A stretch of 64,000 bases of DNA, from NCBI GenBank assembly GCA_037043015.1, contig CM073325.1, positions 21,245,001 through 21,309,000 of the forward strand, read 5' to 3'. Of the stretch, positions 1 through 64,000 are shown piece by piece (within the stretch, counting starts at the first letter, position 1; every line of letters starts with the position of its first letter). The notes beneath the pieces are model-generated. The model did no database searches. It was given only the letters and a program-made list of their open reading frames with translations, and was not told where the DNA came from. This DNA comes from Bryum argenteum (lineage: Eukaryota > Streptophyta > Bryopsida > Bryales > Bryaceae). Position numbers and translations under genes: made by a program.

Positions 1-1079
1 AAATTCGGGATCAACCATAAAATGATTGATTGGGCTCTTAGGGGGTTAACCATGCATGCTTCAAAATTTCTTCGTACTCTCAAACCTATTTACTCTTATA
101 ATTTCAATTGAGGCTATTTGAAATTTGCCCAAAATTGAGATATACTCTGATCTATTCTTGAAATCAAGCAAAAAAAACCAATCAAATCACTGAAAGTACA
201 CAACGTTACCGAAGACTGAGATTTTAATCAATTACAATTTATGTTTTTTTCTATAAGTAAAAGAGGCACTACTACATGTTCCGATTATCTAATTTCTTCA
301 ATACAACAAGTTTTCGTATATCAAAGACTAGTCTTTGTTATTGAATTTTGAATTGTTCATCTACTTTTGAATTTTCTGCTTATCTACTAGACCTTACTAC
401 ATCCATACATTATGAGGAAAAGTAAGCTCCAAAAAAACTTGTTTACATGTCATGAGGGACCTTCATCAAAAAGAACTTCTATGTTTTTCCAAATAGATTA
501 TGAACACTATATCTATGTGCACTCAAAGACATAAAGACATCTATAGACGAAACATATATATGTATTGAAAAAACATAGAAGTATATAAATGTCATTTCAA
601 AAAAATTATCAAAAAGAGTAATTAAAGTTAAGTACCTCAAGTATATTACACACTAGAAGACAATTCTTTAATGTCACTTGTTGTAATGACTCAAACATTT
701 GTAACATAGTCGTAAGGGACTTCTTGACTAGATTATTATCGTTTGAGTCATTACATACAAGTCGTGGTGAATCATTTGTCCCCCTCATAATACCCATGTG
801 ATGAAAACTATGAAAATTTATCAAGATGAAAAAAAGAAACTCAAAATAATGAGAAAAAACTATATAAAAAATGAAATTGATGTCTAGTAACAACATTTTG
901 AATGACACACTTAAACTGTACAGAACCCTAACTTTTTCATGTGGAGTTTGTTCTTATTAAAAATTGTTGGGTTGAATCCAAGATAAAGACTATGTTGTGT
1001 GGAAATTGTTGTAGAGCTATTTGATAAAGTATGAATAAGTGGTAAGTATTCTAGTAAGATAACTTTAATAATTTTAATC

Positions 1080-2455
1080 AGTTGTTGGGGTTTAAAACCT
1101 TAGGCATGTATTATTATTGCAAGACAATCATGTGAATACAATTATCAGATAAAATCATTATCAATAATAAAAATGATTATTCAAACATTTGAAATAATTA
1201 CAATCATATAATGGTTTTAACAACTTTCTAGTTGGAAGATTTTTTATTCACTCCCATTCTAGACTTTCTAGACTTGCAACGATAATTCTATACCGCAAAA
1301 ATTGAAAAGGATTATTGATTTTTGTGATGTTGTATCTTCCTCATTCACAACTAAATTAACCTTTACTTTTTGGGGTGAATTCTAACTAAATTTGTGCCCC
1401 TAACTTTACTTGGAGATCGAAATGGCCTTTTGCCATTTCAAGCAGCTAGGTTAATGGGTTAAAATTGATTTTTCCGACCAAGCTATTTTGAGAGTGTTCT
1501 TTATACTACAATGTGTGTGCTAACAAAATTGCAAAGTCAAAATCCAATTTTAGAGATTTTTGACGCAAATTTTAGATTTCAAACTCTCATCGGGCAAAAA
1601 AAAATCTTCATTTTAAAGATTTTTTGAATTTATTTTGAAGAATATGTTCATAACCAAATCAATATTTGAATTCTAAAGGACTCCAGGTCAAGAGATTTAC
1701 CAAATATACAAGGGCATCCTTGAAAATTAAATAAAGCAAGTTGTAAAATATCTAGAAATTTTAGTAGAAACGCTGCATAAACTTTGGGTGTTATTATATT
1801 GCAAATGATGAATCCAGTGGTCCGTTTTTGGATTAGTGACTAAAATTGGCTTAATTGTGAGATCTTACAATTGGAAGTCTAAACAAATTAAGAGAATCTG
1901 GTTCACACTCTCAATAGTGCATATAAGTAAATATCACAATTTTGAGGTTTCAAGCTCCAAAAACACATAAGGAAAGTGATAGGAATCATGACTCAATCGA
2001 AGGTGTCTTGAAGATAAGGAGTGGACTTTAGTGAAAGGAATCTAATTTTGGACTATTTTACCTTTGAAAATTTTGGGCACATTTCATCATTGGAAGGCTA
2101 TAACTTGAGTTGTTAACCTTTTAGTTGATTCTCATTGTTTCAAGGTTTTATGTAAAATGAAGGTAAGTAGCTCTCTAGATGGAATATTTTCTTGCTGTAC
2201 GTAGCTTTGTTTATGATATTTCCATTTAGAAGTGAAAATGATGAAATATCGTAGTATAAATTATGTTCTTATTTATTCTAATCTTGCATTCTATAAAGCT
2301 TTATGACTCATCTTTTGGTCTACATGGAATACAATAATCCCACAACAAGACTGTATAGTTGAGATCTGAATAGCTTGCCTTTATTTTATATATGACACTT
2401 TTTTAAAGATGTGTTTTTAAGCTAAACTAGGAGCTAGAACATTTAGGGGTACAAT
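1080..2455 (+). repeat. Decayed copy of the ~975-bp TTAA-family element, interrupted by another repeat
   Basis: Blocks around 1100-1250 and 2010-2455 align in order with 42470-42600 and 42795-43220 of the intact element at 42249-43224. One example is the shared stretch around 2300-2370, 'tgactcatcttttggtc', against 43075-43150. The middle is occupied by unrelated sequence, including a second repeat family at about 1780-1985. The right end reads 'acatttaggggtac', so the TTAA border is lost. No gene is seen in 1-3090. Confidence 0.5.
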
Positions 2456-3098
2456 TTTAGCATTTGTAAAATATTCATAAAAACTTAATATGTAGAACTA
2501 TAATTTCAACTCTTTTTGACAACCACAAAAGACATAGAACTTCGTCAAAGGAAATATGGTTCTTCTATATTGCAGAGATTCCATTAATTCACATATAAAA
2601 AAACCCTTGTAATTGTAACCTTGATATCTATGTGTAATAGTATTTTCCAAAATAAAGTAAAAACAACCCAATGTGATGAACATGAAAAAATAAATATTTC
2701 AAATAGAAGCTCCTCGTGCTCCAAAATGATTGTCAAGTATCTCACTACGGAATTCATCATTCCTTCTATTACAATAGTGAAGAGAGAGAGATTGCACGAT
2801 AAGGTAAGTAGTGTTTCAGTTGTTATCCCATGTAGGCATTTCATCAAGAGTAGACCAATAGGCATTTTATTCACCCCAATCCCAACAGAGCTTGGTAGTC
2901 TTAATTACTTAGGCGATGTTCCTATTCAAACAAATAAAAGTCTCGTCTCATGCACGTTGCTCAGAAGATTTCAAACTCTAACTTCCTGACTTCTCGTTTG
3001 AAGACCATTTTTTTAGGTAGATTCATTGAGGAATACAACCATCATATATTCATAGCTTCCCTTGTGCTGCAAGACACTTGAGAAGAGCAGATGGTTAA

Positions 3099-3459
3099 CC
3101 CTTAAACCCCTAGCTATACGGATTTGGGCAGCCCAGTATTGGATCACAACATCTTTTCCACTTGGGCATCATGAATAGTGCACTTTTTGAACTTGGGCAT
3201 CATGAATGATCCAATCAATGATGAGCTTGCAACCTCCTACAAGTATTGTACAACCCCAACCTACCTACCACAATCCTTTCAAAGCACAAAATCACTCATA
3301 CAAACTGTGATTTGAATACTAAAATTTCACTTTTTGAATGCATGAGAAGGAGGTGACCAGTTTGACATCAAAATATAAGTGAAAAGTTATTGTGTTTGAG
3401 AGCTACAGAGGAGATTCTGTTGGAAACGGCCCCCTCGGGGCCGCTCAGGCGTTTAAGGG
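3099..3459 (+). repeat. TTAA-flanked ~360-bp inverted-repeat element (copy A)
   Basis: The element starts CCCTTAAAC after TTAA (3095-3098) and ends GTTTAAGGG before TTAA (3460-3463). The interior has no convincing coding frame. It contains the unit 'gggcatcatgaatagtgc' twice. It is the same family as 3742-4134 (opposite orientation) and 58812-59173. The palindromic TTAA border and CCC-type ends resemble non-autonomous piggyBac-type elements. Confidence 0.8.
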
Positions 3460-3741
3460 TTAAGTGTATGTCCGTCATAGGATGAATTTCAGTAACTTGG
3501 GTTTTTGCACCAACACTTTTCCGGCACACTTGTGACCATGACCAAGGAGCACCCCTGCAGCCATGGAGTGGATTAGTGGAACTGTGGAATGGCAACAATG
3601 TCACTGCCGCCGGCGATTCGTAGAAAAAACATATGAAATCAATAATGGAGCACAATCATCACTCGCATCTGCAATGCAATAAATCAGCCTTGTACAAATT
3701 GTATTGGTGGATCTTATCTTCCAACACACTCCATAGATTAA

Positions 3742-4134
3742 CCCTTGAACATCTAAGGTGACCCGACGGGTCCTTTTCCATCAGAATCTTCCCTGTAGCT
3801 CTCACTGTACTCAACTTTTCACTTATATTTTGATGTCAAACTGGTCACCTTCTTTTGATGCATTCAAGAAGTGAAATTTTAGTATTCAAATCACAGTTTG
3901 TATGAGTGATTTTGTGCTTTGAAAGGATTGTGGTAGGTAGGTTGGGGTTGTACATAACCTTGTAGGAGGTTGCAAGCTCATCATTGATTGGATCATTCAT
4001 GATGCCCAAGTTCAAAAAGTGCACTATTCATGATGCCCAAGTTCAAAAAGTGCACTATTCATGATGCCCAAGTCCAAAAGATGTTGTGATCCAATTTTGG
4101 GCTGCCCCAATCCGTATAGCTGAACGTTTAAGGG
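3742..4134 (-). repeat. TTAA-flanked ~390-bp element (copy B, inverted relative to copy A)
   Basis: Reverse-complement relative of 3099-3459, lying 280 bp away and bordered by TTAA at 3738-3741 and 4135-4138. It is longer than copy A because a ~32-bp unit ('gcccaagttcaaaaagtgc' plus 'actattcatgat') is present three times rather than twice. Copies A and B together form a large imperfect inverted repeat. Confidence 0.8.
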
Positions 4135-4139
4135 TTAAC

Positions 4140-5249
4140 AATTTCACATGCATGCACTCGTGACTTATGCCACAAATCCTTTCTCAACAATACAATATTT
4201 GTATCTAGGATGTGCCCAGTCTCTTGGGCACATTCAATCGATCTTTGTAATGCCACTCTTGAAGTAGGTACACCTATTTTTGTGCATTTATACCTATTTC
4301 CAAGGGGATTTAGGCGTTGATCTCATTATTTAGAGCTCATTGGCAATCTGGAAAAAAAAGGTGAATCCAAGAGGAGTTATATTCTTCTCATTCTACATGA
4401 ACTAGTACGGTATGTCTCCACAACACTGCCACGCTCATACAAATAATTTTCAATATTTATGGGACCACAAATACTTGAAATTTCAATACCTCACGATCCA
4501 TCAACCTATTATGCGACCCAATCGTTTCCACAACTCTACAAAACAACCCCCTTCCAAAGACACCTCATGCGCCCCAATCCAACCGCGGTGCTCGATGTCA
4601 TAATGTCAAGTCCAAGACAAAACAAACTACCGACCTGAAAATAATAGACTAGTATGGCATGCGGCGTTGCCACGGTTATATTATTTTTTGTATTGATTAT
4701 GTAGCTCCAAACGACATGATTCGTCCCTAAGACCAGAGGGCATCGATGTAGAACGCCTGCACTAATTCAATACAACATAACTTCAATCAGGCTAGAACTC
4801 CTCACCTCCATTTCTGTGTCATTTTTGTTCTTCTATATGCTACCAATGCACTATAATTTATTCTGCCAGTATAAACCTTATCGTTAAATTAATTACATGT
4901 CTCAACTACACACAAGTACCTAGTTTCTTGCTACATGTGTCCAGGCAAGAAAATGATATGAACCTAGAGACAAAAAATTCAAAGAGGAGAATACAGTCAG
5001 ATATCAACCTGCATAGGTCGAAGAAAAGTCAAATTTTTAAACCCCAAAGTTAGGTCATTGTTGTGTGCTTGGATCATATGTGGTTGTTTTAGTCATGTTC
5101 TTGGATCTTGTGCTTAGTTTCGCCATGTGCTTTGGTCACATGCTTGAATAAAACTTTTAGTTTTATGAGAGTCGAGCATAAGTGACCCATATGATAAACC
5201 ATACCGCTCGTCTCACTCCCAAAGTCTAATCAGTTCGAGGGGTCCAGAC
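4140..5249. other. Intergenic, no gene seen
   Basis: AT-rich sequence without a supported coding frame. Around 4640-4680 there is a short stretch ('ggcgttgccacg' preceded by 'ctagtatg') shared with the dispersed repeat at 33180 and its reverse copy at 54290, so part of the interval is old repeat. Confidence 0.5.
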
Positions 5250-5575
5250 CCACCCAAGGTGTATGTTATGAGTGGGGGCAACGTAGCCATAATGCTTGTT
5301 TGTGTCATGCTCCTTTCTATACTCCTAAAATGTAGAGGGAGTTGATGGAATTGAAGGAGGAAAAGGGGGAAGGAGAGACTCTCAATGCACCCTCCTTTGA
5401 TGCTTTAAATCTCGAGAATCTCATGGTTCAACGTTTTATGGAGGAGTCATAACTATTCAGATACTACTCAATTAGAATCTACATCTACTTACACCATTCT
5501 TAGAGATTCAGAGCTCTTTGAGTCTTCTTGCATGTGCAGATCCTGGGTGAATTGTGACATTTTATCATTTATTCG
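5250..5575 (+). pseudogene. Ty1/copia gag-protease remnant
   Basis: Translation in broken frames gives a zinc-knuckle-like stretch (CYEWGQRSHNACLCH, with the second Cys changed to Trp). About 180 bp later comes a protease-like stretch ending TYTILRDSELFES. This matches the layout of the copia element in this window (zinc knuckle, then DSATTHTILRD). In-frame stops separate the pieces. No LTRs were found around it. A decayed fragment is the simplest reading. Confidence 0.55.
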
Positions 5576-6453
5576 AAACCTTTTGGGGTGCTACTTTTTT
5601 ATAATCTAACAAGTGAAGTTTTAACCGTGTTTCTTATTTTTTTGGTGGTTGGTGTAAGCTTGTACAAGTACTAGTATGATATCATAAATTAGATATTACA
5701 GTTTTTTGCACAACCATAGATAATGACAATTTGTCAATTTACAATTTATGGACTTAAACCCTTTATTCAATGTCCTGAGAATGTAGTCAATAATTTTCAA
5801 AACATGTCCCTCTTTTACTGAATACTAAGTACATGAAGATCAAGATAATTCTACAACATTCTAGCAACAAGTATTTTTCTTTCACCTTGATGAAGTTGAT
5901 ATACCAAATGACGTTACAGCGAATGATAACCTACCATAAATTCTGTACAGCTTAAGTACCTCAACCAAAGTGGAAGATGCTGTTCCTACGTATCCTAAAT
6001 TTCTCAAAGCAGTTCTCCTCCGCCAAACTTGTCGACTATTCGAGTAGTTGTGTCTTCAACTCCTGCAACTCGTCAGATATTGTGACACTCGGTTAGAACC
6101 TGATGTTGAAACCTAAAAACACGTCTTCCGCAAGTCTTTGAGAAGCTCCATTGCAGTCAATGTGCATGACACAAAGTGCCTGCAGTTTTACGTTTGTTTA
6201 CAGAGAAAATTTATCAAACCTCATGCTGGGGCTTGTGTTCATGAATTCGCGTTTCATGGTGAACGAGGTTCGCAAAATGCATGGATTCCGTGAACTTCTT
6301 AGTCAACCAATGCATGAATATCGCAACCAACTTGGAAAAGAAAGCTAGATGACATCTTGCATAGCAAGGTCAACAAGGTCATACCTGCAGCCGTCGCTTT
6401 GAGCGGAGAACATTGCCCAGAACAAGCGATGCCTGCCAACTTCATGTACATTT

Positions 6454-9400
6454 TCAAAAGATTTCTGCTGCCACTGCAGTTGTAGCTTTTGCAGAACTCG
6501 AGACTGCATTTGAAGTAGTAGGAAGTACTTTATAAGGGTTGAGTATGCCTTTGGGATCTAGAAGATTCTTGAACTTCAACATAAGCGAAATCTGCAGATT
6601 GCCACGTTCAATTCCAAATGTCAGTCGACTAGAATGCGAAACATTGTACTAGGTCTCCAATGCTTTAGAAGCAGCTGGTATTAATCGAGATTCAGACAAC
6701 CAACAAATTGGTAGGTAGCGCCAGTGGATTTACAATTGCACGTACGAGACCAGTCCATAGATATTACGTACTTATTGAAAGCGACGTCACCCATACAGTT
6801 CTTGTGAGGTTTTGAACTAGAAGAAGTTGTTGAAAATTAAAGCCTTAATTAACTACATATATTCCAAGATTTCCAACAGGATTGCCCAACCAGAAAAGCA
6901 TTAAAGTGGTATTGAGTCTCTAGAAATGTTTACTTTCCTTTACTGCAATATGTGTAGGTTAATATCAAAGAAGTCTATCAGCATGCTAATCCAGTTTGTT
7001 GTGGCTTACAGCTTCATCCGACTTGCTGTAATGAAGTGCATGAGGCTTCATCAAACCGAGACCGTGCTCCGCACTCACACTACCCTTGTGTTTGGCAACC
7101 CACTCAAATACGTAGGGCTCGATTTTCTCCAGCAGCTGAATTGCAGAATAACCCACTTACTGATCAGCACCCGTTGATCCTCAAGAAGCATCATCAAAAG
7201 AGTACATTCAGCAGTTTCCAGCCAATAAAGTAGAGCCACTGTCAATTGTAGAGTCATGAATGGAATGAAAGAAAGATAAAGCACCTCATTATCGTACTTT
7301 CGAGCAGAAACATTTAAATGTACGTTTCCATCCCCTAAGTGGCCGTAGGCGACCACCACCGCAGCAGAACCTTGAATCCAAATCAAAAAATAGATACATA
7401 AATAAAAAAATAAAATAAATCAGAAATCTGCCCAATATTAAAGAGAAGATCAGTACGAAAGAGAAACTTCCTGAAGCGTAAACACGGACGTGCTCTCACC
7501 AAGTCGGTCTCGTAGATCTTCCACTATTTTATAAAAATATCTTGGGGCTAGTGAAAAGTCATATTTGTAGACAGCGCCAGCTTTTCCAAGAGCTTCTGCT
7601 ATTCCCTGATCGTACTCAAAGTATGTGAATAAGTCTAAATAAGTTACACAACCGCAGATACTATTGTACAAATGGACGGTTAATGCTCTGCAGATGCCCT
7701 AATCTTTATACGAGTATAACCTAAGCTTGTAGCTAGACGCAACTTAGAGTTAGTCGATGGATTAAACTGACCTCTCTTATCTGCCAAAAAGAGGCTGCCT
7801 GACTGATGCCTTGAGCAACAACACCATCCGCAACAAGGCCCTTCTCCATGGTGCTTTCTAAGAATGCATCCAGCTTCTCCCTAACGTGGTCCACATGACC
7901 ACACACGTATTTGCATCAGAACTTACCCAAAAAATAGAAATATATGCCACCTTCACTGTATTTTTCTCGTTGAAGAAAGCGTCAACGAATTGGCAGTTCC
8001 TCAATATCCTCGTACATTTTTAGGCCCGAATCTCACATGTCAAGTACCAGGGCTGTATGAAGCCCTCGCAAACAGCATCAGAAGCTATACGTTCTAAGCT
8101 ATGAGACTTGAGCTACAGAATCATTTAATGCAAACTCATAACATGAAAATAGCCATACTTGTCATGAGTATCGTTGCTGCCTGTTGTTTCTATCAAAAGG
8201 TAGAAGCTTTTCCAAGACTCCGGCAAAGGATCCCTTGTTCCGGACAAATGCGTCAGAGCCTGTCACCGCGGAAACATTGCAGAGCAGATATTTGAGCTTA
8301 GTAACCAACAGCTCGTAGATATAGGGTGCTTGAGGTCATCATTGTTTAATTTTTTCGAACAACAATGATTGTAAACGTTACGGATATACTCGTCCTCCTC
8401 ATCATAGGAGGCATTTAGAGTTGCAAGAATCCTACACAATTCAAGCAAGAACCTTGAACCTTGAACCACGAACTTACAATGTCAAGAGCAGGCCGATCTA
8501 TAAACTCAAAAGCTGATAGGATTTCACCCAATTGTAACTTCGCTTCCTTCAACACATTCTGCAGAGAGAGAAAAAAAAGGAATCGGCACTTGAATCTACA
8601 TGAACCAGATGAAATTGCTCACGATCTAGAGATAGATAGGGTACAATGGAGCTTTACCTGGCAGCTCTCAAAGTCATCACAGGCAAGGAATGCTGTGTTG
8701 ACCGACCCAAGCTTGGAAGGCACCAGTATCGATACTTTAGTCACCACTCCCAAAGTTCCTTCACTCCCTGCATTCCCAATTGAATACAGGATTTTGAATT
8801 AAGCATAGAAGTTCATCACTTGTCAAACATGGTGAGCACAAAAAGGTCGGGATATGCATACGTGGATGCTTAAACTCACCAATGAAGAGCTGCTTCAAAT
8901 CATAGCCGGTATTGTCTTTTATCAATGTCCCCAACATGTCCACAACAGTACCGTCAGCCGCAACAACCTCAAGTCCTGCCGAATTCGAGCATAGTCAAAC
9001 ATTTACATATTTTTTGCTCAAATTTCACCAACCTCTAAGTTGTCGAAATAGACTATGCAAACATTTGAGGGAGTCTGCTCCCAACTCCGTTGTTTCCAAC
9101 CGTGGACACTGCACTAGACGCACAAGATGCTGGAATGAACAGGTATGATACTTCATCTACAACAGAGGATGATTCGCGTAAAATGGCAACAACAGTCCCA
9201 CCAAAGAAGAGGGAAAAACTCTACAAATTACACGTCTGTTTTATAGAGAAACTAATGTGCAGGATTCACTTGCCCTTTTAGTAACGAATTATCAATCTAC
9301 CGAGTACAGCAGCATGCAAATAGAAGTACGAATCTCTACCAAGGACATTTCCATGCAGAGAGCCGTATCGCAACAGTCTTAAGCCACCAGCGTTGGTGGA

Positions 9401-10690
9401 CACGTTGCCTCCAATTTGACAGCTTCCCTTCGCACCCAAGTCCAACGGCATCGTGAACCTTCAGCCATGAACAAATATGTCGTAGGTCACGAAAAAATGA
9501 TAATCATCTTGCATCTTTGGACCTGGAGTAGCTATCATTCGCCAACAGATCTATCACATAGTTATGTGCTACAAGTAACAGAACCAGAGGCTTGAGCGTT
9601 GCAAGTCCAGCTTTGAAAAATTCGAATATTGCAGCTTTAGCTTCAGACCTGAAATTACTAAATATTTTTATTAAGCTGACGATGAAGGTGAAACGTGCCA
9701 AGCACGCGCACAATAACCGGCTTACCCTTTACTCTTGAGAAAGTTGTCGAGATTCTCCAGAATGCAACCCGCTTCACAAACCAAGATTCCACTGACCTGA
9801 AATATGAATTCCACCCAAAATTGCAAAACCGCACACAAATTAGAACGTGTCCTACAACAAAGAAGAAATAGCTAAGTCGAAGTTTGAACTCGAGTCTCTT
9901 TCAAATTGTAATGCAAATTCGCAATCCACGGCTATCAGGTTCGCTTACCTCATCGAACGAAATGATCTTGTTCATCGCTCCAAGGTTTAAGATCACCTGG
10001 AATTGGGCAGTTCGAACATGAGAGACATAAGCACATTTACCACCACAAATGCAAAAAATGACCTCAGCGATATACTGCAACGGTTGCAACAAGAAGATTA
10101 CCTCGTCGTAAACTGGAACACTACCTCCCACCAAGCCTGTGTTCCCTCCTTGTGGCACCACTGCCAAACTCCTGGAATTGCAATGACGAAGGATTTCCGA
10201 AACCTGCCACAAAGGCCACAATTTCTCAGCTTCAACCAGCACAGCAATCTACCAGCTGAGAGATTGCCCAATCCAACTACAAGACATACTTCTCTGTAAG
10301 ATGGAATATAGCGAAATGTTCTGGCAAGTCAATTCTGACAAATCTGTTGGGATCATCATTGCGAAGATGCATTTCCTAGTCACACTTTCCCACAGAATTG
10401 CAAAGTAAGAGGTACAAAAACCACCTGAAATCACGAATATCCCACCTGTCGAGTAGTCTGGGGTCGAAGGAGTAGCTTGCTATGACCTTCGTACTTGTGC
10501 ATCCAATCAATATTCGCCACAGCCAGCTCGTCCGTATCAACAATAACGCCCTTCTCACCAACTGAATTCCTGAAGTACTGCAAGTCCGATTCGTTGAGCT
10601 TGTCAAAGCGACTGTTTCGGTTGGTCTTTGTGGATACTGCGAATCTCCTTGTTTGATACTTCGTGCACCTCTCAGAGAAGGAACCTCTAC
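6454..10690 (-). CDS. D2HGDH: D-2-hydroxyglutarate dehydrogenase, mitochondrial FAD enzyme (5' exon not located)
   Basis: FAD-linked oxidase that oxidises D-2-hydroxyglutarate to 2-oxoglutarate; in plants it is mitochondrial and passes electrons to the ETF/ETFQO system. Fourteen GT-AG exons (10690-10446, 10203-10102, 10006-9959, 9796-9726, 9458-9340, 8975-8880, 8767-8658, 8558-8478, 8259-8159, 7880-7772, 7605-7500, 7370-7285, 7135-7010, 6591-6454) total 1538 nt. They keep one frame for 511 residues to a TGA at 6454-6456. Visible signatures are [14 protein letters not shown] and [15 protein letters not shown] (FAD binding), [20 protein letters not shown] and [10 protein letters not shown] (C-terminal FAD-oxidase region), and [15 protein letters not shown] near the end. 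Order and spacing follow the plant enzyme throughout. The first exon found begins in phase 2, so a first exon with ATG and targeting peptide must lie upstream, probably within 10700-11400. No GT donor there fitted the phase. Overall length would be close to the ~560 residues usual in plants. Confidence 0.93.
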
Positions 10691-11400
10691 CTGAAACTGA
10701 CCAGGTCAATACAACATCTACTATGGCTACAATCTGCAACTTCTTACGAAAATACCGAGTGTTGAACTTCAAAATCTCATACCAACTCGATAAGTTCTGT
10801 CCTATAACTTCATGCGACTGAAAAAGAAACACATCATTCACTCCATGAAATCCGGTCCTCGCAAATTATAACGAAAAAGCATAAGCACCTCCCTAATTAA
10901 CAGTAGTTGTTATAAACTGCCGCAACTGCGTGACTAGCAAAAGCATAATCTACACACTTGAAAGGTTGTCATCATTTCGACAATCATAACAGTGACAATG
11001 CATAGTTACCCTACCGAAGGTGATCAATCGCGAGCAGTGCTTCAGTAAACAAGGGCTCCAAGAGCACGATCCTTGAAGACCAACCGTGTGCAAAACAAAC
11101 ATACACAAAGAACTAATCGAGCAAGTGGGAATGAAGTCTAGTCTTCACCTTGATAATTATGTAGTTCTCGATGAGGCAACAGTTTCTCCTGATAGGAGGG
11201 CAACCTTCCGGAGCTTTGTGACCATGCTACTACCCTCCAAAGCCTTCCCCTTGCCCTGACAAATTGATGCAGTGCTCCTCTTGCCGAATTCATACTTGAA
11301 CGTCCCTAAGTCCAGTCCAGTCCAGTCGACTCGATCTGGACGAGAATGGAGACGCCCACTCACAACAGCTGAGTCCAAATCCAGAACTACGAGACGGAGG
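10691..11400 (-). other. Probable 5' exon / 5' UTR region of D2HGDH, start not resolved
   Basis: The first recognised exon needs an upstream exon ending in phase 1. A basic, targeting-like peptide (MVTKLRKVALLSGETVASSR) can be read from an ATG at 11225, but no donor with the right phase follows before a stop. An unspliced reading through the acceptor from 10841 is open but does not look like a mitochondrial presequence. The translation start is left open. Confidence 0.4.
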
Positions 11401-11939
11401 ACTTCACCAGTCGTCAGGCAAGTCTCAAGATTCTATTACATAAAAATGATGGATTCACAACATATAGTGCAGCACTTGGACTTCGGGACTGGCTGTAACC
11501 TACAACCATCAAAAGCAGTACATTGGAAGAATTTTTTGGAGTCAGTATGATGAAGTAAGTCACTGACGTCACGCGACATCAAACTCGCAGTGACTTTAGC
11601 AACAATCCAACTCGAAGCGATCCACCTCCACACTAAAAACCAGCAGCTCCATAAAACAAAAATAATCTATCAAACAAGAAGCCACTTGCAGAAACCGCAA
11701 CCCATTTAAGAAGCACAAGAGATAATCCCTCGAGCTGATCAAAAACGCATGAATTTCGAGCTGAACAGGAGTTCGAGAGATCTGCAGCAATTCAGGGTAA
11801 ACCCGTAACACGCTGCGCGGTCACGATCCACCTCGAGAAGATAACAAAGTCGATTGCCGATTAACCAGATTGAAAAGCACATGGTGGCAATGATAACGAT
11901 GTACTGAAGAAAATCAAATCAACGATAGCGCTTACAAGG

Positions 11940-12290
11940 ATTGAGTTGAAACAGGAACATCAATTGAAACATTCTAAAGCAACACATGAATTGAAGTTCA
12001 ATTGAGAAAAATTAGTAGCAAGCAACTAAAGATGCGAGGCAGCGATCGAGCTCGAAAAAAGCAAAAATTACCGTACTAAGAGCCATTTCGCAAGACCGAC
12101 AGCAAATTGATCGCAAGATGGAAATCAGTGAAAACATTTGAAAGCAACAGATAAATTTAATGTCGATAAAAAAATTCGGTAGCAATTGGTACGAGAAGGA
12201 GCGGAGGCAGCGATCGAGCTGGAAGGAAGTAAATTGAACAAAGTAGAAGCCAGTTCGCAAGACCGCTAGCATAAAGATTAGGAATGTCCA
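11940..12290. repeat. Diverged ~175-bp tandem duplication
   Basis: Two consecutive blocks share 'ggcagcgatcgagct' (12039 and 12207), 'ttcgcaagaccg' (12089 and 12253) and a preceding 'aaaaattcggtagcaa'/'aaaaattagtagcaa'. The blocks lie in the presumed promoter side of D2HGDH. No coding capacity is supported. Confidence 0.6.
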
Positions 12291-12454
12291 TTTTGGCACG
12301 CTGCGAGAGGAGAAGTAGAGAAAGCATGCACAACCTAGACCATAACAAACCAGCTGCGGCAAGAATGACAAAAAACCTGGAGGAGTATCCAATTCAAATC
12401 GCCGCGCAGCTGACCTCCGAAAGCGAGGCGACTGCTGTGGAATTGAATGATCCC

Positions 12455-12540
12455 AAGGCAAGGCAAAGGCAGAGGCAAGGCAAGGCAAAGGCAGAGGCAA
12501 GGCAAGGCAAAGGCAGAGGCAAGGCAAGGCAAGACAAGGC
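12455..12540 (+). repeat. Simple tandem repeat (AGGCAAGGCAAAGGCAG)n
   Basis: About five imperfect units of a 5-bp core (ggcaa/ggcag) arranged in a ~34-bp higher-order unit. Every frame through it is open, which creates several artefactual reading frames on both strands. Confidence 0.85.
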
Positions 12541-12735
12541 CAGTGGGGTCGATCGGAATGCTGCTGCCGCTGCCGATGACGGAAGAAGGCCTTCGACGTG
12601 GTGCGGATCTGGCAGCCGCAATGTCGCCGCGTCCGACGGCGTGCTAATGCTGGCGTCTAAGCACGGCCCTCGGGAAACCGGCATCCGCCACGGTACCGCT
12701 GTGAAACTCTTTACTGTCGCAACATCAATTCTTAA

Positions 12736-13163
12736 GGCCCCTTCCCACCTGGCCTTTGATAAGAGCATACATTAAAACTTAAGACCTCCACAATTTTGAG
12801 GAAATTCCTTATTCTTAGGGAAGGCCTCATCAATGAGGCTTGGAAAAGTGTTTTGAAAAGTAGCCTCAATTACATAATGGCTCCTCAAAGGCCCCATTAA
12901 CTAAGACCGCTCTTAAGTCTTCAAAACTTGAGAATATTTCTAATTGTGGTGCTTCCTTAACACTTGCCTACTAATGCTCAACTATCTTTTGTCCTCCCAA
13001 ATACTAGCTAATATTTTTTTTGTCCTCCAAGTTTTAGAGTGTGCCATGTGGGCATCCATGTAGGATTGGTAATTACTAAAGAATGTAGGTGTGGACACAC
13101 ACTCTTTTAAGGAGATAAGACCACCTTCTAACACCACCTCTAAGGCCAAGTGGGAACGTACCT
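12736..13163. repeat. TTAA-flanked terminal-inverted-repeat element
   Basis: The left end after TTAA (12732-12735) reads GGCCCCTTCCCACCTGGCC. The right end before TTAA (13164-13167) is its imperfect inverse (GGCCAAGTGGGAACGTACC). The 428-bp interior has no coding frame. It lies 18 bp from the next TTAA-flanked element. Confidence 0.65.
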
Positions 13164-13185
13164 TTAATGTTGTGAATGGTTTTAA

Positions 13186-13628
13186 GGTAGAATGCCCTTA
13201 AACCGCTCGAACAAGGGATTCAGCATGGTTGTGGACATCGTGTGTATTATTTGAAATTTTTCTTTGATGCGAAAACAGGAGGGAGAGTGAATGCAAAAAT
13301 TTCCAGAATTAAATAGCAAAAACTGAATTTACTACAAATTTTTGAAGTCAAAAGTGTACATGACCTTAAAGTGATTAGTAGCCTCTCTTTTTTATGTGCA
13401 TGACCTCTACTAGTTGTTGGTCATGGTTGAACCTTAAATCGTGAATCAATGAGTCAGGGAATCTACCCAATTAATCCAATCAGCTCTCTTTAAATAGAAT
13501 AAAAATAATATTCTGTAATTCCAAATATCAGACATGACAGGAGCAATTAAAGATTCAGAGCATGGGCGGTTGGAAGGGTGGTCTACTGATTGGTTTTGGG
13601 GGGGTGAGCGGTTTAAGGGCATTCTACC
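13186..13628. repeat. TTAA-flanked inverted-repeat element, interrupted at its right end by the copia insertion
   Basis: The left end is GGTAGAATGCCCTTAAACCG after TTAA (13182-13185). The right end, inverse of it, finishes CATTCTACC at 13628. The TTAA expected next is found 6.3 kb away at 19941, after the retrotransposon and its target duplicate CTACC. Removing the retrotransposon and one CTACC restores a symmetrical TTAA-flanked element. Confidence 0.8.
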
Positions 13629-13855
13629 TGTTGAGAATTAATATTCTCACATACGCTCTCCTTTGTATTCTAGCTAGATGAGTCACTAGTGTAAGATACC
13701 TCCACTACTTTAGACCTATGAGAGAGAAGTACTATTCATCTTCTCTCTCCTTGTACCTCCATATACTCTTTCCCACAATCTAAGACTCTCTCTTTTGTGT
13801 CTATCTTCTTGGTGCTTACTTTGTAATCTCCTTGCTTTCAATTGCATCTTCAACA
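13629..13855 (+). repeat. 5' LTR of the copia element
   Basis: 227 bp, begins TGTTGAGAATTAATATTCTC and ends TTCAACA. The start holds an internal palindrome (GAGAATTAATATTCTC). The only mismatch to the 3' LTR is at 13740. Confidence 0.97.
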
Positions 13856-13867
13856 CGTTATCAGCAC
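13856..13867 (+). other. Putative primer-binding site (CGTTATCAGCAC)
   Basis: Follows the 5' LTR directly. Its complement GTGCTGATAACG resembles the anticodon arm of a tRNA-Ile rather than a tRNA 3' end, which would imply priming by an internal tRNA fragment as in Drosophila copia. It does not match the common initiator-Met site TGGTATCAGAGC. Confidence 0.5.
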
Positions 13868-14740
13868 ACTCTTTCATAGTTCTTAGATCTTAGTACTAAT
13901 TTCTTGATACTTTATCTTAGCTATCTCTACTTCTCTTTGATTTTATTGTAGTTTTTAGAAGGAGTTTTGTTTTTAGAACAAAATCTTAGAACAAGTTTTT
14001 TCTCTTTTAATCTTCCCTTTTGACTTAAAACTTCCCTTCTCACACTCTAAACTTCCTTACATCTCTTTCTTAACTTCTATTGACAAAATTCACAACTTAG
14101 TTTTGTTGTTTTTCAAACTTCGTTTTTGGCCACTTCTTCTCGTTTTGTTCATATTTGGTTTCATTTTATTGATCTTACTTGTTTTAGTTGTCATTTAGAA
14201 GCTTTCTCTTTACAAATCTTCCTCTACAAACCTCAATTTCCTCTCTAAGCTTCTTCTACAAACCCTCATTCTATATTATCACACCTAATATCACTACTCC
14301 AAAACTCCCTGGACTCTTCTCCATCTCTCTCATTTCCATAATATAATAATATTTTCTCCTTTTTCCTTTATTCCTTTACTTCCCACTTGCCGTTTTTTAC
14401 CTTTACTATTTACTGTTTTACTTTTACGTTTACTTTTTACTTTTTACTTTTACTGTATTACTTTTACTTTTTACTTTTACTTTTTTAAATTTTTACTTTA
14501 TTGTATTTTTTTACTTTTACCGTTTTTACTGTTTTCTTTTAGCGATACATATTTTACTTTCTAAACTTCTTTACTTTCTTATTAACTTTTACCGTACATT
14601 TCTTTAAGTTTCTAATTTGTACTTTGTACATTTACCTTCTCACTAACTATCTAATATTTCTCTTTCCTCACTATATATAAAACTCGAACTAACTTGATTA
14701 TATTTTCCTCAATCTCTCACTATATATTTTCAATAATATT
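13868..14740 (+). other. Copia 5' leader, pyrimidine-rich
   Basis: About 870 bp between primer site and gag start. It is T/C-rich, with a degenerate TTTTTACTTTTAC microsatellite at about 14385-14530. No open frame of note. Confidence 0.7.
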
Positions 14741-16639
14741 ATGTCTTCTTCTACTTCTTCCGTGGCTACATCTTCAGCCATGCCGGTGGCTGTTACTAAC
14801 CTTGACCCTCCGATGAGACTTCAACCTCTACAATTCCCACAGTTATCAGCCGATGGCAACAACTATCTATTATGGGCGAGGACTGCTAAAGCTCACATCT
14901 TCGCGGACCAGTTATCGGGTTCTATTGCTTTCGACCCGGGAATGGTTGTAAGTCCTACTCTCCAGCCTTCCATTTCTTGGAAAACTTTACTTCTCCTCCG
15001 TCACCATTTAGTCCCATCTCTCCAATATCAATATCTGGAGATTGAAGATCCTAATGAACTTTGGCAAAAGCTTAAGTCTCGTTTTGATCACCAGAAAACT
15101 ATTTTTCATCCTCGAGCTCTCTCTGACTGGACCCATCTACGAGTGTTGGATTTTCCAACACTTGTTGCTTTTAACAACGAGCTTTATAGGATAATTTCAC
15201 AACTAAGGCTCTGTGGTCAAAACATAACTGAAGAGGAATTGATTGAGAAAACTCTCTCAACTTTTCCACCTGTTCATGCTGTACTGGCCCAACAGTACAG
15301 AAATATGAGATTTACTAACCATTCTGATCTCATGTCTCTTCTACTTCTTGCTGAGAAGCAGAATGAGCTTCTTTTGCGAAATGCAGAAGTTCGCCCCATT
15401 GGTACCTCTGTACCTGAGTCTCATGCTGTCCAGATTCCTAGTGTTAAACCTAAGAACCAAAAGTTTAAGAAATACCGTAACAAACAGCATGGTCAGTCTA
15501 ACCAGGGAAAACCGCAGACTCAACGGAAGAATACTTCTTCCGTTACCACTAGTAGTGGTAAGCGTCCATCAGAGACGCGTTCTTGCCACAAATGTGGCAG
15601 AGTGGGTCATCTGGCTAATATTTGCAGAACACCAGAGTATTTCGTAAAGATGTTCCAAGAGAACAAGCGATATAAATCTCAGAAACGAGAGGCCCACACC
15701 ATGGATGCTTCCATGGATCCATTTCAAACCGACGAAATGGAAACGTACGTTGCAGAGGACATCTCTCCTGGTGAGTCACACGATGCTCTCCTTGATTCTG
15801 CAACTACTCATACAATCCTGCGGGATAAGGCATTTTTTGACATAGATAATCTGTCAACCTGGCAAACCAGAAATTTAATGACTATGGCTGGATCGAATGT
15901 ATTTCGTTTCCAGGAGGGACCAGCAAAGGTGATTTTGCCTGAGGGCACCACCATTACATGCATGCGTGCTATGTACTCTCCCTCTGCACCTCGGAGCCTG
16001 ATCAGCTATCGAGATGTTCGCACCAACGGTTTGCACCTCTCGACTAGTATTCTAGATAAGCGAGAGGCTTTGGTTTTTGTACAGAATAACAAAGTGGTAG
16101 AAACAGCCTTTGCTGCGGCAACTGGCTTGTACCGGATTCCAATCCGACCACCTACTATATGTAGTTTTGCTTTGTCTTCTAAAGATAATAAAGTTGCACT
16201 TTGGCACGGAAGATTGGGTCATCCTGGCTCTACACTTTTACGCAAAATTCTTCCATGCGTTGTAGGACATAGCCTACAACCAGCAAGTGTTAACTCGATG
16301 GCTTTGTGTGAGGCTTGCGTACAAGGCAAATTAATTGCCAAGTCTTCGCTATACAAACTACCTAATGAATTGCCACCAATGCTCTCCAGACTACATGGAG
16401 ATATTTGCGGTCCAATTACTCCTATGAGTGGACCATTTCGATACTTTTTGGTTCTTGTTGATGCATCGGGTCGGCAATCCCATGTTTCTTTATTATCATC
16501 AAGAAATTTGGCGTTCGCCAATTTACTTTCGATGCTTATACGTTTCAAGGCTCATTTTCCTGATTATCCAATTCGAACGCTACGTATGGATAATGCTCAA
16601 GAGTTTCGTTCGAAGGCATTTGAGGATTATTGCGCGTAA
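14741..16639 (+). pseudogene. Copia gag-protease-integrase (first open segment, 632 aa)
   Basis: Gag region at residues 1-230. Zinc knuckle CHKCGRVGHLANIC at 282-295. Aspartic protease core LLDSATTHT at 350-358 (D352). The GAG-pre-integrase HHCC zinc site is seen as LWHGRLGH (H489, H494) and CEAC (C523, C526). The integrase catalytic Asp residues are HGDICGP (D554) and RMDNAQEF (D617). It stops at 16637-16639 inside the integrase catalytic core; the conserved Glu region (NGLAESF) follows in another frame at about 16684. It lies in the usual single gag-pol position, and the break is not at a typical programmed frameshift position for this group. Confidence 0.93.
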
Positions 16640-17187
16640 GAACGGGATTGACTCACATATTGATCCCGTATTAACACGCTCAAAACGGTCTAGCTGAATC
16701 TTTTATTAAAATGATTCAGTGGATTACACGACCACTACTTCTTCACGCTTATTTACCTTCAACAATGTGGGGACATGCTGTTTTACACGCTGCGACACTA
16801 ATCCGTCTTCGACCTTCATCTATGGAAATTGCCTCTTCACAAGAACTTCTTTCCGGACGAGTTCCAGATGTTTCTCACCTGCGCACATTTGGATGCCGTG
16901 TTTGGGTTCCTGTCTCTGAACCCTATCGTCAGAAGACTAATGCTCATCGACAAGAAGGGATTTATATTGGATTCGATTCTCCAAGTATCATTCGCTACAT
17001 CAGTCCAACTACCGGTACGTTGCTACGAGCCCGTTTTGCTAACTGCCGGTTTGAAGAGAATAAATTTCCGTCTTTAACTTACGCAACATCTTCTCAAGAG
17101 TCTAAACCTCTTGTTTTCAAAGCCTCTGAAACATTTATATCAAATCCTGATCCAAGATCTTCTTTGGCTGAAAGTGAAGTTCTTTAA
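16640..17187 (+). pseudogene. Copia integrase C-terminal part (shifted frame)
   Basis: Continues the integrase after the stop at 16637, entering a different frame near 16680. The third catalytic residue region (LAESFIK) and the copia C-terminal signature LRTFGCRVWVP...GIYIGFDSPS are readable up to about 17080. The frame ends at 17187. Between 17188 and 17565 lies the integrase-RT linker with several stops. Confidence 0.85.
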
Positions 17188-17565
17188 AATTATATATTTG
17201 CAAAAGATTGCTAATCAAACACCTGACGGTTTCAACAACGCATCGAGGATTACTAAGAATTCACTCAATGAAGCCCAGAACCTTCATTCTCGAGTTTCTA
17301 TAGTGGATTCTCCAAAGAACTATATACGCCAATCGACAATGAAGCGTCTCGTGGTGCAGATAAGAACCACGTAAAAAGAAGGATAAGCTCCGATCAACTT
17401 CCTTCTACTCCACCCGTAGCATCTCCTGAGTAAAATCGAACTTTTTTTCTTCAAACTTCACAAATTGGAGAAATATCTTCATCTGTCTGTACTGAATTAT
17501 CAATTTTGTATTGTGAATTTAGTGAGATATTGAATAGGCCGATTTGAATTCGATGATCATTTCTT

Positions 17566-18420
17566 GTGTATGATGATTTGAGAGCATCTCTTGTGAGAAA
17601 GATGATCCCGAACCAACATCTATTGACGAAGCGTCGCGTTCTTCGATTGGCCGAAATGGAGTCGCTATCTATTGAGGAGGAGTATACATCTTTGAGAAAA
17701 CGTCAAGTTTTTGGTCCTATTGTGAATAATCTTACAAACAAACCTCTTGGCTACAAACTTGTATTTGTGCGCAAACGTGATGACAAAGGTACGATCACTC
17801 GTTATAAAGTCCGTTTGGTTGCTCAAGGTTTTTCTCAGAAGTTTGGAATTCATTATGATTCAACATATTCACCTGTTATGGATTCTATTACTTTCCGATA
17901 TTTAATCGGTATGGCTGTGCATTTCACTTTGGAAATGCGTCTCATGGATGTTGTCACTGCCTATCTCTACGGATCACTCGAGACTAACCTTTACATGAAG
18001 GTTCCTCCCGGACTTGATCGCACGGGTTCTTCAGCACCTATTGCTGGTAAACACCGTGGAGTTAAATTGCAACGTGCTTTATATGGCCTTAAACAATCGG
18101 GCCGTATCTGGTACCAACGTTTAAGAGATTTTCTCATCAGTCATCATTTTAAGAATGACCAGTTACTCCCATGTTTATTTATCAAACGAGATAAACAAGA
18201 GTTTGTTATCATAGCAGTATATGTTGATGATCTAAATCTTGTTGGAACACCATCTGCATGCAATGCACCTACTCAGCTTTTAACTCGGGAATTTGAAATG
18301 AAATTACTTGGTCAAACCACTTTCTGTATTGGTTTACAAGTACTTCATTTGAAAGATGGTAGCGTTTTTCTTTCTCAATCGACATATCAATCGAATCTTA
18401 AAACGTTTCAACATGATTGA
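17566..18420 (+). pseudogene. Copia reverse transcriptase segment
   Basis: RT core of RVT_2 type: KLVFVRKRDDKGTITRYKVR, LVAQGFSQKFGIHYDSTYSP, the D of RLMDVVTAYLYG, RALYGLKQSGRIWY and the catalytic YVDD box in VYVDDLNLVG. The frame ends at 18420, and RT continues about 60 nt upstream in another frame, so one frameshift lies between 18356 and 18420. Confidence 0.92.
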
Positions 18421-19233
18421 TGCCCATCCTTTATCTACGCCGATGGTTGGCCGTAGTACCAAAGGTGATGACCCTTATCGTCCTTGCGAGGAGGAGGAGG
18501 ATATATTGGGCGAACAATATCCATACCTCGCAGCGGTTGGAGCTTTATTATATTTGGCTACATCAACAAGGCCAGATATTTCTTTTGCAGTGAGTGTCCT
18601 AGCACGACATAGTGCCCGTCCTACTTTACGACATTGGAATGGCGTAAAGCATTTATTCCGATATTTGAAGGGAACTGAGCATTTGGGTCTACATTATACA
18701 CGATCAGCTAATTCAACATTAGTTGGATATGCTGATGCTGGTTATAGATCCGATCCAGCAACCTCCAAATCTCAAACTGGGTATGTTTTCTTGAGACACG
18801 GTGCTGCTATCTCTTGGAAATCTGTAAAACAAACAATAACTGCGACATCATCGATCATTCAGAAGTTATTGCTTTACACGAGGCTTCGAGAGAATGCATA
18901 TGGCTAAGATCCGTTGATAAGTTTATTTTAACAAATTTTGGATTACCATATGACAACGCTGCTACAGTTTTGTATGAGGATAATAGTGCTTGTGTTTCAC
19001 AAATGCAAGCTGGTTTTATCAAGGGCGATCGAACTAAACATATTGATCCGAAGTATTTCAGCTTCACTCATGATTTGATAACAACTGGAGTACTTGAAAT
19101 CAAGAAGATTATATCAGCAGACAATCTTGCAGATTTGTTCACGAAGGCACTTCCGGTATCTGTTCATCGTCGACTTGTTCATGGTATTGGCATGCGTCAG
19201 TTAAATGTAATAGAACAAGAAGTTACCCTATAA
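18421..19233 (+). pseudogene. Copia RT C-terminus and RNase H
   Basis: Two overlapping frames carry the end of RT (AVGALLYLATSTRPDISFAV) and RNase H: GYADAGYRSDPATSKSQTGY with its Asp residues, then after a frame change near 18850 LYEDNSACVSQMQ and KHIDPKYFSFTHDLI. It ends with FTKALP, the usual copia C-terminal signature, and a TAA at 19231-19233. Confidence 0.9.
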
Positions 19234-19695
19234 CTTTTGATACTCTTCTCTGGATTTTTCCCAATGGGTTTTACCATGAGAAAAGTTGATGAAGTTAGCT
19301 GTACTCTTTTTCCTTCATTTGTGTTTTTTCCCTTGATCATCATCAAGGTTTTCGCAAATAAGGTTTTAATGAGGCAGCAAATAAAAGGTGGGTCGTGGTG
19401 AGAACCACGATTTCTGATTCCATGCATGGAGTCTGTTAGCCATCTTGGGGTGCTTTGCATCTTGTTACGGTTTAGGTAGGTGATTGGGCCGACTGGTTAT
19501 TCCTGCCTCACTAGCATGACAAGCCGCGAGTTTCCCCGACCAGTCGACAAGGCCATCGCGAATCGAACCTCGGACCGGTCGGTTAACCACCGACGTTTTA
19601 TCCAGTCGACCAAGTCCACGACTTGGCGACTATCATCGGCATTTAGCCGTATTTGTATCAGTTCACTGCGTTAGCTTATATTATAATACCTCGTC

Positions 19696-19708
19696 GAGCG
19701 AGGAGGAG
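19696..19708 (+). other. Polypurine tract
   Basis: GAGCGAGGAGGAG lies immediately before the 3' LTR, where plus-strand priming occurs. The only non-purine is the C at 19699. Confidence 0.85.
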
Positions 19709-19935
19709 TGTTGAGAATTAATATTCTCACATACGCTCTCCTTTGTATTCTAGCTAGATGAGTCACTAGTGTAAGATACCTCCACTACTTTAGACCTATG
19801 AGAGAGAAGTACTATTCATTTTCTCTCTCCTTGTACCTCCATATACTCTTTCCCACAATCTAAGACTCTCTCTTTTGTGTCTATCTTCTTGGTGCTTACT
19901 TTGTAATCTCCTTGCTTTCAATTGCATCTTCAACA
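19709..19935 (+). repeat. 3' LTR of the copia element
   Basis: 227 bp, identical to the 5' LTR except T at 19820. It is followed by the target duplicate CTACC and then TTAA. Confidence 0.97.
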
Positions 19936-20039
19936 CTACCTTAACCTTTCCAGTTTTGGAGAATCCAATTCCAGTTTTCAGACTTTTACACTATCTACAG
20001 AGGGTAAATGATAACGGGAACATGATGTGGTAAAAATCA

Positions 20040-20300
20040 TGAGGCCATGTCATCTATACTTGAATAATATAAAAGTTTGCATATTTGAACCCAGAATCAT
20101 GGGCAAAAGCATGATCTTGCAAATCATAAATATCTTGCTCTTAATTTCTGGATCAGTGACAAAAAATTATATGTTTATTTTTCTTACAGCTGGAAGTCTA
20201 AGAAGAGGAATAGGATCTGATTCGCACTCGCGAGAGTGTATAGAGGTAGAACACCGCACTTTCAAGATTTCAAGCTCCAAAAACACACAAGTAAACTTAG
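20040..20300 (+). repeat. Dispersed repeat (family also at 1780-1985 and 30960-32180)
   Basis: Shares with the other two copies a long stretch containing 'gatcttgcaaat' and 'ctggatcagtgacaaaa'. It ends in the nearly invariant 'tttcaagctccaaaaacaca'. No coding frame. It separates the copia element from the Mutator-like element. Confidence 0.65.
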
Positions 20301-20842
20301 AGATTAATTACTAAATCAAAAATATTCATAAGAAGTTCACATAAATCAAACAACTCAGCAACGTGGCGTGATGGCACTAGCCACTTCATTTCTTTTACCT
20401 CTTTGTACTGTAGCCATTGAGGTAAAGACATTACAAACAGACACTGTATTCACGCCAATCTTCGACTTGAAGATTGGAGTTCTTATCTATCTATCGATCC
20501 ACCCACTTTATATTTTCTTTACCAGAAGTCCAAAACTTTGAACCCTCACGCAAGTTGAGAAGGTAAGGAGAATCAAACCCAAAATCTGTATATTGCCTTT
20601 GGTTACATGTTAAATTTAAAAGTTGATTCATTTACTTTTTATCTGGAAGTTAAACTAAGTTAAATTCTTTCTATCTATGTGATTGCAAGTACAAAATTGC
20701 TTATCCTCACCACTCACTTTCTAGAACATGGTATTTTCCCAAACATCGCAAATTCTTCCATATATTTTGGAAATTTGACATTGTTTTAAACCTCAATGGT
20801 TCAAGAAAACTTTATTACAGTGTACAGAGACATCTTCAATAA

Positions 20843-21049
20843 GAGGTAAGGGTTTGTGGCAGCTACCAAGCCGACGGAACCCATACCCCTCTTCAGAACT
20901 CATCCTGCTCCTGCCGCGAGTGCGGCGACTGCCGCTGCCCTGCCCGACAGCCGCGGGCCCCTGCCCTGCCCGTCCGCTCCCCGTTGACGTTGCTTTTCTT
21001 CATCGCTGCTGTTGTCCTCCTCTCCGGAGCCCGGCGCCGCCACCCGCTC
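20843..21049 (+). repeat. Left terminal inverted repeat of the MULE
   Basis: Begins GAGGTAAGGGTTTGTGGCAG and is GC-rich (much richer than the surroundings), ending 'gccgccacccgctc'. It matches the reverse complement of 29102-29302 with scattered substitutions and small indels. Confidence 0.9.
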
Positions 21050-22590
21050 ATAACGATACTCTATCTTACTGTGTTTATCTCCGTATGTTTCTTTCGTTCG
21101 TTTGCCGGCATTGCGTTGCTCCGTGCACACATTCAGTTGTTGCATGTCAAGTGCACAAATCTTGCCGAGGCTTGGCTTTGAGTTTAGTCAAGTGCCTTGG
21201 CGAGTCTGCTTGCGTGCAGGTTCTTAGCTCTCACCATTACTATCATCTTTTCTCTTCTATACCGATTGAAATGTGAACCAGTCACTGTATCGAATTTTGT
21301 CTGCGGTCAGCGTGCTTTAAGTAGATTCAACTCATACGAATCTTCTAGTTGCGTGAAGTGATGCTTTTTGCCGACCGCATGTACGAAACCCTAGCGTATG
21401 CGCTGATCCGCTTGCCATTGTTGCGGCTGTCGCCCTCTCCAGTGCCCCATTGAGGACAGCAATCTTCCATCGCATCTTCCTCAGAAGGAGCCTTTACGTA
21501 GAATTCCACACTCGCCGGCCCTCCTCCGACCCAATTTTAATTCCAGGTTCTTTGTACTTCTTCATCAAATCCCCTTCTGAATTCTTGTGAAGGTTGCCGA
21601 CAGAATGATTGTGTGCATGATTGCTTGAATACTAGACTTTCTTCTACTTAGATGTGTGAGTCTGTGACTCTGGTTTGATCTCGTGATCTTGAACTGTGCG
21701 TGGTTTCGTTAACTACTAGAATCTTTTAGAATCGTTAACTACTAGAATCTCCTACGGATATGAGTCTGTGCATTTTGATGGATTGTGTCTTTGTGTGGGT
21801 GTTTCAGTGGCGAATAGAGTATTCGTGGAATTGCCAAATGGGGTGGGATTCTCGTGCAGCAACACGAGTTGTGATCTTCTCACTGCTGGTGACAATCGCA
21901 CAGGTAACAATCATCGTTACTTTCGAGGAATCCTCAAATTTAGACTGAGGTGGAATCTTTTTTTAATTGAAAATGGTCGATTTTGTTACTTCTGCGATGT
22001 TTTATTGGAGGAAGAGATGACGTTCGGGTATTCGATATAAGTTGGGTGAGTGATGAGTAGGGTGATGTATTGAGGCTGATATTGCCAATATTCTAGAAGC
22101 ACAGACCTTTGGGATATGATGCCGAAAATGAGTGTTTCCGCGGATAGTACTAGGGCATAAAAACTTCTCTTCTCATCATTTGTCGGTGAAGTAGGTCTAG
22201 GTGTGCAATTTGCATTATTGTGATATGAGAGCGGTTTTGTTGGTGGTGTTATTGGATTGATTCAGGAGAATATCCTTGTGACCGATTTTTCTAGTATAGA
22301 TCGACTGGCTTTGCTTCTTATGGATGTTCAGGGTGAGCTTTGGAGCAAGTGTATGAGTGACGTGCGGATGCAGACTTTTCTGAGTGTAGCTTTACTTATC
22401 AGCGAAGTTGAATGTAGTGTTAATATGTAGTTTTTAGTATCAGAAGGTCCTGACTACGTGGAAGTATTATAAATTAGAGTTAAGTGTAATTTCAGCGATT
22501 TATGATTACGAGAGTAATCTTTCGTCTTGGTATTCGTCTGATGCACTTGTGTATTCTTCACGCTGTTTGTGAAAGATTCAGCAATAAAGC
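21050..22590. other. MULE internal, non-coding left subterminal region
   Basis: No frame longer than about 140 aa and none with recognisable similarity. A 26-bp stretch at 21123-21148 recurs in direct orientation at 28810-28835 near the other end. Confidence 0.5.
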
Positions 22591-22596
22591 GCATCT

Positions 22597-22970
22597 AGAA
22601 TGAGATTGGTTTTGTTACTCAATGCCATTTAGCTGCACGGAATGAACAAATTAATAGTAAATGTAAGCATACCTTCATGATTCAAGAGAGCATAACCTAA
22701 CTTGGCGATATCATAAAAATAAAATAGGGTATTGATAGGGTATTGACAGACTTGGAATTATGTAGAATGAGATTGATTTTGTTACTGAATGCCATTTAGT
22801 TGCAGCGAATGAACAAATTAACAGTAATTGTAAGCATACATTCATGATTCAAGAGAGCATAACCTAAATTGGCGATATCATAAAATAAGATAGGGTATTG
22901 ATAGGGTATTGACAGACTTGGAGTTATGTAGAATGAGATTGATTTCGTTACTCGTTGCCATTTAGGCATT
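22597..22970 (+). repeat. ~166-bp tandem duplication with the GATAGGGTATTGACA motif
   Basis: The phrase 'gaatgagattg(g/a)tttt' begins at 22599, 22766 and 22931 with ~166-bp spacing. Each full unit carries two tandem motif copies ('gggtattgatagggtattga'). Confidence 0.85.
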
Positions 22971-23074
22971 TAGCTGTATAATCTATTGTAATCTGAGTTT
23001 ACTTCCTACTTTAGATTGAACAATCCCTCATGCTTTCTATTGTATTTTTTCAGAAGTAAATTGTCGGTACGAAA

Positions 23075-24475
23075 ATGGAGGGCTATGACAGCGATCCATA
23101 TGGATCGCCTGTTAAAGAAGATCGTTTCCGAGAAATTGTCAATAAATATATATCTAGAGGGCTCGAGAAGAACATGTGAATGACACACCTTTTCTAGAGA
23201 AGGGTAAAGAAGTTCTCTTTGCGAGTTACGAATGGACACTTCATTCACGCCGGCCCCTTAGAAAGGGACCTGGAGTTTCTAATTATAATTTAAAATTCTC
23301 TTTGCGAGCCCCGAGGAGAGCCACCAGGAGAGCTGTGAGGAGAGTACTGACGATGAAGAGAACGATGATGAAAGCGAAGACAACGATGGAGACAGTAGTG
23401 AGAGTGGCGGTTTGTTATTCGACGCAGATGGATTTATGTGTCAAATAACTTCTTATGCTCTAAAGCAGAGTAAGATAGAGTATTGTTAGATGAGACATGA
23501 TATTATTCCTGTATATAAGATAGTATATGATATATAAGATAGTATACGATAAGGTATTGACAGGGTAATACTATGATATAATTATAATTGCAATACCCTA
23601 TCCTATCATATCTTAATTTTTTTAATCGTTTGATGTTGCTTTTGATTAGAGTTTGCAAAAGAAGGAGAAGCGTTTGAAAACCAAGGCGATGGTTTGGTTC
23701 CTAGATTTGTTTGTTTGGTGGGTAAGGGTAGGTGTTATTCAAACAAAAAATCAAGAAACATCTTCTTGATTTTCACAACTACGGAGAAGTTGAAATTGGG
23801 CAAGGAGGACGACCACGTGCAAATCCAAGAGGATTCAAACGAACCACTAAGGAGCAGAACAAAAAGTACAATAAAAATGCCAAGCGATGTGTGAGTTCCA
23901 AGCATGCCATCAATGAGTACAAGGCTAAGAGGCGATATGAGGTGAGCGCTATTCATCAATGGGAGGAAATGCGTGAAGTTGTTGAGAACCTCAAGGTTCC
24001 ACCAAAACCGCCTCTAGCTAGGTTGTTTCAGCCTTATATTCAGGAGTATTTTGGTATGTCTAGTTGGGGGTGATGGTGACATCACTTCAGCTACATTACA
24101 TGTGTTTCGTAATAGTAAGGATGCTAAAGAGATTATTTTTTCTAGCAAAAAACCTTACATGGCCAACATCAAACAGTACTCATGAGGAAAATGGAGGAAT
24201 GAGACAAATCGGGAGAAGAGAGAGGACAAGTTTCATGCTCTGGTGGCTTATGCCAATGCTAAGAGGGTTTTGAAAGAGTAAGTGTTTAAACTTAAACTCC
24301 TTTGTTGTTTTTATTATAATTTTACTATAGATGGGGTATTGACATAGGTTTAGAATGTATTATAGATAGGGTATTGACAGTGGTTTTGAATGTGTACAGA
24401 TGGGAGAAAAAATCCGTTAAGGAGGACTACGTGAAGGAAAGTGTCGCAAGAAAGATGGCTATTCGTGATCTCTAG
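23075..24475 (+). pseudogene. Second MULE gene, acidic/basic protein, convergent to transposase (decayed)
   Basis: Starts MEGYDSDPYGSPVKEDRF at 23075, after a 'ttttttcag'. Following an 83-bp insertion it enters a strongly acidic stretch (EESTDDEENDDESEDNDGD) ending LLFDADGFMCQI. A later exon (about 23732-24070) holds a basic region with an AT-hook-like core GRPRANPRGFKR. The next part carries a frame change near 24060 and a TGA near 24181. The end is spliced from ...ANAKRVLKE to WEKKSVKEDYVKESV and stops at 24473-24475. No family was recognised. Its position, opposite and convergent to the transposase, recalls mudrB of MuDR, but no sequence similarity to mudrB is claimed. Confidence 0.6.
23213..23308 (+). 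repeat. 70-bp SINE-like insertion with 13-bp target duplication
   Basis: TTCTCTTTGCGAG occurs at 23213-23225 and 23296-23308. Between them are 70 bp with an A/T-rich right end ('aattataatttaaaa'). The head, containing 'cattcacgccggcccctt', recurs at about 30326-30377. Removing the 83 bp puts the acidic frame downstream in register with the frame upstream. Confidence 0.75.
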
Positions 24476-24623
24476 GTTTCTAGAAACACCTACATTTGAT
24501 TGGATAGTATTTGATTTGATTTTGGACAGATGTTTAGTAAGATATGGTTTGAGATAGGGTATTGTATTGCCATACATTTGACTATTTTCCTCCTGTCAAT
24601 ACCCAATCTTATTTTATGATATC

Positions 24624-24656
<33 letters not shown>

Positions 24657-25205
24657 GTTTGTAGTTCGCGCTAATGTCGTTTTCAAAATGAATGAATAGA
24701 AATTTAAATAAAATACAATCGATTATCCACCCAAAAGGAAATAAAATTCCACAAACCTATTATGGTAATAAATATGGGTACGCCAATCAATATTACAAAA
24801 GCATAATGATTAACAGAATCACTTTGAAGTTTACTTATCTGCTTGGCTAATTTTCGAAATGTGTATGAAATTCTATAAGGTCCCAAGATTTTAATACGAA
24901 GATTTTTATGGAGTTATTAAGTGGTAGGAGCCTCATTCACCAAAGTTCTCGAGTGTTGACATAAATCATAACATGGAGATGCGTAAGTATTATGGTTTGT
25001 CTTATGATTCCATCATGTTCATAAGAACCTTCTTAGCTAGTCCAAGCGTTAGGGGATTAGATAAGGTATTGTGAAGTATCTTTGAATTCTAGTTCCAGTG
25101 GTGTTCGTACGGATACTAGTATTTGTCCTTGCACCTGTCGTGTGGTGCAAATATAAGATAAGATGTAGGATAGAGGATTAGATAATGTGAATCCCCTCTG
25201 ATAAC

Positions 25206-25352
25206 ATGTAGGCTAGAAGACTAGATAGGGTATTGTAAAAGATATGTGAATCCTAGTTGAAGCTTACTTAAACAACTAATGGTATCCGTTATAACAATAC
25301 TACGGATAGGGTATTGACATGACCAATCACTACCCTGTCTAAGAACTAATCT
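25206..25352 (+). repeat. Left arm of a 147-bp inverted repeat around the transposase 3' exons
   Basis: Pairs with 26381-26527 in inverted orientation at high identity, including 'acaatactacggatagggta'. It lies directly after the transposase stop codon. Confidence 0.9.
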
Positions 25353-25354
25353 AT

Positions 25355-28300
25355 TCACTCTCTAGTTCCAAATGATCGATTTCTTCGTGTCATCCTCTCA
25401 AACCAATCTTGGTTTCTTAATATACTATTTCCTAAACCGTTATCCACGATGTTGAATGGAGCACGAGGATGTAGAGAGTCATTTACACTATCTACATTCA
25501 AAGCTCTGATCTTCCCACACAAAATTCTAAATTCCGCAAGACCATGTTGAGCTAAAAGAAGCCCACCGTCTACCATAGCATTTTCCATTTCTCGAACACT
25601 TTTTCGGAACTCTTTCATAATATTCGACAATTTCTTCTCGTCACTTTCATCATCAATAATCTCATCCTCTACCAATTCCTCAGGCCATGTTGCATTTGGG
25701 TCAATCCAGTTGGAAATATCAACATCAACATCTTCCACAAAACCACCATCTTCCTCCACATCTCCAAATGGATCTTCTACATCTGGGTTATTACACGCTT
25801 CAAACATAGGGATCACTCCACCCCTTTTTGTTCCGTACCACGTTCCACAAAACTCAACAATGGTATCAGTAGATAGCCCGAACATCTTCAAAATAAAAAC
25901 TTGATGTTTGCAGAAATTACCACAAATGGACCACTCACAATTACAACACGCGTATTCTATACACGGAGCTGATACTTCGTACCACACGTCTTCATTTTTC
26001 GTACTTTGGACTAACCAAGGTTTGCCATCTCCATCTGGATGAAGGATGTCCGCTTCTTCAATTTCTTGTGTAGCTTCAACACTTTTGAGGACAATTTCCT
26101 CAATCTTAGTGTTTTTGATAAAACCCAAAGACTTTAAGTCAAGCCTAGATATAAGTAGTGTCTCTCAACACTTTCATGTAATTTGACTATTAACCAATCC
26201 AATCGCCTTCCTTGAGTACCACGTCGATCCATTTTCATCCATCTCTTTAATGCACCATGGTAAGACTCAATTGTACCCGTCGTATCAGCTCCACTATGAC
26301 GACGTCGACGTAAACCTTTCAACCACATGCCTGCATAAAAAGAGATAAATATGGTTAAACCAACAAACATAAAACTTACTAGATTAATTCTTAGATAGGG
26401 TAGTGATTGGTCCTGTCAATACCCTATCCGTAGTATTGTTATAACGAATGCTATTACTCGTTTAATTAAGCTTCAACTAGGATTCACATATCTTTTACAA
26501 TACCCTATCTAGTCTTCTATCCTACATCTTAACTTTATTATACGCACCACATGACTAATTTTTTGAATTTACACTTCTTGTACTTCAACTCACTCTCAAC
26601 TCAAACACCTTCAAATCAAAATAGTAATACGTGACATATTATTTATAATTTGATTAGAAATTTAATTTAACCAAAACGGATTATGTTATATTGAAATAAT
26701 ACTTCATTTTAAAGACATACCAAAACGGCTGTAATATGACCATATGTAGTCTTCAAAGTTGACAACATCTTCACCAACTTCATCAAAGAGATCGTTAACA
26801 GCTTCGCTCGCCCTTCCAATAAAATCCTCCTCGGTCTCTCCAAAATTTATGGACATGTACATTATTTTTCTCAGTCCATAATACGCGAGGTGTCGGGCAT
26901 CTTTGTTTGCCCTTATTTTTTCAATAGCCCTCAAATTCCAATTTTTTAAAACATGCCATAAGCAAAGGTAGATAACGACATCGTCATCTTTCCAAACAGT
27001 CCTGCAATTTAAACAAGATGATGTTATAAACAAAGTACCATAACTAATTATGTATTGGAGAATACACATGAACAAACTAAATAGAAATAGTATACTAGCG
27101 TACACCAACGAACATAAAAATAGACATGGATAGGGTATTGACAGGGTGAAACAATATCTTATCTACAATTTTTTACATACGAATAACAATAGAAGGTATA
27201 CCTTATTGCATTTTCAGTAGCCGTGTTGTCATCAATGACAAAACATGTTGGATTGAACGTAGGGCAATGAAGGCGTATAGTATGTTTGAAGGCGGCCATG
27301 AATGTTGTTATACAATCCTCCGTCTCGCGGTAAGTGATAATCCACGCGCTTGGAAAACCACTCCGATGGTCATCGAATACAAGAATGGTGTATAAAAAAA
27401 ACTTGACCCTAGATGTACCAAACATGGAATCCATTGATAAAGCATTATTATTGCCAAAACGGATAATTGCATCTCGTTGTTGTGGAGATTGTATTCCAAG
27501 AATAAATGGTTTTTGTTGATCTTCCGGAAGGTTTGGAATCTCACCCGCCCATTGTACTAAGAACACGCTTTCACGATTAGCTTCAATCCAAGATGAAACA
27601 CTAGCCGTTTCCGAAGTAGCTCTCTTCCATTTGTCCATAGAATGACGCTTCTCTATATTTCGAATATTCTCCATTTTCAAGTAGTCATCCTTCCGCATGG
27701 GTAGACCAAGCTTCTTCCTTTCTTGCCACACCTTCAAATGCTCATCAAAAATTTGCATTGTTGTGAATCCTGCATCAAGTCGATTCCATATGAAAGTCTT
27801 TGTTTCTAGAGAAATCCGTGGTGCTAATTGCAAGGCTCGTGGGTCAGAAGCTTTATCATTCAAACCATGAGCAATAGACCCATCCAATCTTGTATGAGCC
27901 ATATGGTAAAAAGAAATTGTGGCTACATCTGATTGGATATACTCTTTTTTGATGGAGAAATTTGCCAAGCATCCACGTTTGTGATTGTGTCGCATGTCTT
28001 TGTTGTCACGATGATCTTTAGGCCCATACGAGCAATGGTAGCTACATCCAAGTTAGAGATTGAGTTAGACAAATAAGAAATGTGAATTGCCTTTTATGGA
28101 TAAGGTATTGACAAAGGCAAGTGAATAATGAATAAATATTGTGGATATGGTATTGACAAGTAATGTTTCTGAGTGCATACAAATACCCTATCACAAATTT
28201 AAGTTGGAAACAATATGACATTGGAGTCCATCATAGAAAGCCAAATGTACATACATCACATCGCATATAGTTTGAGTATGAATTTGGAAAGTGCAATACT

Positions 28301-28566
28301 TACTATTTGTGACCGCGATGCATTGTGCTTCTTGCATTTGGATGGCCATCTTCAGAGCCGGAGAGATTCTTTGTTATATCCCATTCTACACCTTCTTCAA
28401 GTGATCGTTCCCCCAAAAGAAAATCATCAATCCGTGATGTAGGAATGCGAGCTTGTTTGCACGATACAAACTTCCTCTTCCCGGTTTGGATAGCATCATG
28501 CCAAATGAGATCATGACGGGAGAACGGGTGTGGAGGGGTACTTTGAACCGCCGAAACTTGTGTCAT
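25355..28566 (-). pseudogene. MULE transposase with SWIM zinc finger (five exons, one frameshift)
   Basis: DDE transposase of the Mutator/FAR1-related type. Exons are 28566-28304 (an in-frame ATG 30 bp upstream is also possible), 28041-27202, 27001-26721, and 26330 onward. Splice phases agree for all three introns. Exon 2 opens with a Cys/His cluster (YHCSYGPKD...MRHNHKRGC). The catalytic region shows MDSMFGTSRVKFFLY (first Asp), CFVIDDNTATENAIR (second Asp) and CLWHVLKNW (C-x2-H signature). The C-terminal SWIM finger reads CNCEWSICGNFCKH (CxCx7-8CxH). Near 26140 the frame ends at TAA (LYLGLT) and the SWIM part continues in another frame, so one indel breaks it. A regulatory domesticated copy is unlikely because intact TIRs and target duplication surround it. 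Confidence 0.9.
26381..26527 (-). repeat. Right arm of the 147-bp inverted repeat (in transposase intron 3)
   Basis: Reverse complement of 25206-25352 with few differences. It lies within the intron between the exons ending at 26721 and starting at 26330. Confidence 0.9.
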
Positions 28567-29101
28567 TTTTGAATACCTTATTTTGCATAAAAACATGACA
28601 CTAGATTAAGAAAAATATAGAGCATATCAATATATTCCAAAAGAAACATAGGCATGTGCATTTTGAAGTATCAATTATATGTGTTATAACTACAATTATC
28701 ATGTGTTAGGACAATATCATATCAACTACAATACCCTATCTTACCTTACCAACAATCAGTACACACCTTAACATTGTTACAATACCCTATCATACCCTAT
28801 TCACAATGGGTGCACACATTCAGTTGTTGCATGTCTATTTATAATGTTGTTCACGACCGAGAGTGATGCGAGCAATACCGGCGCACTAGTGCCCGAACAC
28901 GAAGAGGTCAAGTTTGTTGTGGCTTCGACATTTAAAGCAGGTTTAGGATTTGAATCCCACAACGTAGTCGGCCACCTAAACCAGTCCACTATTGCGGAAT
29001 GAATTGCCAAATACTTCCATCTGCACAAATACCGAAAGAGCATAAACGTTTTGCGAGACTGAGCTAAAGATAAAGCGCCGGAGTTGAGCGGAAGCGCAGT
29101 G

Positions 29102-29302
29102 GAGCGGGTGGCGGCGCCGGGCTCCGGAGAGGAGGACAACAGCAGCGATGAAGAAAAACAACGTCAACAGGGAGCGGAGAGGGAGCGGACGGGCATGGCA
29201 CTGGCCCGCGGCAGTTGCCGCAGTCGCGGCAGGAGCAAGATGAGTTTTGGATGGACATGGGTATGGGTTCCGTCGGCTTGGTAGCTGCCACGAACCCTTA
29301 CC
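29102..29302 (-). repeat. Right terminal inverted repeat of the MULE
   Basis: Inverse of 20843-21049. The outer end reads CCACGAACCCTTACC, followed by the target duplicate CTTCGATAA. Confidence 0.9.
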
Positions 29303-29311
29303 CTTCGATAA

Positions 29312-31086
29312 GTCACTTTGTTTGTAACATGCTCTCAACTAGCAAGTCTATATAAAAAAAGTAAATAATGAGAGTATTATAATTATTAGATTAATAAAAT
29401 CAAATAAAGTAATAAATAATAAATAACTCAATACTTACATGTAAGTCTTCTGCCTTAGACAATGTTCACATTGAAATTAGGGCGATTTGGGAGAAAATTT
29501 GTTTCTAATTTGAACGTTATGATTTTGCAAATAGAGTGACAAAATCATCTAAAATATAATACGCCACCTCTAATAGTTAGGTATTAGAATTAAGGGTATA
29601 CCCAATAGAGTGGCCAAAAGATTTGGTAGATGAAGCCAAGGAGGAGGGGTTGTTAGATATAGTACCCGTTTGCATACCATTTCCCAATAGACTAGCTAAA
29701 GAACCATGTTATATTTTGTCTTTCTACCACGCCATGACAAAAATTAAAAAGTACTTGAAAGTCAAAAGTCCAAAAGTTTTGAGGTTTTCCAATAGGAGGC
29801 ATGAAATCTCTCAAAGGCTAATTTTTCATAGTTTCTATAGTGACATTGAGAAACATCAAAAGACGAGTAAAACATCAAGTACGGGCATTCTTAAATTTGG
29901 TTTTAGAACATAAACTTAGAATATAGTCCCTTTATGCGTCGAACGACATTATTATTTGACATATTGAGGAACAAGTTGAAACTTTGATGAGTCATGACTT
30001 TTCATTTTGACAAAAAAATAATATTGAGTTGGATTTTATATTAATTCTATTTTTGTGATAAAAAATGCAAGTATATATAAGATGGTACGAATTTGTGGTG
30101 TGCGGTTTACATGCAAGCAATGGTGAAACATGCTTGCATATTTTTTATATAAAAGTATATTCGTATGATATTATTCTTTATGAAGAGAAGACCCTAAAAA
30201 TCCATGATAATTCATGATGGGTTTATGAGATTCCAAGCAACATAGATGAAGCATTCAATCTTAGTATGTTTGGAGATTAATTGTTCCAATTTCCCCTTGT
30301 CCCGTGGTCATCGGGATATCAGCATTACGAACGAACACCTCATTCACGCCGGCCCCTTTGAAAGGACCAGAGTTTCTATCTATCTGTCTTTTGGAGATTG
30401 TTTGGTAGAAATATGGTATTGGATATAATGTGTATGTGGGTAAAATTTGCAATACCAAAATCCAAATCTTGAATTTTAGAATGGAAATTTGAGATTTCAA
30501 ATCCAAAAGGGCAATTTGAATTTATATAATTCTTAAATTATTCATAACGTTTCAAATTCAAGTTCCAAATTGACCTAAATCAAATATATTACCAATTATA
30601 AAAGGAAAACCTCCAAAAAACACAAGTACCATCTTTTGAGTTTTGAGTATTTTATTATTTACTTCTTTAAAAAAAATGGAAATTGATTTATAAAAAAACT
30701 AGCATCACAAACTTGAAAAGGCACCTCATAAAGATTCAATTTCTTTCAAAGTTAGATCTAAATAATGTTATGCATGTTTCACTAAATCATTGTTTCCACA
30801 TCGTCTTTTAGGAAATAATCTGCTTAAAGGTGAAATTAGAGAACTAAGTCACTAAAAATTTTCAAGCCTGTACCCAACTTTGTTATATGGAAACAAATCA
30901 TGAGTAAATGTTTGGAGTAACAATCTTCAACTCCTCCTTTGCATCATAGAATTAATGCCACTCGAGCAATGCCCAAAAAAACTTCCACACAAACTCAGGG
31001 TACTATGATCTTACAAATGATAAACATCCATAAGACAAATTTTGTGATAGAAACCAAAATAAGGCTTAGGTATAAAATCTTATGGT
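29312..31086. other. Intergenic, no gene seen
   Basis: AT-rich. At 30326-30377 it holds the SINE-like head also found inside the MULE gene. From about 30960 it is the left half of the dispersed repeat that the TTAA element at 31091 interrupts. Confidence 0.5.
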
Positions 31087-31090
31087 TTAA

Positions 31091-32063
31091 CCCCTAAACG
31101 TCCTTGGGGTATTTTTAGCCAAAAACTCATTTTCAAAAAAAGTGATATAGATGAAAATAAAGATAAGCTATTCAGATCTCAACCGTACAAACTTGTAATA
31201 GACTTGTAGTAGATCATGTGGATCAAAACTTGACTCATGGGACCTCATAGATTGCAAGATCATAACATATTAGTGCGCAAAACAAGCTACAAAATACCAT
31301 CATTTCCACTTTGAAGTGAAAATACTACCAACATGAAATTTGCAATCAAAAAATCAGCAACTAGAAAGTTGTTCATTTTCATCTCAAAGACACTCTTGTA
31401 CCAAAAACATTCATCAAAAAAAAAATCTTGGCTCAAATAGTAGCCTTGTAGTCGTGAAAACTGCCAAAAAATTTACAAAGAAAAAATAGTCCAAAACTAG
31501 ACCCCTCGCACTCAAATCCATGCCTTTTCTTCAATATATCCTCAATTGGGTCAAGGTTTCTACCATTAAAAATAGACTATAATTGGAATCCATCCCAAAA
31601 AATAAAGTCAAAATCTAACGGTGGATGAAGGAGATCTAGCTCTTCAAAAATCATCCATTTCTACACTTTTTTCATCGTAGAAACATCATAGCAAAGCCAA
31701 TACCAAAGTTATCTAGATCAAAAAACTTCCAACTACAAAGTTGTTGGGATGCATCAAAATATCAAACATATGAAAAAAAATTCATGAAGAACTATTTTAG
31801 ATTTCACATAATTGGCTTGCAATGGTAAAACATGCCAAATGTTTGAAAACCCAAAAACAAAAGCTGCCTTCACTAAAATCCATGCCATTTATTCATACTT
31901 CATTTTATAAGTATGAAATTTTCACCACATAAACTAGACTTGATTTGTGACCTAACCCAAGTGATTTCGTCAAAAACGGAGTTTGGATGAAGAAGTTATG
32001 GCTCTTCAAAGTTTCTGCCCTTCATCCAAAATGTCGTTTTTTGACACTAGGGACGTTTAGGGG
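31091..32063 (-). repeat. TTAA-flanked 973-bp inverted-repeat element
   Basis: The left end CCCCTAAACGTCC follows TTAA 31087-31090. The right end GGGACGTTTAGGGG precedes TTAA 32064-32067. The interior aligns in inverted orientation with 42249-43224 (976 bp), for example 'cgtacaaacttgtaatagac' against 43115-43135. No coding frame. It splits a copy of the 20040-20300 repeat family, which gives independent support for the borders. Confidence 0.85.
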
Positions 32064-32067
32064 TTAA

Positions 32068-33170
32068 AGACCGTACTTAGTAAAAACATTTGGTACATAC
32101 CCTTGGGAGTGCGTAGAAGTAGATAACCGCAATTTTGAGGTTTCAAGCTATTAAAAACACAAGGATCTTTAGGAATCAAGTCATTCTTCCATCATTTGTA
32201 ATTCACTCCCTTTGATTCTTCTATGTCATGCCTCCAACCCTTCTTATGTCACCTCCCAACCCCTATAGTATTGTTAGCCTTTCAACCTTTGTAATATCAT
32301 CACTTGTCCAATCTTTGAATTGTCACCTATTTTCTTTGACTTGCTACCTATCCTACCACCATGGAAGATGACAATCTGAAGATGATAAGAGAAACTCCAA
32401 TCTATTCAGACGCCAACGTGAATAGAGTGTTTGTTTGGCCTTTCTTGGATGTGTGTCCGGAGGTCATTACAACGATGGCGGGACTACTAACCCTCTCGCA
32501 GTAAATACTATGCTAGTTCCTACCTAGCCACTAATGCCTTAGAGATATCCCTCATGTTATCTACCCAAAGGGCTTTGAGGTACCCATACAACAAGGGCTA
32601 AGGACCCCCTATTCATAGTTGGGTGGACTATTGTGGTGAGCACTACGCCGGCATGAGGCATAGAACCCACGACCTCCACATTGGCGGCCATGACCAAACC
32701 AAGGCTTGTGGTGCCTGACCACAATCATATTCTACTAACCACTGAAACTATTTGAAATCCATATTTAAATTTGTATATTTTGGATATTATACTCAAAAAA
32801 CTAAAAAAATATCTCTTCTTAAAAAACATATGGGCATTTAGGGATTAAAAGGATTTCTTAATATGAGGTGTTAACTAAGTAACATACTAATGAAAAAAAT
32901 TAATTGCAAGTGCAAATAGGTCGTTGGATTCTATGAGTAGGTGAATCAAAGACGTCACTAAATATATGGACTTTGACTAAGAGACAAACCCAATCTATTA
33001 TAGAATAAAGAATATTCTAGGAAATGTTGTCATACTATAAGAAACTAATATAAAATGGTATAGAAAGATTGACAAGAATAAGTGTGACACTTTTTAAATT
33101 GGTTAGGTACCTTAGTGCATAAATATTTGATTTGTGTTTGTATGTTTTTATATTGCGAAACTTACTTTTT
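32068..33170. other. Intergenic with the right half of the dispersed repeat and a possible SINE
   Basis: 32068-32180 completes the dispersed repeat (ends 'tttcaagctattaaaaacac'). On the minus strand, around 32655-32710, 'aggtcgtgggttctatgcc' resembles a tRNA B box, so a tRNA-derived SINE is possible but weak. No gene seen. Confidence 0.4.
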
Positions 33171-33174
33171 ATCA

Positions 33175-33297
33175 AAAAATAACTAGTACACATAGGCGGC
33201 GTTGCCATGCCTTTGTAAATGTTCCAACCATGCCCATGATCCTTATTACCGTTAAAAAAAAAAAAAAAAAGAAAAAAGAAAAAAAAAGAAAAACAAG

Positions 33298-33329
<32 letters not shown>

Positions 33330-33417
33330 AAAAAAAAAAGAAAAAAAAAGAAAAAAAAGAAAAAAAAAGAAAAAAAGGAAAAAAACAAAGAAAAAAAAGA
33401 AAAAAAAGAAAAAAAAG

Positions 33418-33449
<32 letters not shown>

Positions 33450-33990
33450 AAAAAACTAGAATTTTATGCTTGTAGGTGCACATTTCTATTTTTGGTAAAG
33501 TTTCTAGGGTCTCGGACAACCTGATACTTGCACAATTAGTTTTCTCTAGTTTTTATGTTGATCTGAAATTAGGTCATTTTTTGTAATATCCGGTAATTTT
33601 GAAATCATAAATAGTTTAAAATTCAATATCTCAAAATCCGCATGCCCCAACCGTGATTTGATTGTTTCTCGCACCTCGTACAAAAATACCGGCTTCCAAT
33701 GAATACCTCAAGCGGCATGATTCGACGAACATTTCCCACAATAATAACGTCACAAACAAAACAAACAAATTGTGTGCCTTATATGATAGATATTTTCTAT
33801 GCAAAGAGGTTTCACAAAGTTTTTCTTTTATCTCCTAAATTAAAACTAGTATGCCCCTGAAATGTTGGCACGGCCACTCATATACTTTGACCATGTCCCT
33901 CTTGTTTTTAAGCTGATCTAAAATTAGGTCATTTTCTATGATTTTTGGTGATTTTGGCGGCCATAATTACTTTGAAATTAAATAATTTCA
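33175..33990 (+). repeat. Dispersed repeat with an expanded A/G microsatellite
   Basis: The flanks 'ggcggcgttgccatgcc' (33196) and 'agaattttatgcttgtaggt' (33458) recur in reverse at 54190-54300. The sister copy there has only a nine-base homopolymer at the same place, whereas here 33256-33455 is A runs of 5-9 separated by single G. A related 'aattaggtcatttt' block appears at about 33570 and 33925 and in reverse near 54095. Confidence 0.75.
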
Positions 33991-34180
33991 TTTTTGGTGA
34001 AAATAAATGTATATAAGCTTTGAATGTATATATAATTGTTGGGCATGGCATGCGTAGAAGCCTATGATTAGTGGGTGAGGAGGTACGGTAACATAAAATT
34101 GAAAAAAGGTGAAAAGTAAAAGGCAAAGTGAAGGGTATAAAAGGAAGAAGTGCTGCCGGCAACGAGCAAAGCCAAGTTGA

Positions 34181-34476
34181 GAGCATCCACACCCCTACTC
34201 GCCCAGGGTCTGACACACGCAATAAGTGGATGAAAAATGCTCAGGGCTCTTCAAAAATGCCTCTTGACTCTCTACTTTGGCGAGTCAAGAAATGGCCCTC
34301 CAAATCTAAGTTTAGTTGACTAAATCTGACATTCTACTTGCTATTGGTGCATTGACTATTTCACATGCACTTTTGGTGCTTGAGGGGCCTTTAACGGTGG
34401 GTGATTTCAAGGGCTCTTCAAATATAGATGAGCATTTTTAGCGAGTCACCTTCAGCGAGTAGGGGTGCAGATGCTC
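34181..34476. repeat. MITE with GAGCATC ends
   Basis: The left end GAGCATCCACACCCCTACTC and the right end GAGTAGGGGTGCAGATGCTC are imperfect inverses. A possible 3-bp duplication TGA flanks it. About 296 bp, non-coding. Confidence 0.75.
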
Positions 34477-34499
34477 TGAAAGCCTAGTTTGTGGCCGCT

Positions 34500-34745
34500 C
34501 ACTAAATCCAATCCATGTTCCCCACTTGGGGGGCGCCCCAGTTTTTTTATTTTTCATTTTTGACCCCCTTAAGGTCATTTTTTGGAATTTTTTTTTTGAA
34601 ATTTGGGGTCTACACCCCCATTTTGCCCTAGGGGGCCCCTTCTTGGAATTTTAAGGCCTTAAACACAAAAAAATACCGGGCAGCCTTTTATTAGCCTCCC
34701 TCCATATTTGGAAATTCCAAGGGGGAACATGGATTGGATTTAGTG
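34500..34745. repeat. 246-bp element with CACTA-type termini
   Basis: Begins CACTAAATCCAATCCATGTT and ends with its near-perfect inverse (...GGATTTAGTG). It lies 23 bp from the preceding MITE and just upstream of the RBR ligase gene. The flanks share 'gtttgtgg', but no clean 3-bp duplication is visible. Confidence 0.75.
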
Positions 34746-34799
34746 TCCGGCCAGTTTGTGGAAGGGGCCCAGTATGAGCAAGGCAACCAAATTTAGAAT

Positions 34800-35620
34800 G
34801 GAAGAATAAAGACGGACGTCAGGTCAGGTCAAGTTGTGATCCCAGACACGCACGGCGCTGCCCCCTCTTCCTCTCTTCCTCTTCCCCTTCTCCTTCTGCT
34901 ACGCTTTTAACCCTGTTGCACTCGCACTCCTTCTTCTTGATGATCTGCTGGACTCCCTGTTGCTGCAATCCTGGCTCCGCCAACGTTGCCGTCTTGCCCT
35001 CTCGCTGCCCTTTTCGTGGACCCTGACCATGCTCCAATCGCTGTTGTAACGCGGCCGCACGCGGGCCTCGCATCGGTGGTTGCGTTTTGCCTGCTTTTGC
35101 CCGCTTCTCTCCTTCACTTTCGCCGCCGTTTCTGCCAGGTCCTTTTTCTCGCTCTCGCAACCGGCCTCGCGCTTTCTCTGCGTCCTCGCATTAGGTTTTT
35201 CAAGAGCGAGGGTTTTTCGTTCTCCGGAGATCTGTTTTACATGCCTTCAGCATGTGTCGATGCTCTTCGGAGCTTCGTGATTGTGGAGATCCGAATTTTT
35301 CATTCATGACTTATCCGGATTGCTTGATTGGAATCTGTGCCTAGTTTCTTTTTCCTCTCTCTTTCTCTCTCTCTCTCTCGCCCTCTCTCTGTGTGTTTCT
35401 CTTGTGAAAGATAAGGCCTTGATCAACGTGCCTACAAGTCGGGAATTCGTCTAGTCGTTTTTTTAATGAAGAATACCCTAATATTTGGTTTGAGCTCATT
35501 TGTTTTGGCATGTTGATTGTATCGCAGAGTGCGAGATAGATACAGTAATAGTGGCCTATGGAAATTGTCGCTTTTCAGCAGCGACGTAGTTGTTGGATTG
35601 AAGCTTGCTTTTAGAGAATC
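34800..35620 (+). promoter_or_regulatory. Promoter / 5' leader region of the RBR ligase gene
   Basis: GC-richer than the surroundings, with pyrimidine tracts (about 34862-34900 and a CT microsatellite at 35342-35398) typical of plant 5' leaders. No defined TATA box or transcription start could be fixed. Confidence 0.45.
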
Positions 35621-38600
35621 ATGGGCGACGATGGGATGATTTATGGGAGCGATTATGGAGACACGGAATCGGAAGGGGATTATGTTGGAGACGATGATGA
35701 GTGCTTAGGCAACGACAATTACGTTGGCGAGGATGAGGATTGTGGAGGTTATGAGGATTACGTCGGCGACGATGAAGAGGTCCTGGCTCATCAGGAAGCT
35801 CTAGATATCAGTCATAAGGTGCTGCTTCGGCCTTGAAATTTTGTTTTCTGCATTGTTTTGCGACCAGTTATTTAGTTTGTGATAGTTCTAGTCCTGTCGC
35901 GTATCAGTTCTTGACATTGAATGCATTCGACGTGGAGTGGAGGATGTCGTATCCTTTTGTTTTAGTAGAGCTTACATTAAATTGTTGCAGAAGTGAACTC
36001 GGTTGTTTTAGTTCATAGACAAGTTCGGGATCTGATTTCATTTAGGTTTTTACTCAACTCTGGGCACCTTGCCCAGTGATAGATTCATTTTGTGAGCGCT
36101 AATTGCGAAATTGTTCGAAAACGAGGAGCATTCAAATGTGAGGGACTGCGTACGGTTTGAGTACTAACTGTCAGATTTACGATTTAGGTTCTGTAATGGA
36201 TCCTTTCCTGATTCCATTTGCCGCCTTCGTATTGCAGGTTATAACAAAAGAGTCCCTTTTGGCCGCTCAGGTTCGTATTTGCTCTGCACACAGTATTCTC
36301 GATTCGTATGCTTAGGAGACGTTTAGTCTTTTGGGTCAATCTCTTTGTTGATGTATTATTTGGCCATTTTTTGTCCTTTGACTGATACTTTTGGAGTCTG
36401 TGACATTGATAGCACTGGCTCTTTGGTCGGGGCTCGCACTTTTAGATTGTCGAAAAGTTATCTTTGTGGCGTGATTCTAAGTCGATATTGTGTGCCTTAA
36501 ATACTGTGAAATCCAGAGTGAGGACTTAAGAAAAGTTGTGGAGTTCCTGGCAATTCGACAACGTCAAGCACGCACTCTGCTTATCCATTATCGCTGGAAT
36601 GTGGAAAATCTCTTTTGTGCCCTTGCTGAAAAGGGCACTGACCCGATATTCCTGGAGGCTGGTTTACCGCCACCTGATGCGAAGTCTGATGTACGTGTAC
36701 AAGGGGAAACCAGCCAGTATGTTGGATGTGGAACATGTCTCGAAGATGTGTCTACGAGTGCAGCTACACGAATGGATTGCGGGCATGCCTTCTGCAACGA
36801 TTGTAAGCATTTTTGACTCTATCAGATTTTTGATATGAAAACATGACATTCGTCCGATAAGATGAGACGACTGTACTGATGTGCAGAGTGATCATTCAAT
36901 GCATCGAGACGGGAGTGGATCCTCATGCCCGTTCTAGTGCGGAACATGTTGATTTCAAGTCCATTCCACAATGCCTAGAATAGAACTAAGTATAGTCATG
37001 ATCAATAATACCATAACTTAAGCAGTTTGAGATTTGATTCAACTGACCTGTCAGTCGGACTTTCCCGACTTCTGGGCTCTAAATTGAGAGAAAGTGTTGA
37101 AAACATCCCGTTTTTTTGTCCTTCAGGCTGGACGCGTTATTTTATTATAAAAATCAAGGATGGGCAGAGTCGACGTGTGACATGTATGGAGCACCAGTGT
37201 TTTGCAATTTGCGATGAAGATAAAGTTCGAGAACTCGTAGGATTGAAAGACCCGGAGTCCGTTGAACGCTACGAGCGCTTCCTATTAGAGTCTTACATAG
37301 AAGACAATGCCAAGGTGAAGTGGTGTCCAAGTACTCCCCATTGTGGTAATGCCATTCGGCTGGAGGGGGAGCCATACTGCGAAATCGAATGTATATGCGG
37401 GCAGCAGTTCTGCTTCAACTGTATGGCTGAACCGCACTCTCCATGCTCCTGTCACATGTGGGAGCTGTGGGACAAGAAATGCAAGGATGAATCCGAAACA
37501 GTGAACTGGCTCACCGTCCATACGAAACCTTGCCCGAAATGCCACAAGTCAGTCGAGAAGAACGGCGGGTGTAATCTTGTCAGCTGTATCTGCGGTCAGG
37601 CGTTCTGGTGAGTCTCTTTCATTAGTCGATTCTTTGTCGTCCATTTATGGTGCGTATATTTCATCTATAAGATCAGATTAAACTCGTCTTCTGAGATTCT
37701 TTTGTAATGTACAATTACAGTTGGCTATGTGGAGCAGCAACTGGGCGTGAACACAACTGGAATAGTATTGAGGGGCATAGCTGTGGCCGTTTCAAGGACG
37801 AGAAGGAAAAAGAGGCTGCACGAGCTCAACGAGACTTGAAACGATACATTCACTACCACTCACGCTGGAAAGGGCACATGGATTCCTTAAAGTTGGAACA
37901 GAAACAACAAAACGATGTCAAAGACAAGATAACCAAACTTGAAGAGATCCACTGCCAAGTGAAGGATTACAGCTGGCTTACTATCGGTTTGCAGAGGCTA
38001 TTTCGTGCTCGACGGGCTCTGTCCTACTCATTTGCTTTCGCCTACTTCATGTTCGGAAATGATTTGTTCAAAGATGACATATCTGAAGAACAAAATGCCA
38101 TCAACCAGAATCTGTTTGAGGATCAGCAGCAGCAGTTGGAGGAAACTGTGGAGCGCTTGTCTAATCTTGTGAAACAGGTAGAGGCTCCTATGGAGTTAAG
38201 AACTGAGCTGAAGACTGAGCACCTGCAGGACATCCGCCTTCAAGTTATAAACCTGACCACCTTGACCGATGGTCTCTGCAGACGCATGTATGTTCATGTT
38301 TCAAACTTCCAACCTCACACTTGTAGAGTTCGTTCTTCATTGTATGAAGTACTGTTCTGTGAAGTACTGTCTGCTGTTTTAGTTGTTATAGATGTTTTAG
38401 TTGTAAAACCTAAACTGCACATTGCTTGTAGGTTTTAGGGTACAGATATCGATATTCTACATATTGCAGTTCTAGAACCTGCTGTGGTTCGGCTTTCTGT
38501 TTTTTCGAAGTGAGGATGCAGGCTTAGCGAGTCCTGTTGCACATGTTGATACTCTGTACCTAATATTGTCATGTAAATCATGTCACAGGTACGAAGTGAT

Positions 38601-40069
38601 AGAGAATGACCTTTTGGGTTCATTACAGCTTGCAACCCATCACATTGCTCCTTACAAGACTGGAGGTGCTGAACGAGCTTCTGAGATTTCTGCTGAAACA
38701 TTCTCTGAAAGGACCAAGAATCCAGAGTCGAGGCCGAAAACAGACTGTTCGTCTGCTGCAAACGGTGAGTGAGGTTTTTTGGATATAAACAAGCAGGTGC
38801 ATTACTTGCGTAGAATATACTGGTTTTCATCATAGTCCAGGTTGTAATCATCACAAAGACATTTTTCATTTGCGAGATAGTTGTACCATTTGTAACTATC
38901 ATACGTAACTATCATATGTAATTAGTAAAGTAACGTTCACAATCACAAACAGCGTTGCACTTTTCAGCTGGTTAATGGACTACGGGCCTGCACTTTTGGA
39001 TTATATCAAAGAATGTAGTGGCTCTGAGTATGCTTTTCATCAGCGATTTTTTTTCTTGTAGGGTTGACTCTTTTTAGAACTTCCTAATGTGGGTGAGTCA
39101 CTACATCCACGTAACTGTTTCACCGTTGCGGACCTTCGCAGAAGGTGACCATGTTATCTTTTTGAATGGTTTACGTCCGGCCCGGCCAATGGGCGTCAAC
39201 TCTTACAACCCTCATCTTGACTTTTCATCATTATTCACTTCGAGTCTTCTTCTTTTTTCTTATAAATCAATTAGTTGCATATAAATATATACGTCATGTC
39301 AAATCTTCAAATCAAGGTCCTTGTCTGAACCAGAGAAATTTCTGCCTCCGTCGGGAAACTCCATAAATTTGAATTGTTGCTTCTTTCCTTATGAAGCAAT
39401 GAGACATTGACTCTTGCTTCATAAATCTAGTATGAATCAGAATGGAATTGCTATCTGTTGTACAGGAATCGTTTGTCGATGAAACGGTCAGCTTTTCTAT
39501 CTTCTGCTGTACATTTTTGTTTGTTCCCTAATGTTGTTGCTGATCATTCTGGATTAGGAAACCACGTCGATGCAGACCTTGGAGGCAAGCAGGCAATGCC
39601 CGAGGTCGACCCGTGTGACAAGTTACACAAAAGACCGCCTTTGGAACCTAGCTCTCCAAGGTTTTGCAAACGACTTGGTAAAGAGCTCTCTGTTTCTGGT
39701 CCTTCAATAGTTAGGGAGGCACGGACGACTTTGGGCTCAACATCCGAAACTGTTATTGAGAACCGTAACAGTGCAGCGTTAGAGTCAGAACCCGATTCTA
39801 GCGTTTGGGAGAAGATGGACACAATAGCTCTTAGCAGTGGAGATGTCACTGGCCAAGAAAGACCTGTGGGTAGGTTGCGCTGGGAAGGTGCCAATTTGAA
39901 TGCATCGCCTCCTGGTGAAGCTGATGATCAAGACGAGTTAATGCAACAGCACAGCGATTCCACCGACTGGCGACACGGAGCTCTGAATGCAAGGCCTGCA
40001 GTTTCGACCTGCTCCAGTAACTTCGACTCTCATGCAGGCATTCGGGAAACGAATATCAACAGGTATTAG
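35621..40069 (+). CDS. ARI: Ariadne-type RBR E3 ubiquitin-protein ligase
   Basis: Seven exons (35621-35818, 36238-36270, 36517-36802, 37127-37607, 37721-38287, 38589-38764, 39558-40069) join in one frame to 750 codons plus stop. Residues 1-66 are acidic with repeated DYVGDD-like units. A UBA-like part (78-115) is followed by RING1 (C148, C151, C165, H167, C170, C173), an IBR (CPSTPHCGN...CGQQFCFNC, about 239-281) and RING2 (CPKCHKSVEKNGGCNLVSC, with the catalytic Cys at C321). The Ariadne coiled-coil domain follows (about 365-525). RBR ligases take ubiquitin from E2 as a thioester on the RING2 Cys before transfer. The last ~170 residues are polar and unrecognised. A donor at 40067 could splice to 40662 with a short alternative end. 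The RanBP2-type finger seen at the C-terminus of some plant ARIs was not found. Confidence 0.93.
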
Positions 40070-40384
40070 ATCTCTTGGGTTTTATGAAGTTCTATGTCTT
40101 TTCTGGTGAATCGCCTCCTTTCCAGGCAGGTTCTGATTTTATGCAGCCACGTTAAGCGGGTTGCATAACTTAGTTGTGGTGCAGCTTCCTTGTATGTTGG
40201 TCCAGAGCAGATCATTATTCAGAATGCTATCTTGGCGCTTTTCCATTCGTCTCATGTGAAGCCACTCCTGGTCTGTAGCCCGCTCTCGTTTGGCTTCAGT
40301 TGGCCAAATGTGAGCTTCTAGGGTTGACTTCACGGATATTGTAACTTGAAGTAGGCTCGAATGGAGCACTCAACTTTTTTTCTA

Positions 40385-40486
40385 CTCCCTCTGTCCCATT
40401 ATGATTTTCTGGTAGGTTCTCTCAAATCTACCTTTGGAGGTAGATTTGAGAGAACCTACCGGAAAATCATAATGGGACAGAGGGAG
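40385..40486. repeat. Stowaway-like foldback MITE, copy 1
   Basis: 102-bp almost perfect palindrome starting CTCCCTCTGTCCCATTATGA, flanked by TA (40383-40384, 40487-40488). Such ends and the TA duplication fit Tc1/mariner-type Stowaway elements. It lies in the 3' flank of the RBR gene. Confidence 0.92.
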
Positions 40487-40488
40487 TA

Positions 40489-42244
40489 CAACTTTTCTTC
40501 TAAAACCAATGACCTTCTTATAGCCTTCTCTTGTTCCAACAGTAGAATGCTTCATTCGGTAAGTTGTGTTTGTGGTACCTGTAAGCTATTTACTCTTCTT
40601 GAGATCCAGGTATAAGTGCATAAGAATTCTGAACTCAAAGTTTTTGGGTTTGTTTGCAGGACTTGGGATGAGAGGTGATGCAGGTACAATACTGTCACGG
40701 AATAAGTGAAAGCTGACGCCTTTTTGATGAGAAGGCTGGCTATTTCTTCGTAGCAGGATGAAGTGTCGTCGTTCTGCTGCACACAGCTTTGATTCTCACG
40801 CTTTCAGAGACGGAACTCCTCTAGTATTGCTGAGAACGTAATGCTGGAATCTCTTGAAATCCCACTTGAGACCAACCGCTTAGTGTTTGCGGCCGATAGT
40901 TTTCACTCCATCCGGTTTTGTAAGGAGCGTGCAAACCAGGATACAAGCTTACCACTGATCTGCATCACCACCCTACTTGCCTCCTCAGACTTCAAGCTGA
41001 TCACATTCTGATTTCCGCTGTGTTGGAAGTTGCAACCAAGTTGCTTACCCATTGATGGGCAGGTATGCTTTGTAGTTAATATCAGTGGCACTTTTTTGTC
41101 GTGAATACATTTGCTGTTCTACTTTACTGGGATGTTGAGGAAGCCCACACGTTGAAAGGGCGTCATTATTGTGAAGTTTTCACCTGGGACCCAGCAGTTT
41201 TGTGACTGGTTACTATTCTCGCTTCTTATTACTGAGACCAGCAACCTTTTGAAACTGAGTGAGTGCGAGGGCTCTATCTAGCATAGAATTACCAACTTGG
41301 ATACAAATTCATTGTCATTTTTGTAGGAGAAGTGACACCATGCAGTTGAAGCAGACTGGTTGGAGATCTTGCTTGCCTTCCTAGAAACAAAGAATTTGTA
41401 GGTGGTGGCAATGACATCCTCCTCTCTTTTCTTAGGATTTGACAGAAAAACAATCCTGATGTATTGAAGGTCTCGTTCTTATCAATTTTCTAGAGCCGAT
41501 GTACTCCCTCTGTCCCATTATGATTTTCCGGTAGGTTCTCTCAAATCTACCTCCAAAGGTAGATTTGAGAGAACCTACCAGAAAATCATAATGGGACAGA
41601 GGGAGTATTTGAATGGAAGACTAGGGGTGAGGGTATGTAAGGAAGTCCTACCACAATTCTTTCAGCTGCATCAGTCCATATCTTACTGATTTTAGGCTTC
41701 CTAGTAGAGCTTACACTATAGAATACGGCCTTTATATGCTTAGCACTTCCAGGAAATGTGTATTTTATTTGTTTCCTGAAGTCACATGTGTTTGACGTCT
41801 GTCTTATTCAGGATATCATTGTGACTATTTATTGCTGTTGTTTTTTGGAAAAATCAAGATGATGGTACCAAATTACACTGAAGATTTGAGACTTGATTTT
41901 TATCATGACATTTCTTGATTTTCCTTGTGTTTACCAATTGTTTATATCCTATGTTCATGCATGGTATCCTCACAATGATCAGTTTGTACAAGAAGTGGTG
42001 ATGAATACCTTTGTATTATTCTGTATAATTTTTACATCAAAGATAAGTATCAATGAAAAACAATGGAAAGTGTGCTGGCCCTTTTCTTTTGAAGAATTTC
42101 CGCTTGTGAAAATGACCTATTCTTTTACACTGTTTGAATATCAAAATTAAATGTTGGAGGTGCTGTTTTAGATTCAGCCTTCCAATGAAAATTAATGTAT
42201 ACGATGTCTGTAGAGTTGAAATGTTCTCAGAAAACCTATCGCAC
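40489..42244. other. 3' flank of the RBR gene, no further gene recognised
   Basis: May include long 3' UTR or an alternative last exon at about 40662. Apart from the second MITE there is no supported coding frame. Confidence 0.45.
41504..41605. repeat. Stowaway-like foldback MITE, copy 2
   Basis: Same 102 bp as copy 1 but exactly reverse-complemented, including the asymmetric positions in the arms (CTGG/CCGG) and loop. Flanked by TA at 41502-41503 and 41606-41607. Confidence 0.92.
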
Positions 42245-42248
42245 TTAA

Positions 42249-43224
42249 CCCTTAAACGCCCACGATGTCGGAAAACGACATTTTGGATGTACATCAGAAA
42301 CTTTGAAGAGCCATATCTTCTTCATCCAAGGTCTATTTTGGATGAAATCACTTTGATTAGGTTCCAAATCAAGTCTAGTTTCTGTTGAAAAATTTTCAAG
42401 CCTATACAATAAAGTATGAATTAATGGAATGCACTTTAGTGAAGACAACTCTTGTTTTTGGATTTCCAAGCATGGGGCATGTATTACCATTGCAAGCCAA
42501 TTATGTGAAATTAAAAATACTTTTTCATGATTTTTTTTTTTTTTCATGGTCATGATCTTAAGGTGATTCTTAACAACTTTGTAGTGAGAAGCTTTTTGAT
42601 CCAAATGATTTTGATATTGGATTTGCAATGATGTTTTGTCGACAGAAAAAGTGAGCAAATGGATGATATTTGAGGAGCTATATCTCCCTCATCCACCGTT
42701 GGATTTCAACTTAATTTCTTGGGATGGCCTCCAATTAGAGTCTAGTCTAAGTGGTAGAAACCTTAACAAGATCGAAAATGTTATGAAGATATGGCATGAA
42801 ATTGAATGCAAAGGGTCTAGTTTTGGACTATTTTCCTTTATAAAGTGTTCGGTAGTTTTTACCATTGCATGGCTTTTATTTGAGCCACGAAACTTTTTTG
42901 ATGAATTTTTGTTGGGTAAAGGACTTATTAAGATGAAGGTGAACATCTTTCTAGTTGCTGATTTTTTCATTGCAATAGGTATATTGGTAGCATTTCCACC
43001 TCAAAGTGAAAATGATGAGATTTTGCAGTTTGTTTTTGATATTAATATGTTATGATCTCCCGATCTATAAGGCCTCATGACTCAAATTTTGGTCCACATG
43101 ATCTTCGATAAGTTTATTACAAGTTTGTACGGTTGAGATCTTAATAGCTTCTTTTGATTTTCAGCTATGACGATTTCTATGGAAATGTGCTTTTATACTA
43201 AAAATAGGCTCGGGCGTATAGGGG
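42249..43224 (+). repeat. TTAA-flanked 976-bp inverted-repeat element
   Basis: The left end CCCTTAAACGCCC follows TTAA 42245-42248. The right end GGGCGTATAGGGG precedes TTAA 43225-43228. It is inverted relative to 31091-32063 and related to the decayed copy at 1080-2455. Short open frames inside (for example 42636-43055) have no recognisable domain and are not conserved as frames in the sister copy. Confidence 0.82.
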
Positions 43225-43867
43225 TTAATTAATCTCAAACTATTAATTTGTTAACCTTAGTCTCATATAACCTAGCACCCTACCTCGTGGTCAGTTTAGG
43301 AATGTTGACTGTTATGGAAATTATTTGTTGAAAGTGCAAAATTATACAGCCTTATTTATTTATTTTTGAAAATTTTATATGATTATTTGATATTGCAAAA
43401 ATGACTATTTTGTGGTGAAGCATAACTTAGTTCATGCCAAGTTGGATATGGTGGCCTTTGCACTTGTCCCCACCATTCTCAAAATTTAGAACCATACCCC
43501 ACCAAAGGTCGAAACTGCAAAATAAATATATACCCCACCAAATGCAGAAAATGCAAAACAAATATATTTTTTTCCCAGTTCAAATATCAAGAATATTTCA
43601 ATTCCTTTTGCTAAAACATATCATGGTTAAAAAGAATCCATTTCGTCATTGGATTGTTGAAACTGACCATGATGTACAATACCCTGTAAAATTAGGAAAA
43701 CAATTCTTGCAATAGTCAATATTTACTCAAACTTTACAAAGAAAATAGTGTGTGTAACTAGACTTCTAACACTATTTATGTAAGTCAATTTTTCAAAAAC
43801 ATGTTGGATATAACTAATGTTGGATTTTGTAATAATCTTTTTATTACAAAAAGTAGATTAGAATTAA

Positions 43868-44755
43868 CCCCTAAAGTGGACCAGCCTCAAAACTTACTAA
43901 AAGTCTCAAAACAACCAAAAACTACCTTCTTTTGGTGCAAGGTGAAAACTTTCAAATTTTGACATAATTTAGGTATGTAATTGTAGGATCTAGTACCTAC
44001 GTGCATGTGTATATGTATGTCAAATCTTAGATTCAAATTCAAATTCCTTACCAATTGTGAGATCATAATGTTCAGAGCTGAGGAGAAGGTTTTTTTCCCT
44101 TGTTTAGAAAGGGCAACTAGTTTTTCGAAGGCCAAGAAAACTATTTTTTGTCAAAAATGGATATGAGGTAAAAATATGAAATAAAAAATATAAGCTCTTC
44201 ATATTCTTGTTCGTAGGTAATTTAGGAACATGTCTATGCAATTTTTATTGTCATGCGACCTATAAAACCTAAAGAATTGCTTGACTATTCACATGAAGGT
44301 ATGCTATACTTCAACTACAAAGACCGATCTTTGACTACAAAAATGGCATGTGACGAATAATTGATTCGAGTATCCGAATGGTGAGATAATGCCTTATGAC
44401 GTTGTTTACATGTACAAAGCACAAAGTTTGAAAAAAAAAGTAAAATCTCAATTTTTGGTGAATTCTTGAAATTACTGCGATCTAATTGATTTTGGATAGA
44501 TTTTGAGAATGAAGGAGCATATACTGTTTGGGGAGTTTGGGGCAAATTTCAAATAGTGTTTTCATACTTTGATGGTAAATATCTCCTAATCTTTGAGAAA
44601 TTTTGAAGTGTGAAATTACATTTTGTAAAGGCATGGAAAAATTCTACAACCCTCAAAAGGTTTCAGCAGTTCAGCTTCATGCAAGCTAAATATAGTAAAT
44701 CAGAGGCTGAGAAGACCCCAAGCGACCATAATCTCGCCTCAGTCCACTTTAGGGG
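43868..44755. repeat. TTAA-flanked 888-bp inverted-repeat element
   Basis: The left end CCCCTAAAGTGGACCAG follows TTAA 43864-43867. The right end AGTCCACTTTAGGGG is followed by TTAT (44756-44759), one base off TTAA. The interior is non-coding and not obviously similar to the 975-bp group. Confidence 0.75.
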
Positions 44756-44759
44756 TTAT

Positions 44760-46037
44760 AATCCAACTCTAAAATTAAAGTTGAAATTTCATGGTGAATG
44801 AAGGAGATATAGTTTCTCAAGAACCATATATTGCTTCATTTTTTATGGAATACAAACATAATTGTTGATCGAGTAGAGTACGTGCATGGGCAATTCGGCA
44901 TTGTTGTGCCGAATAATCAAATACTTATGTGTTTTTGAGTTGAGCAAACTCCAATCTTTATCGCAATTCCAATTTTTTGAGTCCAACATGATTTCTCTTA
45001 TTTAGAAGGTTTCCAGAAAATTCGGCTTCCAAAGAAATGATAAATTTTTCTACTAAACTGGGCATGCAGATACAATACAATAATTGTGCGAGTAAAAAAG
45101 TCCAACTAAAAATTTGTTGAAACTTCACCTCAGGATCATATTTATGTTCTTAGAAATCATTAAAAAAATGTTTTGGCTCAAATAAGCGACATGCATCATG
45201 TTTTAACGATGACATGCCCCATGGATTTACTTTCAATAAGTGTAGATCAAAATCAGCCTTCACAGAAGTATTAGCCATCTTGTATGAATTTCTGATTCTT
45301 ATGAAAAGAAAGTAAAATTGATTTGGGATTCGGTAAGGCCGTCTGGTAAGGCCAAGTGGCTGGGATATAATAGACCCATGCACACCCTGACCCTGCTACT
45401 GCGCATGCCTCGCACCTGCCTATCTGTAAGGGCCCTATATTGCAACTCTTGACTCTTAGGGCTTGCTCGAGCAAACGAATTTGTATAGCGGCACCTCAGA
45501 TCACTTAGGCACCATCTGCATTAGTAAGCTCCTTATCGACTAGTCATTCAATCCACATTCTCCTCTGCACAACGGGACGCGTTAGTGTCTGCCCCTGAAG
45601 TTTGGGTTTTGGAGCGATCGTGCTGCTCCCCGCGAAGCCTTGCCTCGCATTTTGTCAAGGTATCCTACACTTGCACTATCCTCATCATTTTATTTACTTT
45701 TGCTTGCAATCGGCAGCTTCATGCATTGCTGTGAAACACATGCCTGATAAGCCTATGATTCTTTCTGCATCGCTCGTATCAACTGGTATGCAACCGTGGC
45801 CAGGAGCCTTTAAAACATCTGTAACAGCCGAGTGTCTCCATCTGATGGGTTTTTATCCGTTTTCATCTGCCAAATTCTTGTTGTGGCCATGTATGATGTA
45901 TTCCGTTCGGCTGTGAGTACACAAGTATGCATGTCAGTAGAGGAGCCTTGGCAAAGATTGCGACATAGCGGTGTGGAGACGATATTTACATGGTTTTACA
46001 AGTTGATAGGTTTGCATTTTGGGATTGGTTCGAAGAT
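44760..46037. other. Upstream region of the FAX4-like gene
   Basis: No separate gene supported. 45360-45600 is GC-richer and may hold the transcription start and leader of the gene beginning at 46038. A short upstream intron is possible ('gtaag' at 45426). Confidence 0.35.
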
Positions 46038-47888
46038 ATGGCTACGTTGTACTCGAGTCTTGCTGCTTCGGCTGCCCTGAAGCCTATTACTTCGCAAGTT
46101 GCTGGAGTTCGAGCTCGCAATGCCTCTCCTCCGCTATCTGAAGGACGGAGACTTGTTTTTAGGAGTGCATTTCAAGGCGAGCAGTTGAGGAGAACGCAGA
46201 CTCTTCCGCTCCTTGAAAGCAGATCTAGACGCGTGTGTGCGAGTTTGGACGAATATGCTCCATTGACTGCTGCTGTTTATGGCGCATGTCTTCTTGGCGG
46301 TGGCCTCTTTGCATGTAAGTATTTGCTTACCTGACCTGCGTCACCTTTTTTAAATTTTTACTCTAGATCTTCTAATTTCTGGCGCTTAGATTGCATATTA
46401 GCTTGTCAACAATATGTGCATGAATCGAGAACTGGACCTTTGGCTACGGTATTCAAGTTTATTTTAGTTTGTGAATGACTTCTCAAACCTAAGCTCCCAA
46501 CTCAAGCACTTAGTTCTGCATACTTCTGTTTTCAACACAGACAATTAGCGGAACGTCCCCAGTAGTGCTAGATATTGTTGCTAGGAACAGAAACATGGGC
46601 TCTAAAACTCAGCTAAATTGCAGTTGCTAATGTCGGTGACCGGACCGGCGTAGAGTACCTTACGTAACTCTTAGCTTGAATTGTAACGAATCTAATTTTT
46701 TCTTGAAGGGAGTGTTTTCCGGTTTCGAAGCTGAAGGGTGTGTGGTTTTGGTCAAGATTATAGAGGTTGTTACAAGTCTGAAACTTTTGTGACTGAGATT
46801 TGTTGTCAGATTGTTTTTTGTGATTCTGACCATTTGGATGTGTCGATTGGGTTTAGATACGAAGACAGGCAGCAAAGGTTCACTTGGAGGTGGCGTACTT
46901 GGCGGGATTGCACTCGGCGTGGTGAGTCTGAAGCATGTACTTCGTGTTTATTTAAATTGCTCTCGAATTGGTGGTCCAAGTTTTGCTTACTATCTTCGTG
47001 TCATCATGCTTGACATCATGCTTTATTGCTTTAGATGCTATTACTACATTGATTCATTCTGCATGCGGTTGGATATGTAGGCATACTTTCTGATGCAGGT
47101 GCCTGAGACTCAAGATTTGGGCGAAGCTGTTGCATTTGGTTCCGCCGTACTCTTTGCAGCCATTTTTGGTAAGTCCTCACCAGTAGCAAGTCGTTCATGG
47201 TCCTTCATGTTTGTATCACAGCGAAGTTGCGCATTCAGCATCTAATGCATAATTCTTGGTATGCTTTGTTGTAGTTACTATCGCTGACAAAGGCAGGTCG
47301 TATCTGAGAAACTTACTGATGTATATACAGTCCTAAAGCCATTATTGTAGCCTAAGTTGTTTCAAAGCACATCTCGCTGCGGATATGCTCCACTGTAATC
47401 GCACTTGCAGGCTTCGCTGCTTGATATTGTTTCATGTTGGCTCAATCGGGAAGGGCTAGAGCTGCATTGATGAACATTACCTTACTACTTCTCCTCATGA
47501 ACATCAATCTTGAACCATGTGTGTTGTTACCTATGCTGAACCTAGTAAAGCGCTATGGGTTTAGCAACCTGTAGGGTTGTTTTTCCTGAAGCCAGCTGCA
47601 TCCTTGTAGTAGTCTAGAACCCTTTTCTCGAATAATCGTATGGTAACATTTTAATTGTCAACAACTTTTATTCGAATGCAAGCTAGAATCATTTTATTGC
47701 CGTTTTAGATGTACTGGGGGTTGTAGAAAGGTATTTGGATCTAAACTGGGTTGCTGTGTTATTGTGCAGCTATTCGATTGGCAGCCACTGGCAAGCCTGT
47801 TCCTGCAGGACCGCTCTTGGGTTTGAGTGCAGCGACTTCAGTGGTCTTTGCTCTTTCATATCTTCAAACACGGGTGCTTTTACCTTGA
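46038..47888 (+). CDS. FAX4: FATTY ACID EXPORT 4-like protein (TMEM14 family, plastid)
   Basis: Four exons (46038-46314, 46857-46921, 47099-47168, 47770-47888) join in frame to 176 residues. Residues 1 to about 70 are rich in Ser/Arg/Ala with few acidic residues, as expected of a plastid transit peptide. The TMEM14 part follows: helix APLTAAVYGACLLGGGLFAY, the glycine-rich SGS/TGSKGSLGGGVLGG turn, helix AVAFGSAVLFAAIFAIRLAA, then GKPVPAGPLLGLSAATSVVF to the end. Plant FAX proteins sit in plastid membranes and are linked to fatty acid export; FAX4 itself is less well characterised. It is convergent with ATG12 downstream. FAX2/FAX3 are longer, and the short glycine-rich form fits FAX4 best. Confidence 0.85.
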
Positions 47889-49252
47889 AGAACATGTATC
47901 GCCAGCTCTCTTGATTAATACCTGCTATCTTTGGTGGGCATATGTAGACCAAATGCGGCCTCTTCTCCTGTCCATGTCCATTGACCTCTGGTGCCCTAAA
48001 TCCTTGTTTGGAATACTTTCTACACTATGGTCAAGTGATTGCAATTAGAATTTTGGAATGCAATGTCGTGTGCTAATGGGTCTCAACAAATTTGAACTGC
48101 ACATTGTGTAAAGAGATGATGCGAAAATATTCCAATCACTTTTTGCTACAGCAACGTGTTTGGAGTAAAGAATTACACCTTCAAAATACAATTTCCTTCT
48201 TTTGAGTGAGTTTTGTGTACTGTAGGTATAAGACAAGATTGATAAAAAATCACTCTCTAAATGAATGGAAAGATTCTAGAAAATTCTTGTCCTTCTTAAT
48301 CTAAATGCCAAGACTCTAGGACATATTTTTATCTCAAACTACATGCCAAACTAAATGCTGAGATTCTAGGGATGTTTTCCCTCAAAAAACTTGTTTACGC
48401 TGTTCATAGAGGTAGTCATACAAAGACGGGTCAAAAGCATCATGTTTGAAACATTTAATCAGCAATCAATCTTCAACTTTGATTCGTATCACATACAATA
48501 AGTCTTCTTTCATAGTTATATGGTTAAAATTATACATGGCTTACATCCCTATAAGTCAGTGAAAGAGATCTTGTTTCTAAGCCATATAGGTCCTAGAACA
48601 GTTCTGGGCTACTCTCCTATTTGGAATATAAGCCCATGATGCAAGCTAGAAGCACTACGTAACAATCCATGCACATCCAACAACAAATTGTGTAAAATTG
48701 CATATCGGAATGTACACAGTGAGGTGCTCAATAATGGTTCAATTTTCAGCACAAGAAATTTATAACAAAGTGAATAGTACAAACAATTTTCATGTATGGG
48801 GGAAGTAAATAGAAAGATATAGCAAGAGGAATCATCAATTTTGAACTCTTTTACAATCAGTTAAGAGTATTTGAAGGTAGATTTATAAGGGTTTCTATGA
48901 TGGAGTTCTAAAACAACACCTGTAACTTTTGCTCTCATGATTAGATTGGGGATCACTAAGTACCTCTACATGAAGATTACTAGAGCTCCATAATTGGACC
49001 CTCCAGTTTAGAGCACTCCCCTACAAAATGCAGACATCTGATGCTCACCCTCAGAAAACAGCCAAGTGGACCTCTGCTACTATTTGCTCCCTCAACAATA
49101 CGAAGTCCACTTCCAATTGCTACCGGACGCAGTTAAAAATCTTTGGTGAATCAGGAACATATTACAGAGGCCGCTTGCGGTGAGGCAACGTGATCATTGA
49201 AATTCTTCAATGCCTCCAAAAACATGCTATAAAAAATACACTGCGGTTGTGA
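47889..49252. other. Intergenic between convergent FAX4-like and ATG12 genes, no gene seen
   Basis: Presumably the two 3' UTRs plus AT-rich spacer. No coding frame or repeat copy recognised. Confidence 0.5.
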
Positions 49253-50200
49253 TCAGCCCCAAGCCATTGAGCAAGCGTAGTTCACCACCAATTTACCATC
49301 AATTCCAAAGTTCTGCATACAACATCATCATGAAACACTCATCATCTAGTCCTTCATGGAAATGAAGCACCTGTTAGAAAGGAGATGCTCTATCCATATA
49401 AGTAGAGTTGCAGATTGACTTAAAGACAAACTCCTCGTCGGTGTAAAGAGAACAGTATACATACCTCGAAGAGGTCCCAGATGTTCTCATCGGGAGTTGG
49501 GGAAAAAGCACTGTTTATATACAGGAACTGCCAATATCACAGAAGATAACCATATCGATTCAGAATCTGTAGATGGTGCTTAGAAGGAATTGTGACAATT
49601 TGCAAGAACTGTAGTGCTGTGAGAGCACAATTCTCGCGCAACCCTAATACAACGATCAACAACGACTCCTACCATAATGGTCTTTAGATCCACCCCTGAG
49701 AATTCTGTCGTATTGGTACAAGGTCACGTGTTACACCATATAAGGATTTGGTACTCTGTTCCTTTTAGTGGCGAATACAAACCGCGCGAAATCAGAGGTT
49801 CGTGAAAGAAATCTCATCAGCATCTCACCAGCGTCTCTCGGTGAAGTTGTTTTCGTAGAAAATCAATGACCTTGGCGAATTTTTCGGTGCCTCCAATCTG
49901 GAATTAGAAAAGTGACCAATGCATCGTGAACAGGAAAGCTTGAAGAAGTGAAATACTACAAAGTCAGCTGATTTTCATGCTCGTGAATATGAAATCATAC
50001 ACACCTTAAACTTGGATTGCTTCATAATCGGAGCATCACCAGTAGCTCTAAACAGCACCACCACTGCGATCCAAGTTTCATAAACATCGTCAAGCAATTT
50101 GCAATTCCGATGCTGACTAGGACAACTTGAAGAGATTCGGAGAGAAGCAGCTACCTTTTCGAGGGCCAGGAGTGGGTGGCGAATCCACCGACATTGCCAT
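49253..50200 (-). CDS. ATG12: Autophagy-related protein 12 (ubiquitin-like)
   Basis: Five small exons (50200-50155, 50063-50005, 49897-49829, 49527-49465, 49312-49253) join in frame to 98 residues plus stop; plant ATG12 is about 96. The start MAMSVDSPPTPGPRK is divergent. The ubiquitin-like fold is clear: VVVLFRATGDAPIMKQSKFK, IGGTEKFAKVIDFLRKQLH, FLYINSAFSPTPDENIWDLF and NFGIDGKLVVNYACSMAWG. The terminal Gly is the residue conjugated to ATG5 by ATG7 and ATG10. The ATG12-ATG5 conjugate then promotes ATG8 lipidation on the phagophore. Every exon is under 70 bp, so no long open frame marks the gene. Confidence 0.95.
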
Positions 50201-51486
50201 GGTGATCCACGATCAGCTTCCCAAGAAATTGCTAAATTAGTTGTAAAATCGAATGTTTAGACCACATCGATCGGCACACACCAACACATCGCAACGCAAC
50301 ACGCCAATCAAATTTTCATCATTTTCCAATTACCACACCCACCCCGGCGAGCAATCGATCGACTTGAGCATCCGCTCCAAAAGCATCCTTCAAGAGCATA
50401 CAAGATCAGTTACGCAGCAGCTGTCGTAACCCGGCCATCGTCTCCCTGCTCCAACACCCTTAAGTGTTAAATAGGTGATGATCACGCACGATTCCTCAAT
50501 GCAGCACTAAGCTACTACTTCCAAGCCATACTCAACAATATGTAAAGTGTGACCCATTCTAGAAGAGTCCTTCAGAACTCACTAGCAAGGAATAGATTAG
50601 GTCTAAACGTGAATCAATACCAAAATCCGAACACAAGAGTGGCGGGACTCTCTATATAACGAAAAAACGATTACAACCGCAACGACGATTCAAATTTCCC
50701 GTGCGAAATTCGGAAGGAAAATACTGTAATCTCCGAACACCTGTACAACGCCGTGAACGATCCTCACTAAACCAATCGTCACCTCGCCAGTGTAGTAAAT
50801 CATTCAAAGCGAGTCGAGCGAAACCCTAAAAAGAGAAAATCTCGTTCTCACCTCGAAATCTTTCCGATTCTAATCGGAACTCTGCTTATTGCTGAAAATC
50901 TAATCCCTGAAATTGAGGATTGAGCACTCCTCGTACCGAACTAACCAATTTCAGAAACCCTAAACCCTTCTTGGGTGATGATTTGATTCGCGCAATCGGA
51001 ATAGCGGCACAAGTACACATACAATTGCTGGTCGCCTAATTTGAATTCCTGACTTGGTAGGAGAGTGGAGAAATGAAAGTCCAGAAGAGTGCGTCCTCAC
51101 CAAATGTTATTGCGACGAACACATTCGTGAAACGAGTCCGATTCGTATTGAGAGTCGAGTAGGTGATTTGCTTGATTACCTGCACGAGTGCACTGGGTGG
51201 AAAATTTAAGCGGTGAGCATCCTCGCTCCGAATTTGTGAATGCGAATTCAGCCGTCGACAGCGTCACACATAGCGACAGCGGCTGCTTCCACTGACTTCA
51301 CGGACTCTGTGATTGCACTTTCCTAGTTATTTCTGTGTCTTTGTAATGTCACATTCTTACTTTGAGCAATCACTCTGTAATGTCACATCCCGAAGTAGAA
51401 GGACCGGGGATCGGTGGCCGTGTGGAATAAACATGAGAGGTAGGGTGTTGAAGAGTGGAAATGATTTCCTATAAGGTATGAGCACC
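50201..51486 (-). promoter_or_regulatory. 5' leader and promoter region of ATG12
   Basis: Upstream of the ATG12 start, with 'aaaccctaa'-type boxes (50822-50828, 50956-50966) common in plant promoters. Leader introns are possible. No separate coding region seen; short frames here lack any domain. Confidence 0.4.
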
Positions 51487-51490
51487 TTAA

Positions 51491-52678
51491 CCCCTAAACG
51501 ACCATGGTGTTTTGAGAGCTCCAAAATCCAAAACTGTGATTTCATACCACCTTGTAAACTTTGGTGTATGAGAATTTTTTCACAATTTTTTGAAACTATT
51601 AACCCCTAAAGGTCCAAGAAAGCGGAAATCGCTTTTTGGAATTTCCGCAGGGAGAAAATTCAGCCAACTTTGACCATTATAATCTCAAAATTGGAGAAAA
51701 ATTAACGGTTCAAATTTGACAAACGAGAAAAGGGTCAAGTTAACTTCAAGATCCTACGGTTGGATCTTCTAATCAATGCTTAGATTGAGTTTCTTTGCAC
51801 CTGAAGTAGAAGAAGGTTCTTTTTGATAATTTAAACAATTTTGTATCAAGGACCTTTAGGGGTTAACCGCAGGATCTTAAAGATAACTATCATCAAAGAT
51901 AGTGTTTAAAATTTCAACCATTGGATCTTTGCCATTTGTTAGATCACAACATTCAAAGTTGATGCAAACTTTTTCCAACAGACATAGTCTACTTTGTGCA
52001 AAGGATAACGTGATGCTTAATACCTCAAACATCTTGCTTATATTTTTTTCCATGTAGATAACTAAGCTGATCATTACCATGCAAAATTTTAGACACTCAT
52101 TTGGCTTTTTGAACCTTCATGCAATTTATTTACTAGAAAAAGGTAGAAATCAAGGATTTGGTAAAACATGCACCACATTTGTCCTATTTGGTTTGGGGGA
52201 AATATGAATGGTGAGTAGGTGCCTTCGTGAGTTTGTGAAGTTTGAGAAAAAAGAAATTCAGAAAATTCCTAAATCTCAAATTTTAGCAAATTTTGAAGGA
52301 AAAAATTGTAATATTAAAGAAACTTTGGATCTAGTTCTTGTAATTTTTTGAAGGGTGCCCTTGTAGAATTGGTAAAAGATTTGACTTGGGTCACTTGGAA
52401 ACCTAAGTAGGAAATCAGTCAAGAAAAGAAATTTTTAAAAAAATCTCAAAAAAAAGTCAAAAATAAAAGTTTTTTCTGCCCGCCCCAAAGCCGAAAACGA
52501 AAATTTGCGTTTAATGACTCCAAAAGTGGGGTTTGACTTTGCAATTTTTCCCACATACACCTTGTAGTATAGGGAACATCCAATAAAAATCTTAGGCAAA
52601 AATATTGATTCTAACCCCTTCATCTAGGCTTCCCGAAATAGCAAAACAACCAAATCGGAGGCCTTGGTCGTTTAGGGG
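51491..52678. repeat. TTAA-flanked element, 1188 bp including a nested element
   Basis: The left end CCCCTAAACGACCATGG follows TTAA 51487-51490. The right end CCTTGGTCGTTTAGGGG precedes TTAA 52679-52682. It contains the complete smaller element at 51603-51862; without it the length is about 924 bp, close to the other ~0.9-1.0-kb members. Confidence 0.85.
51603..51862. repeat. Nested TTAA-flanked 260-bp element
   Basis: Ends CCCCTAAAGGTCC and GGACCTTTAGGGG are perfect 13-bp inverses, bordered by TTAA at 51599-51602 and 51863-51866. It lies within the left part of the 51491-52678 element. Confidence 0.88.
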
Positions 52679-52682
52679 TTAA

Positions 52683-53348
52683 GAGCCTTGCCAGACTACC
52701 GGGAGCTCGTTGACATGTAGTGGCTAGGTTTAGGGCTAGGAAGGCTCGGCCAGGTCAGCAACTGCTGGAGCGAGGTACCACATTCCCACTGAGCCTCTGG
52801 GACTCCATGATAGTCCTTCGAGTTGAACATGACGGCAACAAGATCCGAGGAGCGGATGCTTTAAAGTGAAGCGCGGAGGCTGGGAGCGGCACCGCACAAA
52901 GCAGGTTGCGCAACGGAGAATGGAGGCTGCGCCGCCAAGAGCTGTAAATTGTGGGCCCGGTGCTAACTTGGCCGATGACATGGACCGGAAATGCAGGATT
53001 TCTAGGCTCTTCCGCCCAGAAGTTTTATCCTGCGAGCTGCCATGACAGGTCACATTGTCTTTGCCAAAACTGCCTCTGGTGTGGTATTGTCCGTCTCCTT
53101 TCTGCCAATCGCTGCGGCCGCTGCCTGTTCACTGCTGGTAGTCTGCCGACGCCCTAAGTTAGGCACCCAATAAGCGTGCATGTCACAATTTTGTTTCAAT
53201 GAAGATTTGATCACCCTCAATGTACCCCATGTGTTTATACACTAGGGTGTTCGATTATACCTATATTGGTCACTTCTAAAATTGTAATTACTATTGTAAA
53301 TGCTTTAAGATATCTTGTTTTCTTCTTTTTTTTGGCTTTCTACTGAAA
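52683..53348. other. GC-richer spacer, no gene recognised
   Basis: 52690-53155 is clearly GC-richer than its neighbours and has short open frames on both strands (about 70-105 aa), none with a recognisable domain. It could be a repeat remnant. Confidence 0.35.
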
Positions 53349-53353
53349 ATAGA

Positions 53354-53608
53354 ACTCCAATTCCGTTAAAATGGCATTATTCTGGTAAAATGGCACACCT
53401 CAACTTTATGAACTGTAGTTCAAAAACCATGTGATATAACAGAATTTTAAGGTGATATTAGGGAAAATGAGTGCTAATGTACATATAGAAGTGATATTAC
53501 AAAAAAAATTGTGATGTTACAAAATACACCATTTTGTATGAGCACAAATGAAAGATCTAGTGTGACAAAATGGCACATGGCATAGTGCCATTTTAATGGA
53601 ATTGGGGT
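53354..53608. repeat. Short TIR element (MITE), ~255 bp
   Basis: The left end ACTCCAATTCCGTTAAAATG and the right end CATTTTAATGGAATTGGGGT are inverse with two mismatches. The phrase 'aaaatggcac' recurs inside. No clear target duplication. Confidence 0.7.
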
Positions 53609-53689
53609 TATAGTAAGATACTCATTCCACCACCTTTTTCTTTTTCAAAGGTTATCAACTACATCGGAAGGGCGCAAACCCCAATCGGA

Positions 53690-53960
53690 CAGGCGGACGG
53701 GTAGAATGAACGTCCGTCCACTATGACAACCCGAAGGCAGTCAAGGATGACTTGGAACAACTTTTAATTGCGAGGTTCATCGCGCCGGTGGATAGACAAC
53801 ATGGCTCTTGCCTATCGTCTTGGAACCTAAGGAGAATGGCAAGCGCTGGATAGTAAAATATAAAGTGTATGGAGCCTATCCTATTTTAGGACAATGTGAG
53901 AGTATACAAGATCTTCCATACACTTAAGGGAGATAGTTTCTTTCTGACAATATACTCTAG
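53690..53960 (+). pseudogene. Ty3/gypsy reverse-transcriptase fragment
   Basis: Translation across one frameshift reads DNPKAVKDDLEQLLIARFIA, then TWLLPIVLEPKENGKRWIV. This is the start of a Ty3/gypsy RT (MNP...L..GFI.PV...W.SPIV.V.KKNG). Stops follow at about 53930. No LTRs located. Confidence 0.65.
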
Positions 53961-54059
53961 GTGAGATGGGGATATATGAGGTGTTGTTGGAAGTGGGTAT
54001 TTTTCTAGGGTTGTAGGCAATGATTGAATATCGAATCTGGCCCCTCATTTTGAGATATT

Positions 54060-54310
54060 AAAACTCAGAATATTTATGGTTTCAAAAATCACCAAAAATG
54101 ACCTAATTTTAAATCAAGCATAAAAACAAGAGGAACCCCACCTCACAAGAATTGCATCAATTGGAGCTCTAGAAAATATACCAAAAATAGAAACATGGGC
54201 CTACAAACATAGAATTCTGAATTTTTTTTTCACAATAATGGGGACAGGCATGGTCATAGTATTTATGTGGGTGTGGCAACGCCATGCGAGCATCCTAGTA
54301 TGAATGATAG
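54060..54310 (-). repeat. Reverse copy of the 33175-33990 dispersed repeat
   Basis: Reverse complement shares 'catagaattct' (54209), the 'ggcgttgccac' region and 'aattaggtcatttttggtga' with 33.2-33.9 kb. It has only a nine-base homopolymer in place of the 200-bp A/G tract. Confidence 0.75.
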
Positions 54311-54469
54311 CAACCCCAACTTTCAATTCAATCATTATAACCCATCGGTGCAATTGTGCCTGCTCCAGAGTGCGGTTCGGGGGCTTTCTTAACACATACA
54401 CTTTGAATGTAGGTCGGAATACTCCTTGCTTTCTGGAGACCAGTAATATCATCCTCAGGAAGTGAAAAT

Positions 54470-57400
54470 TGTGGTGGAATCTAACCGCGGATCTAACTTT
54501 GTTGTAATAGAGCAGGAGTATGTTGTCTCATGTGCCGGCCTTCATACCACCATGGTAAGTTGGTGACGGATTCATTCCTTCGATGTTCTGAGACCAATAG
54601 GACGTACAACAATAATGGCAAACAGAGAGTGATGTAACAGGTGAACAGACGATCGGCATGAACTTGGAATCGTATGATTGGCGTTGCGAAACGTATCCTT
54701 TTATATTATTGCGAAGTAAAGATACTCAGATGGCACCTTTGGAACCGGAAGAATAAGAATTATTGAATTGAGAAACTCATTGGTGCCCAATTCTTTTTGT
54801 TTCATGACCGAAGCATTCTTTCTGAAGATTGGGCTACTTGTGGATATGCTAAGGGTTGACTTGCACACAGCACAGATGTACAGCCCACCAGACATGGATC
54901 GTGTATTAAACGAGTCTTCCTTACAGCTTCATGTCATTTCTGTCGTGGTGTACATTATTGAACACAGTTGAACGTACACAAGAATATTCAACTTATATTT
55001 GTCATATCCAACCCAACCCGTCAAGTTGTGGACGCTGAAGACCTTCAACATTCATACAAGAGACCGGACAGTCATTCGATGAGTGAATTGGAGCACTCAC
55101 TCACTCAAACTGATAAGTTGATACACGGTACTTACCACATCAGGAGAGGGACTCGTTCCAATATCAAATGTGGAAACCAATAATTCAAGCTTACAATAAT
55201 CAAATCAAACGAATGATAAATGGACATAATCATCCATCATTTAGAATCAGACAGGAGAGCAGCTCAAACACGGCACAACACTTGGCGGCCTTAGAACACA
55301 TTCAGCGTCTCATTGGCCAAGGCTTCCATGCTTTGAGCTGCTTAACTGGGTTCAGCTTCGGGTTGGCTTTGGGTTTCACATTGGATGCTAGGAGCGACGA
55401 CCATTTCGATGACGATGTTATGGGCAAGTAGTAGATCCTGGAAATGCTCATCCATATTGTACATGCATCCACACATTTTCAATCCAGATGATTATTCTTA
55501 ATTTAAGCCGGGTCCGAAATTAACCCGGATCTGCTGCTCTATATTCAGATAACTCTGAGTCTGCGGCCGGAGCGTGGGTTTAGGGCGGTGTTTTTAGGAT
55601 TGCTACGGGCCACACTAATTCTGGCTTTGGTGTACACTCTGTCACTGGAGATGTTGGCTCCGAACCCTAATCCGAAGTTTTGAAGTACTTGCTCGCATGC
55701 CACGGATATCATTCTTCCACAACAATGTCCGGATTTTCTTTTTGTTATTTAGGGTCGCTCTAAACTATGCACCATGAAGATTGACGACGGCCTTTTGAAA
55801 TTTGTGATTGGAGAGTAAAGTGCTCTTGGAGTCTTGGTCCAATTCAGCTTTACATTACCTTGAAAATAAGAGAATGACCACTAACGTTGACGTCCCAAAG
55901 TATGCTAAATTTTCCATAGTGGATTACGTTTTCATGGTCTCCTTGATTATACCTGAGTCGAAGCAAATGCCTTGACTCAACTACAATCAAGGAAACCATA
56001 ACACTCATGAATCATTGATTGGCGAGTGTTTAGTTATTTAGATTGAAAGGAGGAAAAAGGGAAAGGTAAAAGAGTTGGGGAAGGTATGAATAAATCTACA
56101 ATTTGGAGAAAATTTTAACTTCAAACGATCTATATTTACTAAATGAGAGCCCCACCAGACTCAAATCGACCACGATACGGCTCGTTTCGACATTAGGGGT
56201 TAAAAGAAAGGTGATGGTGCACAATGTATGATATAGGCCATAAAATTGCCAAAGGGAGGATCAGTAGTAAGAAAGGATCCAAGAAAGCAAGACTCTCATG
56301 TGTGATAGCTTTTCTGAATATTGACATGACCGGTATGGATACGATTGTATCACTATCTCCCTAGAGTACATTACTGTACCTACGTACTTTTAGAAGGGTC
56401 TGTTATTCATGTAAGGTAGACGTGTCATTAACCACTCCTTTTCTGCTTAAAGTGCAGTAGTATATATTTTCATGAATAATTCAAATATACAAAATCCGTA
56501 TCAAGTGTTGATGCAAACTTTTTGTTAGGGCGAACATGCCCTTATAGTTGCTACACCCAAATAAATATTTAAAAGCTAGTAATTCATGTTCCATTTTAGA
56601 ACTATGCCAATGCTCTTGTTCGTGTCCCGAATCTTACTGTGAATCCCATCCTTGTCCCAAACCTTATTGTGAATCCCATCCTTGTCCTATTCCGTGTTCC
56701 TACCCATGTTCATATTCTTGTCCAATGTGAACCTTTGATATTGTTTAGGTTCATGGGAATTAATTTCCATAGCATTGAGGCATTATTTTACTCTTTGCAT
56801 TAGTGTAATTCGAGTCTATTGATTATGTGGCAATATTTCCGCTACAAGTTTGTTTTCTATCTAACGTCTAGATTTTTTCCTTACATTCTAATATTTAGTG
56901 AATTGTGGTGTTTCTAAGTTAGAATCATTAGAGTTTTGGTATTTTGTGGACTTTCCAGTAATTCCCTTTCTAAAGTCGGAACTCATTTAAGTTCTCGATA
57001 TTTACTCTAAGTTTCCTAGGGGTTTTCTTGGCATTTACATTAGTCTAGTATTTTGCCTTTTATTAGTTTCTTGCATTTTCCTACTCTCTAGAATTAGTGA
57101 GCTAGTTACAGTAATTGCTTGGAGGAGACTTTTAGGAGATAGGATAAGTAAGGAATTCTTTCCCTTGTGCTAGTGAGATGAGTAAGAAAGAGCTACATGT
57201 ATAAAATTCAAGGATGAATTTCGTTTTAGCAATTTAAATGAAACTCAACTGTCACAACAATTATTCAAAATTTTTGGTGTTTGTGTTTTTTCAAGAGGTA
57301 GAGAGTCTTTTGTATGAAGGGAGTGTTGAAATTGGATTGAGTTTTGTGATTGACCGTATTTTGAACCTTATATATTAGATTAGTAGATGGCAGCAAAAAT

Positions 57401-58510
57401 TAGGAGTGACTAGGTTGAGTAGTAGCGGCAACGGCGGAGCGTAGAGTAGTGACGACGTTGTGCTAGGCAACTCGAGATCTTGAGCTGGTGGAAAATTGGC
57501 ACCGCAGCCTTGGAGGGAGCACGACGCTTCGTTAGGCGGGCGAGTTCTTCAACGAAGAGAAGGCCACACTATAACGGCCAGAAGGTGACGGAATTGGAGT
57601 CTCGGTAGTGCTCATCAACTCGATCGACGATTCATAATGTGACACTAAAAAAGATATACAACGCGCTAATATAGAGGGAGACCTCTAACCTCCTCATTTT
57701 CAATCTTTTTTTTTTGTTTTATTCAATCCAATTAGTAGTTATGATGTTAAGAAGTTATAATAACCTCTACTTTAATAATGGCAATATAATTGACAAAAAC
57801 TATTGTTATTAGTGAATTCTAGGTTGCATGGTATTTTTGGTAGTTTGTATGTGTGCATGCTTTGTGGTGGTGTGTGCTTTTAGTGCTTGGTTGCTTAATT
57901 AGTGTGGAATTTTGTCTGGTGAAGGTCATAGTGGAAGATCAAAGTGCAGAAGCGTTGGCCAACTTTCCCAATGAAAATTCTAATTTGTTTAAATGGTTGA
58001 TGTTGCATATGTAGGCTATTTAATAATGTATGGTAGTTGAATACTAAATTTCTAGTGAGGTTTAGTATAAATTAGATGCATGTTGAGCAACCCTAGTAGC
58101 GATTTTGAGAGGTTTGAATGCGTCGAGTTAAATTGAAGTCAATTTTACTCTTTTGCTAGGTTGAATGTGTATTAAAAGTTCCATGAACATAGAAAGGGTA
58201 GACCAATTGCTTATTTTGTGCCAACTTAGACACATCTTGCCAACTGTAGGAATCTCCAAGTTTACCATGTCCACACGGGAGATTCACAAGTATATACCTA
58301 GAGATTCATTGCTTGGAAGACCAAGATTGTTTGTACACCGTCTTTCAGCCCAACTTGAAACCCTAGATTTGTGCAAGCGAAATTTGGGCTCACATCCAAG
58401 TTCATGCTTCTGTTCATGTCATTATTCCAAAGCTCGTTCCAAACCCCATCTTTGTTTTTGTCCAACCTAAGATAGAAAGGCAAGAAGGCAAGAAGGCTTT
58501 TTTACTTTTG
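54470..58510. other. Intergenic, AT-rich, no gene recognised
   Basis: Short frames only (for example 55168-55431 plus, 87 aa), without recognisable domains. At 56193-56203 there is one TTAA-family-like end ('cattaggggttaa') without a visible partner. 56610-56728 holds short Cys/Pro-rich tandem units. 57410-57600 is GC-richer. Confidence 0.45.
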
Positions 58511-58511
58511 T

Positions 58512-58690
58512 AGCTTTTAGGTAGGTAGGTTGGGGCTGTACAATACTTGTAGGAGGTTGCAAGCTCATCATTGATTGGATCATTCATGGTGCCCAAGTTC
58601 AAAAAGTGCACTATTCATGATGCCCAAGTGCAAAAGATGTTGTGATCCAATACTGGGCTGCCCAAATTCATATAGCTAGGCGTTTACGGG
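58512..58690 (-). repeat. Truncated copy of the ~360-bp TTAA element
   Basis: Matches the part of 3742-4134 from 'aggtaggtaggttgggg' to the end (GTTTACGGG before TTAA 58691-58694). The other half is missing. Opposite orientation to the full copy 120 bp further on. Confidence 0.75.
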
Positions 58691-58811
58691 TTAAGCAGAA
58701 ATGATCTAGTCATAGAATTATAAGAAAAACTATTATGTGCAATACTTTCCAACTTCATTGTGTCAAATTTGATTACATGAGAGCTTCCCAAAATCAAAAG
58801 AACGCTTTTAA

Positions 58812-59173
58812 CCCTTAAACGCCCATGGGGTCTGAAACGGGCAGCCCAAAATTGGATCACAGCATCTTGTGGACTTGGGCATCATGAATAGTGCACTTTT
58901 TGAACTTGGGCATCATGAATAGGCCAATCAATGATGAGCTTGCAACCTCCTACAAGGTTATGTACCACCCCAACCTACCTACCACAATCCTTTCAAAGCA
59001 CAAAATCATTCATACAAATTGTGTTTTGAATTGTGAAATTTCACTTTTTGAATGCATCAGAAGAAGGTGACCAGTTTGACATCAAAATATGAGTGAAATG
59101 TTGAGTACAGTGAGAGCTACAGGGAAGATTCTGTTGGAATCATGCCCCTCGGGCTTGCTTGGGCGTTTAAGGA
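58812..59173 (+). repeat. TTAA-flanked ~360-bp inverted-repeat element (copy C)
   Basis: CCCTTAAACGCCC after TTAA 58808-58811, GGGCGTTTAAGGA before TTAA 59174-59177. 362 bp, the same length as copy A (361), two internal ~32-bp units. Confidence 0.82.
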
Positions 59174-59177
59174 TTAA

Positions 59178-60454
59178 GGCACCTTGCAATTGTAGAGATC
59201 AATTGGCCATGAGCAACTGATTCCCACTTCATTCTTATATTGTTGTTTTTCTATTTTGAGTTCCTTGAATCTTTTGTTCAAAATTTGATGTGATGATGAA
59301 TTGAGACGGCAATTAGGGCTGCTCCACACGAGGGGCCAAATTATTGATGAAGCCAATCCACAGTAAAATTCTCTCTTGTGACTAATTCATGACTTAAAAT
59401 TAGCCCGGGCAAGGGTTTTATAAAGGGAGTCAAGGCCAATTTTTTGGAATTATATTGTAATGGATGGGGGAGAAGTTATGACAAGACTGGACGTCCAAAA
59501 GTTGTGAGATACAAGAATGTAAGGCCAATTCATGGCCTAAAGGCCATTGCTTAATTTTATTACAGAAGTGTTATTTCACTAAAATATCTATTGTGGAAAA
59601 TCAAACACATGAAATATATTAATTATACAGATTGACCTCATGGTCTTGTGAATTGGCCCCATGACCTTGTTTTTCTTTTTACAAATTGACTCCAAGGGCT
59701 TTACACATGGGAATTGGGCCCTAGTGGCCTAGTTATTATTTTTTTTATGTGTTCTCTAAGCAATCCATTGAGCCATGTGAGTGATTTAGCTTGGAGATTT
59801 CTTGGCTATAACTCCCTATGTGAAATGTCTCTTAGGCCATCTTTAGGGCATTCCCAAGGAACTGGCTAAAAACACGCAATTAAGCAATTATGCACTTGGG
59901 GAAGTGCATTTTTTGGCGTGCAATTAAAGCAATATATTCATCCATTTAAAAAATGTTCTAGATCAAAATTTCCAAAGGACACTATATTCTTGTTATATTA
60001 TCATTTCTATGATACGGAAAATTAACAGCTTTGAATTTTCATTGTTGTTGGAAAACTATACGTTATCAATTAAATTCAATGAGCATATGTAATCACTTTG
60101 ATTCCAATACTTCTTTTTCTATATAACCACTATGATCATTATGTATCGTTCGTTCATACTTGCATTCAATGTACGTACAATGTACATTTTGAACTTGCAT
60201 TCAACCATGAATTATCACGGTCTATGGTGACCACATGATTTGTCCTTACACATCAACATGATTCAAAGTGTACAATCTCTCAATATATAATAAAATTGAC
60301 GAGAAACATAGATATACATTAAAATTAGAAATTTATATAATAATCCATATATTGTCACTAAAAACCAACATTTCAATCACTCTACTATATTCTATCATAC
60401 CAAACAAACACACACCTCCTACAGATTGCTATGAAACATGGAGCACATGTCGAT
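59178..60454. other. 3' flank of the ParB-methyltransferase-like gene, no gene seen
   Basis: AT-rich and non-coding. Probably includes the 3' end of the minus-strand gene that stops at 60455. Confidence 0.4.
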
Positions 60455-63400
60455 CTACATCAAAGAAAGGCCAGTCGCATGGCTCAAGGCGTTCTCCACC
60501 ATATCATCCACCACATCATCAGGCACCGATCCTTCTCTTGTGCTAACAGATGTGTGTTGTTCATACGTATAGTTACCATGCACTCCTCTTCTTATGTGTT
60601 TTATTCCATCTGCATCGAAGTAGAAACCATCTCTAAACGAATATGTTGAACCAAAGGTCTCTTGGAAAGAGGCACCGCCAGTTGACCGAGTACTTCCCGA
60701 AGTTGAAAACATTGGCTGGGGTCCTGTAGGGCTATCTATGCCGTTGTGCTCGCCCTGCGTCATGGATCTTAGCTCCATTGGATTCCCTCCAGACAACCTC
60801 TCAGCCAATCTCTGCGAGACGTGAAACTGATCAACAATATGATCTTCTGATTCCATGCCAATAAAATGATCGTTATCTTGGATTTGTGAATCTCTATTGT
60901 TGTCCTGTGCAGTCTCTTTGCCATCTGTCTCCATCCGTACTGTCCTCTCAGCCGCTACAACCTCAGATGGAGGTGTTGATGGAACAACGGCAGGTGTATG
61001 GGATTCCGTCGGCAGTCCTTCCGGTTCTAATACTGAATCATAATCTAATACAGTGAAATCAGTCCCTCCATCTCCGTCTTCTGCTACTGCTTCTTCATCA
61101 TCTTCATGACTGCTACTCGCCACGTCGGACACGTCATCTCCAGAACTAGAGGATGTCGGTGTATGGTCTCGTGGCCTTCTTATATTGAAACCTTGGTGTT
61201 CCAACTCGGCTTCAGACTCGACATGCGTTGTAGCCGCTGGATCACCCTCTTCTGTTGTCCCAATATCGGCTTGGTTTCCCAAAGATGATGTGGCTCTCCC
61301 TTGGAATACAAGTTGGCCTCCCATCTTCTGGGATAACTGATCATGGACGAAGGAATCCCTCTTCCTGCAATCGTCGATGACGATGACGTCGTTCCCCCTA
61401 AACGCCGACGTCAATATTGTTGGAACGGCCGTTCCCATGTTGCATGCCACCAGACCCCAACCACGAGGCAAGTACGCTCCGATCAACCTCGCCAACTCCG
61501 TTGGAGATCTCTCGAGAGGATCAACTTCCACCGGCTTTCTAGAATTTCCACGGCGGTCGTGGAACATAAGAGGAAGTGGTACGTTTGAAGCTACGAAATT
61601 CAACTTGGGCGTTGAATTCTTGGGATGATGCAAATAAATAAGAACATCGCCGGTTGCTTCCACCGATTGAATATAATGGCCAGCCTCTTCGATGTTCTGT
61701 GGATAATCCTTGGGAGTACATCGGAAGGTCCAACACCCGCGTAGATGTGAGCAATCCGCCGGTAGCTTCAACTTCACCAACATATCCGGCGTATAGTATA
61801 CGCCAGGCGGAAGTAGAAACACGACATTCCATCGTTCGATCTTTGACATCCATAAATTCAACTGCTCAATGATCTTCACGTACTGATCATTAGTCCAGGC
61901 ACCGTCGCCGTACCGTCCTCCACCGCGGCGACAATCTATGATCCACAGGTACGGCTGCTTGAGCATGACAATATCTCGACGGAATAGCCCTCTCCTACAT
62001 CGAACGAGAAGAGTGTTTTGTACATCATTATCGCCTGGTAACTTCACGTTCATCTTCCACTCCCAAGTGTGTGCGCTTTGCCAATCCTCGGGGGCTGGTG
62101 GAACGTAGTAGCCGACCCCCCCTTGTGCAACATCCTCATAGTGGTTGCTGATAATTACAGGAATGAGGTCGCGAATATCATCAAGTTCTGACACATTCTT
62201 CACCTCAGGAGCGGCCCACTTAGCCTTCGTAATTGGACTCAGTAATGTGCCAAAATCTTGGAGCTGTTCCATTCCTCCAGGGAAATACTTGGATACAGAT
62301 AAACCAAAGAACTCCTCTATAGTTCTTGGTGAAGCCTCCCCGTTTTCCACCATCAAATGACGAATGATATTCTTGACCGCTTCTCTGCCCATGATCCGCT
62401 CCACTGCACCAGAAAGAGTATGGGACTTTGGATCCTTTACTTCAACTCCATCAAAATAATATTTCTGGGGAGGCCTAATACCATCCGGACATACGGCCTT
62501 TGCTGCACATGACTTCACAATACCCAGATATAGGGAATCCGGACACCTAGTCAATGGTTTAAACCATTGAGGAGTCATCCGCAATCGATTCGGCCGTGTA
62601 TCCACGGCAACATCAAAGTCCTTTTTGCCGGCGAGTTCCTTCCATCTAGTCTCATCACCCTTGCTATGAAATAGGTGCCCATTCTCATAGTCCTTGCACA
62701 CCTGAAGGATGGCCTCGAAGCATTCGTCACTTGGATTCCAAGCTTGATGCGTCAAGTTCACCAACCTGGATGCCAACGTCTTCGTGGTGATCATTTCATC
62801 CTCCTTAGGTATCTTCTGGACAGCGCTGGCTGCAGCCACCAAAGCCCGCCCCCTACGAATATCGTCCGCGCGGATCAAACTGTTTGGCTTGCCATAGTGT
62901 TTCCATATCTCTCGGAGCTTCTTCAGATCCTGAGACATCGTAGAAAGGTGTTTCCCCGTATGAGCCGCCATATTAAGCCGTACTGACTTCATTATGTACA
63001 TGATCGGATCATTGAAGACCACAAAAGTGGACCTCCGCTTCATGAAAGTGGACTCGTACTCAGATCGGTTGAGCGTCGCCGCCATGTAACGCTCCTTGGC
63101 GAGCTTACAAGCAGCTACAACGTGTTGACCATCGACAGGCTCCCAGATAATGTGCTCTTGTAGCCACTTGATCTTGGAAGCCTCGCTGCCGTATTCAGAG
63201 GTAGAAGCATACAAGTTATACACTCGTGTGAATTCTTGTACTGTGCCTTCCACCGGAAACGATACCCGCTCCATATGAACTTGACCATCGTTGGATGTCG
63301 TATGGACAATGTATTTCACTGGACGAAGTACCAACTTGGATACTTCGTTCCTCTTCAGATGATCGTGTAGCATGCTGTAGACTTCCTCTACCCTTTTCTC

Positions 63401-64000
63401 AGATAACAAACGATGGTTTGTATCAGGATTTTCCGGCGCAAGAATGTGATCAATATGGGCATAGAACTCAATTTCTCCCCACAATGATCCTCTTGCAATC
63501 TCCGCTCTTGTGGGTACAGGCGCATTTACAATTCGGGGCTGCGCAACACTAGGGACGATAGTTACATTTCTATTTGGTTCCTCCGTCTCCTCATCCGAAT
63601 AGTATAGAGACTCATCTACTACTGGTGATATATGCACTGAAGGTTCTGCTGTTGATGTCGAAGGTCCTCCTTGACTTCGAGATGATTCTCGGCCCGTACG
63701 AGAGACCCGACAAACTCCGGCTGTTGATCCCCTTCTGGCCGATACTTCAACGGTTGCACTAGGTACAACTATTGATCGTGGCGTGCTACCTTCAACAACA
63801 GTCTCGCCACGACCTGTCACCCGGCCCCTTCCACCGCGCAATAATGGATTTCTCCCAGACAACCTCTCAACATCAGTATCATGGGATGCTGGCTGCTCTT
63901 GGGAAGCAGACGCTACATTCCGCGATGCACCCCTAGCCCGCTTGGCAGGGCGACCACTTCCTTCAATATTGGCCGTCTGTGCCACCGGCTGCTCACGAGA
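60455..64000 (-). CDS. Large ParB/DGQH-like plus methyltransferase-like protein (5' partial)
   Basis: Open from the window edge to TAG 60455-60457, over 1180 residues without an intron. The first in-frame start-like codon visible is GTG (63985), so the true start is outside. Residues are numbered from that GTG. The N-terminus is basic with RGG-like parts (GRPAKRARGA, RGGRGRVTGRG). At about 170-325 the layout resembles ParB/sulfiredoxin-type domains: HIDHILAPENPDTNHRLL, LVLRPVKYIV, then EPVDGQHVVAACKLAKERY (DGQH kept, usual Arg lost). At about 665-885 it resembles a permuted DNA aminomethyltransferase: WIIDCRRGGGRYGDGAWT where motif IV (DPPY) is expected, VVFLLPPGVYYTP, then SPTELARLIGAYLPRGWGLV and ACNMGTAV at the SAM-motif-I position, then DVIVIDDC. 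Both catalytic motifs look degenerate. Residues 905-1060 are acidic/Ser-rich. Enzyme activity is doubtful, and a transposon-encoded or domesticated DNA-binding role is possible. Confidence 0.65.
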   Translation of the reverse strand, partial: SREQPVAQTANIEGSGRPAKRARGASRNVASASQEQPASHDTDVERLSGRNPLLRGGRGRVTGRGETVVEGSTPRSIVVPSATVEVSARRGSTAGVCRVSRTGRESSRSQGGPSTSTAEPSVHISPVVDESLYYSDEETEEPNRNVTIVPSVAQPRIVNAPVPTRAEIARGSLWGEIEFYAHIDHILAPENPDTNHRLLSEKRVEEVYSMLHDHLKRNEVSKLVLRPVKYIVHTTSNDGQVHMERVSFPVEGTVQEFTRVYNLYASTSEYGSEASKIKWLQEHIIWEPVDGQHVVAACKLAKERYMAATLNRSEYESTFMKRRSTFVVFNDPIMYIMKSVRLNMAAHTGKHLSTMSQDLKKLREIWKHYGKPNSLIRADDIRRGRALVAAASAVQKIPKEDEMITTKTLASRLVNLTHQAWNPSDECFEAILQVCKDYENGHLFHSKGDETRWKELAGKKDFDVAVDTRPNRLRMTPQWFKPLTRCPDSLYLGIVKSCAAKAVCPDGIRPPQKYYFDGVEVKDPKSHTLSGAVERIMGREAVKNIIRHLMVENGEASPRTIEEFFGLSVSKYFPGGMEQLQDFGTLLSPITKAKWAAPEVKNVSELDDIRDLIPVIISNHYEDVAQGGVGYYVPPAPEDWQSAHTWEWKMNVKLPGDNDVQNTLLVRCRRGLFRRDIVMLKQPYLWIIDCRRGGGRYGDGAWTNDQYVKIIEQLNLWMSKIERWNVVFLLPPGVYYTPDMLVKLKLPADCSHLRGCWTFRCTPKDYPQNIEEAGHYIQSVEATGDVLIYLHHPKNSTPKLNFVASNVPLPLMFHDRRGNSRKPVEVDPLERSPTELARLIGAYLPRGWGLVACNMGTAVPTILTSAFRGNDVIVIDDCRKRDSFVHDQLSQKMGGQLVFQGRATSSLGNQADIGTTEEGDPAATTHVESEAELEHQGFNIRRPRDHTPTSSSSGDDVSDVASSSHEDDEEAVAEDGDGGTDFTVLDYDSVLEPEGLPTESHTPAVVPSTPPSEVVAAERTVRMETDGKETAQDNNRDSQIQDNDHFIGMESEDHIVDQFHVSQRLAERLSGGNPMELRSMTQGEHNGIDSPTGPQPMFSTSGSTRSTGGASFQETFGSTYSFRDGFYFDADGIKHIRRGVHGNYTYEQHTSVSTREGSVPDDVVDDMVENALSHATGLSLM

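Follow-up and report, generated by a model that had tools for sequence, protein, structure and literature searches.

The closest described systems are carried by algal transposons. In Ectocarpus, the 21.5 kb transposon Sola1-1_Ec32 encodes a 1104-residue protein with ParB-like and N4C/N6A methyltransferase domains from a gene oriented opposite to the transposase, and in the sections of the paper that describe this accessory protein its role is put forward as a proposal (PMC12477816). Similar proteins in green and red algal transposons are attributed in the same sections to earlier work (Iyer et al., 2011 and Petroll et al., 2025, as cited by PMC12477816), and genes for ParB plus amino-methyltransferase proteins are now emerging as a class of accessory genes in algal transposons. 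In the open-licence papers that we searched no land-plant system of this type is described; a 2025 survey of the ParB fold (PMC12704722) covers eukaryotes, and the word 'plant' is absent from its main text; one further ParB match, in PMC4469406, proved to be a spurious table entry. The original prediction for the locus described here, that no such plant system was known, thus stands for land plants in those papers, but has to be read beside the published algal proteins.

The locus lies at the edge of a window of 64,000 nucleotides from the moss Bryum argenteum (contig CM073325.1, positions 21,245,001 to 21,309,000 of the forward strand), this window being the whole stretch of DNA that was analysed. 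The single uninterrupted frame of about 1180 codons that had been noticed there is indeed open over 1181 codons; in 200 mononucleotide shuffles of 60455-64000 the longest stop-free run averages 133 codons and never exceeds 264, and the remaining five frames of the same interval contain 39-77 stops each. Relatives of the protein reach approximately 190-240 residues upstream of its first residue, so that the true start of the gene falls beyond 64000, and the residue numbering used here counts from the GTG at 63985, which is the starting point given by the tool. The organization of the frame and its product is as follows.

60455..64000, minus strand: open reading frame, 1181 codons, continuing beyond the window edge
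63521..63985, minus strand: N-terminal tail, Ser/Arg/Gly-rich, fast-evolving (residues 1-155)
62954..63475, minus strand: predicted ParB-CTPase-like fold (residues 171-344)
63119..63130, minus strand: site of the ParB P motif (GxxR), GQHV in the window protein, arginine absent
62129..62950, minus strand: conserved helical middle region (residues 346-619)
61325..62050, minus strand: predicted permuted amino-methyltransferase fold, catalytic motifs replaced (residues 646-887)
61925..61936, minus strand: motif IV site (DPPY-like in enzymes), DCRR
61427..61447, minus strand: motif I site (DPFxGxG-like in enzymes), ACNMGTA
61370..61381, minus strand: motif II site, VIDD
60458..61330, minus strand: C-terminal tail, acidic/Ser-rich, fast-evolving (residues 886-1176)

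The motifs occur at the positions and in the order that had been given earlier: VDGQHVVAACKLA spans residues 284-296, DCRR follows 400 residues on at 684-687, and ACNMGTA and VIDD occupy residues 847-853 and 869-872. The helical middle region possibly corresponds in part to the helix-turn-helix DNA-binding domain of ParB.

When about 5.8 billion predicted proteins were searched (E <= 1e-3, each search scoring the approximately 8000 candidates that share most words), at least eight clusters were returned whose best local alignments are 36-78% identical to the window protein, and an alignment-based repeat recovered the identical eight. A query with the core of the remotest relative gave five matches, three of them new, making at least 11 related clusters in all; they are 431-1488 residues long, and the contigs that carry them measure at most 2.3-6.3 kb. 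Ten proteins span the core, namely the window protein and nine relatives (P0001-P0009). Among these ten, each of the three core parts has a mean pairwise identity of 54%, with minima of 38, 35 and 33% and gap fractions that round to 0.00. The N-terminal tail averages 31% identity, none of its 155 positions being invariant, and the C-terminal tail 28% over residues 886-1090, with a better-conserved end (42% over residues 1091-1176). In a tree of the core the window protein groups with P0001, and P0008 with P0009. A conserved core with freely varying tails fits the look of a folded protein under selection, and the proposal that the frame is kept open by selection agrees with this pattern, but the protein search favours long intact frames, which biases the conservation seen among the members found.

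Both halves of the predicted architecture emerge from structure prediction, using two separate models built from alignments of 9 and 10 sequences and with pLDDT values of 60 and 69. In each model a single coherent family heads the match list, at the place where the earlier reading of the motifs had predicted it; the methyltransferase fold does not show in a 751-residue model and appeared in a separate model of 286 residues, whose Foldseek matches include the bdelloid rotifer N4CMT (8s9m) at ranks 5, 10, 21 and 25.

For the ParB half, the ParB-CTPase three-dimensional fold is recovered in the predicted structure, and we place fair confidence in this modelled assignment, to which the sequence and profile methods applied here are blind; the Pfam ParB profile matches neither the window protein nor any of the 11 relatives. 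The P motif of the ParB-CTPase fold is GxxR, which binds phosphates, and nucleotide binding is lost when its arginine is changed to alanine, according to the portions of PMC12704722 that treat the motif. At this site all 12 proteins (the window protein and 11 relatives) read GQHI or GQHV, and the GxxR arginine is missing from every one of them, a loss that the earlier reading of the motifs had not pointed out.

The permuted DNA methyltransferase-like fold is strongly indicated by the predicted model, in which the catalytic strand precedes the SAM-binding strand. The loss of canonical methyltransferase motifs claimed for the window protein is confirmed, and each of the 10 proteins spanning this region shares it: motif IV is an identical DCRR throughout, with no DPPY type; motif I has no GxG in any, T852 and A853 being the sole invariant positions of seven; and in motif II (VIDD) the first aspartate is present in 10/10 and the second in 9/10. 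The Pfam N6_N4_Mtase profile likewise finds no match in the window protein or its 11 relatives (12 aligned members). At the level of sequence these replacements make a strong case for a pseudo-enzyme; with the catalytic motifs gone and their replacements conserved, the protein probably binds DNA without methylating it. The NTP and SAM pockets have both lost their defining residues and the new ones are fixed among the members seen, a pattern that points to a changed function and not to decay.

The profile similarity to ParB or to methyltransferases that had been sought was not found. Nothing relevant was returned by Pfam (the window protein and 11 relatives), NCBIfam (nine members), PADLOC (12) or PHROG, nor by a search of PDB sequences, and the lowest E value of these searches (0.0091, one member of nine) belongs to an unrelated phosphonate-metabolism model. 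When the core and the methyltransferase part were compared by hhalign with four phage clades (three of ParB-methyltransferase fusions and one of the methyltransferase alone, of 79, 79, 39 and 80 proteins, with one reference added to each), E values were 0.21-0.71 in all eight comparisons; the phage clades are joined to each other by hhalign at 4E-14 to 4E-151. We therefore place the relation at the level of the fold and name no donor, and we do not claim descent from the phage fusions.

We take the protein to be a large DNA-binding pseudo-enzyme, most likely the accessory protein of some large DNA transposon of plants, or derived from such a protein, and hold this reading at about even confidence. 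Its parts, to judge from the predicted folds and the aligned motif sites, are a ParB-like clamp, a helical domain and a permuted methyltransferase fold that has neither DPPY nor the SAM-binding glycine loop. A transposon accessory role like that of the algal proteins in kind is plausible by analogy, the predicted folds placing ParB and methyltransferase domains in one protein as in the algal cases. The ParB-like and helical parts would bind and oligomerise on the DNA of their own element, and the methyltransferase fold could act as a second DNA grip, reading sequence or methylation and not writing it; occupying or marking the element in this way might work against silencing by the host or assist the transposase. 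A more specific version is tentative and on present evidence rather unlikely, namely that these are a plant-spread family of transposon-encoded dead ParB-methyltransferases, with NTP and SAM pockets remodelled to GQH[IV] and DCRR, which coat or read their own element's DNA or its methylation as anti-silencing readers; a write-type bacterial module would then have turned reader. Were the accessory-protein reading true, loss of catalysis in a plant lineage, with the replacement residues fixed, would separate a DNA-binding from a methyl-writing role and provide a test of whether ParB-methyltransferase proteins aid transposons through binding and not methylation; the known range of ParB-fold fusions would also come to include plants.

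The remainder of the window, whose content fits a plant genome, contains several repeats and mobile elements, among them the following.

13629-19936: Copia LTR retrotransposon, with 228-bp ends (13629-13856 / 19709-19936) that are 99.6% identical

This element is probably young; gag, integrase and reverse transcriptase domains are recognised in it, and its frame is in pieces. A broken MULE-type transposase gene occupies 25202-28052, with the MULE domain in 27162-28052 and a 152-bp inverted repeat (25202-25353 / 26380-26531) within the broken region, and exons of an Ariadne-type RING-between-RING ubiquitin ligase are found at 37009-38438 (IBR 9.2e-17, Ariadne domain 1.2e-64). There are also an inverted repeat pair of about 1 kb (31087-32067 / 42245-43228, 79% identical), to which a stretch at approximately 1974-2426 is more weakly related (68%), a tandem array at 22596-22965 (167-bp unit, 2.2 copies, 92% matches) and a 202 bp A-rich run on the plus strand at 33254-33455. 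A fold-back (inverted-repeat) element is present in two copies, at 3091-4142 and 58492-59178, with matching pieces 78-96% alike; the copy at 58492-59178 was weighed as a candidate end of the element carrying the gene and rejected, being a fold-back with a second copy. No transposase or element end was recognised for the frame on its 3' side, the sole side inside the window. The proposal of a horizontally acquired or transposon-borne module is plausible, but neither a transposase nor a terminal repeat nor a donor came to light.

The absence of an element end from the window would also suit a domesticated host gene family, in which the module came long ago from a transposon, virus or bacterium and now serves the plant, for example as a DNA-bound chromatin scaffold, much as METTL14 assists METTL3 without catalysis of its own. 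The core and the replacement motifs are conserved across proteins whose core domains are down to 33-38% identical, and there is one copy in the 64 kb, tblastn with eight of the 11 relatives (P0001-P0008) giving no match outside the frame below an E value of 0.48. We nevertheless consider domestication doubtful, since the conservation carries the bias of a search that returns long intact frames, the gene is a single long frame amid repeats, and the closest precedent, as described in the relevant sections of PMC12477816, is transposon-borne.

Less likely still is that the protein remains an enzyme, with DCRR and the altered SAM loop serving another reaction or cofactor. An invariant D-C-R-R in 10/10 proteins is as expected of active-site residues, but motif IV has lost its PP(Y/F/W), the SAM-holding glycine loop is likewise missing, and no active amino-methyltransferase is known to us to carry DCRR.

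Plant genomes can carry giant-virus insertions, and a long single frame with prokaryotic-type modules could be what is left of an integrated large DNA virus. This origin is very unlikely, however: of 15 matches to two peptide patterns in IMG/VR viral contigs none was confirmed as a relative, tblastn found no relative among 50,697 phage records, and no viral gene was recognised among the ten other ORFs scanned in the window. The prokaryote genome contigs (472 pattern matches, none a confirmed relative) and the plasmids scanned also yielded no relative. A reading in which shallow alignments produced spurious fold matches and the protein belongs to an unrelated plant-specific family would agree with the small alignments, the modest pLDDT values, the lack of relevant Pfam, NCBIfam, PHROG or PADLOC matches and the negative hhalign result, but is extremely unlikely given two separate models that each have one coherent top family at places where motifs had been predicted beforehand.

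With canonical ParB, KorB and Noc the pseudo-enzyme shares a predicted ParB-CTPase fold followed, possibly, by a helical DNA-binding domain; those proteins carry the P-motif arginine that is absent from all 12 proteins here, and no ParA-binding or dimerisation domain like theirs was recognised in the window protein. METTL14, the non-catalytic partner of METTL3, and the MTA9-type inactive methyltransferase partners offer a parallel in that a methyltransferase fold is retained for binding after catalysis is lost, although they are of another lineage and have other motifs. Phage fusions such as that of Staphylococcus phage Lacachita (UVD33307.1) similarly place ParB_N N-terminal to a permuted N6_N4_Mtase (Pfam), but the Lacachita protein matches Pfam N6_N4_Mtase at 1.7e-29 and keeps DPPY and DLFGGSG, and profile similarity to the window protein is lacking by hhalign; the three reference fusions have 404-499 residues, too few to accommodate the long middle region and tails. 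The bdelloid rotifer N4CMT is also a permuted bacterial-type amino-methyltransferase in a eukaryote, but is an active N4C writer with a chromodomain, and the parts of its description consulted mention no ParB part (PMC8885841). The Sola1-1_Ec32 protein, compared by description, is alike in combining ParB-like and amino-methyltransferase parts in one eukaryotic protein of approximately 1100-1400 residues and in having surroundings with transposons. It lies inside its transposon, and its methyltransferase is predicted, in the sections of the paper devoted to it, to write N4mC or N6mA, whereas here no element is seen in the window, the catalytic motifs are replaced and the host is a plant.
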